Origin: Thozetella sp. PMI_491
Lineage: Eukaryota; Ascomycota; Sordariomycetes; Chaetosphaeriales; Chaetosphaeriaceae
NCBI GenBank assembly: GCA_021432635.1
Contig: MU270098.1
Span: forward strand, 62,001-126,000
DNA length: 64,000 nucleotides
Direction: 5' to 3'
Shown here: positions 1 to 64,000 of the stretch, piece by piece
Position numbering within the stretch: the stretch's first letter is position 1
Layout: each line of letters opens with the position of its first letter
Program-made: the position numbers and the translations under genes
The notes under the pieces: generated by a model
What the model was told of the DNA's origin: nothing
The model's input: the letters and a program-made list of their open reading frames with translations, nothing else
Databases searched by the model: none

Positions 1-830
1 TGGATGGGCCCGCCGAAGAAGCGTATAAAGTTCACGACGTACAGGTGCGCTGGACTCTTCGCCCACGCAGCATCTAAGGCCCAGAGAAGCTCGCGGCATC
101 TGCGGTAGTATTCGCCGCGGACCTCATGCGGAAAATAGGCAAAGGTGCTGTTGGTCTCGCCCTCCGTGCGGTGCTTGTAAAAAGCGACCGAGTCGTAGAG
201 CACAGCCGAGAGCTCGGCGAGAGCTTCCCACTCGGTTTCGCTGAACCAGGTATCGCAAAAGTCGTTGGCAGATAAGGCAGCAGCGGCGGTGAAACGAATA
301 AGAGCGTCACAGTCGCGTAATCGGAACCAATCGCGTGGCGAACGAGCTAGGGCATTAACGTAACGGCGGAAGAGCTCCGAATCCCGGCGATGGCACGCCT
401 TCTCGGCGGTGAAGAGAAGGTAGGCACGATACTCCCGGCCCATAAGCTCATGACCTGGAGTGTCGCCATAGCAGCCGTCGATCAGATCCTGTATATTGTA
501 GCCCAGGATGTCGTCGGTAACCACAATATCGACCAAGTCGCCGCGGAACTCGGCTACGATGCCAACGGCGACAATGCGTACGAAGGAGATGTAGCGGCCC
601 CAGTTGGTGTACTGCGGGATGACACACCTTGTGTATTCCCATGCACAAGCCAGTGTCTCGGCGATGACTTCCGGAGACAGACCTACTCCCTCTAGGTCCT
701 GATCGAAGTCTGTCGGAAAATGCCAGACATCACGGGTTGTAGGCTGCACGCCGGACTTATCAGCCAGTCTGCGGTCGGTATCAGCGACATACTCGGCACG
801 GGCGGGGATTTCGTGATTTTGTAGCGTCAT
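1..830 (-). CDS. BcABA3-type sesquiterpene (alpha-ionylideneethane) synthase homologue, 3' part outside window
   Basis: The reading frame is open without a stop from an ATG at 830 down to base 1, giving 276 residues, and runs off the left edge. I recognise it as a homologue of Botrytis BcABA3, the abscisic-acid pathway enzyme that turns farnesyl diphosphate into alpha-ionylideneethane. Matching blocks, from memory of that family, are ACAWEYTRCVIPQYTNW, GIVAEFRGDLVD, LFRRYVNALARSPRDWFR, FYKHRTEGETNSTFAYFP and a final NFIRFFGGPIH. No DDxxD metal motif is visible, as in that family, which lacks the classical terpene-synthase motif. The gene is divergent from the P450 starting at 1563, with about 730 bp between the two starts, an arrangement that suits co-regulation. 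The product could be an abscisic-acid-like or another cyclised C15 compound; that part is inference. Confidence 0.85.
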   Translation of the reverse strand, partial: MTLQNHEIPARAEYVADTDRRLADKSGVQPTTRDVWHFPTDFDQDLEGVGLSPEVIAETLACAWEYTRCVIPQYTNWGRYISFVRIVAVGIVAEFRGDLVDIVVTDDILGYNIQDLIDGCYGDTPGHELMGREYRAYLLFTAEKACHRRDSELFRRYVNALARSPRDWFRLRDCDALIRFTAAAALSANDFCDTWFSETEWEALAELSAVLYDSVAFYKHRTEGETNSTFAYFPHEVRGEYYRRCRELLWALDAAWAKSPAHLYVVNFIRFFGGPI

Positions 831-1562
831 GATTGCGCAATATACCAGAATAGCCCACACTCAACGCTGTGGCGCTCTTACCTCCTGCTTGGTGGGTCTT
901 AGGGCCTGCGAAGGCATTTATACTCGATCCGAGCATTCCATTTCCGAATCAAGACCTGGTCTGTCGAGCTAGCGGAACAGGCATGCAAGCCACCGGGGGC
1001 GAAGGATGGCTACTGAACAGGAATAGCCGATAAAGTCGCCCATGTACGCACGTCCATCCCATACCGTGGATATATGCTAGACCTACTGATACTGGCATAG
1101 AACAGTCCGATAAAGGAGCTTTTCTGCGAAGCTCGACCCGATACGAGTCGAAGCTGCGGTAAAGGATAGCCTTGGCGGCAAGGTTCCTCTGGACTGAGAA
1201 AACTTCGACAGTTCCGACGATGTATCGCTTGTGTCTGCCTAGTTAGCCACGTCTAGACTACAGAGGTGGCGTCTGGGGTCGCCGACCGAGTTTCTTGCGA
1301 CCCCGAGGTCTGAGTGGGCGTGTCTGTATCAGAATTGAGAGGTCCCCGCAAGCAAAGCTTCCGAGGTGCTCGACCACAGATGGAGTTACGGATGGGGCAG
1401 TTCTTCGCAAATAGGAAAAAACGTGCGCGATCTGACACTGCGGCATGTAAATAGGCGGTCGGAGAGACAGGCATATATCCTCCTAGGAAACTAGCTCCCT
1501 CGAACTAGGGGTGTAGCATTTACTCTTGCCCGACTAAGTTTGGAGTAAACCACTGAATATCA
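831..1562. promoter_or_regulatory. Shared intergenic region between divergent terpene synthase and P450 genes
   Basis: This is 732 bp between the two divergent start codons. I see no gene in it; the short frames here show no family resemblance. It presumably carries both promoters. No specific factor site could be identified with confidence. Confidence 0.5.
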
Positions 1563-3361
1563 ATGGATTCTACGACCACTGCTGTTACAATTTGGTCGCT
1601 GTGCGCGACAACCGTTTTATGCCTATGGCTGGGCTACCTGGTCGCAAGTCGTCGCTACTTCCACCCTCTTTCCCATGTGCCCGGTCCGTTCTTGTGGGCA
1701 GTGTCCGGGCTACCCATCTTCTACCACCAGCACTTCAGAGAGGGCAATCTCATTCATGCCCTCATGCATCTCCATGCAACTTATGGTAAGCCTCACACCT
1801 TTCGCTATCGTGGGAAGACTGGCTCACGCACCGCTGCTGTTTGTAGGGCCGGTGGTTCGAATCTCACCGACCGAAGTTCACTTGAGCGATCCGGAGAATT
1901 ATGACAAGATCTACAATATTGGTTCCAAGTTTCTCAAAGACCCCGGCTACTACAGCCCTATCGTCACTGCGCTCACATCGCCGATTCTCTTGACCGTCAT
2001 TGATAACAATGTGCACAAAGCTCGGCGCGGCTTGCTGAACCCGTTTTTCTCCCGGCGGTCTGTGCTTAATCTGGAGAATATCATATGGGACAAGATCAAC
2101 AAGATGTGCGACATACTTCAGGTTAGCCTCGATAAACGTCCAAATGTGGCCTTTGACTTTCACCGCGCCGTCCGCGCCGTGACCGTGGACATTATTACCG
2201 AGTATGCTTATGCGGGATGCTGGAACCAACTAGATAAAGGAGACTTTGGCGCCAGCTATCAGGATGCGATCAGAGCCATCCAGACTGTCTTCGTCTGGTT
2301 CCAGACCTTTCCCATTCTCATGGTTGCTTTTCGCCTTCTTCCGGAATGGCTTCGCGATAAAGCATTTGATAGTCTCCGGAAATGGGACAGTAGCCTTGAT
2401 GTGAGTATCTACTACGGTCAAAACCCGGAAGAAAAGCTCATCTTATGTCATATTTAGGACGTTCGCAGGTCCGTTGCTGCGGTGCGCAAAGAAATCACCC
2501 TGGATATTAAGCCTGAACGGAGGACGATATTTCATGACCTGCTCGAAGCACCCGCAGGATCTGAGGATGGCTATGAGAAACAACTCTCTGACCAGATGGT
2601 ATTCTCTGAGGCAGTCATCTTGACTGGGGCCGGGACAGAAACGACTGGGTCAACCGCCGAGCGCGCCGTCTTTGAAGTGTTAAGTGACCCTGTTGCTTAT
2701 AAAAAATTAACGACAGAGCTGCGAGAAGCGTTCCCAGATCCTAGTTTGATGACCATATCTGGACTGGAGAAGCTGCCGTACCTAACAGGAGTGGTCAAGG
2801 AGGGCATGAGGCAAGTACCTAATCGCCGCTGGATGTATCTTCCCATCTCCCGCTAGCTACTCACTGGAGTTTCTAGATTGAACCCTGGAGTCCCTGGACA
2901 CCTTCCGCGCGTGGTGGCCCCGGGCGGGGCCACTTTCAATGGAATCTTTCTTCCACACGGCACGGTGGTCAGCATGAGCGCCTGGGTGATGTGTGTACCC
3001 ATCCCGGTGAAGTTTCACGGAAGATCGAAGCGTTTGCTGATAATAAAACCCCTAAAGACATCAAAACCCCCATGTGTTCCCAATGCCCCAGAAATTCGAA
3101 CCATATCGCTGGATAGGTTCAGCCGATGAAGTGCACGCTCGGGAGCGCGCGCTAGTGCCTTTCAGCAAGGGCTCGCGAAGCTGCTTGGGGCAGAATCTTG
3201 CGACGTTTGAGATATACTGCGCCATCGGCGCATTGTTTCGGCGGTTCGACGATTTGGCCATCTGTCCGGGGATCAAACGCGAGGATTTTGACATGGTTGA
3301 ACTGCTCATTGGGTACCACCCGGCAAACTCGCCGAGGTTCAAGGTAGTGAAGGCGGCTTGA
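1563..3361 (+). CDS. Cytochrome P450 monooxygenase, five exons
   Basis: A microsomal P450 of 515 residues. Exons are 1563-1785, 1847-2400, 2458-2810, 2877-2990 and 3058-3361; the lengths sum to a multiple of three. Residues 1-30 form an N-terminal membrane anchor, followed by the proline-rich hinge PLSHVPGPF. The oxygen-binding helix I motif reads AGTETT (from GAGTETTGSTAE), the ExxR region follows as KEGMRLNPGVPG, the PERW-equivalent is FEPYRW, and the haem-cysteine loop is FSKGSRSCLGQNLA. The third intron uses a GC donor (GCAAGT at 2811). The fourth, 2991-3057, begins GTGTGT and removes an apparent frame break. It is divergent from the BcABA3-like synthase; Botrytis abscisic-acid clusters also pair P450s with that synthase, so it probably oxidises the terpene (inference). 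The exact CYP family is not assigned. Confidence 0.88.
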
Positions 3362-4320
3362 CGATATAAGCCGCACCGTGGCTAGAGTGACTGTCTATTT
3401 GTGTCAATTAACATGTTTCGATGCATGCGGCTTACTTCCGGGTTGGTGTTACGAAAGGAGCAATGTGTGAGGCCATGTGTGCTGTGTAGCCCCCTATTCT
3501 GTGATAATTCCGAAGTCACACTAATCCATTCTTTAACATACTGCCACAACACAGCCGCCCACGACTAATTATACCTCTTAGGCGTAAGAGTGCAGGATGC
3601 GAGTGTCCTCGATGCATGTAAGACCCGAGTGCCCGAATGACCGACTTTCCGATATACCATAGAGTACTCTCGTTTCGGTATTCAGATTATTTTCGGAATA
3701 ATATACGGTGTGCTCCTTTGTGAGGTCTCGGTCTATTATCGTTCTTCCGAACAAAAATTCACAATATACCACACTAGCGGCTATAGAGCGATTCGGTGGC
3801 GTCGAATTAGAAAGTAAAGTCAACGAAGAGCGTGCGAAATGTGCTTTTTCCATCGGCGCCACATGTAGGAGCGACACTAGTCTATGTTCATCTCTTCACC
3901 ACAAATGGGCCGAATTGTTTTCAGTCTTGGCCGCAAGAGTATAATCCATTGCGTCTCCATCGTGATAGAGATGCCTTGGTCGCTCTCCCCGCCATTGTGG
4001 ACCGCTTTATACCGCTGAGAAACCTTACCACAACCAGACAGCAAGCTTATTTGGCAATGGCATCAGCTCCCTGGGATAGTGGCGCCTCTACCCCTCGCAC
4101 TGGCCGCAGCGTAACCTCAAGCCCGCAGCTTATCGTTACTCCATTCATTTCACCCGCTCACAAACGACCGTGTCAAAGCTGGAACTTGGTGGGCACTGCG
4201 GCCAGGCCGTATCGTTAATGAATCGTTTCACATTGCTAAAGTGGGTTCGAACGCTCATACTATGGAAGCTTGAGGCCGGAGCTTGCATCCTTGCCTGGAA
4301 AGCACTTGGAGCCAACGGCA
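3362..4320. other. Intergenic, no gene recognised
   Basis: About 960 bp downstream of the P450. The short open frames on both strands show no recognisable family, signal peptide or repeat. The last part may be the more decayed upstream portion of the DUF3176 relic that follows. Confidence 0.5.
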
Positions 4321-4657
4321 ACAGGGCAGGGCTGGCTCTATGCAATATGTATCGAAGTGGCTTGGTCGTGGCTTGCCTTTCCCGTCACAGTGACTATCCT
4401 GGCCACTGTCCTGCTCACCGTCACTATTGGGGCCACTGGCCACGCGAACCTGCCGGTGTGGAAATTGTCTCTGCTGGCATGAGTGCTACGCATGCGGGAT
4501 CCCCGGGATGACAATGCTTAACAGGGTTGCATCTGATCATACTCTCAAAGAAATAGAAGACGAAGCAAGGGGGATTCTCGTTCGTCTGGCGCGGAGCCCC
4601 GCGAGTGTGCATATCCAACTTGGTGTTCCTAGATCCCATGCGGCAGATGGTGATTAG
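4320..4657 (+). pseudogene. Relic of the C-terminal end of a DUF3176 membrane protein
   Basis: Two adjacent frames together resemble the C-terminus of fungal DUF3176 proteins. A hydrophobic stretch reads IEVAWSWLAFPVTVTILATV, continues through TIGATG and ends LPVWKLSLLA, after which a stop interrupts it. Then another frame continues with KEIEDEARGILVRLARSP, like the charged tail that follows the last membrane segment in this family. Compare the intact gene at 11673-14056, which has RWGWIGF then VLKSSDLATML. The upstream extracellular domain is not recognisable. Because the pieces are in different frames with a stop between them, I call it a decayed fragment; a short unpredicted intron is a less likely alternative. 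Confidence 0.5.
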
Positions 4658-6128
4658 GATGCAAGCCCGGTGGTCACGGGCAAGTTGAAACTACCGAAAT
4701 TTAATTGGGGGCAATGGGTCGCGACGAGAAAAATAGGACCCAAGAGTGGCAGAGGGTCCTCCTAGGCAAGGACAGCCGTATATTGAAGTTGGGATCAGCC
4801 CCTTCAATTGGGATATGCGGGCCTCGAGCGATCGGCATCCACATGGGTGAAAGGCTAGCCAATTTCATTCATCTACTTCCACCCCAACAGCGACTTGCAG
4901 ACAGTAGTGGAGAGGTATGGGAGGAATGGGCTCATTTGAGCGTTGTGGATGCCGGGACATGAACGCGGTGGGCAATGGGGCGATAGGGCTGATTGGGAGA
5001 GAAGGACAATGCTGCGAAGACGACTGCCCCAGACTCTCGGTTTCTGTCGCCTGCCACCGGCATTAGTCAAATGGGACCATACAAATAGAGCACATGCCCC
5101 GAAAAGACCTAGCAGCACAAACTGCCCCCTGTTGTATACCTTTATATAGCCGTCTAGGTTCTTGGTACGCCAATACCAGGTAGGCGCTCTACTGTACCTT
5201 CTAGGTAAGGTTAGGTACCTGACCTTAGCCCAAATTTTTGCCACTAAGAGCGGAGGCGGCAGGGTGCTAAAAAGCGGGCGATCCAACGACGCCAACGGTC
5301 TAACGGTGCCGAGGCGCCTGAACCGTGCCCGTATACTAGCAGCATTTATCGAATGCCTAGTGTCTGAAACAACCTAGCCTGAAATCCATCCGTAGGGAAT
5401 AGGGGGATATACTATAAACCGTACTTGGCAACTGACACCTGCGAGGCCTAGGGCCTTCGGTCGCCCGCGCCGCCCCAAACCTGCGGGCGCTCCTTTGGTG
5501 GCGATGGACCTGCAGGCAATATTGTATAGTCCACCCGGTAGGGGCAACAATCCTAAAAGGCCAGGTAATTAGCCGGTGAGTGGTTGGGGACCGCACGACA
5601 ATCCATTGGAACCTTCCGATGAGGGCCTGCTGACTGTGCCCCACCGCCGTGAACCCGGCAATTAATTATTTTTTTTTCTCTGCCGCTTCCCACTTCCCGC
5701 CGCGCGCGACTCAGTCGCCGTTGCACGCGCATCTTGGCCAAGTAATTAAACATTCCCTAGCCAGGTATGGGGAAGCGGAGTCGCGTGAACTTGTGGGTGG
5801 ACACGCATTGACACTAACTAGTCGTGCTTGCGCCAGATCTGGCAACGCCGATAGGATTCCCGAAAGGATTTAGATTTTTCTGGGGTCAGGGTCGGCTGTT
5901 GGGTTGCATCGCGTGTAAGCGACAGGCGTTGGAGGTCCGCCGCCGTCGGGGCGGCCAGTCGGGAGCCGTACGTTGGGGGCGGGCGGGTTCGCAGTTTTGC
6001 ATTTCGCTGCCACGTCGTATAAAGGTGGGCTCGCCCGCTGCCCGCGCGCGAGCGGTCAGCAAGCGGTGCGCTGCGCTGTTTCCTCCAGCCAAATCCTCCT
6101 CACGGCTCGCCGCCGCCGCCCTTTCGCG
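4658..6128. other. Intergenic, no gene recognised
   Basis: About 1.5 kb with only short, unsupported open frames. Around 5180-5220 there are several short GGTA/TAGGTA-type motifs. Nothing here could be assigned to a family. Confidence 0.5.
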
Positions 6129-7415
6129 ATGACCTGCGCGGCCCATGTCAATTCATCGCTGCAGATCGGGATCCTGGCCATCTGTGCCATCTTCATCCCG
6201 ATAGCCCCTGCCGCCGTCGCCCTCCGACTCCGGGCCCGGAGGGCGGTCCGTGCCAAATTGCTATGGAGCGACCATCTGATCATGCTGTCGTGTGTATGCG
6301 CATACCTCGCCTTCCCTGCGTCGATCTCCCCCCCAAAAACCGCAGACACCGGGCTGACAAGAACCATAGCTGACGCAGCTGGGCATGTGGCCGCCCATCA
6401 TCATGTGCAAGCCGCCTCCGGCCGTCCTCGTGGATTATCGTGCGCCTTGGCTAACTGGTGAAAAGTGTTCGCATGTGGCGGTAGCGCTCCCTGGCCTCTA
6501 ACCGAGAGGCCCTTTAGCTTTTACGTGACGAGGGTCGAGGTATGCTCTTTTCCCCATGTTTCTCGTGTATCGTGGAAAAAGAAAAATGCTGAGTTAGTGT
6601 CCGCAACAGTGCCTAGTCAGCGCCTCGTCCGTCTACATCCTATCTAGTTACCTGTGCCGGCTGTCGATCCTCTTTATCTACAACGAGTTTCTGAGCCTGC
6701 TACCGAGGATGAAGACAACCATCCTGGCCGCTGGGGCGTGGGTGCTGGTGTGCGGCCTGGTGTCGCTCGGCGTGCAGCTCGGCGTTGGGATTCAGGACGT
6801 GAAATTCGTTCTGGCCGACCTGGGGCCCGATGCCGAGGAGCAGGGGATGAAATGGACGGTATACGGCATCCTCCCCGATGTCCTCAGCTGCGTCTGCGAC
6901 TTCCTTGTCACCGCCATTCCGCTCGGGTCACTGTGGGGGTTGAGGATGCGAGACCGTCGGAGAAAGACCCTGCTTATCGCGACGTTTATGGTGGGATTTA
7001 TGTGAGTAATCACCAGAGACTAGCTCGTTTCCATCCCCCCCCCCCTCCGCCATCGCTGACATAGCCCCGCAGCGCNNNNNNNNNNNNNNNNNNNNNNNNN
7101 CCCCCTCCCCCTCCGCCATCGCTGACATAGCCCCGCAGCGCATGTGGAATCTCTCTTGTGAGAGTCTTCGCTTGGAAGATCCCGAGCCTTGTGGGTGCAG
7201 CCCCGAACGACCCTTTCCTGGAGAGAGACACATTCGAGCTGCTGTATCCCATCGAGACCACGTTCGGTCTCTTGGGCGCGAATCTTCCCATGCTGCGCCT
7301 CGCGGCGCGCCGTAAGGAAGAGGCGCCGCACTCCTCCCTACAAACGCTGGACGTTACCCCGATCCCCGATGACCCAGTTCGGTCGAACACGAGCCAAAAA
7401 GTAGCCGAATGCTAG
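6129..7415 (+). CDS. Rhodopsin-like fungal integral membrane protein (Pth11-related type), contains an assembly gap
   Basis: Several blocks match the fungal rhodopsin-like membrane domain found in Pth11-type proteins. The N-terminal helix ends IPIAPAAVALRLRARRA and is followed by LLWSDHLIML. The central LSSYLCRLSILFIYNEFL corresponds to the K-S-I-L-x-x-Y motif. Later helices include LSCVCDFLVTAIPLGSLWG and ISLVRVFAW, and a soluble tail ends at the stop 7415. The last intron, 7002-7138, joins GFI to ACGISLVRV and contains the N run at 7076-7100. A likely acceptor at about 6608 starts the exon CLVSASSVYIL. The stretch 6300-6600 (exon ends, possible extra intron) is not resolved and may be damaged. 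Expected role: plasma-membrane receptor-like or sensor protein; function unproven. Confidence 0.6.
7076..7100. other. Assembly gap of 25 N
   Basis: A run of 25 N inside the last intron of the rhodopsin-like gene. The same roughly 35-base sequence, ending in ccgcagcgc, lies immediately left (7041-7075) and right (7107-7141) of the gap. This looks like two contig ends with an unmerged overlap rather than a real duplication. Confidence 0.9.
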
Positions 7416-7553
7416 TCCCGACGCCAGCCGCTCTGGTCGGCCAGTCTGCGTGAATATGGAAACCCATCCAAGCAGATTGGCCCCAGTGTCGCCATAACGA
7501 AATAACGAGAAATGAATCATACCCTACGAGACGTTCACGACGCATTGCATGAA

Positions 7554-8365
7554 CTAGCCCTTGGCTCTTGTCTGGACATACCAATCCTGGAAAGTGGTCC
7601 TTGTGTCCACATAGAGGTCCCGAGGGTCGCAGGACTGATCGATGGCATGGCCAAGAATGCCCATTGCTGGTCCTACGATCCGAGCATTGCGGATGGGCGC
7701 GGCTTTGCCAAGGCTCACACGGCCAGCAGCATCCGTGAAACTCAGCGGGCCGTACAGGCCAAGAGAGGCAAGATGCCGCCTCGGATCCGAGACGGCTATG
7801 CAGCGGCGGTAGCCGAATGCAGTTGCGCGCAGATCATGCTCTGGACCGTCATGGTAGCCTTGACGGCCTCCCTAAGAGCGCCGCCCAACTCTCTGGAAGG
7901 CTTTTTGCCGTCACCAGTGGGAGGTAGGAGCAGGTCGCTCCTGCCCATGGCATGCGGACTTAGCCCGAGCCCCGGGTTGTCGCTCACAGGCATTTCGTCC
8001 CAGGTTTGATCCGGTATGCACATAGGAAGTGGCTTAAACAGGCAGCACTTCGGCAGGAGGGCGCCAAGCTCGTGGTAGACTACTTCCTGGTTCGCTGTCA
8101 CTCGGCAGTTGTCTGGAGCTCGGGACCAAGAGAAAGTGCCCAAGAGGAGATTGGCCAAGTCGTGCACGACTGGATTGCCACGGTCCGAAGACAGGTTGGC
8201 GCTGGAGGAGAGGAGGACTACGGCGAGCAGCATGGCTAGGCCTTGTCGCTTCTCCCTGGTAGAGAGCAGCAGCAATAACGGCCACATTACCTCAGCTACC
8301 TTGTGGAATCCGCAGGTAGCGTCGTCTCGGAGCTTGACCAATGTATCCAACAATCTCCCATGCAT
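7554..8365 (-). CDS. Unrecognised fungal protein, two blocks in different frames
   Basis: Two coding-looking blocks lie head to tail on the minus strand. The first, 8365 to 7796, begins with an ATG and has a hydrophobic stretch WPLLLLLSTREKRQGLAMLL and a middle DNPGLGLSPHAMG, and ends in a stop after LHSATAAA. The second, from about 7795 down to a stop at 7554, reads coherently in another frame with SLGLYGPLSFTDAAGR, RIVGPAMGILGHAID and RDLYVDTRTTFQDWY. The text flows across the junction, so either there is a one-base frameshift near 7790 or an intron; a 119-nt GTGACG...CATAG intron would restore phase but would remove plausible coding sequence. I do not recognise the family. The start may be further upstream in another exon. 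Confidence 0.4.
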
Positions 8366-8900
8366 GCCTTCCCATAGTGGTTCCCAAGATAGCTACAGAA
8401 ACCCATCTTCTATCCGCAGGGAGGTCGTTTTCAGGGCCTGAACCGCTTTGTCGCGCCACCGGTACTTTGCTCCCTCAGAGCATTGGGTTGCTTGGGCGTG
8501 TCCTAGTTAGAGAAAAGACTAGATGATACTAACTCATATCGCAAACGCTTCTTGTTGTCTGCTTCCTAGTCTTGGATGATATTGTTGAATGGTTTATATG
8601 AAACCCTTTAAAATAGTACGGCAAGGAATGCGCACGATCCGGTGGTTGCGCTAGTCGGGCACACACCGAGGAAGGTTTGGATCTTCCACGTGGTCCGCGA
8701 GCGAGCCAAAATAGAACAGACGCATCACCATCGTGTGTGCTGTGACGTTGTTCTTGCCGAAGAAGGACTTAACTGGATCACGATAAGAATTCTGCTAGTC
8801 GGGCTGCGTATAGGTATCGCCGGGTTTTACCATACCATACAACGCTCCCCGTCATTCTCTCGGGTCTCCGTAACCCGACTGACCGAAACGCCAAAGCAGG
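8366..8900. other. Intergenic, no gene recognised
   Basis: About 530 bp. Part of it may be decayed downstream sequence of the HET relic that lies just to the right and reads leftwards, but no conserved block could be recognised. Confidence 0.4.
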
Positions 8901-8904
8901 GATG

Positions 8905-9183
8905 AGAGATCCTCCTAGCCGAGGTTGTCGACCAAAAGGAGCAGAGTGTCTGGCTCGTAGGCGAGGTTCGGCCAGATGCGGTCTGCATGTTGTTCAGGCC
9001 GTCTACGGTCAGCGTGATGGGCAAAACCAACTCGCCTGATGGGTTTCGATATAGAAGCTGCTCGGTGAAATTTGATTGGCCCTAGGTATAGGAGACGGCG
9101 ATGTATTGCCTGTGGTTGTCTTCCTGTTTCACCTCGTCCATGGGCAGATACTGGAGGACAGACGCACGCAATGGGCGTTGCAT
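8905..9183 (-). pseudogene. HET-domain (heterokaryon incompatibility) relic
   Basis: Reading leftwards from an ATG at 9183, the frame gives LPMDEVKQEDNHRQYIAVSY, then T followed by a TAG at 9084-9082 exactly where the family has the invariant Trp of the A-L-S-Y-x-W-G motif. It continues with GQSNFTEQLLYRNPSGE, LVLPITLTVDGLNNM and CSFWSTTSAR. This matches the start of a HET domain, in which SYTWG precedes a variable loop and a long helix before the W-I-D-A-I-C-I-N-Q motif. The later motif is not recognisable. The change TGG to TAG is a C-to-T change on the other strand, as repeat-induced point mutation would make, though one site proves nothing. HET proteins trigger cell death when incompatible strains fuse; this copy looks dead. 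Confidence 0.55.
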
Positions 9184-9567
9184 CGAGTCGGCGGCCTCGA
9201 GCTCTATCACTCAGACGCTAGTCGGATCCCCTTCCTGATCCATCGTGGGTGGTGAGGATTGGGATTCTTCGAGCTTGCACCAAGCTCTGCAAAATGATTT
9301 CGGTACTAGACTGAAAAAGAAAAGAAAGCACTTTATCTACTCCATAACTATACTGCGCCCTCGACGTTTCTAGTCCTCCGGCGATCTACCTTTTTCTTCT
9401 CCTATCAAAGGTTGCCAAGAGACCCACTTCATGGGTAAGTCCTTGAACACCGCCGTTGTGACGTCAGATTACCCCAACACCAACCACATCAATAGTTATC
9501 AGTGCTGTAGGCATCGTGGATAACACGGAGACATCGAGCTGCTTCTGCAAGGATTCTCTCAAAAGCA
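9184..9567. other. Intergenic, upstream of the esterase gene
   Basis: About 380 bp between the HET relic and the esterase start. No gene recognised; it presumably holds the esterase promoter. Confidence 0.4.
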
Positions 9568-10857
9568 ATGGCTCCTCGAACGAAAGAAGAGCTCCTCTCT
9601 TACGGAGTCATGGATGCCGCTCTTGCGGCGGTGCGTTCTCCACAGCCCATCTACTGCCGGATGCCGTGATCAAGGCCAGTCTCTCTGAACATGCGCTTAG
9701 GAAATCAAAAAGAATCCCATACGACAGCCCGAGCCCTCCGATCCGTACTATGGCCGAACTGACTTCACTGCCTGGCGTGAGCACCGGGCAACCACCCTGC
9801 GGGAGAAGCACCATCTGCGCTACTTGCCAGGGCCGATCCCCGAAGTGCACGAAGAGGACCGCCGCATCCCCGTACGCGACGGCGCCGAGATCACAGTCAG
9901 AATTTACAAGCCGACTCAGGCTGCGGCGATAAGCGGAGGGAGCCCCCTCATTGTGATGTACCACGAGGGCGCTTGGAGCATGGGCGACCTCACCGACGAG
10001 GAAGTGAACTGTCGGCTATTTACTAGGGATCTGGGGGCGATTTGCGTGAATGTGGAATATAGGTGCGATCTAGCCGTTTCTATTTGGAACAGACTCACCG
10101 CCCTCTCTCTATCGGGGAAATCCAGCTGCTGACGGGAACGACAAGACTCGCCCCAGAACATCCTTTCCCAACGTGGATCAACGACTGCTGGGATGCTTTG
10201 AAGTGGGTGCGTACCCTCAATATACCCTCACCATCTAGACCACACAGATAACGATGGGCCCTGCTGATGGTGTAGGCCGCCAACAACGCCTCGGACTTGG
10301 GAGCCAACCCGGCCCGCGGCTTTATAGTTGGCGGAGGTTCCGCAGGCGGTAACATTGCGGCCGTGCTCGCGCACATGGCGCGCGACGAGGCCCTCTCGCC
10401 GCCGTTGACGGGCCAGTACCTCTGCGTGCCGGCCATCATGTGTTTCCTAGCGCCGGAGCATCTGCCCGAGGCGTACCGCGCCGAGTACCTCAGCCAGCCG
10501 GCCGTGACGCCCAACATCGACCCAGTGCTGCACGCCGACAAGGATGCGGGAGCGCAGCTGCACGCGCTTGTAGGCGTCGCGGACGCTGCCCACGAGCCGC
10601 GGTTCGTGCCGTTCCTATACGACCACTCCGGCCTGCCGCCCGCGTACCTGCAGGTATGCGGAATCGATCCGCTGCGCGACGAGGCCCTCATCTATGAGCG
10701 CGTGCTGCGCGAGGAGGCGGGCGTTGCGACCCGGCTGAACTTGTACCCTGGGTTTGGGCATTACTTTTGGACCAACTTCCCGCTGCTGGAGAAGAGCCGC
10801 GAGTTTGTAGAGGATACGGTGAAGGGGGTCCGGTGGCTCCTAGAGCAGAAGTCTTAA
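9568..10857 (+). CDS. Alpha/beta hydrolase (hormone-sensitive-lipase-type esterase), four exons
   Basis: A 355-residue esterase of the HSL (alpha/beta hydrolase-3) family. Exons 9568-9630, 9701-10062, 10146-10206 and 10276-10857 sum to a multiple of three. The catalytic Ser lies in GGGSAGGN, the Asp in GIDPLRDEAL, and the His in GFGHYF. The family marker YRLAPEHPFP is created exactly by joining exons 2 and 3. The oxyanion-hole motif, normally HGGG, reads YHEGAWSMGD here, so Glu replaces a Gly next to the His; this is a real departure from the consensus. No signal peptide is visible, so it is probably intracellular. The substrate is unknown. Neighbours do not fix its role; it could serve the metabolite genes to its left or act in general ester breakdown. 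Confidence 0.85.
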
Positions 10858-11672
10858 CTCGGATCCGCGTGAAGGGACAGTGTCGCATCTTTCAAGGTGC
10901 AGCGCTTCCTACATCCATGCTAGGTGTTCAAAATTGACGGTAGATGTGTGTTGCTGGTCTTATTGAATGCACCAGAAGTTCACATCCGCTTGTCTACGCG
11001 GCATATCGCTCTGGTTAGCTCGGCGTGGTAGTGCATTTACGAAGAAGGCTTAGCGAATCAAGTCAAGCCCCGCGGCCTTCAGCTGATGAAGTGCCATCCA
11101 GCAAGCACATTTAACTTGCATAGCAGATGCTACACCCGGGTCTTTAGGCACAGTCAATGAATTAAGCAAATCGTACAGCGGTTTCAAGATTATATAACGT
11201 GCCCAGCCCTGTTTATTTCGTAATTCCCTAGGCCTGGATCCACTCATCCGTCGGCAGTTCCCCAGCCTTGGGGTGGTAGTGTCTTTCTACTTTTGTCTCC
11301 TCGTTCCTATGTCAACTAGTGGGCACCTGATCAAGAGCTTGATACGGCTGGTAGCGTCAACCAGATTGTCAGACTGATGCTAGATTTGATTTCCTTCTAA
11401 AGCATGTGTCAATACTGCTGCTCGTTTAGTTCTAGGTTTCCAATTTACTGTATTGGCAATTGAAAATTGAGACCGTGGGAAATTTAGACCTGCCGTGAGG
11501 CAGCCTGGTACAGAGTTCCGGTATTTACCAATGACAGGACATACAGCTATAGCTACCCCCTTACATTTTATTGTCTTTAGAAACAAAGAACTTGCCTCCC
11601 TCCTGGTCTTGAACGAGTCCTCATCTTGTGCAACCCTAGCTCGAGCGATCTTCTAGTTCTTGGACTCTGGTC
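10858..11672. other. Intergenic, convergent gene ends
   Basis: About 800 bp between the convergent esterase and DUF3176 genes. Only short, unsupported frames. No repeat or RNA gene recognised. Confidence 0.5.
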
Positions 11673-14056
11673 TCAAATTGTTAACACGAGTCTTCCCTCA
11701 TGGAGCGTCGCCTGAGATATCTTTGATCGAGCCTCCGCTTCTGGCATCCTGTCGATCGTGCCAATCCGCTCTTGGCTCGACATTGGGAGCGCAAGCATGG
11801 TAGCTAGATCAGAACTCTTGAGAACAGGGACATCGGATCTTGAGGTCCAGAAAATCGTGGCGGCCAAGAAGCCACAAGCGAGGGCCAGCTGCGCCGCTAT
11901 GAAGCCGATCCAGCCCCAACGGATAAGAACATATGTTTCCTGCCCTAAGCATACCCCCTGGTGAAGCGTGGCATCGTCGTCGCTGCGAATACTATAGCAC
12001 CGTCAAATGGGATTCTATTGGCGACAAATAAAATTTCAACGAGATACCTACTTGTTTGTTAATTCAATCGCCATGCTCTCATAAAAGTGTTCGACGTTTT
12101 GCAATTGAACCAACGGGTCCGTCAGATTCCACTCTGACCCATATATCGACTCCATCATTGTAATAGATGAGCTTCCCATGATAAAGGAGTTGCTGCTATT
12201 GGCCGACGGCGCCGCGAAGGCGGCGTAAACAGATGGATAAAGAAGTGTGTTGAGGTTTGAAACGGATAGCCGGCTGATTGTAAAGTTATTGTGCGAATCG
12301 CTCGGATCAATGAGGTAGGTAAGGGATGCCTGGTCGGGGGGATTTGCCTCTAGGTTGGGGCAAGAAATTTCGTTGGATTTCGGGTAGTCCAACACGCAAT
12401 TTGTCAAGTTGTCAAGGCTTGCGTTTTCTTCAATCTGCAAGGCGCGAGTCGAGGTCGCCGCGGCGAGGGTGCTTGAGTTTCCAGCCACAACCTCGGTTTC
12501 ATAAGTGTTGATGCAAAAGTGCAGGATTACCTCCAGAGCGCGCACGTCCCATGGCAGGTCCTTTGGCACATCTCTATTGGTTCGTGGGGCATTATAAAAT
12601 AGATAAATATGGGCGAATGATGTATAAAGGAGATCTGTGTCGTTGGCAAAAGCCAAAGAGCTATTGTATGGTGCAATGAAAAACGAGTACCTGGCAGGGG
12701 TGATGAACTCCAAACCATTGGGAAGCGAGGCCTTAGAAGCCATGGATCCATCTGAGGCTACATTAGTCCATCTGAGGCCGCCGCTCCAGTCGCTCTGGTT
12801 AGAGGATGGAATTAAGTCGAGAGACAGCTCGTTTGTCAGGTCTACCACTTGAGAGCAGATCGAGAGGGAGGTGTAATTCTGGAAGGTGCAGTTTCCGGTG
12901 GCGCAAGCCGCGTTGAGAGGAGAAACGGGTTGCTGAGACTTCTGGACTAGAGACTTCATGACCTCTATCTCCATCTGCAGGTTAGTCGGGGCAAAGGAGT
13001 GCGCGATGGGGACGCTTGCTTCTCCTGTAACTGGGATGGTGCGAAGGGGATAGACAATCATCTGCTGAGTTATGGGCGAGGTGAAGAGACCGAGGGAAAA
13101 GAATAGAGCCCCGAGGCTCACAAAGTGTCTATAATAACGGTCAGATTCATCCGGTGCAGAAAGCGATGGTTACGAATACCTACGTTAATTTCAAGTGTCG
13201 AAGCAACTTGTATGAGCCCCATGTCCCACGGCTAGCTTCGCCGATGATCCCAAAGTACGCTAGAGACCTCTCTCCGCCCTTGAAAAGATTCCACTTCCAT
13301 TGACTCATCGCCTCGGAGACCGGAAAAGTAATAAAGGCCCTCGTTAGCGTGGTGAAAAACGCGAGGAACGTGTTGAGAGTAGTGTTCAACGGAAGGCTGG
13401 GAAGTCCTTCGCCGTCAAATATACGGAGGACCACAATAATGACTAAATTTCCCCATCAGTACGCAACCCCAGTCAACAATAGTGTTGAAGAGTAATACTC
13501 ACTGAATAAGAAAACCAAGCTGAGAAGACAGGACATAATTTCTACTAACCAAACCCTCCAGCCAGGGACAGGTTTAACAGCTGGTGGCTCTATCTCTGTT
13601 ATGGACGGCGTCACGGTCTCGGTTAACGGACTGGTGGTGGGGTTGGACGAGTCCTTTCGGACCCGCGAGCTTTTCCTGAACTCATTGGATGAGGTAGCGG
13701 TGGATTCTCGGCTGGTAGGTTCTAGCCCTTGTGGCAGGGTGTCGCCGCTCGCCAATTTGTGAAGAGACCCTGTCATAGACACATCCGTGGTCGAACCAGC
13801 AGCTAGGGCTTGTATTTGTTTCACAACCCCGATCACATCATCCTCAGTGTCTCGAGAGGGCAAGGGAGAATCTGTAGCTCGTATTAGAACAAACTTACTG
13901 GGAAGGATATTATGGGAAGTTCGTGACAAAGCTGGTTCTATAGAACTCACCATTTGAAGACAAGGAAGTGTCACTTGCCATATTCATATCCACAGCCTGG
14001 GAAGTAATATGACCTGGGGAGCCCTCTTCGCGAGTTTGGGCGGTTACTGTGTCCAT
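11673..14056 (-). CDS. DUF3176 family membrane protein, five exons
   Basis: A 706-residue fungal membrane protein with the DUF3176 layout. Exons on the minus strand are 14056-13951, 13871-13503, 13442-13184, 13128-12052 and 11982-11673, and their lengths sum to a multiple of three. After a Ser/Thr-rich N-terminus there is a membrane segment (WLVEIMSCLLSLVFLF), then the family block FLAFFTTLTRAFITFPV followed by SQWKWNLF, another segment (SLGALFFSLGLF), a large external domain with many N-glycosylation sites and cysteines (ACATGNCTFQNYTSLSICS), and a last segment GWIGFIAAQLALACGFLAA with the tail VLKSSDLATML. A TAG at 12050-12048 seems to end the big exon, but a GTAGGT donor overlapping it (intron 11983-12051) bypasses it and restores the conserved ETYVLIRWGWI. 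Function of the family is unknown. Confidence 0.85.
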
Positions 14057-15604
14057 GGTGTAACTGAAGTAGCGTATGGTCAATCTGCTAACAAGACCAG
14101 GGCAATGAGGACATGAAGACAAGATAGTAAGAGAGGAAAGACATCAAACACCTGGGCTCACCGCAGCATCTTTATACATATATATGTGTTAAGATAAACT
14201 GACTTCATTTGTATGACGGGTCAGGCATGTCACTCATTATCATCAGCGTTCTATACTGAACCTTGAATTACTAAGTAAAGGGCTAGAAAGACCCCCAAGC
14301 CAGCGAGCCAATGTAAATTTGTGGCACGGTTGGTAAGATCCGTGCTCCCACAGGTGCCTGGCTGTGTATGTGTCTGTCCTAGTCCTACGCCCCCAATACA
14401 TATTAAGCCCTAATAAGGAATATCAACCCCGGGCGAGGATATGATGGCTATATCACATAGCAAGAGTAGCATAATGAACAGTTTGCGCTCGTACGGGTAA
14501 GCATGCGATACAAGAAGCTCACAGCACAGGATACCTGGGACTGTTACCCCCGGATGCCGTTCGGTTCCATATCCACGCAGTTCCTTGGGAATAGACTCTT
14601 CGAGATCTAGACTGGACGTGTATTAGGAGCTTTCTACCCACAGGTCGAGTTATAATAGAGTTACGGTTCACTGTCACTACGAGCTGCTTGGTCTCGGGAA
14701 ATGGCCCGTATAGCACGACCAATGAGACTTATGCAAACAATAGTAGGTCAGTTGCAGATAGGCCTTCGAAGGAATATATCGTGCGAGGGATGAGTAATAC
14801 GGCTGTTTCATCGAGCAACCGACTGGCTGAGACTGCGATTACTCATGCCCGTACCTAAGGGATGATTGCGAGTCGGTGCATGTCCGCCATCTATTCAGGT
14901 ATAGCCCCCATGAGGGCCTGTCCCCCACCCACCTTCATCCAAGCGCGTATGCGCCTGTAGACACCTAGGCAGCTATTCCAAGCCCCTGGAAGCTGAAATT
15001 TATGGTCACATCTTGACTCATCAGGCAAAAATAATGATACCAAGTTTAGGCCCCACTTGGGGCGAGACTTTTGCCGGTATCTGCACTGTCCGTTTGTAAA
15101 GCTTATTGTACTTTTTTAACCTCAGCTTCGCCGGCTACGTTATTTGTATGCAGCACATGGGGCGAGGTATGCACGAGACTTGTGCGGGTAGCTTTGGGCG
15201 CAGTCTGTCGTATAAGAGGCAGAATTCAAGCCTTGATTGGGGGCCGAGGACTAAATGGCGCATTGGCGTGACTAACGTACGCACATTGACCTGTGATGGG
15301 TATGTGCGAGCATTTGACTGGTGTATGCCTCTGAGCAAGTGAAGAGATTGTGTTAACTGGATTTTTGTGCCCACTTCTATACAGAGGTATATTAGTGTTA
15401 CCGAGGAATCGCCTGCTGCTTCTCTTAGTCTCGAGCGAATCGATTTAATTTTATAACATAACGTGGCCGGAGGGTTTCTAGTCTACGACGGGAGTGTCCT
15501 GGCGTCTAGAGGTTTATGCAAACAAGATATGGTTTAGCATTAATGTTCTGGAGATAATATCCTGCTCCGCTAGATTGCCTCAAGGGGCTTTGAAGCTCTG
15601 TCTA
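14057..15604. other. Intergenic, no gene recognised
   Basis: About 1.55 kb. It contains the upstream region of the DUF3176 gene and the 3' side of the large receptor gene. Short open frames near 14519-14722 and 15071-15374 lack any recognisable feature. Confidence 0.5.
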
Positions 15605-18600
15605 TTAGACGTCCTCCGAGTCTTCCATTTCCTTATTCCGCTCGCGGAGCAGTTGCATTAAACCCAAACTAACAAATCTACCGCCCGAGATTGGCTGCAG
15701 GTCATCAAACTCCATAGATTCGTCATCAGCCCCAAGGGGACTAATCTGGTACTTCTCTAATGTGTCGCGCGCCTGTTGCATGAGCGATCGAGCAGCGTCC
15801 AGCTGTTGGCCCTGCTCTGTGTGAAGCTGGCCTAGCTGGAAACGAGCCCGAGCAAGTGCCTCTTCGGGCCAGTTGTATTCACGATACAAGTTTACGCACT
15901 CGCTTAAAATATCGCTAGAAACGGTCAGTGAAATTCTGCGACTGAATGAGAGTATGGCTTGCTCACATGGCTCGCTGCTTGTCTCCGCAGTGGCCACTGA
16001 TGACCGCTACGGCATACCAGCTGAGTGTAGTACTTTGGGCATGCTTTCCGTATAGCTCCTGACGGGCACTCAGCGTTGTGATGTGCAGCTCTAGCGCGGC
16101 TTGCTTGTCGCCAGACTGCAGAAGGAGGCACCCGAGGTCGAATTGGTATTGCCAGTAAAGCCATTCCTTTCCGGAAAATACCTCGGCGAGATGGATGGCT
16201 CGACGCAGGGAGGCGATAGCGTCTGCGTGCTCTCCTTGCCACATCATGACCATGGCTCTGTTGTGATAGGACTTGGCGTATTCATGGGGGAGATCCTCTT
16301 CCGAGCCCCACCGGCTGTAGGAGGCGTGGCAGTTCTCAAAAACGGTGCCTGCTTCCTCAAAGTTATTTACGTCCATGAGACCTACGCCGTAGTCGTTGGC
16401 AGCTTTGACCCAAAGCACCTCATTAACGTCGCTTGGGTCGTCTTCGTAAATCTTTTTCCTCGTCTCAAGGGCTTCGCGCCGGCGAAGGAGACATTCTTGA
16501 CGCATGCTTGCACCGATAGTTTCGCATAAATCACCAAAGACACCTGCAAATGTTAGCTTGTATCAGCAGTGGCGGGACGAAGCGAGGAAATTACTGTGTA
16601 TATCGGAGCGCAGTCTGTGGTAGCGGTCAACGTGTAGAGAGTCTAGGATGCGCTCCGATGCCTTCAAATAGGCAATGCCGTCAACCGCTGCCATCTGGCA
16701 CGACCAGACGCCAAACCCTGCATCATAGAAAAGTTGGGCGAACTCGAGAGAGGGCCCAATCAACGATGTCCGCTGCAAGGTCCGACGAAGACTTGCAACC
16801 TGCGGGGTGTACTTGCGACATGCCTCCCACTTGGAGGTTTCTAGAACCTGTTTCTGCGAAGGCTGTGGGTATTTCTTCCGTATCAACATGAAGGCTTTGT
16901 GGAATGCTTTCTTATAGGCTGAGGCAGGCAGTCCAGCCTGTATCTTCCACTGTAGTAGTCGATGCATGTTGAATTCTTGCTGGCCGCTATTCTCTTTCAT
17001 TGCGATAAGACGTCGCCCGCTCAGCGCGTCCACCATTCTCTGGAATCTAATCCAATGTTAGCTCGAGTCGTCTTCTACCCTGCTTCCCCCGTCATACCTG
17101 ACTGGTTGCATTGAGCTCAAGAACGAAAGTTCCTTCTCTTTGTGCTCATTGCACAGGATATCTTTCGGAATCGCGTCCGGGTCGAAGAAGGTCATGACAT
17201 CAAGCAGCTGCCGTGGCAGCATGGGGAGCTCTTGGAGGCAGATTTCCCACATGGCGTCAATAGGATCCGACGTTCCAATTTCTGCCCCTTCCTTCCAAAG
17301 GTCGAGGAAATCGGCGACAGAACATGATGATCCATTTAGAAAGCCTGCAATCATGCTAATTGCGAGCGGCAGCTTATCCACCACCCTTGCAGCCTCACGT
17401 GCCATATCGTACTCAGGATGTGAACTTATTTCCTTCGGGCTGAGGCTGGGCTGGGTAGCCTGGAGTAGCATTTGTGTACCTTCGTCCTCGGTCAAGGGCC
17501 GCATGTCGATTTGCTTGTAATTTGTGAGCGGCTGGGTTGTTAGTGCGGGGCAACGCGTTGTAATGAGGACGCATCCTTGCGTCGATCCCAAGTCACTTGG
17601 AAGATGTCTCGATATATCCCTCCACTGCTCGACATTGTCTAGCACCAGCAGCCAGCGCTTTCCCAAACACGTGAGAGACTCTCGTACTAAGACGGTGACG
17701 CCCTCCGAGTCGCGTATGCGCTGTGTTACGCCCCCAAGGTCGAGAGTCGTCGCTATGAGATTGTAGGACTCGGTACGCCGGCCAACCTTCTCAGCGTCCA
17801 CCCAGAAGATGTAGTCGTACTTGTGCGTCATGTATGAGTACTGAACAGCAGCCGAGGTCTTTCCTATCCCACCGTCCCCAGTCAACACGCAAATCCGCCC
17901 GGTAGACGAAAGGAACTCCTTAATTTCGGCTAGTTCATCTTCCCTTCCTACAAAAGCCAAGTTTGGAGGTGGTGTGTTTGACCAGATGGTTGGGGTAGCT
18001 GGCTCTGTCTTGCTTTCTTCTGGTTCTTGCTTCAGCAAGAAGGCTTTGACCCTGGCCGTCCAAGGAACCCTAGAGATTTGGCGCGTCTCATTGCCACTTT
18101 CCTCTCCACGAGTGGCAGACATGCCGTTCGTCGCTAAAGATTCGTGTGCCTCGCTGTTTGTTTCTGCCACCTCTAGCGTCGCAAGACCTGTCTCGCCCGC
18201 TGGCATCTCCAGATTTTCGAGAAATTCTGGAAGCAGAGGATTGTCCGGCGATACGACCTCAACATCAACCTCTTCGTCTTCCTCCTCTCCGGAGCAGGAA
18301 CTTCTGTCGATGGTGGCTAGCAAGGCAAACTGTTCTAAGTGATATGCGAGATGTTGCTTGAGTGTCTGCATGTGTAAACCCACGCAGCCGCATAGAGTGC
18401 AATGGAGGTCGGGCACCTGGGTTTCGGACCATCGCTTCTGTGTATCGGCGAGTAACCCAAACTGCATAGCCGGCATCGCCGACATGTCTCCATGTGAACC
18501 CCGGGTGTGCGCTTCGAGATCACCGGCTGTATTGAACTCGTCCCGGCAACGGGGGTGGCTGCAGACCCAGACTTCGCTGATTCGGTGACATTCTAGTTCA

Positions 18601-19724
18601 TGCTGGAACCAGTCTTCCGCCATTGAGTAAGTCTTGTGTGAGTCGAGACAGCTATCAAAGGTGCAGAGGTAAGGCTTCAGGTCTTGGTGTACGTGGCGGT
18701 TCCATTTATCAACGTCTGTGAGCTGTAGCTCTGGGATGATGACGAGACCGCAAAAGGGACAAGGAAAGGGCTGGCCGGAATGCAGAGTCTGTGGTGGTGG
18801 CGGTGGGGTGAGCTCGAGGGCTTCGAGCTCGTTTACGGAATCTTGGGTCGTGATTTCCGTGGGGGCGCGAATGATTCGGGAGAAAATGGAGGAAGGAGCC
18901 GTAGAACCAGTCTCGGACTTCCACTCGGCGATAGACGCCGCTGGCTTGATGGACGGAAGAAGTCTTTCTGGAGCTGGCTGGCCCCGTCGGGTGGGCGAGC
19001 GGGAGTTAGAACGAGACCTATCCCGTAGTCTCACTAACCTGATGTGACGTCGCCTTCTGAAGTTTGCCTTGCCTAGCCTCTCCGTCAGATATGTCGGCGC
19101 TTTGGGGAACATCGAGGCCGCTGCTTGGATATCCAAAGCAGCCGTGAGCTCTGTCACGGGCACGTTGCCATCGTCCGCGGAAGGATCTAGGTGGCTAGGA
19201 AGCAGTTGATACAGATTGTCCACGATATCGTCCGCCTCTTCCAAATCCTCGTCAAGGCCAGGATCGGGTGTATGAACTGTTCCACTAGCATCCTCACCGC
19301 CAATCTCCGCACTACCTTGGCCCTGTATTTCGATGTGTCCTGGTTGAAGGGGAACAAGTCTCTCATTTACTATTCGGTCAACTGGTGCTCTCTAAGCTGA
19401 TCTTGGTGACTTACTGCTGCTCAGAATTCTGTCAAGATCCCGGAGAAGATCTAGCGTCGCGTGCCGTAACTCGACTGACCAGCGCAATGCTTGATCAAGA
19501 GAGTTGGAAGATGCACCGCTTTCGTGGCCCCATGAGATCAGTCGGCTTCTGCAGTTGTCTGCGGTGATATAAGCATCGGCGGCAGCAGACCTGTTCGCGT
19601 CGAGGGCTGAGCACAGCTTTGCGAACGCTTGAATACAATCTTCAAGGTTCGCAGCGACCGGAGCCCTCGCTCGCAACGCAACGGTCTGCTTGTTGCGGAA
19701 TGCTTGCACCGCCTGCACATCCAT
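15605..19724 (-). CDS. NLR-like STAND protein: fungal C2H2 module, NB-ARC ATPase, TPR repeats; five exons
   Basis: A 1296-residue signal-transducing ATPase. Exons on the minus strand are 19724-19415, 19339-17098, 17046-16595, 16543-15967 and 15914-15605, with a summed length divisible by three. The N-terminus (RSRLISWGHESG, then LRHATLDLLRDL) resembles the helical start of fungal C2H2 proteins. Next comes a C2H2 region with CPFCG, PYLCTFDSC, WFQHELECH and CTLCGC-type cysteine/histidine clusters. The NB-ARC ATPase follows: FVGRE, Walker A GDGGIGKTSAA, Walker B WLLVLDNVE, sensor LITTR and the GLPLA-equivalent KLPLA. The last third holds TPR-like helices such as YAKSYHNRAMVMMWQGEHADAI. Such proteins sense non-self or self-mating partners in fungi and act like animal and plant NLRs (family knowledge). 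It is divergent from the DUF7580 gene at 20182 across 457 bp. Confidence 0.88.
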
Positions 19725-20181
19725 ATTGCCTGGTGCTGTTGCTCACGATGACGAACTGACAAGGACAGATGCGGAGGAATAGGACTGCGGGTGTCGGCCG
19801 TCATTACTTTACTAAAGACTACCACAGCCACGCTGCTCTTCACACCATCTTCGGTGTAGAGGTGTCCGCTCGAACGTAACTATGCATCGAGAACGCCTTG
19901 GTTGGGACTTTAATTGGTCGGTAATGTGCAGTTTAATTGTCTCTTGCGGGGGTGTTCGCCTAACTGTTGCCTGCAGCATGCGAACTATGCCGCAATTATA
20001 CCTGCGTAAGGAGAGGATCGCCGAAGCAGCAAGCCTCGTCTTGAGACCGAATTAATAATGGAAAAATGTCTCAAACGCTACCCCTGACGTCATTACAAAA
20101 CATTTAGAACTCCCTTCACGCACCCTAATCGTCTCGCTCTTTCTCTCCCAACCTCAGTGCCTCTATCCACCGCCAGCCACC
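19725..20181. promoter_or_regulatory. Shared intergenic region between the NLR-like and DUF7580 genes
   Basis: This is 457 bp between divergent start codons and presumably holds both promoters. The DUF7580 side has a pyrimidine-rich stretch (tcgctctttctctcccaacc) just upstream of its start, common near fungal transcription starts. No specific operator recognised. Confidence 0.5.
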
Positions 20182-21996
20182 ATGTCCGGATTTGAAGTAA
20201 TCGGCCTCGTTCTGGGGCTCTTCCCGATCGTGACCCAGACAGTCAACATGTACAAGGCCGTCAAGTCGGGAAGGACGGTCAATTCTTTGCTCAGAAAGCT
20301 TCGGACCGAAAAGATACTGTACCACGAGTTCGTCAGGCACCTGGTTGCGTTCGAAGTCGCTGAGAACGAGGTCCAAATGCTCCTCACCCCATCCTCTGAT
20401 GCCACTGAATGGAAGAATCAAGAGCTTCAATCAAAATTAAAAAGTAAGCTCGGGCCTGAAAAATGTGAAAATTTATTTGAAGCGGTGAGGGATATCGAGA
20501 AACTGCTGAAGGAGCTCAACACGGAGCTATCAGATATTCCCCATGGCATGGTACGCACTGATGCTCCCCTTACAACCCATATTCGACAAATCATTGCTCA
20601 TCCTGGTGACTATCAGGAAGTTCTCGAAAAATTGACACAGAGAGTCAAAGCACGGGTGATGACTGCTAAGGTCAGCGTCATGCAAGCCAGTATCTTTGAC
20701 CGCCTCAAGGAGCTGTCCGACCTAAACACCGATCTTGCTAGGCTCCTCAAATCCCAACCTCTGATCCCAAAGACAGAAAGACCCGAGGTCAAGCTAGCTA
20801 GGGTAAAATTTCTGCATCGAGACATTGTCGAGCCACAGGAGTTGTACGAGACCATCTGTCAAAGCTATGCCTGTACTTGTGCCGAGCCCCATTTCGCTAG
20901 CCTCGGATTCCACTGTCCCTGCTGCCAACTACCCTCAGGCCCGGCACAGTCCAAGAAGCATCAGTGGAACTTCGAGCTCGTATTCCCACCTAGGAATCTT
21001 ATCCGCAGGAGAAGTTCCCTAGACGGAGCCGTCGACAAAGCCATCAGGTGGGCATCCTATAACCTATCCTTATTCCTATTATGACGCTAACTTCTTGTTA
21101 GTGTAGAGGAGAAGTCCCCACGTCCCAACGGTCGCAGCAGATCCGTCTCGATGTCTCTAGAAAGTCGACCGGGCCAGACCGACACGACACCGCTTGTCAA
21201 AGACCTGTGCTCTCTCGTCGAGAGTGTCGACGACGGAGATTTCTCGAGCCAGGTGCTGGGCATGATCAAGAAGAAGAACAGCATCTACAAGCTTCGCATC
21301 AATGAAAGTCTCTCAGACGATCCGGGCCGGATGATATGCCTCGAAAAACTCCTGCACCCGTCATGTCGCAATACCCTCCTGCGGCGTGAGAGAATGCTCC
21401 TGGCGTTCGGTCTCAGCAAGGCCGTGCTGCAGTTCTCATCAACACCTTGGTTGGACGACTGTTGGTCATGGAAGAACTTTGCTGTCTTTACAGTAGAGCA
21501 AAGTGAGCATGGAGAGTTGTCCCGTCTCTTTGTTCAGCGAGGCTTCTACTCGGCCCAGATGACTGCCGGGGTCAATGCTGCCCCTTCCGTCACCCCCCAA
21601 TCTTGGTCTGTGTACAAAGAGCCTGTGCTTACACGCCTTGGGTTTGCTCTCATTGAGCTGGCCATGGGATGCTCTCTGTGCGAGCTCCGCGATCGAGAGA
21701 TACTGTCACCCGATATTCCAGATGGGGTCGCCTACCCGGATGCGCTGCTGGACCTCGACACAGCCTTCAAGTTGGTCGATTCTGGCCGCATTGCTCGAGC
21801 CGAGAGCCAGACATACGAAGACGTGGTTCGAACCTGTCTCCGCCACCAGTACCGAGACCGGGAGAATGCGGGCATAAAGGGGCTGAGTTCAGGTCATCCG
21901 TCCTTCTTTGACAACGTCGAAGAATCTATCATAACACCACTCTATGAGGTATGTTCGCATTCTGGTTGGGAGTTCGAACAGGTCGCTGTCCTTTGA
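20182..21996 (+). CDS. DUF7580-type fungal protein, two exons
   Basis: A 586-residue protein; exons 20182-21047 and 21102-21996 sum to a multiple of three. The N-terminus, GFEVIGLVLGLFPIVTQTV followed by LLRKLRTEKILYHEFVRHL, is a hallmark of a large fungal-specific family (DUF7580), where the first helix resembles the prion-like/HeLo-type starts of cell-death proteins. The C-terminal half carries family blocks ERMLLAFGLSKAVLQFSSTP, LTRLGFALIELAMG and TYEDVVRTCLRHQYRD. The function is unknown; the family is often annotated as degenerate-kinase-like. At 21949 a good donor (GTATGT) falls right after PLYE, with an acceptor TTGCAG at about 22118 followed at once by TAG, so the true C-terminus may be spliced and shorter by about 15 residues. 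Confidence 0.75.
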
Positions 21997-22553
21997 TCAT
22001 GGAGTGTACTCCTCGCTCTCTCCCCCTTTTCTATTGGCATGGTGCGGGTGATAAGATGCGGGGTGGTGATGGGCTTGGTCGTATGGTGCGAATTACGCCT
22101 GATCATCGTTTCTTGCAGTAGCTCTAGGGACTCGAGCAAGTAGCTCTGGCAAAAACCAATTCTATGATATATATAAACAAGACTCACCAGGGGCCTACGG
22201 TGGCCGTGTACGCTCGTCTGGTATACACGACCAGGTAAAGCTATGCCCTCCATGCCTATTCATGCATGGGTAACCATTGCATTTCCTGAGAGGGCCTGGG
22301 CACTGTAAAGGCCGGCAAAACCCTGCTCCTAGTATTAGTTTATGCATAGCCTGAATATCCTCGACCTATTCAAAGAAGATGGCAATTCACCCGCAAAATC
22401 AAGGCCGATCATTAACACTCTATTGTGGTCTTAACGTCGAGCCTAACATCACCGGCAATTATCCCGCAAGGCCTGGAATCGGGCCCGGGAGTAACATATA
22501 TTCATCATCAACCTCCCCACCCAGACCTAAGTGTAAGGCACGGAAATTTCGAA
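21997..22553. other. Intergenic
   Basis: About 560 bp between the DUF7580 gene and the SnoaL-like gene. The first part may belong to the 3' untranslated region or terminal intron of the DUF7580 gene. Nothing else recognised. Confidence 0.4.
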
Positions 22554-23165
22554 ATGAAGTCTACCAAATTCTTTGTGAACCTTTTGGCTGTATATGCAGC
22601 TGCTCTTGCGGGCTCGGCCGAAGGCAGGGTGACTTTTGCCCGGCGAGCTGTTGCGCCCCCTCGCCCGCCGCCATGTGAGCCCAAGAGCCCACCACCGACG
22701 GAGGCAGAAACAAAGGAAAGGTTTGACAAGTTTGCAAATGCATTCTTGGTCACGAAAAATATTACCGAGGCATTTGAGTATATCAGCGATGGTTACATTG
22801 TATGTCACGGCCTAAGGCGGTGCCCCCCGCCTTCGAGACAATCCTGCGCTAACGAATGCCACAGAACCACAGAGCTCCCAAGAACGGGGCGGGACCGGCC
22901 TGGGACTTTTTAAGCCCGATATGGGCTAATCAGACTATCGAGGTGCTAGGGACTACCTTTAAGGGAGAGATGGGATGGCTCCATTACAAGAGCGGTTACG
23001 GAGAGATCGTCGACAGATATCGCTGGGAAGGTGGATGTATTGCGGAACACGTATGTATTTCGTCCTTTCTCCTCTTCGAGTCTTGTGAGGGGGCTCCCGG
23101 AATATACAGTGAAGTTAATACAATTTTTCTAGTGGGACCAAGGAGAGAAGTATCCTTCAAACTGA
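22554..23165 (+). CDS. Secreted SnoaL-like (NTF2-fold) protein, three exons
   Basis: A 154-residue protein; exons 22554-22799, 22865-23050 and 23133-23165 sum to a multiple of three. It begins with a clear signal peptide (MKSTKFFVNLLAVYAAALAG), then a proline-rich linker. The body has the fungal SnoaL-like pattern: FDKFANAFLVTKNITEAFEY, then YISDGYI joined across intron 1 to NHRAPKNGAG, then WDFLSPIWANQTIEV, and a final WEGGCIAEH joined to WDQGEKYPSN. NTF2-fold proteins of this type include small-molecule cyclases and many proteins of unknown role; secretion suggests an extracellular or wall-associated function. It has no obvious operon-like partner. Gene model confidence is good because each splice join restores conserved sequence. 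Confidence 0.75.
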
Positions 23166-24105
23166 ACTGCCGCCAGAGTAGGAACGCGCCATGAGATTCT
23201 TTGCTGCTATTTCTGGTCTTCATAATAGGTTAATGACCTTTGAGAGATTTTGCAAGTCATTGTATACTCTTTCTTGTCTATGATCGTTTTGGCCACTTTC
23301 TTTGGTCCAATGGTAATTACAGGCTAGCTGGCTCGTAGCTAATAGTTACAATCCGTGTTCAACCACTTTACGTAACAGCCAACTCTCCTAAATATCCGAA
23401 AAAGAAAGGAGAGATAACCCCTTATTACTGCGTTATTCCATTATCGTTGCTTATTCCAAAGTTAGGGTCGCACAGGTGGTATTCACGCCTTGCGCAGGTG
23501 GCTGTCCTCGGATCGTCAGCTCGGGCTCCAGGTGCTATTTTGCTTACGCCGCCGGCAGTGTATTCTGCCGAATGACGAGCTCCTTCTTGCACATACCTCT
23601 AAATCGTTGTTGAAATAGGCTGTCGCATTGGTGGCCAGACTTAAAACTGCCAAGTGCCTTCGTTGCATGGTAGTCTCCAGATAAGCCACCCGCCCACTAA
23701 TTACGAGTCTGCATTGCAGCGAGCGCTCTGCCAATCCCAAGTCATTGTCGCTGACAGAAGAATTTCCTCCACCCGCAAAATAGGATCGCCCCCTGGTATC
23801 GATCCCCGCTAGCGTTAACAATGGCAATGATGGCGGCGCCACCCGTGGAGATACGAGAAAGTGGCTGAAAGGACGCGCCTTTAGTGGGCTGACATCGCTG
23901 AGGAACGGTATTCTCTACCGGCCGGGCGCATTGCATCCTTCAACAAAGCTGGTACTCCAATGATGGTTATAAAAAGCCTGGAGCTCTGTACACGTCTCGG
24001 CTTGGTGGTAGCCCAGCTTACTAGTATTTTTCCTTCGCCCTCATCAGTTTACTAAGTGCGGAGAACCAATTTTCAGTGTATTGCAATATATCCAACCCAG
24101 AAACA
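23166..24105. other. Intergenic, no gene recognised
   Basis: About 940 bp. A minus-strand frame at 23516-23842 reads plausibly but shows no recognisable family, so it is not called. A TATA-like motif (ggttataaaaagcc) near 23965 lies about 140 bp upstream of the next start codon. Confidence 0.4.
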
Positions 24106-24498
24106 ATGCGGACAACTGCGGCTCTCTCAGCCCTTGTTTGGGCGCTCGGTGTTAGTGCAGCAGCCGTGGACAAGCGCATCCCGCTCGTAACTCAATTCGG
24201 CGGTTACCTGAGTACGACTAATACCTGCAACACGACCCCTGACGCGATTGAAGAATTTGCGGTTGGCTCGGCATGCGGTATCTGCACGAACTTTCCCAAC
24301 ACCGCCAGAATGGCGTCGCTCAAGGTCGTGACTCTCGTCCCGGAGTGCCAACTCACCATCTTCACGACATTCGACTGCTCCGACCCCGGTATTGTTTCTG
24401 GCCTTGGCTGTTGGTCCCCGGAGGGCGGTGCTGCTGCGTTTAAGGTTACGTGCCCTTGGTGGACGGGAGGCCCGACCACTCCCGCATGCAACGCCTAG
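24106..24498 (+). CDS. Small secreted cysteine-containing protein
   Basis: A single-exon frame of 130 residues. The first 19 residues (MRTTAALSALVWALGVSAA) form a signal peptide, followed by a Lys-Arg site (AVDKR) that could be a Kex2 cleavage point. The mature part has eight cysteines, in NTCNTT, SACGIC, VPECQL, FDCSDP, LGCWSP, VTCPWW and PACNA, so it probably forms four disulphides outside the cell. Size, secretion and cysteine content are what one sees in fungal effector-like or surface proteins. No named family is recognised. A TATA-like box lies near 23965. It stands alone between the SnoaL-like gene and the PrpD-family enzyme. Confidence 0.7.
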   Translation: MRTTAALSALVWALGVSAAAVDKRIPLVTQFGGYLSTTNTCNTTPDAIEEFAVGSACGICTNFPNTARMASLKVVTLVPECQLTIFTTFDCSDPGIVSGLGCWSPEGGAAAFKVTCPWWTGGPTTPACNA

Positions 24499-25253
24499 TA
24501 CGTGCAATGGTCCCAGAGTGTCGACTCAAAGGACTCGGTAGCTAGAGGGTCGACGGGAAGCAGAACTGGGCTGAAGCATAGCAGAATATCGGAATGGAAT
24601 CACGGGGCTCAATAATGGGTTGGGCAAGATGCATGTGCTATAGACCCTTACCCAAAATAACAGGTCGATGTAGGCCACTAAGAAAGTTAATGAGGTAGCC
24701 ATGTTTAAAATTATGGCATTCTACTGGTATATCTCAAAGCGAACTGTCAAAGACTTCACTAAACGCAAGCATTCCTCATCTTGCGTCGCTCTCAGATTAA
24801 CATCTATATATTCCAGTAGGGAATATGTGCGCGCTGGGACAGAATGGTGTCTAGTAGAGTGATGATAAGCTACCATTTTAGCCGTATTATTGGTCAGTGT
24901 ACTACCATGAACGTCCTGCGTGTTTCAGGTGCTACCTGAGAACCTTCTAACTACCTTCGTCTATCTTGCGGCCATGCATGACTGTAGTTGGAGTCCTTGC
25001 TGCCCGAATCAAGTCGCCTATCTTCCACTCGTTCGAACAATCCGGAAATATAACCGGAAAAACAACGTGGAGTATGTTACATCGTGGCAGGTAAGCTTGA
25101 CTTAAACCCCGCATATTACGTATGAAAGACAACCTTTGCCGACCTTGCCGACCTAACCGGCGCAATGTTCAGTAATGTGCCATCATATATAATGTAAAGA
25201 GCGAGTAGTCCAGTAGTATACCCGTGTTATTTCTCACATGGTAAATAGCGACG
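24499..25253. other. Intergenic
   Basis: About 750 bp between the small secreted protein and the PrpD-family gene. Short frames on both strands are unsupported. It presumably contains the promoter of the downstream gene. Confidence 0.4.
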
Positions 25254-26600
25254 ATGGCGACGCGAACACTGGCTACGTGGGCCCTCGCACTTCAGTACAG
25301 CAACCTCACCACTGAAGTTGTCGACTCTGCAGTTAAGAGTATTTACAACTGGGCCGGGTGTGCGATTGGAGGGTTTGCTCAAGACGCTCCATCGATTGCA
25401 CTCAACACTACATCGCCATTCTTCGGTGGCCCCGCAACGTCAACCATCTTCGGATCCAAATGCTCAATCCGACGAGATGCCCAGATCACAGCTCTGGTGA
25501 ATGGCATAGCATCTCATATTGACGACTACGATGACACACATCTTGAGACCATCATTCACCCAGCCGGCCCGGTAACTTCGGCCTTGCTGGCAGTTGCAGA
25601 ATGGAAGGCTCCAGTATCTGGCCAAGACTTTCTGACTTCTTTCGTCGCCGGCATCGAAGCCGAGTGCAAGCTCGGCTTGTCTGTGTATCCTGAACACTAC
25701 GATGTTGGTTGGCATATTACAAGTACGACCGGGTCCATTGGCGCTGCCGTTGCTGTGGGCAAACTGCTCAACCTGGACCTTGAAACCCTGCAGCAGGCCA
25801 TCGGGATAGCTGCAACCCAGGTCGTCGGGATGCAGGAATACTTCGGATCGGATACCAAATCGTTCCACGTCGGCCGCGCAGCCCAGGGCGGGATGATGGC
25901 AGCCCTGCTTGCACAGAACGGCTATACTAGCTCGTTGCAGGGACTCGAGGCAAAGTTTGGATGGGCCAATGTGGTCAGCACGCGTCAGAACTTGACGGAC
26001 GAGTTCGCCACCCTCGGCCAGACGTGGGAGATCGCCAAAAATACCTTCAAGCCCTTCCCCTGCGGCATCGTCATTCACCCGACCATTGATGCCTGCATCC
26101 AGCTCCACGATATGGCTGTCGAGCAGGGCCTTGATATCACCTCCATCCAGACAGTCACCGCCCGTGTCAATCCGCAAGTGCTGGTGCTAACCGGAAAGAC
26201 TGACCCGCAGACTGGCTTGGAGGGCAAATTTAGTGTTTATCACGCTGCAGCCACGGCGCTGTTGTACGGAGAGTCCACCCCGACAGAGTTCACCGACGAG
26301 GCCGTGCTGAACGCCACCGTGGTGGACCTTCGCAAAAAGGTCAACACAACCACGGATTCGACAGTGAGAACAGACGAGGCCTACGTCACTGTGCTATTTG
26401 ACGACGGGACTACCTTGGATATTCACGTGGAACATGCCCTTGGCAGCCTCCAAAATCCCCTCTCAGTGGATCAGTTAAAGACGAAATTTATCGGCCAGGC
26501 TTCGAAGGTTCTAGGGACTGAGCGAGCGGAGAAGGCGTATGATGCGTTCCTCAATATCGGTACCATGGCAGATGTGGGGAAGATTGGCACGCTATTCTAG
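25254..26600 (+). CDS. MmgE/PrpD-family enzyme (cis-aconitate decarboxylase / 2-methylcitrate dehydratase type), single exon
   Basis: A 448-residue, intron-free gene of the MmgE/PrpD family, whose members include 2-methylcitrate dehydratase, fungal cis-aconitate decarboxylase (itaconate synthesis) and mammalian IRG1. Family marks are SIYNWAGCAIGGFAQDA near the start, the substrate-loop HIDDYDDTHLETIIHPAGPV, HITSTTGSIGAAVAVGKLL, KSFHVGRAAQGGMMAALLAQ and the C-terminal lid FKPFPCGIVIHPTIDACI. Length is typical of the family (about 450-490). No targeting peptide is obvious, so it is probably cytosolic. The sequence alone does not decide between dehydratase, decarboxylase or another small-acid lyase activity. 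No transporter of the itaconate type is seen beside it, which argues against a complete itaconate cluster. Confidence 0.85.
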   Translation: MATRTLATWALALQYSNLTTEVVDSAVKSIYNWAGCAIGGFAQDAPSIALNTTSPFFGGPATSTIFGSKCSIRRDAQITALVNGIASHIDDYDDTHLETIIHPAGPVTSALLAVAEWKAPVSGQDFLTSFVAGIEAECKLGLSVYPEHYDVGWHITSTTGSIGAAVAVGKLLNLDLETLQQAIGIAATQVVGMQEYFGSDTKSFHVGRAAQGGMMAALLAQNGYTSSLQGLEAKFGWANVVSTRQNLTDEFATLGQTWEIAKNTFKPFPCGIVIHPTIDACIQLHDMAVEQGLDITSIQTVTARVNPQVLVLTGKTDPQTGLEGKFSVYHAAATALLYGESTPTEFTDEAVLNATVVDLRKKVNTTTDSTVRTDEAYVTVLFDDGTTLDIHVEHALGSLQNPLSVDQLKTKFIGQASKVLGTERAEKAYDAFLNIGTMADVGKIGTLF

Positions 26601-27376
26601 AGACGAGCCTAAGGCACGTAAGAATTGTCAATACAATTAGCAAAATTAGGATTCTCTTGAATCATCAGCGGCTGGCTGTTAGCATAGACCATGATATAGG
26701 GGGCTTGCACATGTATCGGTTTAACCCGAGAACCCTGGGGACAGAGAACCCGATTCCACTAGGGTCTCAGGGTAAGCGGGGGAACATTATAGTGGCTCGT
26801 TTTCCCACGACGATGTGGAAACAAGACCAACTCTTACATGACGTTAACCACTTTCTCCTGCGCTAATATGTGCGAACTTCTGTCTCGCTCCCTATCTTAA
26901 TGTTGTTACACGAGACTCTGTGGCCCACAAGCGTGCAGGTTCCTGACAGGAGGACGAAAATGATTGGTCTCGGACGCTTAGGCCAGGGGTGGAGTGCCCT
27001 TAGTGCATTGTAGGCGCACAGGGAAATATGGGGCCGAGCTAAGACACAACTGCGGCCGGCAAGATGGTATGAGTAGGTATTAAGCTTTGACGATTTGATG
27101 ATCTAGACACAAAATCAATGACGACAACATCTCGGCAAACTGAGAATACAGGCAAGAGATGGCCCCATCCAATTGTTCAGGTCCAGAGTGACGACAATCA
27201 CTGGAGTGTTGTGGTCAATGACTTTCGGCAACCGAATGGCGGAACTGACTCGACTATTGCTGGACAAGTATAAAGACGACTACGATTTACCCTCCACGCA
27301 ACTCTATCTCTCTCCATCTCATCAACTACCTGTTCAATAATACAGCCCATCTCCAAACTACCAATTCTAAATCATC
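26601..27376. other. Intergenic, upstream of the KGG-repeat gene
   Basis: About 775 bp with no supported gene. The part nearest 27377 is pyrimidine-rich (27295-27340), as expected for a 5' untranslated region of a well-expressed fungal gene. Confidence 0.4.
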
Positions 27377-27747
27377 ATGACTGGCACTTATAAGCCCACT
27401 GGTGAGCATCTCTAAAGATGGGACGGTTGTGGTATGAAGCTGATGACTTGACTGGAACAGAGCACGGCGGTCTCCGCGAGGATGGCCAGCCAGACAAGCG
27501 TGTCGGCACTGGCGAGTTTGCTCACGGAAAAGTCGATCCCCATGAAGCAGGCAAGGACGGCGGCCACACCAGTGGCACTGGCAATGACTACAACAACCAT
27601 GACAAGAGCGGCGGCACCCGCAGCAGCGACAGCCAAGGGCAAAGCGGTGGGAGCGCCAAGGGTCAGTTCGCTCACGGCAAGGTGGATCCTCACGAGGCCG
27701 GTCGCAAGGGCGGGAAGAAGAGCGGTACCACTGGTGACGACGAGTGA
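27377..27747 (+). CDS. Con-10-like KGG-repeat stress protein, two exons
   Basis: A 103-residue, very hydrophilic protein. Exon 1 is only 25 nt (27377-27401), exon 2 is 27461-27747, and together they divide by three. Two near-identical blocks, FAHGKVDPHEAGKDGG and FAHGKVDPHEAGRKGG, are separated by a Gly/Ser/Asp-rich linker. These match the KGG (stress-induced repeat) motif of Neurospora conidiation protein Con-10 and related bacterial YciG-type proteins. Such proteins are made in conidia and under desiccation or other stress and are largely disordered. The long frames on the opposite strand here are shadows. It stands alone between two gene-poor stretches. Confidence 0.8.
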
Positions 27748-28372
27748 TGTAGTCATCGGTAAATTGTGCCACCTGTAGTTAAAAGCTATCGATAAGAGGC
27801 AAAAACAATTCTCTCACTTGAACTACGGAACATGCTCAAGAATATGTTGCTAATTGCGACAATCTTTCATGATACAGGCCCGTGGGAAAGGGTTGGGTTA
27901 CTCAAAGAGTGTGAGACCCGCCCGCCACGCAACGATATTTAACACGTCCCATGATTAACTGTTTATTCTATATGATAGATGTCCTGGAATCCGATATATC
28001 GTCTATATTCGTTGACGGTCGACTCATGATCGGCTGGAGCCCGCTAGCGCTGCGTCTACCGCCTGCGTTGCCCTCCCTAGCGGCAATCGCGAATATGTAG
28101 ATTCAGGGTTCTCTGGCTTTTCTTAAATGTTAATCCAATAGAAAGAAGCGAACTTGCTTTCTCGCGGATATTATATGCTAGAATATTGAAACAAATTTAA
28201 GTTTTTGCGAGCGGTCTAGCATTCAACGTAATTACTACAAGGCTTCACGCCTCGAAAGAATGGCATGAGCATGTCAATATCCTCGAATTGAAGCACTAAG
28301 CCTGATGTCGTCGATATAATATGACCGATTTCTTGCTTTCTTTCTCGCTCTCTCCCTCATTAATTCTCTTTC
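27748..28372. other. Intergenic, AT-rich in places
   Basis: About 625 bp without a supported gene. Nothing recognised beyond AT-rich stretches near 28100-28220. Confidence 0.4.
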
Positions 28373-29410
28373 CTATGACTTCTTGACTTCTCCCAGCTTT
28401 ATATCACGATCTAGTTCTTCAGACAAATGATCTATTTGCAGGTACCGCGGCGCTTCACAGGGAGAAAACTGAGAGCCTATGTAGGCTAGGGCCTCTACAG
28501 TATTATGGCTGGAAACAATTTGGTTCTTAGCCGAGCAACCTTGTGTGTAGGTATCCCCGGACGACCCTGTATGTTCATCGATCTCGATCTCGTTGTGGGG
28601 ACTAGATAACGAGTCCCAGGGAATAAGGCTCTCGGAGACATTCGCTGGTGATAGAAGGCTTGGCACCTTGCACCTGTTCAAAAGTTGTCAGAGAGATTGC
28701 GAGTTGAGAGGTCACTGAGCTTAAACAAGGTATTGGTGACCGTACGCTTTGACATTAGCTGACATTTCGCAAGAATTATCGGCGGTGGGTAGGAGTAGTA
28801 TCGATTGGGTGGTGGAAAAACGGCCGTGCTAATAAAACGCGCCGGAATCTGAGGCAAGATTGGTAATATGCGAAGGGATGCCAATTCACAGAGTGAGGGG
28901 TGTAAAATGGGGTTAATATATCCATCTATCTGTTTAGTGTCGAACACATCGAGCTGCGCGCGGCAAAGAAAGTACTGCGGCATCTAGCGTGGCATGTTGC
29001 ATAGGTTAGGTAGCTTGGGCAACTTGCGCAACTTGCGCAGCCTGTTCTATCGGCCACCAAACGTCAACAAAAAGTGCAAATAGACGCAACCGCAGTACCT
29101 TCGTCTTGGCCCTTCTCATTTCATTTATACTACCAGCCGCATAGACCATTATGATAATGTCTAGGTAGTCCGTGTCATGCCCCATACAAAATGCCTGCGG
29201 CGCTCGTATCGTCCAAGTCGACCGGACACAGCCACACATGGGATTGTATAGATGGGTGGAGACATAAAACGGTGGTTCAGCTCCAATTCGCCTGCTCTCC
29301 ACGATCACATTGATACAAGTTGAGCAAATCGCCCCCGTATCCACACCTCGTAAAAATGGAAGGATGTAATCGGCGTGCATTTGTGTATTTACTTGCTTTC
29401 GATAGGCCAA
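28373..29410 (-). other. Possible decayed or unresolved minus-strand gene
   Basis: Three consecutive minus-strand frames of about 100-134 codons (29006-29410, 28678-28983 and 28373-28681) lie end to end and may be exons or remains of one gene. I cannot assign a family. The last frame ends in a charged tail (SEELDRDIKLGEVKKS), and the first contains the hydrophobic DYLDIIIMVYAAG. Near 29018-29040 there is a short tandem of gcaacttgcgcaacttgcgc type, which encodes repeated AQV. No splice join that restores a known motif was found, so this is only a flag. Confidence 0.2.
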
Positions 29411-31128
29411 AGGGACAGCTGCGGTTTCGCCTCTCCGAGCTGCGCTTGGACGCTCCTTGAGATGCCGGCTGGGATCCCTTACTTCTCGTTATATACGACT
29501 TGCGCAACGTGTACTTGCAGTCTGGCACCTGTGATGACTCTCGTGTGGCGTCAATGGGGCGTACCAGCACGCCAGCATTGCAGTACTTCTATCTTTTCCG
29601 ATTGACGTTGACGAAAGCTCTATCTTGTTTGAGCAAGACTTGAGGCTTGTTTGTAGGGGGCAATGTTGGGTGCGCAGATAGTGGGCGTACTGTAACTATG
29701 GGACCAACACCTGCCGGAACAGAGGATTGGGCCTCGGAGGTAAGCAGACCAATGGGAGAAATCGGAGTTCTTACAGCTAGACAGCTATGTCTTACTTCTT
29801 AGGCGTTTACCTGACCTCGAAGGCTCTCTCATCAATTATTAGTAGACATGGTCAATTTAGTGCCATCATAATAGACAGGAGGTATCACTGTATAATGGTA
29901 CAGCTGAAACTGGCGCCTGACAAGGCAGTCCTGTTTATGCCACGGCGTACGGAGTTGCGAGTGGTGGGCCTTCTGGTCCCTTACAGTTTGTGTGCTGCGA
30001 TACAGCTAGAATGCGAGGTCAGGTTGGTTGCCTTCTTGTACGGCTCTTTCCTCAGAAACGCACGATCGGCAGGCACACTGTTGCCGGTATGAGGCCTTCC
30101 ACTTGCCCAGGACATAATTTGGGATGCAGGTATGCCAGCACCAGACAATGGCCCTGGCTGAGCCTCCACTACGATCGTGGTTCCCAGAAGTAGCTCTCTC
30201 CCGGAGCACAGCAGCTCCTTACACCATCCCTCTCCGTTCCCTGCTTTACAGTCTCCAGCATGTCTTAGTGCGTGACCAAGCCTACGGATTAACGCATCAA
30301 GACACTGAACTACAGCTTCTCGCCATGAAATTCTGCCTATTAATCCCATATGTGTACGGGATGCTGGTTGAGGGTACCTCCCGTCCGCATTGGAGGACAG
30401 TAGCGGAAAGGGGAGAGAGATGGGAAGAAAGAAATAAAAATGCCTAAATTAAAACGCCTAGGGAAAGAGAAAGGGGGGAGGGGGAGGGGGGAAGAAGAAG
30501 AAACACAACGGCTTTTTCTGTGTTGGAAGAAAAGCTGGGGAATAGGGGACGCTGAGAACTGGGAACGATTGTCCCTTTCCTCCTTTCGGACAAATGTAGA
30601 TAATTTTTGCTTATAAAATAAAATTCCCGGTGGGGCCCGCATTCCTGTCCCGTACAGGAGGGTTGTCCTATGATAGGACATACCCACCCTTCCGTACATG
30701 AGACAGGTCTCAGAGACCGGTGCAATGTCCGGCCAAAAGGTGCCCAACCAATGAGCCAGGACTTAACAGACTCCTGCGGCTGACGGCCCTCACCCTCAAA
30801 ATATTTGCTTTCGTTGTTGATACTTCTGATCCTCTCTACTATTTTAATTGTACATGAGAAATTTAATTCTTATTCATAATCCTAGAAATGCAGCGTTGCT
30901 AAGTGAAAGCTTGCATTTGTTAGTGTTTTGTTGTTTTGCCGTTCCGGTTCTCTTGTCACTCACCAGCTCCGCAACCGCAACCAAACAACTTATAGCACAA
31001 AGAGCATAAAGATTGGCTTTACATCTCATCATCACCTATTTTTGGCGTTGCCTGGCCAGCAGATAACTAGCACTCGGCTCAATCTGCAACTCTGCTATCG
31101 CACCATTGCAACGGTCCGCCTCATTACT
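29411..31128. other. Intergenic with purine tract
   Basis: About 1.7 kb without a recognised gene. It contains a purine-only G-rich tract at 30464-30505 and an imperfect inverted repeat near 30655-30682 (ttgtcctatgataggacat). The purine/pyrimidine strand bias is strong, so several long minus-strand frames here are compositional. Confidence 0.5.
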
Positions 31129-32670
31129 ATGAACGCCCTACTCTCGCCCACTCAATGGCAGCGTGACCGCGACGAAAATGCCGAATGCCAGTCTCCGCTC
31201 GAGGCCTCGAGCAATAGGAACCTGAACAGCAGGAAGCGTCAGAGAGAAGATGACGCCACTCAAGATGGCCGGAGTGGGAGCTTTGCTCTTGAGCCATGGA
31301 TCGCAGGAAGCTACACAGTATCACCACAGACACCTACCATTAGTAAAAGGTCAGCACCGTCTTGCCAGAAGAATATCATGCTACTCCCCGTACGCGTGTT
31401 TTAACGGGATCCCCTATATCAGATTCGCGTGTCCTTTCCAGAAAGCATACCCTCAATCCAACCGCACGTGCGGGAGAGGGCTTGGGTTTGTGGATATTAG
31501 TCGCCTCAAGCATGTATCCTTTCCACTGCAGGTTAGATTGTATGTTACCTCACTAACTTGTGCTTGTATCCCACAGGACGCATCTGAAAACCGAACATGA
31601 CGTGGCTCGCCGGTGCACGAAGTGCTGGGCATATCTGCCGAAAGGTGGTCCTACCCAGCATCGTAATGAAGGCAAATGCCAGCCTGGGATACGCCGGCCC
31701 CTTCAATGGTTAGAAGACGAACAAAAAAAGACATTAATTGACAGACATCGTGGGAATACAGAACAACTGTGGTACGACCTAGCAAGGCTTCTGGTCGAAG
31801 AATTGCGTGAGCTTCCGTTAGAAGAAGTGGCTACCAGAATTACACCTTGTGAGTTATATTGAATATTACCTTAGGCTTCCTAGCTATCTGAGTGTCGACT
31901 TGCTCATTCTCAAAGGGTACGACGATCCGACGCCATTCTTTATGCCTATCAGGTCACCTCGCTACGCGAACCAGCTCACCCAACAACTTACCGCTGAGAG
32001 CCTGCCCACAAGCAACGCATCGACTTCAAGTTCAAGCTATAATTCCACGTTCGAAATGGTTGTATCATCTAATCAGTCAGCCTTTCGACAGCAGCTGTCT
32101 TCGGAATTGGAAACCGGGACGGAGCCCGCCAATGAGCCTCCTCCTTTCAACATAGAAGAAGCGCATCAGCAGCTAAAGCAGAGCTGGCACACTTCCACTG
32201 ATCCCGAAATGCCGGATTTTGACTCCCTGTGGGATATTTGCCTGGGCCTCGACATGGGCGGCGAGCCAAGTGTTCCCACAACGGGTGTCGCCATAGCCAA
32301 GGAGCAATCTTCTACAACAAGAACTTCAGCACCTAGTGCCGATCTGCACAGCGAGACATTAAAATCGTTAGCGGAAGAGCTGATTTCGATGCGAACGATG
32401 GAAACAATCCAACGAGTTCCGGAGCTGATACCCCGAGTCGAGCGAGCGTTTGGACTTGTTAGCCTGACCCGGATCTGGAATCCGAAGAATCGGTCTGGCG
32501 ATGCCAAGCTGTACGACGAGGTGCTGGATTCCCTAGCGAAGGAGCTGATTTCGATGCTAAAGATGGAAGAAATCCAACAGATTCTGCAGCTAATATCCCA
32601 GATCGAGCGAGCGATTGTGCTTGTCTCCAAGATCTGGAGTCCAAGGAGTCTGTCGGCAGCGTCGAGCTGA
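31129..32670 (+). CDS. Fungal zinc-finger-like (C2H2-type) protein with internal C-terminal repeat, four exons
   Basis: A predicted 454-residue protein. Exons 31129-31349, 31423-31539, 31577-31848 and 31916-32670 sum to a multiple of three. The join of exons 1-2 gives SKRFACPFQKAYPQSNRTC, followed by GRGLGFVDISRLK; exon 3 has HLKTEHDVARRCTKCW and a spaced HRNEGKC. This Cys/His layout (CPF...C...F.DISRLK.H...H..CTKCW...H...C) is typical of fungal proteins with a degenerate C2H2 region, often annotated as C2H2-type domain proteins. Intron 2 is only 37 nt (GTATGT...CACTAAC...CACAG), so that join is less certain. The C-terminal part holds a duplicated block of about 43 residues, LKSLAEELISMRTMETIQ and LDSLAKELISMLKMEEIQ. 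Probably nuclear and regulatory; function unknown. Confidence 0.65.
32365..32640 (+). repeat. Internal direct repeat in the zinc-finger-like gene
   Basis: Two coding blocks of about 125 bp start near 32365 and 32525. They encode LAEELISMRTMETIQ...LIPRVERAFGLVS..RIWNPK and LAKELISMLKMEEIQ...LISQIERAIVLVSKIWSPR. The heptad-like spacing of Leu/Ile suggests amphipathic helices. Confidence 0.7.
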
Positions 32671-33974
32671 ACGAATGAAGGCCATAATTTCTCGATGCCT
32701 AGGTTGCTTTCCTATTGGTTTTTATAGCATTGGAGTTTATATGGGATAAGGGCATAGATCTATAGATGAGTAACTTGGAGCAGTCTAACACGACGAACTA
32801 TGAGGCAACTATCGGTTATCCCGCATATCCATACTTGGTCAGCCAACTTCGCTTTCGCCCACGATTGTGGTATCCATGTTATCTTTTGTTACGGAAAATC
32901 AAAATGGTATCACGAACTTAATAAAACCTTCCAACGGCGAACGCATCGCATGTTCGTTCTAAGCGTTCTGTTGCTCGACCCACCTGAGCCCCTGGGTGCC
33001 TCCCTCCCCGTAGTATTTACATTAGAAATGGGGGCTACTAATAATAAGGCTTATGAGTTTTGCTCGTCGATTGGTTTCTTGGTCTACCTCCGATCCACTA
33101 ACTATCCGCTTCCAGGTGCGGTACATAAGCCAGAAACCCGCAGAAACGAGGCCGTGACTATTCACCTAGCTATTACATCACTTGGTTTTGTAACTTCGCA
33201 ATATTGATCCAGAGCATGCTACTGTCACGATCTATTGCCACGCCTCGAGGATACTCTTTTGAGCCCTATCCTTCTTTTAAGTACAATGGAAGGTTCCTAG
33301 CCATCAAGCAGCTTATGCTCCATTCTCGATGGCTGTGATTAGTGGGCTAAGACCCGCCGCCTCGCTGGACAAGGGCTTGGTCGTACCGGCATGGCGAAAC
33401 CACCTTTTGAGGCCCTGCATTTGACTTGAGGTTCGAGGGAGCTCATTGGCGATCTAGCTATGGGTCGATATATTTTTGCGGCCTAACCTCTGAGCACTCT
33501 TCGTTAATGCAGGCATTTACTTCTGCCATGTGGTCTGTGGAGGAGAAGAGCTTTGCTGACGATGTGTACCTCAGCCTACAGGCGACGTAAATTTGTGCCA
33601 AATTCTTTCACTACGTTCACGAAGATACTCACCTGGATGAATGAGATTTTTTATGCGTTGGCCTTTACCAAGCTCTATCACTAATCTTCGGTTCACTATC
33701 TCGCTTGGGGTTGCCACTCTTGCGATTCATGCCCTGTAGCGTACAGCCTAGCACCAAATTAGGGCGATTCGCTAGGTGGAGAATGTCCCTTGGCTTGCCG
33801 AAGGCCGACGGGATTGGCTCGGCGCATTTAGCTCATCACCCCGCATCTGAGCTTGCCGGGATTTGCTCTCGCATACACGAAACCACCTAGTAATTAACGT
33901 CGGGCGCCTCTGTCTCTGCAAACGCCGCGCTACTCGCTGTTTACAACCTATACGATTAACCCCAACTCTCCAAA
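32671..33974. other. Intergenic, no gene recognised
   Basis: About 1.3 kb. A 135-codon plus-strand frame at 32800-33207 has no recognisable motif and is not called. The end of this stretch presumably carries the promoter of the aldehyde dehydrogenase. Confidence 0.4.
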
Positions 33975-35524
33975 ATGGCTGGAACTCAAACGCTTGTTGC
34001 GCCCAACGGCAGGTCCATCACCATCAACACCGGCCTGTTCATCAACAATGAGTTTGTATCCTCTGCTCAGGGCGGGAAAATTACTAGCGTCAACCCCGCG
34101 TAAGCATGGCGTCTGCTGCCGAAGCTGCCGACAGTCCGAACTAACCTCAACTTTACAGGACGGAGACCGAGATCTGCACCGTCGAGGCTGGCTCGCCGGA
34201 CGATGTTGATATAGCTGTCAAGGCTGCTCGCGCAGCCCTGAACGATCCGTCGTGGCGCGACCTTCCCGGCGATCGGCGCGCGAAGCTCATGCACAAGTTT
34301 GCAGATTTGCTCGAGGAACACAAGGAAGATATCGCTACCCTCGAATCTTGGGATAGCGGCAAGCCCTTCAAGTCGATGTACAATCGCGAGTTCAACTCCG
34401 TGATCGGCTGCCTCCGGTACTATGCCGGCTGGGCGGATAAGCTTCATGGTCTTACTATCCCCACAACACCGGTCAAGTTTGCCTATACCCTGCGGCAGCC
34501 GATCGGAGTCTGTGCGCAGATCATCCCCTGGAACTATCCCCTCCTCATGGCCGCCTGGAAGCTGGGACCGGCTCTGGCAACCGGTAACACAGTCGTGCTC
34601 AAGCCAGCCGAGCAGACACCGCTGTCGATACTATACGTTGCCGGTCTGGTTGCTAAGGCAGGGTTCCCCCCGGGCGTTCTGAATATCGTCAACGGCTACG
34701 GCAGGGATGTTGGTCACGCGCTGGCTTGCCATATGGATGTAGACAAGGTCGCTTTCACTGGGTCTACTGCCACCGGCAGGCTCATCCAGAAGGCAGCTAG
34801 CGCCAACCTCAAAAACATCACCCTGGAGACCGGCGGAAAGTCGGCACTTATTGTGTTCGACGATGCCGATATCGAGCAAGCCGCCAAGTGGGCACACATT
34901 GGTATCATGAGCAACATGGGCCAGATCTGCACCGCGAATTCGCGTCTCCTGGTTCAGGAGAAGGTGTATGACGCATTTGTGGAGGCGTTTGTCGCCGTGG
35001 TGAAGAACTACAAGGTCGGCGACCCGTTCGCCGAGGACACGTTCCAAGGCCCGCAGGTGACCAAGGCGCAGTACGACAGGGTCCTCTCGTACATCCAGTC
35101 GGGCGTGACCGAGGGCGCCAACCTGGCCCAGGGAGGTGCGCCGTGCGGCGACAAAGGCTTCTTCATCCAACCTACCGTATTCACAAACGTGAACTCGTCT
35201 ATGAAGATTTACCGAGAGGAGATCTTCGGCCCCGTCGTGTCCATCGCGCGTTTCTCCACAGAGGAAGAGGCCATCAAGATGGCTAACGAGACCGAATACG
35301 GGCTCGCCGCTTCTCTGTTTACACAAAGCGTGGAGCGCTCTCACCGCGTGGCCGCCAGGCTGGAATCCGGCATGGTTTGGGTTAACTCATCCGTCGATGG
35401 CGATTACCGTGTGCCATTTGGTGGCGTCAAGCAAAGCGGCATCGGCAGGGAGCTTGGTGAGGCAGGTCTGGAGGCGTACATGCAGATCAAGGCAGTTCAC
35501 GTTAATGTGGGTCTTAGGCTATAA
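33975..35524 (+). CDS. NAD(P)-dependent aldehyde dehydrogenase, two exons
   Basis: A 496-residue ALDH-superfamily enzyme that oxidises an aldehyde to the acid. Exons are 33975-34099 and 34159-35524. Marks seen: IPWNYPLLMAAWKLGPALA (nucleotide-binding entry), FTGSTATGR, the general-base segment LETGGKS (usually LELGGKS, so Thr replaces Leu), the catalytic cysteine in GQICTANSR (usually GQxCxAxSR), EEIFGPVVSIARF, and the C-terminal PFGGVKQSGIGRELGEAGL. Length is normal for cytosolic fungal ALDHs. It may serve a nearby metabolic cluster, but it is not specific; the nearest coding neighbour downstream is a transporter relic. Confidence 0.93.
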
Positions 35525-35800
35525 AAGACGCGCACACCCTCGTAAAGCATGATATGTCATATCCTCGGTAAGATCACCTATCCTGTATTAGAATAGGAAT
35601 ACGAGCACTGTATGGCAGTAAGGGTGCGAACATGGCTAGGGCCAAAGAGCCACACTTAGACTGCCAAGTGTGTGCCACGGAGTAAAAGTCTAATCGCACG
35701 AATTAATCCTCTTTTCGGATTCCTTCGGTGACATTCGCACTTTGTGCCACATCACATCGTATATTCGGTCTACGTGCGACACTTAAGTGGCTCGAGACTC
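35525..35800. other. Intergenic
   Basis: About 275 bp between the aldehyde dehydrogenase and the transporter relic; nothing recognised. Confidence 0.3.
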
Positions 35801-35801
35801 G

Positions 35802-36056
35802 TCAACATGCTAAACTAACTTGTCGGTCACGTTGCGCCCTTAGCCTGCAAACTCGCCATTTGTATGTACAAACCGTCGAGGAGTTCATCCACCTCTTCAA
35901 AGGCCAAGCCTTAGTCTCAATGAAGATGAAGTAGACGATAGCGCAGATAACCACGCTCCACGCAACGTTGATGGAGTAGTAACACCACCCACCAACGTTA
36001 TCCATCGCGATAGGAGTTGTGTACGTATCAACAAAGCCAAAGGTGTAACAAGCCAT
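35802..36056 (-). pseudogene. Relic of the C-terminal part of an MFS sugar transporter
   Basis: Reading leftwards from 36056 the frame gives YTFGFVDTYTTPIAMDNVGG, then WCYYSINVAWSVVICAIVYF and IFIETKAWPLKRW. This matches the end of fungal hexose-type transporters, where the last two helices (N-P-I-A-L-x-N-I-G-W-R-Y-Y, then V-Y-F-F-F-V-E-T-K-G) precede the PETKG-like motif and the cytosolic tail. The rest of the 12-helix protein is absent on either side. So this is a truncated remnant, probably left by a rearrangement. Confidence 0.6.
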
Positions 36057-37695
36057 CTAGCCCACAGCAAGGTCCTTCTAGGCGTCATCAACTGGGGCCA
36101 CAATCCTGGGTTCGATACGTGCTGCACCGCCATCGACTCAACAGCCGTGGCTGTCGCGCTGCGGCCGGAGCTGGTCAAGTTCGAAAAGATCAAGGTCATC
36201 GTTGAGACGCAGAGCACGCTGTCGCTCGACTAGGCGATCTTGTGGACAGGAGACACAAGTTCGTTTGGACCCATTTGCCCTTCATCAACGCGGCCAACGA
36301 CATCGACGCCCATTGCTTCTTGGACTTGCTAGTAGATACTATCACCGGGGCTCCACGGCGTGATCTAGACAATAAGAAGACCCAAAAGCTCTCCGATCTT
36401 TCTATTATCTAATCCCGGTAAAAGTCGTTGAACTGCCTGCTATTTTGTTTAACGTGCAACTTCGGGAGGACACAGACTTATATCTCTATATGATTTTATA
36501 TTATTAAAGAAAACGCTTTTCTCTTATGCCTATGTAATAAAATCTTCTTTACTCTGCAGTCGCCTGGCTGCTCGGCACGCAGCCCGCCTGTGGATAGTGC
36601 CCAGCTCGAATAGGCATGTTGATGATCAGGCTTGACGAGCAGGTCCGGCGCAGTGGCTCCGAATGTGTGTGCTACTTCAAGAGGATACATGAAGGGGACT
36701 TTCGAATGCGAGTACAATACGACCTTGTCTAGGCGAATTGCACGTGCTGGCATACTCTTCCGGTCCCAAGACGAAGGAGCCGCTCGGATAAGTTACCTAC
36801 TGGGGTCCGCCGAAATTACGACCATGCTTAGGAAGGGATGCCAAGAAATACCTACTTAGGAGGCTAAACTTGGAAACTTAGGGGCATGCGTGGTTTATTT
36901 GTAGAAGGAGACGGAGCAGGGTTAGGTTGGAAATATAGCATATCTCGTCCCAAGTCTAGACTCGTGAGATGGACGACCGGGGTCTCAAATGCCCATCAGG
37001 GATCCTTCCGAGATCCTGCATAGATCCTTCAGATCGCCTCCTATTCACGCCTACTAGCGACGTTATCTGATTGATCACAGAAACCATGTCCTGCCAAGCT
37101 TGCTTAGGCATCCTAGGATGGAAAGTCGGCTGTATCTATGTAACGTTGGAACTTCGAAAGGGGCCTAAGGCAATTAGGGGGAAGCGAGAAATACGACCCA
37201 GATACTGGCCAAAATGGAATGCCAATTCTTCTATTCTTTCCACGGCCCCACTTGGTGTCTTGGTAGCATCATTCCTTTGCTCCGTCGCGAGGCAATGCCA
37301 TTGGTAGTACCGCCAATGAGTATACTCCTCGGGTAAAAAATAATCTCCATATTCCAGGGGTCCTGGACCGTAGTAGTGGAGTATATCTTGGCGGTGCCTA
37401 GGTAGGTAGATAGGCTTGGTAGGTATGCACGAGCTTGACTCCTCAGTAACGTGAGGCGTGTGGCGTGTAGGTTTCACGACCGATGACCGTGGCAGGGAAC
37501 CCTTCTCCAGCCGAGGTTTCCTTCTACCGCGCGGCGGTGGAGATTGCGGTTAACAACTGACTCCGATACCTCCAGTTGGGAATATTTATATAAGAGTCGC
37601 TGGCACGGCGTATTCGTTAATCCTCCATTCTCTGGCGCATATCTCCTCAATCAAATCTCTCTACCTATACTTACACAATACCACAAATTGGCACC
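36057..37695. other. Intergenic; possible plus-strand coding remnant at 36060-36410
   Basis: About 1.6 kb. A plus-strand frame near 36060-36410 reads smoothly (VLLGVINWGHNPGFDTC, then AVAVALRPELVKFEKIKV), meets a TAG at about 36231, and continues with PFINAANDIDAHCFLDLLVD in the same frame. It looks like protein-coding remains, but I cannot name the family. The rest shows nothing recognised. Confidence 0.3.
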
Positions 37696-38037
37696 ATGCT
37701 CTTCCGCCGGATCATTTCTCTCTTTGCCCTCGCGCAACTGGCTGCTGCGGCGAATTCCTGCTACGGCCAATTTTTTTGGCGTCAATCAATACAAGTGGTC
37801 TCTCGAGGTCGCGGAGGACAAGACTTACAATGTGCAATGCGGCGACGGCTGCCTCGAAACCTTGCGCGCCGAATGTGGTGGAATCGCTGAATGGGCTTGC
37901 ACCCGGGGCAACCAAGGCCCAGCACATTACGAGTTCTACACAGATCTCGCCTGCACTTCTGCTCAGGTCGATCAGGCAATACTAGCTTGCACTGCAGGCG
38001 AGCAGCAGGTGAACTGCACTCGCAGTGATGGCAACTG
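37696..38037 (+). pseudogene. Small secreted cysteine-containing protein gene with an apparent frameshift at a T run
   Basis: The ATG at 37696 opens a signal peptide (MLFRRIISLFALAQLAAAA) followed by NSCYGQFF. At a run of seven T (about 37770-37777) the coding potential moves to the next frame, which continues with VNQYKWSLEVAEDKTYNV and cysteines in VQCGDGC, AECGG, WACTRG, LACTS, ILACTA and NCTRSDG to a stop at 38037. In the original frame the protein would instead run on as a basic, low-quality sequence. So there is a one-base discrepancy in the homopolymer, either a real null mutation or a sequencing error. The mature part would be about 95 residues with seven to eight cysteines and looks like a secreted effector-type protein of no named family. 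Confidence 0.55.
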
Positions 38038-38512
38038 ATCGGAGTAGGTTATTCTTCTGTTCACAAGAATAAATCTAGAGCAGAATTTTTATTTAGATGG
38101 TGAAAACTCCGCTGACAATTAAGCATAGTGGCCGCATACGCAACAAGAATTCAAAGGCAAGGAGGCCACCTCTTCGCACGAGAGGTTACCGGCATCGGCC
38201 TATGACTCCCTCTTCGTCACGCAACCACCAAAGACACTACGTTCCAATCATTCTCTTCTTTTGCGAAGAGGGCAATGTGCGCTCTAAACTTACCAGCAGT
38301 CTGCTTAAAACCAACTTTAAAGAATAGCTCTATTGTGTGAACAGTTAGTCAGGAAGGGCCGGGGGCCAGTATAAGTTGCGCATCACGTCTCTTGTTCAGG
38401 GCACTGGAAGCATGCTCGGTATCACGGGGGAAATAGTGCCTCGAGCTGTGAAACAAGGAGATCAAGAAAGAACAAAATTAGCTGAAATGTACGACAGTAT
38501 TCATCAAACTCC
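38038..38512. other. Intergenic
   Basis: About 475 bp between the convergent small secreted protein gene and the monooxygenase gene; no gene recognised. Confidence 0.4.
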
Positions 38513-40475
38513 TCATAGGTCTGCTCCACTGACGCCATATTTCCTTTTCCATTCATCATTGATGTCTTGATAATCCCTAGGCCCGTAATGCTCCGTAATC
38601 TCGGCCAAAAAGCTCTTTTTCCTGCGGTGCTGGAGACCGAGATCCCTGAGCAAGAGGTCGAAATACGGGACGGCATCGAAAATGAAAGATGGGTACCGAT
38701 CGCCCCAGTCAATAGGATATCTCCAGTGACCAAAGCGATTGTGGAGGACTGATTGGTACTGGAGCTCCTGTAGCGCACCTGCGTTACCAAGCACTGCTGC
38801 AGGGTCCTTGATTAGGCGCCCGGAGAAGTAGGCAGCTACCCAAAGTGACTGGACGTGCGCCGTGATGATGTTGCTGAAGTTGGTGACAGTTCCCACAAAT
38901 GCGACGTCTCGGCAGCGCAGAAACCGGGACGAAGAGGGCACCATGAAGCGGTGTTGCACGAAGGGAGTAAGGCGTGAGTATGGTGTAACCGAATCCTTTG
39001 TCTGGATGCTCTCCAGGCCTGTCAACGGTTTGTAGTTCTTGTTCCATATTGCAGGGGTTTTGAGGCGCGGGAACTGTTCCATGATGTCTTTATCCGCGCC
39101 AGCGATGAGATCGTTATAGCTCGGATCCTCGTCACTCAGACGGTGCGGGACACCGAGATCTTTCTCGATCCCTTCTGGCAGGAGTTTCAACGGAACGGCG
39201 TGATTCCAGCCGGTTGTGGCCACGAAGACATCGGATTTGAGTACTCTGCCGCCTACTAGGTGAACCGAATCCTGGCTCAGATGGTCGACTTCGCTGATGT
39301 AGATCTTGACGTTGCAGTTCTTGATGACATCAAAGAAGTTGGTGTCGTAGTTTAAGATGCCGAAGCTAGTGCCTGTGTGCATCACGCTGATCCACGGCCT
39401 CAGCTTAGAAGTTTCGCCATGGGTGGCGTAGGCATTGAGCGAGACGACATCGTCCTCCATGACTTTCCAAAATGCGTTGACGAGAAACCTGCCGATGGCT
39501 GTTCCATGAAGGAACCTGCGAATACCTGAATAGCCATCCGCTGCACCCCAGATGCAGGGACTGAACCAAGTCAAGAACCGCGTATCTAGCTTTCTTAGCA
39601 ATTCGCACGGGATAAGGTACAGTGGGGGTGTCTCTTACTAGCAAGCCCTTCAATCCATCTTTTCAATGGCGTGACATGCGAGGGTGCCATCCAACATGGG
39701 CCGTGCCCAGATGCTACCGGCCTAGGTAAGCTCACGTTCGGCCTGTTTTCTCATCGCGAGTACCACTTACGGCGAATGACCCAGTTGACATTCACGCCGG
39801 CCGTTGCGTACGCGTATACGACGTCCCAGGCGAATTTATTCCCGCCGAACACGGTAACCGATTTTGCCGTCTTGATCGTATCACTGTTCTGCGGGAACTG
39901 CTTAGAATGAAATATCTTGCCCTGAAACTCCTCCTGGCCCTTGAAGGCTGGCAAGAAAGCCTGAGACGTAAGACCGGTTGCAAAGATCAGCTTCCGCGCC
40001 AATAGCTTTTGCTCCTCCGAGCCTGAAGACTGGACAGTGAGCAGCCAGCCACCCTGGTCCGTCTCTTGGTGCTCCGCGGAGAGGACCTTGGTGTTGAATC
40101 GAATGAGATCGGCTATCCCAAACTTGGCGGCATAGGCCTCGTGGTATTTATGAATGACGTGGCCCGGGATATGCTGGTTCTTCTGCACACCGAAGGTCTC
40201 GGTGTCCATGGGAAAGTCAGGATATTCATAGCTCCCCAGTAGATTATTACTCTTCAAGCTGGGATACAGTCGCTCTTCGGCCCATGTGCCGCCCAAGGTG
40301 GACTGGTAGTCGAAGATGGCGAGCGACGCGTCTGGACTGACGGCATGGTATTGCTTCGCCGCACAAAGCCCATACCAGCCTGGTATGTATCAGCAATCGA
40401 CAATTGACCAGAGATATACGAGTAGTGCGCGCGCGACAGACCTGCTCCGATAACCACGCAGTCGAGAGCCTCCAT
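38513..40475 (-). CDS. FAD-dependent monooxygenase (flavin-containing monooxygenase type), four exons
   Basis: A 596-residue flavoprotein. Exons on the minus strand are 40475-40442, 40379-39771, 39713-39639 and 39585-38513, with a sum divisible by three. The tiny first exon plus exon 2 create the FAD-binding DCVVIGAGWYGLCAAKQY, followed by LGGTWAEERLYPSL. Further marks are FATGLTSQAFLP, a second dinucleotide fold KSVTVFGGNKFAWDVVYAYA and, after two short introns, GHGPCWMAPSHVTPLKRWIE and TWFSPCIWGAADG. Fungal relatives oxidise secondary metabolites; ustiloxin and phomopsin-type clusters contain related FMO-like enzymes. It is the leftmost of the possible tailoring genes next to the two RiPP precursors; membership of that cluster is inference. 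Confidence 0.85.
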
Positions 40476-40992
40476 TCGAATTGCTTGGTCGCGAAGCTCT
40501 ATTCTCGTGTTTTGGCAGAGCAAACGTTCGGAGGCGGCATGCTGACGCCCTCGTTGTTTTGAGCGGGGTAGCTGCCTTGGCTGTCTTGGCTGTCAGCACG
40601 CGGATTTGCTCTGTTTCGGTGCTTTGCTCCGTCGATCTGCCTTAATCTTAAGGTGATATGGCAATCGCCAACTGTCACCATTGCCCTACATGGCTGGCAA
40701 TAATTTATTCTTGCAAGCCTAGCACAACGATAGTATTACAACACAACCTCTAGTTAGTTATTACCGCGGGTTTCAAAAACCACTGTCTCGCATTTGCTAT
40801 TGTCAGCAATATGAAAAGATACAGAGAGCTTGTAGGGCTAGCAGCGAGCCGGAGGAGCGGTTTATTGGCTCTGAAAACCCTCACATTTAGCTAGCCTTTA
40901 TCCTGTACCAAGCTAACAAACGTACAGGGGTAAATTGCAGATTATCTCCCTCGATTCTCTAGGGTAGACCCACCTACATTCAACTCATATTC
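40476..40992. other. Intergenic
   Basis: About 515 bp between the tandem monooxygenase and hydrolase genes (both minus strand). It presumably holds the monooxygenase promoter and hydrolase 3' end. Confidence 0.4.
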
Positions 40993-41766
40993 CTACTGGA
41001 ATTCCGCTGCAATTTTCTCAATGACCTTCAGTATGGTATCTGGCTGGCTCAAGAAGGGCGAGTGGCCGGCGCTGCAATGCTCATGACGAAATGCCCTTCC
41101 ACTAACTGCTTCTGCATCTGCTACCATCTGTTCCTGGAGAAACAAAGGAATGCCCTGGTCGTTGTCACAGAAAAGGTACGTTGAAGGGTAGTGGAGGTAC
41201 GCGGCCTGGGTAATTGCCGTCAACTGAGCCACGGCAGGGCATTCGACAAGCTGAGAGGCCCACTTCTTCTGTTCCGCCGGCGAAAGGTCATTATAAAAGC
41301 GCGTTTCTGGGTCAAGCATCATGCACATTCCATTCTCCTTCGTCGGAATAAATGGCGGTAGCTGGAGAGGACTACCAAGCATTGAACCGAGCGACTCCCC
41401 AAGCGGCACGATCCAGGCCGTGACGAATAGCAAATGGATCACACCTCCGGGTTTGCCCTGTTCGGTGCGTGCCTTCTTGCCGAAGGTTGGGTCGACGGCT
41501 TGCGAAGTCACAACGCCGCCGTAAGAGTGGCCCACCACAATGACATCCTTCCCTTCCACCTCTATCAATTCTTTCAGCTGGTGCTGAATTGCTTGGGCAT
41601 CTTCCATAAGACCAATAGGCGGAAGTGCGCCAACAGATGGCTGCCTCGGACAGGCGGTAGGAAAGTCATGCGTTTCGATCAAGTCAAGTTGCGTTTTATA
41701 GAACTCTGGAGGATGCCATGAGCCATGAACCATCAAAATGGTCGGGCGGGCGTTGGGTAATTCCAT
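40993..41766 (-). CDS. Alpha/beta hydrolase
   Basis: A single-exon gene of 257 residues. The first strand and oxyanion loop read PTILMVHGSWHPPEFY, the nucleophile elbow is VVGHSYGGVV (Ser in GHSYGG), the acid lies around YLFCDNDQGIP, and the catalytic His in HEHCSAGHSPFLSQPD. It resembles the small esterase/lactonase-like hydrolases common in fungal metabolite clusters. No signal peptide is seen, so it is cytosolic. It is in the same direction as the FMO and cupin genes on either side. Substrate unknown; a peptidase role is not indicated. Confidence 0.85.
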   Translation of the reverse strand: MELPNARPTILMVHGSWHPPEFYKTQLDLIETHDFPTACPRQPSVGALPPIGLMEDAQAIQHQLKELIEVEGKDVIVVGHSYGGVVTSQAVDPTFGKKARTEQGKPGGVIHLLFVTAWIVPLGESLGSMLGSPLQLPPFIPTKENGMCMMLDPETRFYNDLSPAEQKKWASQLVECPAVAQLTAITQAAYLHYPSTYLFCDNDQGIPLFLQEQMVADAEAVSGRAFRHEHCSAGHSPFLSQPDTILKVIEKIAAEFQ

Positions 41767-42779
41767 GGTATACGTGAATAAATTGAAGACGACGTTCGCT
41801 ATAGAAATAGGGATGAATTATTGTAAACGGCACTCCCCAAGTCGGGGCAGGCAGGTAAGTATATCAACTTGCTAAACAGCTTTGCAGGGGTATCCAAGGT
41901 ACCGACACACCTACCAGAAGCCCTCTAGAGAGGCTTGCACGAAAGTTGCTGACAAGTCCCAAGCAGCAGCTACCTGAGCCAACCAAGCCGACTGGATGGT
42001 TGCTCAAGTTTTGTTTAGTGCTTACCCCGGTGTACACCCAAGGTGGATAGCAAGGTTTTACTGGGCCGCGCACTATTCCGCCTTTGCCGCTTATGCGATA
42101 GCCAGGGCGCCTGTATCAACACTATAGGACAAACTAGGTATGTGTCGATCAGCAGCATGCATGTCATATCCGGAAATAAAGATGACAGCATTGTACAACA
42201 GCCCATCTTTGGCATGAACATTACCTTTTTTTTGTCAGCTTCTTTCTCCTCTCTGTATAGAAGAACTCGTAGTTTATGGTAGAGGAATGCTTCGTGCTAT
42301 GCCCTGTGGATCTGTCTTTATTTCAGTGTACGGCACGAGCATTTGTGTGCGCAACAACTTCATGGCTGTTTTAGCCCCAGTCAAGGAAGCAACTGTGCAG
42401 TAATATAGTCAATGAGGTAAGTGAACGAGAGTCTATGAACAGAGTCTATGAAGCCAGCCATTTTCTTGCTCATGCCATTACCAGGCGGGTTAGGCGAGGT
42501 CAATGTCAGCCCTACGAAGCTACCGGAACTAGCTGTTCGGCATACGACTCGCGCTGTTGGCCGAGTGCACTGACCCCACAGCAAATCATAATGGTCCCGA
42601 TTTAGGACTTCTGCACGAGACACATATCGATTATGCTGCACTAATTTATCACGCTCGGATATAAGCCAGTTTAGTGCTTGGTCGCTGTGGTCTAGCTGAC
42701 TTACTCCTCAAATGCTACATTCTAGAGAGGAGCTAGTTCATGTTTTGAGACAGAAGATTGGTTTTGTAATTTTGACTAA
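41767..42779. other. Intergenic, no gene recognised
   Basis: About 1 kb between the hydrolase start and cupin stop. Only short unsupported frames. Confidence 0.4.
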
Positions 42780-43358
42780 TTAATCCTCCTTGGTCATCGG
42801 ATCCTTGGATCGGATATAGTCGTACATGGACCTGGGGCTCTGTGCCAACAGGAATACAAATTCTTCGCTCTCCGAAGCATTCCTCACTCGGTGTAAATCC
42901 CCTGCTGGTACGCTGAGGAACGTGTCAGGAAGCATTTCATAGTTCTTCTCAGCCCCTTCCTTTGTCTTTGTCTCTATGACAGCCTTGCCAGAAAGTGGAA
43001 TAAAATAATCCCAGACTTTAGTGTGGAAGTGGGCTGGTACTTCGCCGTGGCCGGGCTTTAGTCGAATGACAGTCCACTTTAAATCACCTGAAGAGTGGAC
43101 AAGAGTTTGATGCCAACCCCCATCTCTTTCTGTACCCTTTCGGAGTGACTGTAAGGATTGAACATAGTCAGGTCTCGTCGCGTTTGTGACTGTTCGAGGA
43201 AAATCCCAGGGGCGAAGTGCAGCTTTCAACGGCCTGGACATAGAACTGCCAGCTCCAACACGGAGACTGCTTCGAACCAATGTTGCCATCATAGCGTCTT
43301 GGCGAGCAAAATATCCGAAAAGGGGCTTCTTTTGAAGTTGGGCAAGGAAAGATCGCAC
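42780..43358 (-). CDS. Cupin-domain protein
   Basis: A single-exon frame of 192 residues. The cupin motif is seen as PGHGEVPAHFHTKVWDYFIP followed by LSGKAVIETK (first conserved motif), and VPAGDLHRVRN (second motif with Pro-x-x-x-x-His). Metal ligands would be the two His of HFH, a downstream acidic residue and His of LHR. The N-terminus is basic and Ser-rich (MRSFLAQLQKKPLFGY, then MATLVRSSLRV), perhaps a mitochondrial targeting peptide or a start placed too far upstream; later ATGs at residues 23-24 or near residue 40 are possible. Function is unknown. It lies between the hydrolase and precursor A in the candidate RiPP cluster. Confidence 0.75.
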   Translation of the reverse strand: MRSFLAQLQKKPLFGYFARQDAMMATLVRSSLRVGAGSSMSRPLKAALRPWDFPRTVTNATRPDYVQSLQSLRKGTERDGGWHQTLVHSSGDLKWTVIRLKPGHGEVPAHFHTKVWDYFIPLSGKAVIETKTKEGAEKNYEMLPDTFLSVPAGDLHRVRNASESEEFVFLLAQSPRSMYDYIRSKDPMTKED

Positions 43359-44211
43359 GAAAAGGGAGTATTGTGAGCCAGATGATTAGCAGCTGCCCTT
43401 TCCGGTGATGGTCGCGGAACGCTGTCGTACAACCGTGTGTGGGTAGCTTGCATGTAAGAATAGCTTGAAGCGTCTGATCTTTGTAGAGGGAAGGCTTATA
43501 TATACCCGGATCTATACGGATTACGGAATATCTGTTTGGGAGGGCCCGCGGGGAACATGTCAGTACATTAGCGCTACCCTGCTCATGCGGAGCTTTTTTA
43601 ACCATTATGCGGGGGCTGACAGGGAACAAAAGCTAGCGGTGGCAAGGTCTCCCGAAGTAGTTAGTCACCTGCCTTTTCTCACCGTTTGACCTTGTTTTGG
43701 GGTAAGTAAAGCATTCCCCGTAACTGCTACCTAGCCAGTCGACGTTCCGTCCCTTCGTTTCTTGTCACTTTGGTCGGTTTCAAAATATGCATATGTGGTA
43801 TAGAGGCTAATGTTTGAGCGGCGCTTGATGTGCCGAACGCTGAGGTGACCACAAAATAGCTCGCCTAACCAAGCCGGACCAGACAACCAAGACTCGTATC
43901 TATCCTTTCCTTTGTTGTGTACTGGATAGTGTACGTAGGTACGTGCTCGAAGGAACGTGTCAGATTAGTGCCAACGACGCTAACAACGCTAAATCAGGCA
44001 TTACATGCTCTGCACTAACGAAGGGCATTTTTGCGACAAATGGAATGAAATTTCGGCCACCTACAGATAGAGCACAATGAAGTACCACTCACTGCCTCGG
44101 CCAGGTAAATAGCAAGGTAGCTTTGATGACTAAAACTGTAGCCTTAGTGCTCCTTTGTTATCAACAACCCCTTAATTCTACTAACAAGTAGTGTCAGAGT
44201 TCAGCATCACA
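43359..44211. other. Intergenic
   Basis: About 850 bp between the cupin start and precursor A stop; nothing recognised. The cupin promoter must lie here. Confidence 0.4.
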
Positions 44212-44733
44212 TCAGGCCGTATCTGGCTCCCTCTTGATGGCGGCAAAGGTATCGACCCCGTAAGTACCCGGCTCCCTCTTGATGGCAGCAAAGGTATCGA
44301 CCCCGTAAGTACCTGGGTCCCTCTTCACATCGCCAGCCTCGGGCTCCGGGTCCCTCTTAATAGCACCGAAGGTATCAACCCCGTAGGTGCCCGGCTCTCT
44401 CTTGATGGCGCCGAAGGTGTCAACTCCATAGGTGCCTGGCTCCCTCTTCTTTCCGATGGCCTTGGGCTCTGGATCCCTTTTGATAGCACCAAAGGTATCG
44501 ACCGAGTAGATTCCTGGTTCTCTCTCCTTGATGGCAGCAAATGTAGCTACCGAGTAGCTGCCAGGCTCGATGCCCGGACTTCTCTTGCTAACCCCCTGCT
44601 AACAAAGTAAAAAGTCAATATGTGACGCTACTGAAACAAATGATAGAATTATAACATAGCGGCCCCTAATTACCGTCAGTGGCGCGGCTAGAGCACCGGA
44701 TGCAAGGAGGATGAGGAGCGTATTGGCCTTCAT
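44212..44733 (-). CDS. RiPP precursor peptide A: secreted, Kex2-processed, six repeated core units; two exons
   Basis: A 148-residue precursor; exon 1 is 44733-44674, exon 2 is 44598-44212, with a 75-nt GTAATT...TTAG intron. Exon 1 encodes a complete signal peptide (MKANTLLILLASGALAAPLT). Exon 2 is a chain of units ending in Lys-Arg (one Lys-Glu-Arg): PGSYSVATFAAI, PGIYSVDTFGAI, two of EPGTYGVDTFGAIKR, and two with TYGVDTFAAIKR. They are interrupted by short spacers DPEPKAIGKKR and DPEPEAGDVKR, and the last unit is EPDTA before the stop. This is the architecture of fungal dikaritin-type RiPP precursors (ustiloxin, phomopsin, epichloecyclin, victorin): signal peptide, Kex2 sites and a multiply repeated core with an aromatic residue for oxidative cyclisation. 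It is divergent from a UstYa-family gene at 45356. The core sequence is not one I know. Confidence 0.85.
44230..44590 (-). repeat. Coding tandem repeats of precursor A
   Basis: Six imperfect core-encoding units of about 45 bp, with two 33-bp spacers. Synonymous third-position changes between otherwise identical units (for example TTC versus TTT for Phe) suggest the amino-acid sequence is held by selection rather than by very recent copying. Confidence 0.85.
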
Positions 44734-45355
44734 GATGATATGATTTGAGAAAAAGAAGGGTTTTTTATCTCCTCGTAAGTTTGGATACGTCCTGTTGCTG
44801 CTGTTGTTGCTTCTGCTGTTATAGATGGCTGCTGCTACAGAGATATCTGGGAAAGGCTTGGCATTCTTTTATAGTTTGAATTGACATGTACACTCTCTCG
44901 CCTTGGTAAGATTTCTGACAAACTATGATACTCTTTCCCAAAATGGAAGGCTGAGGAGGAACAGCTCCATATTTCTTCACTCTTGCACTAAATTCTTTCA
45001 CCGAAGTGCGCTCCCTCGCTGGCTTCTACATGATTTGGCACCTCGTATATTTCGTTTTCTCTGCGTGCGAGGCATGAAGCGACAAAAACAAAAGTTCCAC
45101 GCCGGTGGGGCCGATAGTCTTGTCCGTCGGACTAACTAGAGGATAGGGTCGGCAAAAAGTTACCGATGACCTGCCCGAAACGTGACCCCCCCAATTCATG
45201 ATTGAGCGAACGAGCGAGCCAGTAGCACCGTTGCACAACTTGGGTCACTTATGTCGACCCAATTCTAACATCTATAGTGTAGTCACTGTGCTTTATAGGA
45301 TCTGAGACATTTTTTTTCACACTCTTGACTCCCACCAGCATTAAGCTATTCATTA
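44734..45355. promoter_or_regulatory. Shared intergenic region between precursor A and UstYa-family gene 1
   Basis: This is 622 bp between divergent start codons. Nothing else in it is recognisably coding. It probably carries a bidirectional promoter for the precursor and its processing enzyme. A palindrome-like tccgtcgga occurs near 45123, but no regulator can be named. Confidence 0.55.
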
Positions 45356-46376
45356 ATGATGTGGAAGGGAAAAGGATACACGCCCTTGAACTCCGAACCG
45401 AGACTTTCAGAGTGTCTCTCGTCTAATATAGACGAGAATGCCCTTCAAGTTTCCGGTTCGTTGCGCCGAACGCCGAATTGGGTTCTTGCCGGTGCTTGCG
45501 TTCTCACGATCATCAACTTTGGGCTTTGGCTCATCACATGGCGAAGTCTGCATAAAGAACCCTATAAATGCCATGGAGGGATAAACTCAGCGCTCAAGGA
45601 AGCTTGGAGCTACAGTATGCCGGCAATCATGGACCAAAGACCAGTTCTGATAGATATGTCTAGGTCCAATCTACGATCGCATAGATCTTCGATTGACAGA
45701 GCAGAGAACGAACGGAACACTCTACCCACCAAGGGAGGCATCAGTGGCGCGCTCGCTTCCCAACAATGCTTCAGATGAACAATGGGCTGAGTGGGAACTT
45801 GTGAGGGTTTTCCCAGTGACACGCGAGGAGCTGGTCAAGATGAATGTCGACCCAACAACCGCTGTGAAACTCGAGGATCATCTCTGGGGCTTAGGAGATG
45901 ATGCGTACGCTACAGGTCTAGATGTTTTTCACCAGCTCCACTGCCTCAATTCGCTCCGAAGGCGAGTTTACTCCCAATACTACTTCTCAGAGGAGCATCA
46001 CCACCACGCCGAGAGCTGGACACCTGGCGACGGTTTGACCATCGACGAGATCCACATCAACCACTGCGTGGATATCCTCGCACAAGCGTTGCGTTGCAGT
46101 GGAAACGTGGCTCTGGTTTCAATGCATTGGATGGAGAACGAGCATTACCCGTTTCCGGATATGAGTGTGGATAGGAAATGCATTGACTTTGATGCTTTGG
46201 TTCAGTGGCGTAAGGAAAATACGATTGACATGAAGAAGTACATAGAGGTGATGGGAAAGCCTGCCGGGGTGGTGCAGAGGCCCACTCCAGATGGCTATTA
46301 CCAGTACATTGCAACGGGCGAGGTGAACCCTCACCACATCAACGGCTCGAATATGGACGAGGACTATATTGCTTAG
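45356..46376 (+). CDS. UstYa-family (DUF3328) oxidative cyclase candidate 1, two exons
   Basis: A 311-residue protein; exons 45356-45614 and 45700-46376 sum to a multiple of three. A cytosolic N-terminus is followed by one membrane helix (WVLAGACVLTIINFGLWLIT) and a lumenal domain. Both family hallmarks HxxHC are present: VFHQLHCLNSLRRRVYSQYY and HINHCVDILAQALRC, as well as NGTLYPP and the C-terminal KCIDFDALVQW. UstYa/UstYb proteins catalyse oxidative macrocyclisation of Tyr- or Phe-containing cores in the secretory pathway (family knowledge). It is divergent from precursor A, its most likely substrate (inference). The splice acceptor could be 45699 or five bases later; the former keeps frame. 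Confidence 0.88.
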
Positions 46377-47585
46377 AAGAGTTGCTCGGCAAATATTAGT
46401 ATACTCGCGGCTTGAATATTACTTCCATGGTCTCTCTCCAGGGCCGGTATTTGTCAAACAGGTGACGTGCAGGCAGAAGGTCTAGCCGATGTAGCGTGAA
46501 AATCTGCTCCCTTTCCCCGTATGGATAAGGCACAAGATGCGTTCTAGCACTAATAATAGCCTGCTGTGGCCATATCCACTCACCAGCTGTCTTCATAGCG
46601 ACCCAAAGCAGTCAGGCAGGGGAGTCTGTCGGACACTACCCGACTTGCACACTAGTGTCTAATGGACATAGGAGGAGTGGACAGCGGTGGGGAAAAGGGC
46701 CGAGTTAACGACTGCTTACCTTGTTTTGCTGAGTTCCGAGGTGCCGATCCAGCTCTGTATTCACCTCCGCTTCCGAGTCTCGACCCAGCCACTTTTGAAA
46801 TATTGGTTGGCGCTTAGTATGCTACTTGCCAAAGTTGTCCCCGAGTCAAACCAGGATTCTCGCAGCTACTCATTCTGGGAGATTATTGACCAGGTGACGC
46901 TCCCTGGAAGGAAGGTGCATTTTGTCATTCCAATGCTTTCCGGCTTAGTGAAACTGAGCCTGGACGCGACGGGTAGGTTATGGGAACTCCTTCTTGATAC
47001 ATACGTCGATAGAAGTCTAGGTATACTAACGCTATTCAACGGATATGTCGGCCACGCTACAATCCTCCTTCCTGAATGGTGACCAAGCGGCTTTCGCCGC
47101 TGCCATCCTTGCAGTGTAGTGCAACTGGCGGTGGAGTATGTGGCTGCAACAAAAGTTCCAATCACCTATACTACTAAGCTAGAAGGTTCGAATCTGCAAG
47201 CTCATAGGTAGAACCGCGAATTTTTGCAATCCACTAGTGCACTTACGCGGCTACCAGATAAGATACCGACCTAGGAAATGACTTTCTTGGGCTGGCTGAT
47301 TCCGCCATCGCCAGCAAAAGGTTCCACTCCATAAGATGTTTGGCGGGGTTCCGTAGGAATGTACATAATATCATCGAGTGGTCGGCGGCTAACGTACCAG
47401 AGGCACAGCTAACCCTGCCTCGACTGAAAGCATCACCTTTCTCTTTCTTATATTACCCCTTCTTTTATTACCCCGGCTGCTGGGTGAGCTATCCACCGCA
47501 CTTCATGAAACAAGAGACCACCACGGGCGGGATCGTACAGCGTCATGTAAAGCAGATTCTAATTTTACTTGGAATATCGGAAAGG
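46377..47585. other. Intergenic, no gene recognised
   Basis: About 1.2 kb between UstYa-family genes 1 and 2. A 131-codon plus-strand frame at 46687-47082 has no recognisable motif and is not called. The in-frame stretch 47340-47585 upstream of the gene 2 start may be 5' untranslated sequence. Confidence 0.4.
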
Positions 47586-48239
47586 ATGTACTCGAAGGAG
47601 GAAGAGGAGAGCCTTGTCCAGGCCGAAGAGGTTTCCTCCATATACCCCAACAAATTGTCCAGCCTCCTACTCCACCGAAGTGGCTCGGGGAGTGGGATGT
47701 GGCGGGCTGCAGCGCTTGCGACTCTACTGTGTCTCTTCATCCTTATTGGATTCCTCATCTCAACAGTCGTCCAGCTTGCACCAAATTTTCGACAGGGCAC
47801 GGCGCAAATCTTCAAAAGCCCCTGTGGTTCTACGCCATCGGAGGCGAAAGCCCGGGGCTGTCACTTTGACATCATATCTTTCTGCTGGCTTCACGAGCAA
47901 TGCTATGACGCTGAGTTAACTCGATTATTTGACAGTCTAGCACACTGGGAGTGGTACTACGACCCAAATAAGACACAGCGGGCTAGCAGGGAGGATGTCG
48001 AGTTAGGCCAACTCACGAACCTATACGTGAGCGAAGAGTACCACCACCAGCACTGTGCAATCATGTGGCTCAAGATGCACCGAGCGATCATAGGCCTTGG
48101 GAAGCCGGCCATAGACAGCTACATGGGAAATCTTGATCACACAAAACACTGCGCGTCGGTATTTGGGCATCAGGATGAACCGATGGATTCGATTGACACA
48201 ATTATCCGCCTCAAATTCCCGGATTGTGGGATTGAGTGA
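47586..48239 (+). CDS. Divergent UstYa-like protein 2 (two HxxHC motifs), single exon
   Basis: A 217-residue protein from the ATG at 47586; the frame is open further upstream to 47340, but the usual short charged N-terminus before the helix favours this start. One membrane helix (RAAALATLLCLFILIGFLIS) is followed by a lumenal part with CGSTPSEAKARGCHFDIISF, ECYD-type CYDAELTRLF, then EYHHQHCAIMWLKMHRAI and LDHTKHCASVF. The two HxxHC motifs (HHQHC and HTKHC) are those of the UstYa family, but the CGSTPSEARARGC-type start and short length mark a separate branch that often sits in fungal gene clusters. It lies between the two precursor/UstYa pairs and could act on either precursor (inference). 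Confidence 0.75.
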   Translation: MYSKEEEESLVQAEEVSSIYPNKLSSLLLHRSGSGSGMWRAAALATLLCLFILIGFLISTVVQLAPNFRQGTAQIFKSPCGSTPSEAKARGCHFDIISFCWLHEQCYDAELTRLFDSLAHWEWYYDPNKTQRASREDVELGQLTNLYVSEEYHHQHCAIMWLKMHRAIIGLGKPAIDSYMGNLDHTKHCASVFGHQDEPMDSIDTIIRLKFPDCGIE

Positions 48240-49606
48240 CCCTAAAAGCTATCCGAAATCCCAGCACATGGCAACACGCCCCTGAGCTCATTTTTCATAA
48301 ACCTAATACGAAAATTCGGTTGACCGTCTTCTCAGCTGCAAGAGAATGACCACTCTGGCAGAAAGTTCAACGAGAGCGAGAAGGTCATGTCGACTGGGCT
48401 ATAAAACTTAACTCCCTTCCACTGTGCGAATCCTGAGTGCAGGCCCATCATCCAGTTGGTGTTTAAGCTTGACTCGGTAGTTTATATGTAGACGCGGACC
48501 AACCTCTGCTGATAGTCGAGAGTTGCTAGATTTGACGAGCCGTAAGGGGGCAGCTTCGCGGTCGCTGGGGCCCGTGGTCTGCTTCCTGATATCCGAAGTC
48601 TATGTAACATCCTTGGCGAACCTACCGATACCGATTATCTGCGCAAAGAAAACCCACGTGTCTCGAGTTTACTGGGATAGTCGATAGAATACACTAATGT
48701 CTGGATTCCTGTCTCCATCAGCTGTTATTACAGCATTAAAATACAGCCATGTTATATTGGATGCATCGCAACGGATATCGCAAGGCTGAGTAACGCTAGA
48801 GCCCGTCAGTAATAGGATGTTATGGGGTCGTCTTCGTGACGCAATGTTGGCCCGAGAAGTGCCATACGACACCTGACTTGTATCTAAGTCAGCGATCCTC
48901 TTGAATACATGGCGAGGCTAATCATCTCTAAATTTGTTCACTATATTTGATTTCACAACTTTGACTGTCGCGGAAAGTGGCATTCCTTACCCCCATGAGA
49001 GTAAAAGTCGAGGTATCTCTATTGGTAGTGTAGTTGTAATTTCATTTGGTACTGCCAGCGTCATTATTGGTAGTATTAGTACAGTTCTCAGCTGGCGACA
49101 AGTCCGCCCGCAGGGGCATTGCATCGACGGAATTGAGATTAAATAATGTTTCGCGACTTGGATACTTGCCTCTCTTGAATGCTTTGACTTGGAGAACTAA
49201 AATCGTAGAAGCTGAGGTGCTAGCTTGTTGGATTATCCCTCTAGCAGCTTTCTTCAGTCAGTCCCGATGTTGCAGCAACGGAACAGAAGCCGGTGAGCCC
49301 TTGGATTGACCTGCCAGCTCTACCGGGGAGATTCAGAAAGACGGCCCTGAGGCGTGCAGGACTTTTCCCGAAGATGGAGGGAGAAAAGTAGGCGAGAAGG
49401 CCTAGCGCACCCTGTTACTTTCGAGGCGCCGTTAGCAGAGGGCTGTGTTGTCGATTTCGAATAAACGGAAGAGTAAATCGCCCTGCTCCTTGGAACCAGT
49501 AAAGCTTAGTGAACCCAGCCCACCGCGAAGCCCTTTACGTCTTGCTACTGGCTTCCTCTAAGATACTGTCTACTGAAAGAAGGTCTGAGAAGCTCGTAAG
49601 CTTTTG
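48240..49606. other. Intergenic, no gene recognised
   Basis: About 1.4 kb. A plus-strand frame at 48934-49146 contains a hydrophobic stretch (ISIGSVVVISFGTASVIIGS) but lacks an ATG near its start and any recognised motif. Confidence 0.4.
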
Positions 49607-49774
49607 AATCATGTAGCTTCTCGAGTATTCGCGGGGCTGGCAGCGTATTGCGGTGCGCGGCACAAAGTTTGTCTGTGGAAAGACGGTTCCCCACGGAGAA
49701 CGCAGTTATTATACTACATAGGCGAATGTATAATATACAGACCCTCCTGTTTGGGAGAGGGGCATGTATCGGCA
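49607..49774 (+). repeat. Dispersed repeat, copy 1
   Basis: About 168 bp that recurs in the same orientation at 55943-56108, beginning with atgtagcttctcgagtattc in both. I estimate identity around 85 percent, with mostly single-base substitutions and a few small indels. It has no evident coding content and may be a remnant of a mobile element. Confidence 0.8.
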
Positions 49775-50075
49775 GCTCTAACGATGATGTTTGGTAAGCT
49801 AATAGTACTGTACTTTATTCTCGCCATTACGATGCCTCTCTTGCAGCCCTAACAAGACTCTATCATATGAGTCGCTTTGATGCCTCCTGCATGGCTGCTT
49901 CTTCATTCTTCCACTTTCCTCCCTAACCTCTTAGGGTATTCCATTCTAGACGCGGCGTATCCCACTGGCATCATCATATCTTCGCAGTTGTCTTAGTGTT
50001 TGCCCTCGCTGTTGCAGCTTTCCCATTTAGAAGACTAGCAAAGAGGCCATAGGAACTGGGTTAAAGCTACTCCTT
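49775..50075. other. Intergenic
   Basis: About 300 bp between the repeat copy and the 3' end of UstYa-family gene 3; nothing recognised. Confidence 0.3.
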
Positions 50076-51010
50076 CTATATCGTGGTCCCTGCGATAATA
50101 TAGCTGGCAGGCAGCACGTCGTCAGGGTTAGGCGGCTTCACATAGTCATCCGGAAGTTCATCATCTGGCGGTACCTGGTTGTCCGTGGCCCATTGCCGCA
50201 CCGAATCAAAATTCTTACATTTGTGGCGCGTATGAAAGTCCGGAAAAGCTCGCGGATCCTTTGGGTTGAACCAAACTTGCCCGAAAACACTGGTATCGAC
50301 AGTGCACATGAGGGCTTGGCGGAGGCTGTCGACGCAGTGCGAGGCGTGCAACCGTAAATATCTCTCTGGATCCCTAAACGCGTTCTCACCACGCGCCTTA
50401 TAATACTCGTAGTTGTACCATAAGCTTTTGCGCAGGACGTCAAGGCAGTGCAGACGGTGAAGCCCCTCTACTTCAACGATATAGCCGCCGCCGTATCTTT
50501 GCGATCGCTGGTAGTAGTGGCTGGATAGCCCGGCCTTGGCCGCCTCAGAAGCAGAAATAACTACTGGGCGATTATCGATTCCAAGTGCATTCCAAGCTTC
50601 ATCGACCTCCGGAGATGCCGGCTGCCGATATATGTTCTCGGCCAGGAAAGACCCATTAAACGTCTTCACCTCGTATTTAATATTGACATCTTTAAATAGT
50701 GGTGCTATCAAATAATTAGAACGTCATTAGAGGATTGTGCTATTCATTACTCACAATACTGGGTGGTATATGTCGTGCATTCTTTGTTAAGATCTATGTT
50801 ATATCGTCCTAGTGCGGCACCCGACAACATCGACAAAAGGACAGTTAATAGATATGAGATGGTGAGGCGAAGACTCGGCTGCCATCTCCGTCGCTGTGGA
50901 CGATAGCTGGAAGGAATTTGCCTCATCACAAACTCGCCGTCATTATCTGAGTCGTCCATACTTTCAGCCAGAAGTGATTGCCGGCTGTCTTGCGTGCGTT
51001 TTTCCGCCAT
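50076..51010 (-). CDS. UstYa-family (DUF3328) oxidative cyclase candidate 3, two exons
   Basis: A 294-residue protein; exons 51010-50755 and 50704-50076 on the minus strand sum to a multiple of three. The layout is textbook for the family: cytosolic N-terminus, one helix (LRLTISYLLTVLLSMLSGAA), then QYSPLFKDVNIKYEVKTFNG across the splice join, PASPEVDEAWNALG, and the two catalytic motifs LHRLHCLDVLRKSLW and HASHCVDSLRQALMC. The tail KCKNFDSVRQW is conserved too. It is divergent from precursor B (52201) across 1.2 kb, an arrangement parallel to precursor A with gene 1. Expected site of action is the ER/Golgi lumen, before or after Kex2 cleavage. Confidence 0.92.
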
Positions 51011-51190
51011 TTTATCAGAAATTGGAGATGTTCAAAGTTCAAGTTCAGTAGGTATGTAACAGGAATCCAGATCACAAAACAGAGTACGTTGCAAGGTTGA
51101 TAGCATACTTATATATAGGTATGAGAGGATGTTCAGCAAACACCGAAACTCAATAAGGGATAGTGACCTTATCTCGAGAGAATTTATGGC

Positions 51191-51465
51191 GAGAAGGATA
51201 TGACGGCCTATTATGCATATTTTATAAGGAGTAGTATATACGAAGAATGGAAGAAATACAGTCATTAACTCTAGATCAACCATGGTTACTATGCGGGGTT
51301 TTCATGCGCTTACTTCCCTTCGTGTCTGCTAATATATCTATCACACTGGTCTTGACTCGACCATATTTAAAGAAAGGTTCCTATTGGCCTTGAAGCTGAG
51401 AGACTCCTCCTATGAGCTGCTTTCTAGCTGTTATCCCCGTATGGTTCTACCGTCCTTCCCCTTTC
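51191..51465 (+). repeat. Intergenic direct duplication, copy 1
   Basis: About 275 bp, recurring 320 bp further right at 51511-51770. Shared blocks include agtagtatatacgaagaatg, ttttcatgcgcttacttcc, tatcacactggtctt and ttgaagctgagagactcctc. I estimate identity at roughly 80-85 percent with small indels. Confidence 0.85.
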
Positions 51466-51510
51466 AAAGTCAATACGAGATGGCAATCCTACGTCTAGAG
51501 ACCCACCAAT

Positions 51511-51770
51511 GAGAAAGATATGACAACCTATTGCATAAGAAGTAGTATATACGAAGAATGTACGAGATAAAGTCATGAAACCTGATCAACCATGTTAACA
51601 TGCGGGATTTTCATGCGCTTACTTCCATGCTTGTCAGCTAATATATGTATCACACTGGTCTTGGCTCGACCATCTTTAAAGTTTCCTATTGGCCTTGAAG
51701 CTGAGAGACTCCTCCCGATGAGCGCTTTCTAGCTGTTATCCCCATATGATTCTACAGTGCTTCCCTCTTT
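51511..51770 (+). repeat. Intergenic direct duplication, copy 2
   Basis: Second copy of the block at 51191-51465, same orientation, about 430 bp upstream of the precursor B start codon. The copies differ by scattered substitutions and short deletions, so the duplication is not recent. No coding sequence is evident in either copy. Confidence 0.85.
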
Positions 51771-52200
51771 GGGTTGTAAGCTGATTACCAGCTCTCGTCA
51801 GTGCTGATTTATGCGTCATTTCTTGCTGAGATCGACAAGACAGTACTTTGGGGATCTGCGGTTGCTCGTCTGAGGATGGATGTTGCTAACAGGCCTTTGT
51901 ATCTATTACAAAGTGATCACGCTCGAGACATCGTACCCCAAGAGCTCCCCTATGAGCAGGCATTTGTAAGCACCTCAGAATCATCGCCGATGCTGGGGAT
52001 TATATGGTACGTATGGTCAAATATACAGATAACGAATTAATCTATATAAACAGTGGATTCCTCAACTTAAAAGCGAGTGTCAGAACAACATTACTGCACA
52101 TCCTTGTTCTTTATCCTCTACCCGTGGTGACTTCTCTGCGTTCAAAACGTCCAAAGCCATACAATAACTACGTCTAGGCACGTATCAATCAATCAACACA

Positions 52201-52641
52201 ATGCGTTCTACGTATTCATGCATTCTTCTCTTTGTAAGTCTTGCTTTTGCACTACCTACATTGCCGCCGAGAAGCACCACAAAAGGGCGGGATGTAGCTC
52301 TCGCGTCAGAAGGCATCGAAGAACGGCAGTTATATAGAGACAACGGGGGCGGCTACAGCGCCCTGGTTCCTGGGGATGTCGAGAAGCGACAGCTATACCG
52401 AGACAACGGGGGCGGCTACAGCGCCCTGGTTCCTGGGGACGTTGAGAAGCGACAGCTATACCGAGACAAAGGCGGCGGCTACAGCGCCCTGGTTCCTGGG
52501 GACGTTGAGAAGCGACAGCTATACCGAGACAACGGCGGCGGCTACAGCGCCCTGGTCCCTGGGGATGTCGAGAAGCGACAGCTATACCGAGACAACGGCG
52601 GCGGCTACAGCGCCCTGGTTCCTGGAGATGTTGAGAAGTAA
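52201..52641 (+). CDS. RiPP precursor peptide B: secreted, Kex2-processed, five repeated core units
   Basis: A single-exon frame of 146 residues. A signal peptide (MRSTYSCILLFVSLAFALP) and a short leader ending GIEER are followed by five units of 21 residues, each built as Q-L-Y-R-D-N then GGGYSALVPGDVEKR. The units end in the Kex2 dibasic Lys-Arg; the third carries Lys in place of Asn, and the last stops after Glu-Lys. Each unit has two tyrosines (positions 3 and 10), candidate sites for aromatic side-chain cross-linking. The layout is that of dikaritin-type precursors and Kex2-processed repeat proteins. It is unrelated in sequence to precursor A. It is divergent from UstYa-family gene 3. 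I know no characterised peptide with this core. Confidence 0.85.
   Translation: MRSTYSCILLFVSLAFALPTLPPRSTTKGRDVALASEGIEERQLYRDNGGGYSALVPGDVEKRQLYRDNGGGYSALVPGDVEKRQLYRDKGGGYSALVPGDVEKRQLYRDNGGGYSALVPGDVEKRQLYRDNGGGYSALVPGDVEK
52327..52641 (+). repeat. Five tandem 63-bp coding repeats of precursor B
   Basis: Five head-to-tail 63-bp units begin with cagttatatagagac or cagctataccgagac and differ at only a few positions, mostly synonymous. The near identity points to recent expansion or gene conversion between units. Confidence 0.92.
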
Positions 52642-53600
52642 GCAACGGTAGCTCTAGCTTCTTTGGTCGTGAAAAAAAAGTAGCCAAACGAAGTAAGTAC
52701 TGCCCCCAATCAGCAGCTGCATGACTTGGATTTAATTTGTGCCAATGTAGCGATCTATCCGCATCCCAATGACCTTACCCCGCATCATTCGGTTCCTATT
52801 TTTCAGCCCCCTCTCGCATCTTACATGATTGCCTCACAGGCAACATGAGTTGTGCTGGGTCGCGATCTCGAGATACATCTCATCTAGGCCAGGTGGTTTT
52901 CCTTGATTAGCCAAAGACTTGTTCAATCAACGTTTGCTGTTATTATCATGTCAATAGACGCTTCTAGGCTTACGGGGAGTGCTATATTCAACATATAGCC
53001 TCGACAATAAGTTCTGTTAGCCGGTGAGGCGAGACAGCAAAGGAGTGATACAGTCAATCGACACTATAGCATAATTTATCATCAAACAAGGCTTTTAAAT
53101 CTGACATGTCTGAATCTTCGTGATGTCAACGAAGGTCCCCAGCAGCCCTGATGTATTGAGGCGGAATATCTAGCTCCAACTAACTAGAAAAGCACTTGTA
53201 GCAGTTCGTGCGGTGGAAAAAGACTGTGACAAGTCGCCTACCCAGTCCGACCGACGTTTGCATAGAAGGTCTAACTGATCTAACCGAAGGTTCAATATAC
53301 CGGTCAAATCGCCAGGGTTTCTCGATCTCTGATTGGCTAGCTTGATTTCCTTTTTTTGTCTTTAAATGTAACCCTAAATCGAGGAATAATTGGTTGAAGC
53401 CAGGTGGGTCTGTAAAGCAATTGCATAGCAACTGGTTGAAGCTTCCTTAGACGGAGGAAAAGTCTGTGCTCACCGCCTTGGGGAATGGCCAGGGTACGAA
53501 TTTCTGCAGGCAGAAAGCATCCACTATGGGTACAGGGGACCTAGCCACTAAACGCACTATAGCTTAATGCTAACAGGCTCTGCTAGCAGCCATTGTTGCT
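52642..53600. other. Intergenic, no gene recognised
   Basis: About 960 bp downstream of precursor B. Short frames only. It leads into a compositionally different, decayed stretch. Confidence 0.4.
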
Positions 53601-53622
53601 AAAGCTTTAGGCCTAACTTGAT

Positions 53623-53640
53623 CTAGGGTTAGGGTTAGCC
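53623..53640 (+). repeat. Short interstitial telomere-like motif
   Basis: The sequence ctagggttagggttagcc contains two complete TTAGGG units, the telomere repeat of filamentous fungi. Two units can occur by chance; it is noted because it sits in a decayed, TA-rich stretch next to cluster genes. Confidence 0.5.
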
Positions 53641-54130
53641 ACAGCCCCGGTCTCAAGGCGGTGAGCAAAGACTTTTGGTAGGGTACTCCGTAGCCGTATA
53701 TAAGTGGATCTAGCCGGCTTATAGCTAGCTAATCTCGTTAAAACTAGCTTGTAAGCTTTTTTTTTTCGGCTTGCTTTGATGTTGGCCAGCTGTGGTTAGT
53801 ATAGTAGAAGTCGTTCGGATCGTACGGCTAACTGCCTACTGTACAAAGGGAATTGGTCAGGCGGTCGGCGTGGTTACTAGCGTACGAGGCTCATAGAGCT
53901 TGCGGAGGTCTAGCTGAAGTAGTAATAGCCCTTTGAAACGGAAGTTTAATATAATAGATCTAGCTTACGAGGCTCTTAGAGTGAAACGGAGGGCTAGTAT
54001 AGCCTCTAGAGCTTTTGAAGAGCTAGCTACTATCGCCAGATTATTACTTTCTATAGGAAATGTAGAGGCTGCTGTTTTGGCTACTGTTTTTAGCTAGTAG
54101 TAGGATGTAATTTTAAGCAGGATTACGCAT
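53640..54130. other. TA-rich, CA-poor decayed sequence, possibly RIP-mutated mobile element
   Basis: About 490 bp rich in tag, cta and agct words (for example cttatagctagctaatctcg) with few CA dinucleotides. No long frame survives. This is the pattern left when repeat-induced point mutation converts CpA to TpA in a repeated element. The original element cannot be identified. Confidence 0.4.
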
Positions 54131-54688
54131 GCTTCGTTGCGTCGTGTCTTTCTTTGCTGCCGCCGGTGCTGCTTGGCAGCACATTTATAAATCTTAACGG
54201 TGTGCGGCGCTGCCCCAGCTGAAGGAGGAATACAGATCCCTGACCGTGCAGGCGGGTCTCTTTGTACCGACAATGTGACATCGAGGGGGCCTGAAATGGC
54301 TACCTAGGTGGCGTCGTAAAAGTTTCCCTCCTTCCTGGCCGTCTAAGGCACAGCCTCAGTCGGGTTGAGCGCCTAGGCCTAGCAACGGCGGGTAGAGTCG
54401 CCGGCTTGCCTCGGTTCGTGGAGTATCGTGGTCCAATGGTGTGGGCTGGCGGAAATATCGTGGGGTTTGAGCACCGTATACTGGAGGACCTTGTGCAGCA
54501 TATGAATTCACACGAGATAGTGTATGGTCCCCTTCACCTTGTTATCAAAGAGCACTTAACTGACCAGAAGCACTCCATAAAACAGCGACTTGAAGAGCGT
54601 TCCGGAACATACGGTCTCCAAAGTACAGGTCGAGCTCTGTGGAGCTTTGAGCTTGCGTAAGGGTCGGAAACATGTAGGGATACGAGAT
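54131..54688. other. Intergenic
   Basis: About 560 bp with one unsupported 84-codon plus-strand frame (54406-54660). Nothing recognised. Confidence 0.3.
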
Positions 54689-55015
54689 TTATAATCGCGC
54701 AAATTGCTGCGTGGCAACAGGCGACTCGAGCAGCGTATTGAGGTTCGACATGAGATCTTTTGCCACTTGCGACGGCTCGAGATGCTCATAGACTCTGGCA
54801 TCGGGGATGGGCGTAGTGATGGGCTCAAGCTCATGCCACTTGACGCCTAGTAACTTTACATGTTTATCGGTCCAGCAGATGGGAACGACGTAGAGAGAGT
54901 CGCTGGCGTGCTTATACATAATATTATAAAGTGATCCAGGTTCTGGACGAATTTCTTTTTGCCTAGGCGACACCTTTTGTCTAGTGAGGCGAGTTCTTAC
55001 AGGCGGTCCGGGCAT
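54689..55015 (-). CDS. Hypothetical small protein
   Basis: A 108-codon frame with ATG start and coherent composition: a basic N-terminus (RTRLTRQKVSPRQKE), a middle with SLYVVPICWTDKHVKLLGVK and an acidic/amphipathic end (YEHLEPSQVAKDLMSNLNTL). No signal peptide, membrane segment or known domain is visible. It could be a lone gene, an exon, or the remains of a larger one. The neighbouring DNA on both sides appears decayed. Confidence 0.3.
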   Translation of the reverse strand: MPGPPVRTRLTRQKVSPRQKEIRPEPGSLYNIMYKHASDSLYVVPICWTDKHVKLLGVKWHELEPITTPIPDARVYEHLEPSQVAKDLMSNLNTLLESPVATQQFARL

Positions 55016-55254
55016 TTTTTTTTGTGAAAAGAGTTCGAGAGGACGCTAATTTCGCGCATGAGAGTATACTCTATGAGTCGAAGCTGTTAGCCATTTGGGA
55101 CTCTCCACGTGTCCAGGGAGAGCAACGGTATCATCGAAATGATCAACACAGAAGAGACAAAGGAGGGCCGAAATGATATTCATCAAATTATTCAGGTGTA
55201 ATAGCGTTTGTACGATTATTTTGTCTCGTACTAACCAATTAGCGGCTCAACCGC

Positions 55255-55500
55255 CTATGCTGCTGTCTGGCTTTTTGTGACCAGCTTTGGTTTGTTCTTA
55301 CTGTACGGTACGGCAGAGGTCCAAGCGAGCGCCAGGTTATACATGCTCCTCAGCTTGGGGAGATAGCCCGCCCCGAGCTTGGTCTTGCGTGTCTCCATCA
55401 CCTTCACCTCCAGGATCTCAGCCTCGTCCCACCAATCCTGCTGCACGAACGTCGATGCTTGGTCGGCCATGCTCGTCAACGTCTCGGGACTAGTGACAGC
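55255..55500 (-). pseudogene. TPR-repeat relic of a STAND/NLR-type protein
   Basis: Reading leftwards, the frame gives SPETLTSMADQASTFVQQDW, then WDEAEILEVKVMETRKTKLG, then LPKLRSMYNLALAW before a stop. This is the signature of the kinesin-light-chain-type TPR repeats of fungal NB-ARC/NACHT proteins (pattern H-P-x-T-L-x-S-M-x-N-L-A, then E-A-E-x-L-x-x-x-V-M-E-T-R-K-x-x-L-G). Only about one and a half repeats remain, with no ATPase domain nearby. It is the remnant of a second receptor-type gene besides the intact one at 15605-19724. Confidence 0.65.
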
Positions 55501-55942
55501 CCTCGACGACCCAACAAACTCATGGCTTTTTCAAAGCCGTTCTTTGCAGTAGCTGAACTGTTTGCCTAGCGCCTTGAATGTGGCCGGGGCACAGGCAATT
55601 GTGATCCGCGAGGGCCATGCAGACATCAAGACCACGGAGATGTTCAATGACGAAATTATTAATTCAAGGCGCTCCACAGCACACAATCAGTGGGCGCCAC
55701 TCGTATGGTGCTAGTTTCGTTCAGCCAGCCGATTGCCTTGTTGAATGGCTACATTCAGCTTGGCGCCACAGCTGAGCCAAAATACACTAGTATGACACTT
55801 GGGTGTGTCGGCGATCACGACATTTAAATTCAGCACTCTGCCACCGTGAACACATGTCCTAACTTTTACATGATTATTCTCATCCTAATACTTTAGTTGC
55901 TTGAACTTTGGCCCTTAAAATGACAATTACTGCTCGCTCCCC
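55501..55942. other. Intergenic
   Basis: About 440 bp. A plus-strand stretch near 55570-55690 reads coherently (AIVIREGHADIKTTEMFNDE) without a recognisable family, perhaps more decayed coding sequence. Confidence 0.3.
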
Positions 55943-56108
55943 AATTATGTAGCTTCTCGAGTATTCGCGGGGCCGGCAGCGTATCGCGGTTCACGGCACA
56001 AAGTTTGACCATGGAAAGACGGTTTCTCCGGGGAGAACGCAGTGATACTACATAAGCGAATGTATAATATACAAAACCTTCCTGTTGGGAGAGAGGGCTG
56101 TGTCGGCG
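55943..56108 (+). repeat. Dispersed repeat, copy 2
   Basis: Second copy, same orientation, of the repeat at 49607-49774, about 6.3 kb away. The two copies flank the UstYa-family gene 3 / precursor B module. Confidence 0.8.
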
Positions 56109-56588
56109 GTCGTGTCTGGCACAGCCCACTTAGCTTTCGTAGGTATCCGTCCACCGTTGTGAACAGCGACGATCTTGTGACGTTGAGGCGGCAGTGCTAT
56201 ACGTCATCCACATATATTTGCGAGATAGGCACCTCGCCTGCGTTGCACGCCACATTCGTTTCCACCAATCTAGGGCAAAAGGGGAGCAATGCCTCGTTGT
56301 TCATCTCTGAAAATTTGGTACTCGCCTCCGATTCACTAGAATGGGAGACAAACAATTGACAGAGTGGCCAAGCTTGCTTCAACTTGATCATGTCGCACGA
56401 AGCCCCCGCTTTTGGCTCCTTACTACCTAATCTCGAGTGCCGCACCCTGCTCAAATAGTTGTTTAAGAGCGGTCGCCACCCTCTTTAACAGTAGATAGGT
56501 GTCTATTTTAGGCAACCTCTTTTCCTTCTCTCAACTCACCCATTTCGTCCCACCGCTTAATGCGCCAAAAGGGCGCAGCGCTCCCGCA
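56109..56588. other. Intergenic, upstream of the membrane protein gene
   Basis: About 480 bp. The frame of the membrane protein is open upstream to about 56499 but without an ATG before 56589. No other gene recognised. Confidence 0.4.
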
Positions 56589-57905
56589 ATGTCGTCGGCC
56601 TACCTCGAGAACATCGTAAATCAAAGCTCAAATATCAACTTCTCAGAATGGGTCTCACTCTTCACCTTGTGTCTCGCGCCTCTGATAGTGCATGTCCTTG
56701 CTGGAGCCCCTGAGCCCTCCTACCTGTGCAAGCGCCGGCCGAAATGGCACGATCGCATCTGCCATTACAACCCAACATCTATCTTCTGGCGTTACAGTGC
56801 CGTCACAGATCGACGCATCCGAGCGAAGCAGTGGAATAGAATCGACATGGCGACCTCGAATGCCCTGCTTTGGACAGACAGGGGCTGGGATGGCTCCGAG
56901 GAGATCGCCCTCTTGTGCATGGACCAATGCGTGCATCTGCCAGAGACGTCAAGTATCGGTCTCTTATCTCGTGAGATGGCAACTACGTGGGTAGTTACGC
57001 TACAAGGAGCCCAGGCTGTTTATCTTGTGATTGGAGGCTATATCGGCGGCTCTACTGGGGCCCCAGAAACCGACACCTTTATTCGAGCCATGGCCCTCGA
57101 CACCATCTTCTTCCCAATTGCAGCCGTGGGTCTCGTTCGACTTTGCGCGGCCCGCTGGCTCACGCAAGACTTTCTGTTTACTGCCGCGGATCCCAATAAA
57201 AGCATCTCTTCCCCGCGGCGGGACTCGCTTGATAGCCTGCTGGAAAGCCCCACCCAGCTTGCCGAAGGGGAGAATCGCTTTCGAAGCGCGTCCTGGGCTA
57301 GTACAACGTTCCGTGCGTTGCTCCTCATGGTCATCTTGGGACTTTGGACAATATCTGTCCTATACTTGTGCGTCCTGTACTTTGTCACGCATGTGGGCTT
57401 TACGATGACATCCTTCCTCACTACTTGGCTCTATTTGGTGGTTATGACGACGACCGTTGCTACCTTCTCCTACTATTTTGTCCGGGGGAATAAGTCAACT
57501 ATCATCCCTTGCATCGGATCCACTTGGTACAAGGGGTACACCTTGACGCTTGCGAGCCTTGCGTTGATTGTCATCATTGTCGCTGCTATCGAGACCAGAA
57601 GGACGCCATGTGGAAAATATACCAGCGATTCGGGTCTTCGGAGCGATTTCACGGCATGCTGGACGAGAGACTTGGATATCGTCCCTCTGCATGCCGGGGA
57701 AATCCCGAGCTTCGGCTTGGCTACGACTCAGCCTGGCCAGAGCTTGAACAATGAGACCACATTAAATGTTGGAGAGTTTTGGGTATATAACTTTACTGGG
57801 CTGTGTTTAGGGCGTCTCGAGTACGACGTAGCCAGATATTCATCGACCGTAGAGGAGAGAGTGAACATTACGTTTTCCTGGCCTCAAAATACTACCAATT
57901 TGTAA
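56589..57905 (+). CDS. Multi-pass membrane protein of unknown function
   Basis: A single-exon frame of 438 residues from the ATG at 56589. About six membrane helices are visible, for example SLFTLCLAPLIVHVLAG, TLQGAQAVYLVIGGYIGG, ALDTIFFPIAAVGLVRLC, LLLMVILGLWTISVLYLCVL, WLYLVVMTTTVATFSYYF and LTLASLALIVIIVAAIE. A long loop with charged residues (KWHDRICHYNPTSIFWRY) follows the first helix, and a C-terminal tail carries N-glycosylation-type sites (NNETT, NFTG, NITF). It resembles a fungal hypothetical family that I cannot name. No transporter signature is seen. Confidence 0.6.
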   Translation: MSSAYLENIVNQSSNINFSEWVSLFTLCLAPLIVHVLAGAPEPSYLCKRRPKWHDRICHYNPTSIFWRYSAVTDRRIRAKQWNRIDMATSNALLWTDRGWDGSEEIALLCMDQCVHLPETSSIGLLSREMATTWVVTLQGAQAVYLVIGGYIGGSTGAPETDTFIRAMALDTIFFPIAAVGLVRLCAARWLTQDFLFTAADPNKSISSPRRDSLDSLLESPTQLAEGENRFRSASWASTTFRALLLMVILGLWTISVLYLCVLYFVTHVGFTMTSFLTTWLYLVVMTTTVATFSYYFVRGNKSTIIPCIGSTWYKGYTLTLASLALIVIIVAAIETRRTPCGKYTSDSGLRSDFTACWTRDLDIVPLHAGEIPSFGLATTQPGQSLNNETTLNVGEFWVYNFTGLCLGRLEYDVARYSSTVEERVNITFSWPQNTTNL

Positions 57906-59087
57906 ATCCAGAAATACAGAAGCTGCATTCATTAAATATATGTATGGCCTGGTCTCGCGTCTACTGGCACTACAGCGGCATTTTGCCAGGGTTAGTTCAC
58001 CCCGTAGATATAGGCCCTTCTACTAAACATTGAAAACCTTATAACATAATTCAGAAGTAAAAGAAACTTTTTTATGTATTGAGAACGGGGAGTAGGAAGC
58101 AGAGCACGTGCGGAACAACCCACACACAACACCACCACCATACACTCCGTAGCCTAGTAGCCACAGCGCGGAGCCAATACCATGACCTTGCGGTCCAGTT
58201 CGTAGGTAGGGCCATTGAAGTAGCGTAAACCTAGTGGTACGTAGGAGAGGGCATGCCTATGCGAGGACCAACGAGTGCCGGGCTCTGACCAGAGCAAGAT
58301 GGACACGTAGGAATGGGGCGAAGCTCCGTAATGGTCGTACGAAGTGGTCTTGTGGTTGGTCTTGTCTAGGGAAAACGGATGAAGTTGATTGCTAGCTGGA
58401 TAGATAGAGGGATGATTGATGATGGTCCCCCTGAGGTAGGACGGCATCCCTTAGCTACTTATACAAATCAGGCTGTATGGTCTGATCAGACCAGGGTCTA
58501 GATCCACCACGCAGCCCATCCAGTACCAGCGCCACGCTGGGCAAAAAGAGAAGTCCACTGGTTACCCCCAGCTCAGTATAAATATTTTCTCTTTATATAG
58601 TGCTTTAAAGAGTTATATATCGTCAAAAACGATGAATTTAAGAAATTTAGGTTAGAGCGGGGTTAAAGTAGGGTCCATTTAAGTATAGTGGATGAAAGTC
58701 ACAAATTATAACTTTTTCAACTTTACCCCTATATCCAAACGTTACCCATAAAAGTTACAAAGAAAAGTTATATATTAAAGATATATAATATTCATCGAGA
58801 TACTCAGTGATATTTTTGTTGAAATTGCAATATTACGTAAATACAGTCTTTTCTGTGTTTATAACTTTTAAGTTTTGACTTATTTGGTGGGGAAAACTCG
58901 GAAATCGTGGCGCAAGACTTTGGTACGTGATTTTATCTGGCTTTCCCTCTCTTTTCTTTCGATATTCTTTTCATTTTTTGTCTTCAAAAACGAAACCATC
59001 TTTTCCAGTTTGTTCTGAAAGCAAACAACCGTCCCTATCCGTCACACAAGAAGCAACCCTCGCAGTCGGTCATATGAGAGGTAGATG
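57906..59087. other. Intergenic, AT-rich (about 58560-58900)
   Basis: About 1.2 kb. The middle is markedly AT-rich with many ttata and aaagtta words and no open frame. No gene recognised. It ends near the 3' side of the Vps62-like gene. Confidence 0.5.
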
Positions 59088-60401
59088 CTAAATGATTAGT
59101 CTGTTGCCAGATCGCGTCTCCTTTTTCAGTGCCTCCTGCTGAAGACTGGTATCTGCAACACCTTTAGCGCCCTGGAGTAGCGACACCCCGACAAGTGTGA
59201 TGTCCTCGTTCTTCATGAAGTGGAGCTCGCGAAGCTCGATTGTCCCATCTGAGCGGGTAGCTTTGATGCGAATTCGTTTAGCCAGTACAACGGTAGCACT
59301 GTAAGCTGGAACGGTGAACTCTTTCGTCTGAGTTACCTCTTCGTACTCAGTATATGAGGAACTAGAAGTCGTGCTGAACTGATAGTTGAGACTCATGTCC
59401 AGGCCGAATCCCTTGATACCAAATGAGGACGAGATAGACACACCAGCCGACTCCGTCATTTCTTTCGACTGTGTCGCTGAGACGCCTTTGGTGATCGTGG
59501 TACTGTCGCTGATTTGTCCATTGCTTTTGTTGGTGTGCACCCTCGGAACATACCATGCTATATTTCGGATCACGGTGCAGAAAGGATTTTTGATGTTAGC
59601 GAGGCTAGCCCTGTCGTTTTTGGGAAAGAATGCGATGAATGGAAGCGTTGCACGGCACTGCTCCAGGTCGTCGTACGCGTGGCCACCTTCTGGCAGGGTC
59701 TCTTTTGAAATGTCTGGCAAAGGAGCTGTAAACTCCTTGAAGTCTCTCTGTACCAGCAGGGTTGGCAAGCTAGCAAGGGCTCCATTTGGCGGAGTGTATC
59801 CGTCGGTCGCCCGGAAGGTGTCCGCAATGATGGGGAGCTTTTCGGTGCCGCCTAGGCCGATGTTTGGCATCTCTATTTGCCAAACAGAGCAATCCTTTTT
59901 GGACCCGGATTTTTTATCGTCCCAGAAACTGGCAGCTTCAAACAATGAGTCTCGGACAAGGTCTGATCGGACGCACCAGATCTTGTCCCTGCTTGGTGTT
60001 GACCAATTTCCGGTGCAGACGTCTCCCAGTGACACGTAACCACTTGGAGCAGTGGGTCTCCAGAAAGCGCCGTTATGTTTTCCCTTGCTCCCTTCATCCT
60101 TCCAGATCAGGGTGTAGCCGGTTGGAGAGGCCACAGCCGGACTGCCGGGAGCGTTGGGATTTTTTCCGACTAGGAGCGTTGCTTGTTTACCAGAAATGTC
60201 AGAAGGGTAGCCAGGCGTGCCAACGGATCCTAGCGGCCTCATGTCGCCTTGTGACTTAGGATGCCAGATGGTAACATCTCTCGAGGCGCCACTCTTCGTG
60301 TCGCTCCAGACCCAGTCATATGCGGAGGTTAGAGTGGCACGGAGGTCGCCATAGTCCTTAGTAGCGTTGGACATGGTAAACAAGGGAACCTGTGTGGTCA
60401 A
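59088..60401 (-). CDS. Vps62-like protein with aerolysin-like C-terminal region
   Basis: A single-exon frame of 437 residues. The N-terminal half has the repeated Vps62 pattern: YDWVWSDTKSGASRDVTIWH, then YTLIWKDEGSKGKHNGAFWR, GYVSLGDVCTGNW and FWDDKKSGSKKDCSVWQIE. The C-terminal part is rich in Ser/Thr and alternates polar and apolar residues (ESAGVSISSSFGIKGFGLDM, then SLNYQFSTTSSSSYTE), ending with a beta-rich segment. This resembles the membrane-inserting region of aerolysin-type pore-forming proteins, as seen in several fungal Vps62-related proteins. No signal peptide is visible. A defensive or vacuolar role is possible; pore formation is inference only. Confidence 0.65.
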   Translation of the reverse strand: MTTQVPLFTMSNATKDYGDLRATLTSAYDWVWSDTKSGASRDVTIWHPKSQGDMRPLGSVGTPGYPSDISGKQATLLVGKNPNAPGSPAVASPTGYTLIWKDEGSKGKHNGAFWRPTAPSGYVSLGDVCTGNWSTPSRDKIWCVRSDLVRDSLFEAASFWDDKKSGSKKDCSVWQIEMPNIGLGGTEKLPIIADTFRATDGYTPPNGALASLPTLLVQRDFKEFTAPLPDISKETLPEGGHAYDDLEQCRATLPFIAFFPKNDRASLANIKNPFCTVIRNIAWYVPRVHTNKSNGQISDSTTITKGVSATQSKEMTESAGVSISSSFGIKGFGLDMSLNYQFSTTSSSSYTEYEEVTQTKEFTVPAYSATVVLAKRIRIKATRSDGTIELRELHFMKNEDITLVGVSLLQGAKGVADTSLQQEALKKETRSGNRLII

Positions 60402-62086
60402 ATGAGAGAAGAACTTGTTCTTGATTTGAAGAAGTGACCGCGCTTCACGAGGCTCTAGGGCATCTTTCTGTAGGAATGCCGTGGAGTTCTTGCTTTATAT
60501 GTGTGTGTTCGCCGCTCGGTCATGTGTTTGCTCCATTTTCTTAAGGTTTTGGCACCATGATTCCTCTGCCCTCCCTCGGTCTCGGCCTGAAACCGAAGCG
60601 ACTAGCTTCGTACTATGTTTTCGGGCCGACCGACAAACTGTAATGAAGCTAGTACATGCCATCTTTCCCAAGTAGATCGTTACATGGTTTGGCCGGATAC
60701 AGGCACAGTGTGTAGCTACATTTGCTAAGATTGTGAAATATTAATCCTAGGGCTAGCAAGAACTTTCTCTGTAGGGCAACGACTGCTTTGCATCCTGAAA
60801 GCCGATCCAAATCCGCGAGGGTGCAGAACGAGCCGAAACGGGAGCGTGTTTACAAACGCGTCCCTGGCTCAGTATTCTATACACCTTCGGGCATCAAGGA
60901 GCATTGATGTTCTGTATAACCATCAAGGAAACCAATATTGCAAAGGACAGGTGACCTTTTCTCTTAGCAGAATTGAACAATGTGATGAAATGTTGGCGCG
61001 GGCCGAAAAGGCCATGTGGCTCTTCTAGCAAGATGCTACTAAGCATGGGCGCGCGGTGCGAAGTTTGGTCCAAGTGAAGCCAATGGCAGGCAGGATCTTT
61101 GAACGACCGGCCAACTTTAAAACGTTGGCTAGAAGTACATTTTCAGCAGCCACCAAGTTAAACCATTAGTTCGCTCGATACTTTAGGCTCTGTAATACTA
61201 GGAAGCGGGAATGAGCATTAATATGTCAGAATCAATCGCTGACAGCCAGTACATGTCTTGGGATAGTGCGAAGCAGACACTGATGGTACCTGAACGCCTC
61301 TATCTCTCATTTTAACCCCCTCCCCCCCCCCCCCCCCTCTCTATCATATATTGCTAAATACTCGCAGAAATATGACCGGCATCACGGGACACTCACTTAT
61401 TCGAGGGCGAGGTCTATCCGTCACACCCCAATGCACGGGCGGTAATTGGACTCAGGGAAACAATAGCTGCAGTCACTCAGAGAGTCACAAGCGCCTCGCA
61501 ATCTCTAGGAATTTGAGATAGGCATCTCGGCGACATCCATTTATTCGGCGCCTCTTTAGCTTCGAGACACCGCCATTGATATTCTGTAACATGATACCGC
61601 TTTAGAACGACTGCTCTAGCTTATTGTTATCAAACCTGCCACCTTTTCCACGGGCCTTGTTCCGAGGGCAACAAACGGTGTTACCTATTTCCCCAAAGCG
61701 TACTCACGAGCGCAGGTTATTATGCCGCATCATCGGGCTATAAGAGATTTGGCTCTTTGTACCCGCAAGACTGCTGCACTATGATGCACTCCTCCGTCGC
61801 CAAGGAGAAGAAGGCGATATACCGATTGTAAACACCTAGCGTTCACAAAGTTGCTCATATCCTTGCCGGCACTGGCACAATGTGTCTCGTGAAGGACGGC
61901 GAGCTTAAAATGCACAGTGGTCAAAGAAAGCATATAATGGCGTTCTCAAACTCTGTCTTGCTACCCATTGGAAGTATCGCAGCTTCAAACTGACCGAGCC
62001 TAAGGAGAGACACATGAGTGCCCAGGGAGAGCAACCATGGTGAGTGCAGTCTTTACATGTTCGGACCCGGACCCGTTCGGGAATCC
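60402..62086. other. Intergenic with poly-C run
   Basis: About 1.7 kb between the Vps62-like gene start and the polyketide synthase stop. It contains a C homopolymer of about 17 at 61320-61340, preceded by ccccct. No gene recognised; short frames such as 60846-61028 and 61730-61933 are unsupported. Confidence 0.5.
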
Positions 62087-64000
62087 TTAGCCACCATAGC
62101 GGCCAGTTTCTCGGTAGCCACTCTCAACCCACTCACACGCCTCCATATACGCCACAGAAGTTGTCTCAACCCTTTCACGCTCCAAAATGTTGTAATGATT
62201 TCCCGGCAGGTCGATCACTTTCATGTCTTCACCAAGTAATTCAAACCACCCGCCTAGCGCAAGTTTGCGGTCCTCACGCTCGCATAGCCATGCATCGTAC
62301 GGTGGATGTTCATCTCCTTCCTCGGCAAGGAAATCTATGGTGACGGGGTCAACAGCATACAGGAATGCTGTTCTGGGTGGCTTGCCCGCGCTGGTCGGGA
62401 CGTAGGTCGCGACCAGGTCAGCGCAGCGGATGGCATTGGACGCTGCAATCGCGTGCAGGGCATTGCCGAGTTTGTTCTGCCTCGCAGAGTTGGCACCGAA
62501 GATCTTTTGGAACAGACGATGGAGGAGCTCTTCCACCCGGGGGTTGGTGTATCCATGCGGAGGCGGAGGATCCACGAGGACTAATCCGAGAATGGGGATT
62601 CTGCCTTCGCGCTGCAGCAGCCTAGTAACCTCGTAGGCGATAATGCCGCCGAAAGACCAGCCACTGATGATAGCGGGCTGGCCTTTGCTGGTCTGGCGGA
62701 TCAACTCGGCATAGGTCTGTACGACGTGGGCGACACTGTGCCACGCCTCCTCTTGCTTCAAGAGCTTGTCGTCGTGGATGGCCCAGATATCACGATCGAC
62801 GAGGGATGAGAGGCGATAGTAGGGGCGTGAGAAGCCAGAGCCGGCGTGGATCAGAAAAATGGCTGGCTTTTGTTCAGCGCCGGCGGGCGCGGATTGGAGC
62901 AGCTCGGGCTGTTGAGCGAGGCCTAGCCGTTCGATGACTAGCTGCTCTGTCTGGGGATCCAAGGGGATGCGCTTCCTTCGGTTAGGATCGGTGAGCTTGG
63001 CGATGCGCGTCTTGGCCGTCCCGTTGATGCTCGGCACGGGAGGTTGGGGAGACGGCACCACTGGGGTCGAATTCGGCACTCTGGTTCGTTTGTCCTTCGC
63101 GGTTACGTTGCTTACCAGAGACGAAGTATTGCCAGCTACGAGGTTGGTAAAATCGCTGACAGTATAACATTCTTTCAAGTCCGCCGTCTTGAAGCCGCTG
63201 GGGGACAGCTCGTGAAACTTGTACTCGAGCTCCAGCATCACCAGTGAGTCAATGCCGAGATCCTCGAGCGCTGTTGCAGGCGTGATGTGCGTAGGACTGA
63301 TTTTACAGGTGTGTGCCAGAGTTCGAATCACTGCGATGGAGAGCTCTGCCGAGGGAGACCCGGAGGACGGGGTGGCTATCGGAGCAGTCGTCGGAGCAGG
63401 AACAGCTGGGTTAGCGGCGTACGGGGACTCTTGAACCGTCTCCGGGGGCTCCTTGTCCTCGGCCGAGCTGATCAGGCCAACAATATCACCAACCGTGACA
63501 CATCTCTCAAAATCTACCGCTGCAAATTGAGTGGATCCAATCTCGCGGAATGGCTTTTCCATCTCTAGCATCAGGAGGGAGTCGATGCCCAGCTCGTCCA
63601 GGGACATGGATGACTTGATGTTGTGCTTTGGAATGTTGCATGCCTTGGAGATGATGTCCAAAACCGCGTCCTGTCGGTCCACCTGCGCCGATTTAGGCGT
63701 CATAGAAGGCTTCGGTGGGTTGGGAGCCGCACTGAGGTCTCCCGCGGCTTCTGGTTGCAGAACAGGTTCGACCGGTTCTGCCGAGTCTACTAATCGGACG
63801 ATATCCCCTACTGTGATGCACTTTTCCAAGTCCGTCGAAGCGAGCCGATTAGATGCCATCATCTGGAAGGATGCCTCCATTTCGATCATGAGGAGGGAAT
63901 CGATGCCTAGCTCGTCTAGCGTCATGGAAAGATCGATGCTAGACTCGGGAGCGTTTCGAGCTGCTGCGATGATTTCTATTATGGCATTTTTGTGATCTTT
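62087..64000 (-). CDS. Non-reducing polyketide synthase, C-terminal part: three tandem ACPs and thioesterase; 5' part outside window
   Basis: The frame is open from the right edge (64000) to the stop at 62087, at least 637 residues; the ATG at 63925 is internal. Three acyl carrier domains carry the phosphopantetheine Ser in LGIDSLLMIE (codon about 63898), LGIDSLLMLE (about 63580) and LGIDSLVMLE (about 63247), each followed by a TVxDxxxLV segment and joined by Pro/Ala/Ser-rich linkers. A thioesterase/Claisen-cyclase domain follows with IFLIHAGSGFSRPYY, the nucleophile in ISGWSFGGIIAYEV, VDPPPPHGY and the catalytic His in LPGNHYNIL. This is the end of a fungal type I non-reducing PKS making aromatic polyketides. 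Most have one or two ACPs. KS, AT and PT domains should lie beyond the window. Confidence 0.93.
   Translation of the reverse strand, partial: KDHKNAIIEIIAAARNAPESSIDLSMTLDELGIDSLLMIEMEASFQMMASNRLASTDLEKCITVGDIVRLVDSAEPVEPVLQPEAAGDLSAAPNPPKPSMTPKSAQVDRQDAVLDIISKACNIPKHNIKSSMSLDELGIDSLLMLEMEKPFREIGSTQFAAVDFERCVTVGDIVGLISSAEDKEPPETVQESPYAANPAVPAPTTAPIATPSSGSPSAELSIAVIRTLAHTCKISPTHITPATALEDLGIDSLVMLELEYKFHELSPSGFKTADLKECYTVSDFTNLVAGNTSSLVSNVTAKDKRTRVPNSTPVVPSPQPPVPSINGTAKTRIAKLTDPNRRKRIPLDPQTEQLVIERLGLAQQPELLQSAPAGAEQKPAIFLIHAGSGFSRPYYRLSSLVDRDIWAIHDDKLLKQEEAWHSVAHVVQTYAELIRQTSKGQPAIISGWSFGGIIAYEVTRLLQREGRIPILGLVLVDPPPPHGYTNPRVEELLHRLFQKIFGANSARQNKLGNALHAIAASNAIRCADLVATYVPTSAGKPPRTAFLYAVDPVTIDFLAEEGDEHPPYDAWLCEREDRKLALGGWFELLGEDMKVIDLPGNHYNILERERVETTSVAYMEACEWVESGYRETGRYGG

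What the first reader, a model, noticed from the sequence alone, without database searches (positions are those of the whole stretch)
38513..52641. Candidate RiPP gene cluster with two different precursor peptides, each divergently paired with a UstYa-family gene
Two secreted Kex2-site repeat precursors (44212-44733 and 52201-52641) have unrelated core sequences. Each is head-to-head with a UstYa-family gene (45356-46376 and 50076-51010), and a third, divergent UstYa-like gene (47586-48239) lies between. An FAD monooxygenase, an alpha/beta hydrolase and a cupin sit immediately upstream. In known dikaritin clusters one precursor with UstYa/UstYb proteins makes cyclic peptides. A modular dual-precursor layout with two parallel precursor/cyclase pairs within 8 kb is, as far as I know, not a described system.
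Basis: partly seen in the sequence, partly recalled or inferred. Interest (0 to 1): 0.95.

Follow-up and report, generated by a model that had tools for sequence, protein, structure and literature searches.

The report
Two neighbouring fungal cyclic-peptide gene modules
A fungal chromosome carries, side by side, two unrelated genes for repeat-built peptide precursors, each back to back with a gene for the copper enzyme type that cross-links such peptides; the parts look real, but this is a two-fold case of a known kind of gene cluster rather than a new system.

Summary
Two open, secreted Kex2-repeat precursors are present: P1 (44733-44212, -, one intron) and P2 (52201-52641, +). Each is head-to-head with an open UstYa/DUF3328 gene (45356-46376 and 51010-50076). 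A third HxxHC protein without a Pfam match (47586-48239) lies between. Repeat units show purifying selection (pN/pS 0.15 and 0.03). Head-to-head precursor/UstYa pairing is usual in this 72-Mb, UstYa-rich genome: 7 of 9 other precursor candidates in 25 sampled UstYa stretches. The two UstYa proteins are about 30% identical, with different closest paralogues. Their promoters share no excess of short words. The P2 module is bracketed by a 167-bp direct repeat with only two copies found. No tyrosinase (nearest 130 kb) or S41 peptidase is near. Only 1 of 24 paralogue places of the monooxygenase and hydrolase lies beside a UstYa gene. The best reading is two independently derived, asperipin-like modules that are neighbours, not one integrated dual-precursor pathway. 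Dikaritin clusters with "one or more" precursors are already reported (Venturia, PMC9632046). No homologue of either precursor was found, so both products may be new. Relatives, expression and chemistry could not be tested.

The parts
44212..44733 (-). P1, secreted Kex2-repeat precursor (148 aa, one intron 44599-44673); units such as EPGTYGVDTFGAI-KR, plus DPEPKAIGK and DPEPEAGDV spacers
   Evidence: spliced ORF with signal-like N-terminus; pN/pS 0.153 among 6 units; one place in genome at E<=1
45356..46376 (+). UstYa-A, DUF3328 protein head-to-head with P1 (323 aa; intron 45615-45663; HQLHC...HINHC)
   Evidence: Pfam PF11807 E=1.9e-41 on the second exon ORF; model and motif; best paralogue 61% at C88
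47586..48239 (+). UstYa-B, divergent HxxHC protein of a family without a Pfam match (217 aa; HHQHC...HTKHC)
   Evidence: no Pfam hit; 23 homologues besides itself, 10 with an organism name, all fungi; HxxHC positions invariant or nearly so in 24 rows; 12 of 15 paralogous places within 5 kb of a UstYa match
50076..51010 (-). UstYa-C, DUF3328 protein head-to-head with P2 (294 aa; intron 50705-50754; HRLHC...HASHC)
   Evidence: Pfam PF11807 E=1e-54 on the second exon ORF; model; best-scoring paralogue 40% at C2, shorter exon matches to 58%
52201..52641 (+). P2, secreted Kex2-repeat precursor (146 aa); five units QLYRD(N/K)GGGYSALVPGDVE(KR)
   Evidence: ORF and unit comparison, pN/pS 0.034; one place in genome at E<=1
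44734..45355 (.). bidirectional promoter region of P1 and UstYa-A (622 bp)
   Evidence: gene models; no excess of words shared with the other promoter
51011..52200 (.). bidirectional promoter region of UstYa-C and P2 (1190 bp), holding a roughly 270-bp duplication (51191-51464 / 51511-51770, 84%)
49607..49773 (+). left copy of a 167-bp direct repeat bracketing the UstYa-C/P2 module
   Evidence: 85% identical to 55943-56107; the only two copies found in the genome
55943..56107 (+). right copy of the same direct repeat
42780..43292 (-). cupin (Cupin_2) gene; membership in the P1 module inferred from position only
   Evidence: Pfam E=8.9e-8; no paralogue in the genome at E<=1e-5
40993..41766 (-). 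alpha/beta hydrolase (Abhydrolase_6); position only
   Evidence: Pfam E=3.2e-24; 1 of 20 paralogue places (C23) within 5 kb of a UstYa match
38513..40475 (-). flavin monooxygenase (FMO-like), open with three introns; position only
   Evidence: Pfam E=2.6e-12 on ORF 39751-40389, none on 38513-39634; ten open models, the best chosen by eye; four paralogues, none beside a UstYa match

Best explanation
Two separate precursor/UstYa modules of independent descent lie next to each other. In each, a secreted repeat precursor enters the secretory pathway and Kex2 cuts it at KR sites into several near-identical peptides. The divergently encoded, membrane-anchored, copper-dependent UstYa (DUF3328) enzyme cross-links the conserved tyrosine of each core unit to a neighbouring side chain; basic end residues are then trimmed (for P1 perhaps also an N-terminal EP/DP, a Ste13-type site, recalled). 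P1 is matured by UstYa-A, probably with UstYa-B as partner, giving a Y-x-V type ring (YGVD/YSVD, like Y-x-I of ustiloxin and phomopsin). P2 is matured by UstYa-C into a different product around YSALVP. Shown: open gene models, repeats, Kex2 sites, HxxHC motifs, purifying selection, pairing geometry. Inferred: splicing, cleavage, cross-linking, partner assignment and products.
For: Open genes and motifs. Selection on repeat peptides. The HxxHC(x)nHxxHC motif is the binuclear copper site of the DUF3328 enzyme CctR (PMC12435403, abstract and passages). Head-to-head pairing recurs at 7 of 9 other precursor candidates. Independent descent: A versus C about 30% identity over some 110 residues, with better matches elsewhere. 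P1-UstYa-A pairing: the only other sampled precursor with an EP/DP-x(1,2)-Y unit is at L022, whose UstYa is the closest to UstYa-A (53%) among the precursor-linked ones sampled; 2 of 2 against 0 of 9 (post hoc). UstYa-B-like places lie within 5 kb of a UstYa match in 12 of 15 cases, and beside UstYa-A paralogues in L027 and L035. In a published survey the DUF3328 gene count peaks at the position next to the precursor (PMC7329392, section 7).
Against: No expression or product data. Chance adjacency of two precursors is not very likely (P about 0.16 if the genome has 40 precursors, 0.01 if it has 10), which leaves room for a selected cluster. The region upstream of UstYa-B shares slightly more 9-base words with both promoters than shuffles do (9 vs 6.1, reached by 24 of 100; 14 vs 9.0, reached by 14 of 100), not significant. 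P2 lacks the Y-x-I/V motif. STE13 is not predicted to act on ustiloxin/phomopsin precursors (PMC6339444, passage). UstYa-B is not statistically joined to UstYa by profile comparison (probability 9.9%), only through a bridging paralogue that just passes the Pfam cut-off (25.3 against 25 bits); and L022, with the P1-like precursor, shows no second HxxHC ORF in its 10 kb.
Confidence: 0.58

Rival explanations
1. One integrated dual-precursor cluster: both precursors, three UstYa-type enzymes and the FMO/hydrolase/cupin are co-regulated and deliver two peptides together.
For: Both pairs within 8.4 kb; no other gene recognised between them in the ORF list (the small ORFs there were not searched against families); no second precursor candidate in any of 25 other UstYa stretches of 9-10 kb; chance adjacency modestly unlikely.
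Against: No excess of words shared by the two bidirectional promoters; distinct enzyme lineages; a repeat pair brackets the P2 module alone; FMO has no UstYa-linked paralogue (0 of 4), the hydrolase 1 of 20, the cupin no paralogue at E<=1e-5.
Confidence: 0.22
2. Mixed enzymes: the UstYa proteins act in combinations across both precursors (for example A+B or C+B dimers), so the locus makes a combinatorial set.
For: CctR is a homodimer through its TM helix and four-helix coiled coil (PMC12435403); ustYa and ustYb are both needed, with ustQ, in ustiloxin biosynthesis (PMC6514808, passages); UstYa-B-like genes lie near UstYa genes (12 of 15).
Against: The unit pattern follows the UstYa-A lineage (small and post hoc); AprY is the only UstYa homologue of the asperipin cluster; no interaction data.
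Confidence: 0.1
3. The precursors give linear secreted peptides (signals or small effectors) and the UstYa genes act elsewhere.
For: In a published survey 6120 of 7878 Kex2-repeat proteins have no DUF3328 gene nearby (PMC7329392).
Against: Tyr in every core unit; UstYa head-to-head in both and in 7 of 9 others; mating factors and pheromones had, with three exceptions, no DUF3328 neighbour (PMC7329392).
Confidence: 0.07

Closest known systems
Asperipin-2a cluster (aprA, aprY, aprT, aprR; Aspergillus flavus)
   Same: Precursor with a single UstYa homologue and no tyrosinase among its four genes; Tyr cross-links (PMC6514808, passages)
   Different: No transporter or reductase recognised among the 20 ORFs scanned here; unrelated cores; two precursors
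Ustiloxin (ust) and phomopsin (phom) clusters, the founding dikaritins
   Same: Signal peptide, KR-separated repeats, UstYa-family enzymes; P1 Y-x-V resembles their Y-x-I
   Different: Nearest tyrosinase match 130 kb away and no S41 peptidase match on the contig; no methyltransferase among the 20 ORFs scanned. A second phomopsin precursor and cluster copy (phomA') is recalled, not checked
Venturia inaequalis dikaritin clusters (nine, each with one or more precursors; PMC9632046, passages)
   Same: DUF3328 gene near one or more Kex2-repeat precursors
   Different: Whether precursors sharing a cluster have unrelated cores or separate UstYa genes is not stated in the passages seen
Kex2-processed repeat protein (KEP) survey, 7878 proteins (PMC7329392, abstract, section 7 and passages)
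   Same: UstYa gene count peaks next to the precursor; some KEP genes accompany each other
   Different: The paired KEPs it counts (767) are among those without DUF3328; it states that the pair types were not investigated

Membership tests
KEP / UstYa-type fungal RiPP (broad dikaritin sense) | secreted precursor with tandem repeats separated by Kex2 sites | tested here: met
   P1 and P2; signal peptide judged by eye, no predictor run
KEP / UstYa-type fungal RiPP (broad dikaritin sense) | UstYa/DUF3328 gene adjacent, with HxxHC(x)nHxxHC | tested here: met
KEP / UstYa-type fungal RiPP (broad dikaritin sense) | cyclised, side-chain cross-linked product | not testable with these tools
   needs LC-MS/MS
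Dikaritin, strict sense of the phomopsin/ustiloxin clusters | tyrosinase (PhomQ/UstQ) in the cluster | tested here: not met
   nearest PF00264 match on contig C84 at 245392, 130.7 kb from P2
Dikaritin, strict sense of the phomopsin/ustiloxin clusters | S41 peptidase in the cluster | tested here: not met
   7 genome matches at E<=0.001, none on C84
Dikaritin, strict sense of the phomopsin/ustiloxin clusters | Y-x-I core | tested here: not met
   P1 has Y-x-V, P2 Y-x-A
Pfam UstYa (PF11807) | UstYa-B reaches the curated cut-off | tested here: not met
   its paralogue L035:3076-3771 just does (25.3 against 25 bits), L027:2505-3296 does not
Single dual-precursor cluster | co-conservation or co-expression of both modules | not testable with these tools
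   no related fungal genomes held; no precursor homologue in the protein collection

The most novel reading that the evidence does not exclude
A composite dikaritin locus in which a second, unrelated precursor/cyclase cassette was captured beside a first one by a segmental insertion whose scars are the unique 167-bp repeats, so that one strain secretes two structurally unrelated cross-linked peptides from one locus, with the Pfam-invisible HxxHC protein (UstYa-B) as a general partner subunit of UstYa enzymes.
Probability: 0.15. Interest if true: 0.65.

Novelty: new member of a known kind. Interest (0 to 1): 0.42.

Why it matters
No relative of either core sequence was found, so the products may be new cross-linked peptides. 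Two enzyme/precursor pairs side by side are a natural test of how UstYa enzymes choose substrates. The UstYa-B family, near UstYa genes in 12 of 15 paralogous places yet outside the Pfam model, is a concrete candidate for an overlooked partner enzyme.

Tried and rejected
Shared regulatory motif between the two bidirectional promoters: words of 8-10 bases are at the shuffled level (18 vs 18.6, 5 vs 5.1, 1 vs 1.0, with the second copy of the 51.2-51.8 kb duplication left out). Rejected.

Recent local duplication of one pair into two: rejected, since UstYa-A and -C are about 30% identical and the precursors unrelated.

FMO, hydrolase and cupin as proven tailoring enzymes: not supported by paralogue context, though the FMO is open through three introns and could still act here.

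Transposon origin of the 167-bp repeats: only two copies found, no clear terminal features seen by eye. Unresolved.

Precursor homologues in 5.8 billion proteins: none at E <= 0.1. Candidates must share 5-residue words, and for P2 only the 8000 best were scored. The window's own precursors were not returned either, so the collection does not hold every such gene. A control with randomly substituted copies showed that phmmer would score half-substituted copies at E below 1e-20. Five core strings are absent from the paper library. No PDB chain matches the UstYa-C exon at E <= 1.

In the precursor survey I counted L011, L014, L015, L022, L025, L029, L032, L033 and L034 as candidates, and left out L017 (a 590-aa repeat ORF) and repeat ORFs in overlapping frames. 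L015 has no, and L025 one, dibasic site, so 7 of the 9 are strict cases; their signal peptides were not tested. L035 was scanned with a looser rule. The stretches were chosen by match strength and contig, then by hand, so they are not a random sample; 25 stretches is roughly a quarter of the about 100 UstYa loci I merged by hand from 149 exon matches, and a few adjoin each other.
Full report
SETTING. The window is bases 62001-126000 of contig C84 in a 72.3-Mb, 157-contig assembly. Its introns, UstYa genes and precursor type mark it as an ascomycete fungus (inference; no name is given). A six-frame search with PF11807 finds 149 UstYa exon matches (150 of 203 candidates scored), about 100 loci by my hand merging, which makes the genome very rich in UstYa genes.

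THE OBSERVATION. All five genes are present and open at the coordinates given. P1 is read from 44733 down to 44212 with one intron, and P2 from 52201 to 52641 without one. Both start with a hydrophobic signal-like stretch (judged by eye) and continue as units ending mostly in KR. P1 holds two kinds of peptide: EPG(T/I)Y(G/S)VDTF(G/A)AI-like units and two short DPEP spacers. P2 repeats QLYRD(N/K)GGGYSALVPGDVE five times. P1's first unit ends in KER and P2's first follows EER, neither dibasic. Differences among units are mostly synonymous per site: pN/pS 0.153 over six P1 units and 0.034 over five P2 units. Concerted repeat expansion also keeps units alike, but it does not favour synonymous over amino-acid change, so the peptide itself appears selected.

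THE ENZYMES. UstYa-A (45356-46376) and UstYa-C (51010-50076) match Pfam UstYa with E=1.9e-41 and 1e-54 on their second-exon ORFs. With the introns chosen they give 323 and 294 aa with one N-terminal membrane segment (by eye) and both HxxHC motifs. In the DUF3328 enzyme CctR that motif is the binuclear copper site (PMC12435403, abstract and passages). UstYa-B (47586-48239) has no Pfam match even at E=10. It has 23 database homologues besides itself; 10 carry an organism name, all fungi: Aspergillus species, Venturia, Colletotrichum and Podospora. Its HxxHC positions are invariant or nearly so in 24 rows. Its own genome holds 15 further UstYa-B-like places (16 matches, two of them merged), 12 of them within 5 kb of a PF11807 match. 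Against it: profile comparison with canonical UstYa gives only 9.9% probability. The bridge is one paralogue, L035:3076-3771, which scores 25.3 bits against a cut-off of 25; another, L027:2505-3296, has no hit. I call UstYa-B UstYa-like with that reservation.

IS THE ARRANGEMENT SPECIAL? I fetched 25 stretches of 9-10 kb around other UstYa genes and scanned them for repeat precursors (24, the last). Nine hold a candidate, seven of them with four or more dibasic sites, and none holds two. In 7 of the 9 (5 of the 7 strict ones) the nearest UstYa match is head-to-head with the precursor, in one tail-to-tail and in one co-directional (genes in between were not excluded). Head-to-head pairing is therefore the usual style of this genome, not a peculiarity of the finding. 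Two precursors in one place is the unusual part. If precursor density extrapolates (9 of 25 stretches to perhaps 40 in the genome), the chance of at least one pair within 8 kb under random placement is 0.16; with 10 precursors it is 0.01. So adjacency alone is weak evidence for a common function.

ONE CLUSTER OR TWO? UstYa-A's best relatives in the genome are at C88 (61%), C15 (53%), C20 (49%) and C76 (47%). UstYa-C's best-scoring relative is at C2 (40% over 189 residues); shorter exon-limited matches reach 50% (C4, 80 residues) and 58% (C8, 64 residues). A and C are about 30% identical to each other over some 110 residues. The two bidirectional promoters share no more 8-10-base words than shuffled sequence; the region upstream of UstYa-B shares a few more 9-base words with each than shuffles do, not significantly (24 and 14 of 100 shuffles reach the count). 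A 167-bp direct repeat, 85% identical and found only twice in the whole assembly, sits at 49607-49773 and 55943-56107, on either side of the UstYa-C/P2 pair. The pair thus looks like a segment that arrived or was duplicated as a unit, though no transposon hallmark was seen by eye. The P1 module is UstYa-A plus UstYa-B: the same order and direction recurs at L027, and an A-type/B-type neighbour pair at L035, in both without a recognisable precursor; L022 and L018 have A-type genes without a B-type ORF in their 10 kb. P1 and the L022 precursor, whose UstYa is 53% identical to A, are the only 2 of 11 precursors compared whose units hold EP/DP-x(1,2)-Y. This is a small, post hoc sign that enzyme lineage and precursor type go together.

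FLANKING GENES. A cupin, an alpha/beta hydrolase and an FMO follow P1 on the same strand. The cupin has no paralogue at E<=1e-5. The FMO has four, none beside a UstYa match. Of the hydrolase's 20 paralogue places one (C23) is within 5 kb of a UstYa match. Their membership rests on position. The nearest tyrosinase match is 130 kb away and no S41 peptidase match lies on the contig, so this is not a phomopsin/ustiloxin-type cluster. The simplest known parallel is asperipin-2a, where one UstYa homologue is proposed to make the successive Tyr cross-links (PMC6514808, passages).

RELATIVES AND LITERATURE. Neither precursor has a second place in the genome at E<=1 or a homologue at E<=0.1 in the protein collection, and five core strings are not in the paper library. 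The collection did not return the window's own precursors either, so absence there is weak evidence. That dikaritin clusters can hold more than one precursor is in print: nine clusters in Venturia inaequalis, each with one or more precursor genes (PMC9632046, passages). A survey of 7878 KEPs found that UstYa genes peak in the position next to the precursor, and states that the types of KEPs that accompany each other (767, among those without DUF3328) were not investigated (PMC7329392, section 7). My searches for a described pair of unrelated precursors with separate UstYa genes showed none in the listings or the passages read, but subscription papers are mostly not held.

VERDICT. The parts are real and probably make two cross-linked peptides not seen before. 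The layout is two copies of an ordinary module side by side. The claim of a new kind of system is not supported by what could be tested; the co-conservation test that would settle it needs fungal genomes not available here.

Noticed in passing
49607-49773 and 55943-56107: 167-bp direct repeat, 85% identical, only two copies found in the genome, bracketing the UstYa-C/P2 pair; origin unknown.
   Followed up: partly
51191-51464 and 51511-51770: Duplication of about 270 bp (84%) inside the UstYa-C/P2 promoter region.
   Followed up: partly
L022:7167-7910: A single precursor candidate beside a UstYa gene interleaves two different core types (EPAEYTFSTLKIIGKDGAEVEKR and EPQYTSPNALRLKEKEKR).
   Followed up: no
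L011, L014, L015, L022, L025, L029, L032, L033, L034: Nine further repeat-precursor candidates near UstYa genes in this genome, all with different cores; it may hold dozens.
   Followed up: partly
62087-64000: C-terminal end of a polyketide synthase (three ACP stretches and a thioesterase) at the window edge, minus strand.
   Followed up: no
17058-19391 and 54689-55530: An NB-ARC (NLR-like) ORF, and fragments that read like TPR repeats near the P2 module (the TPR label is by eye).
   Followed up: no
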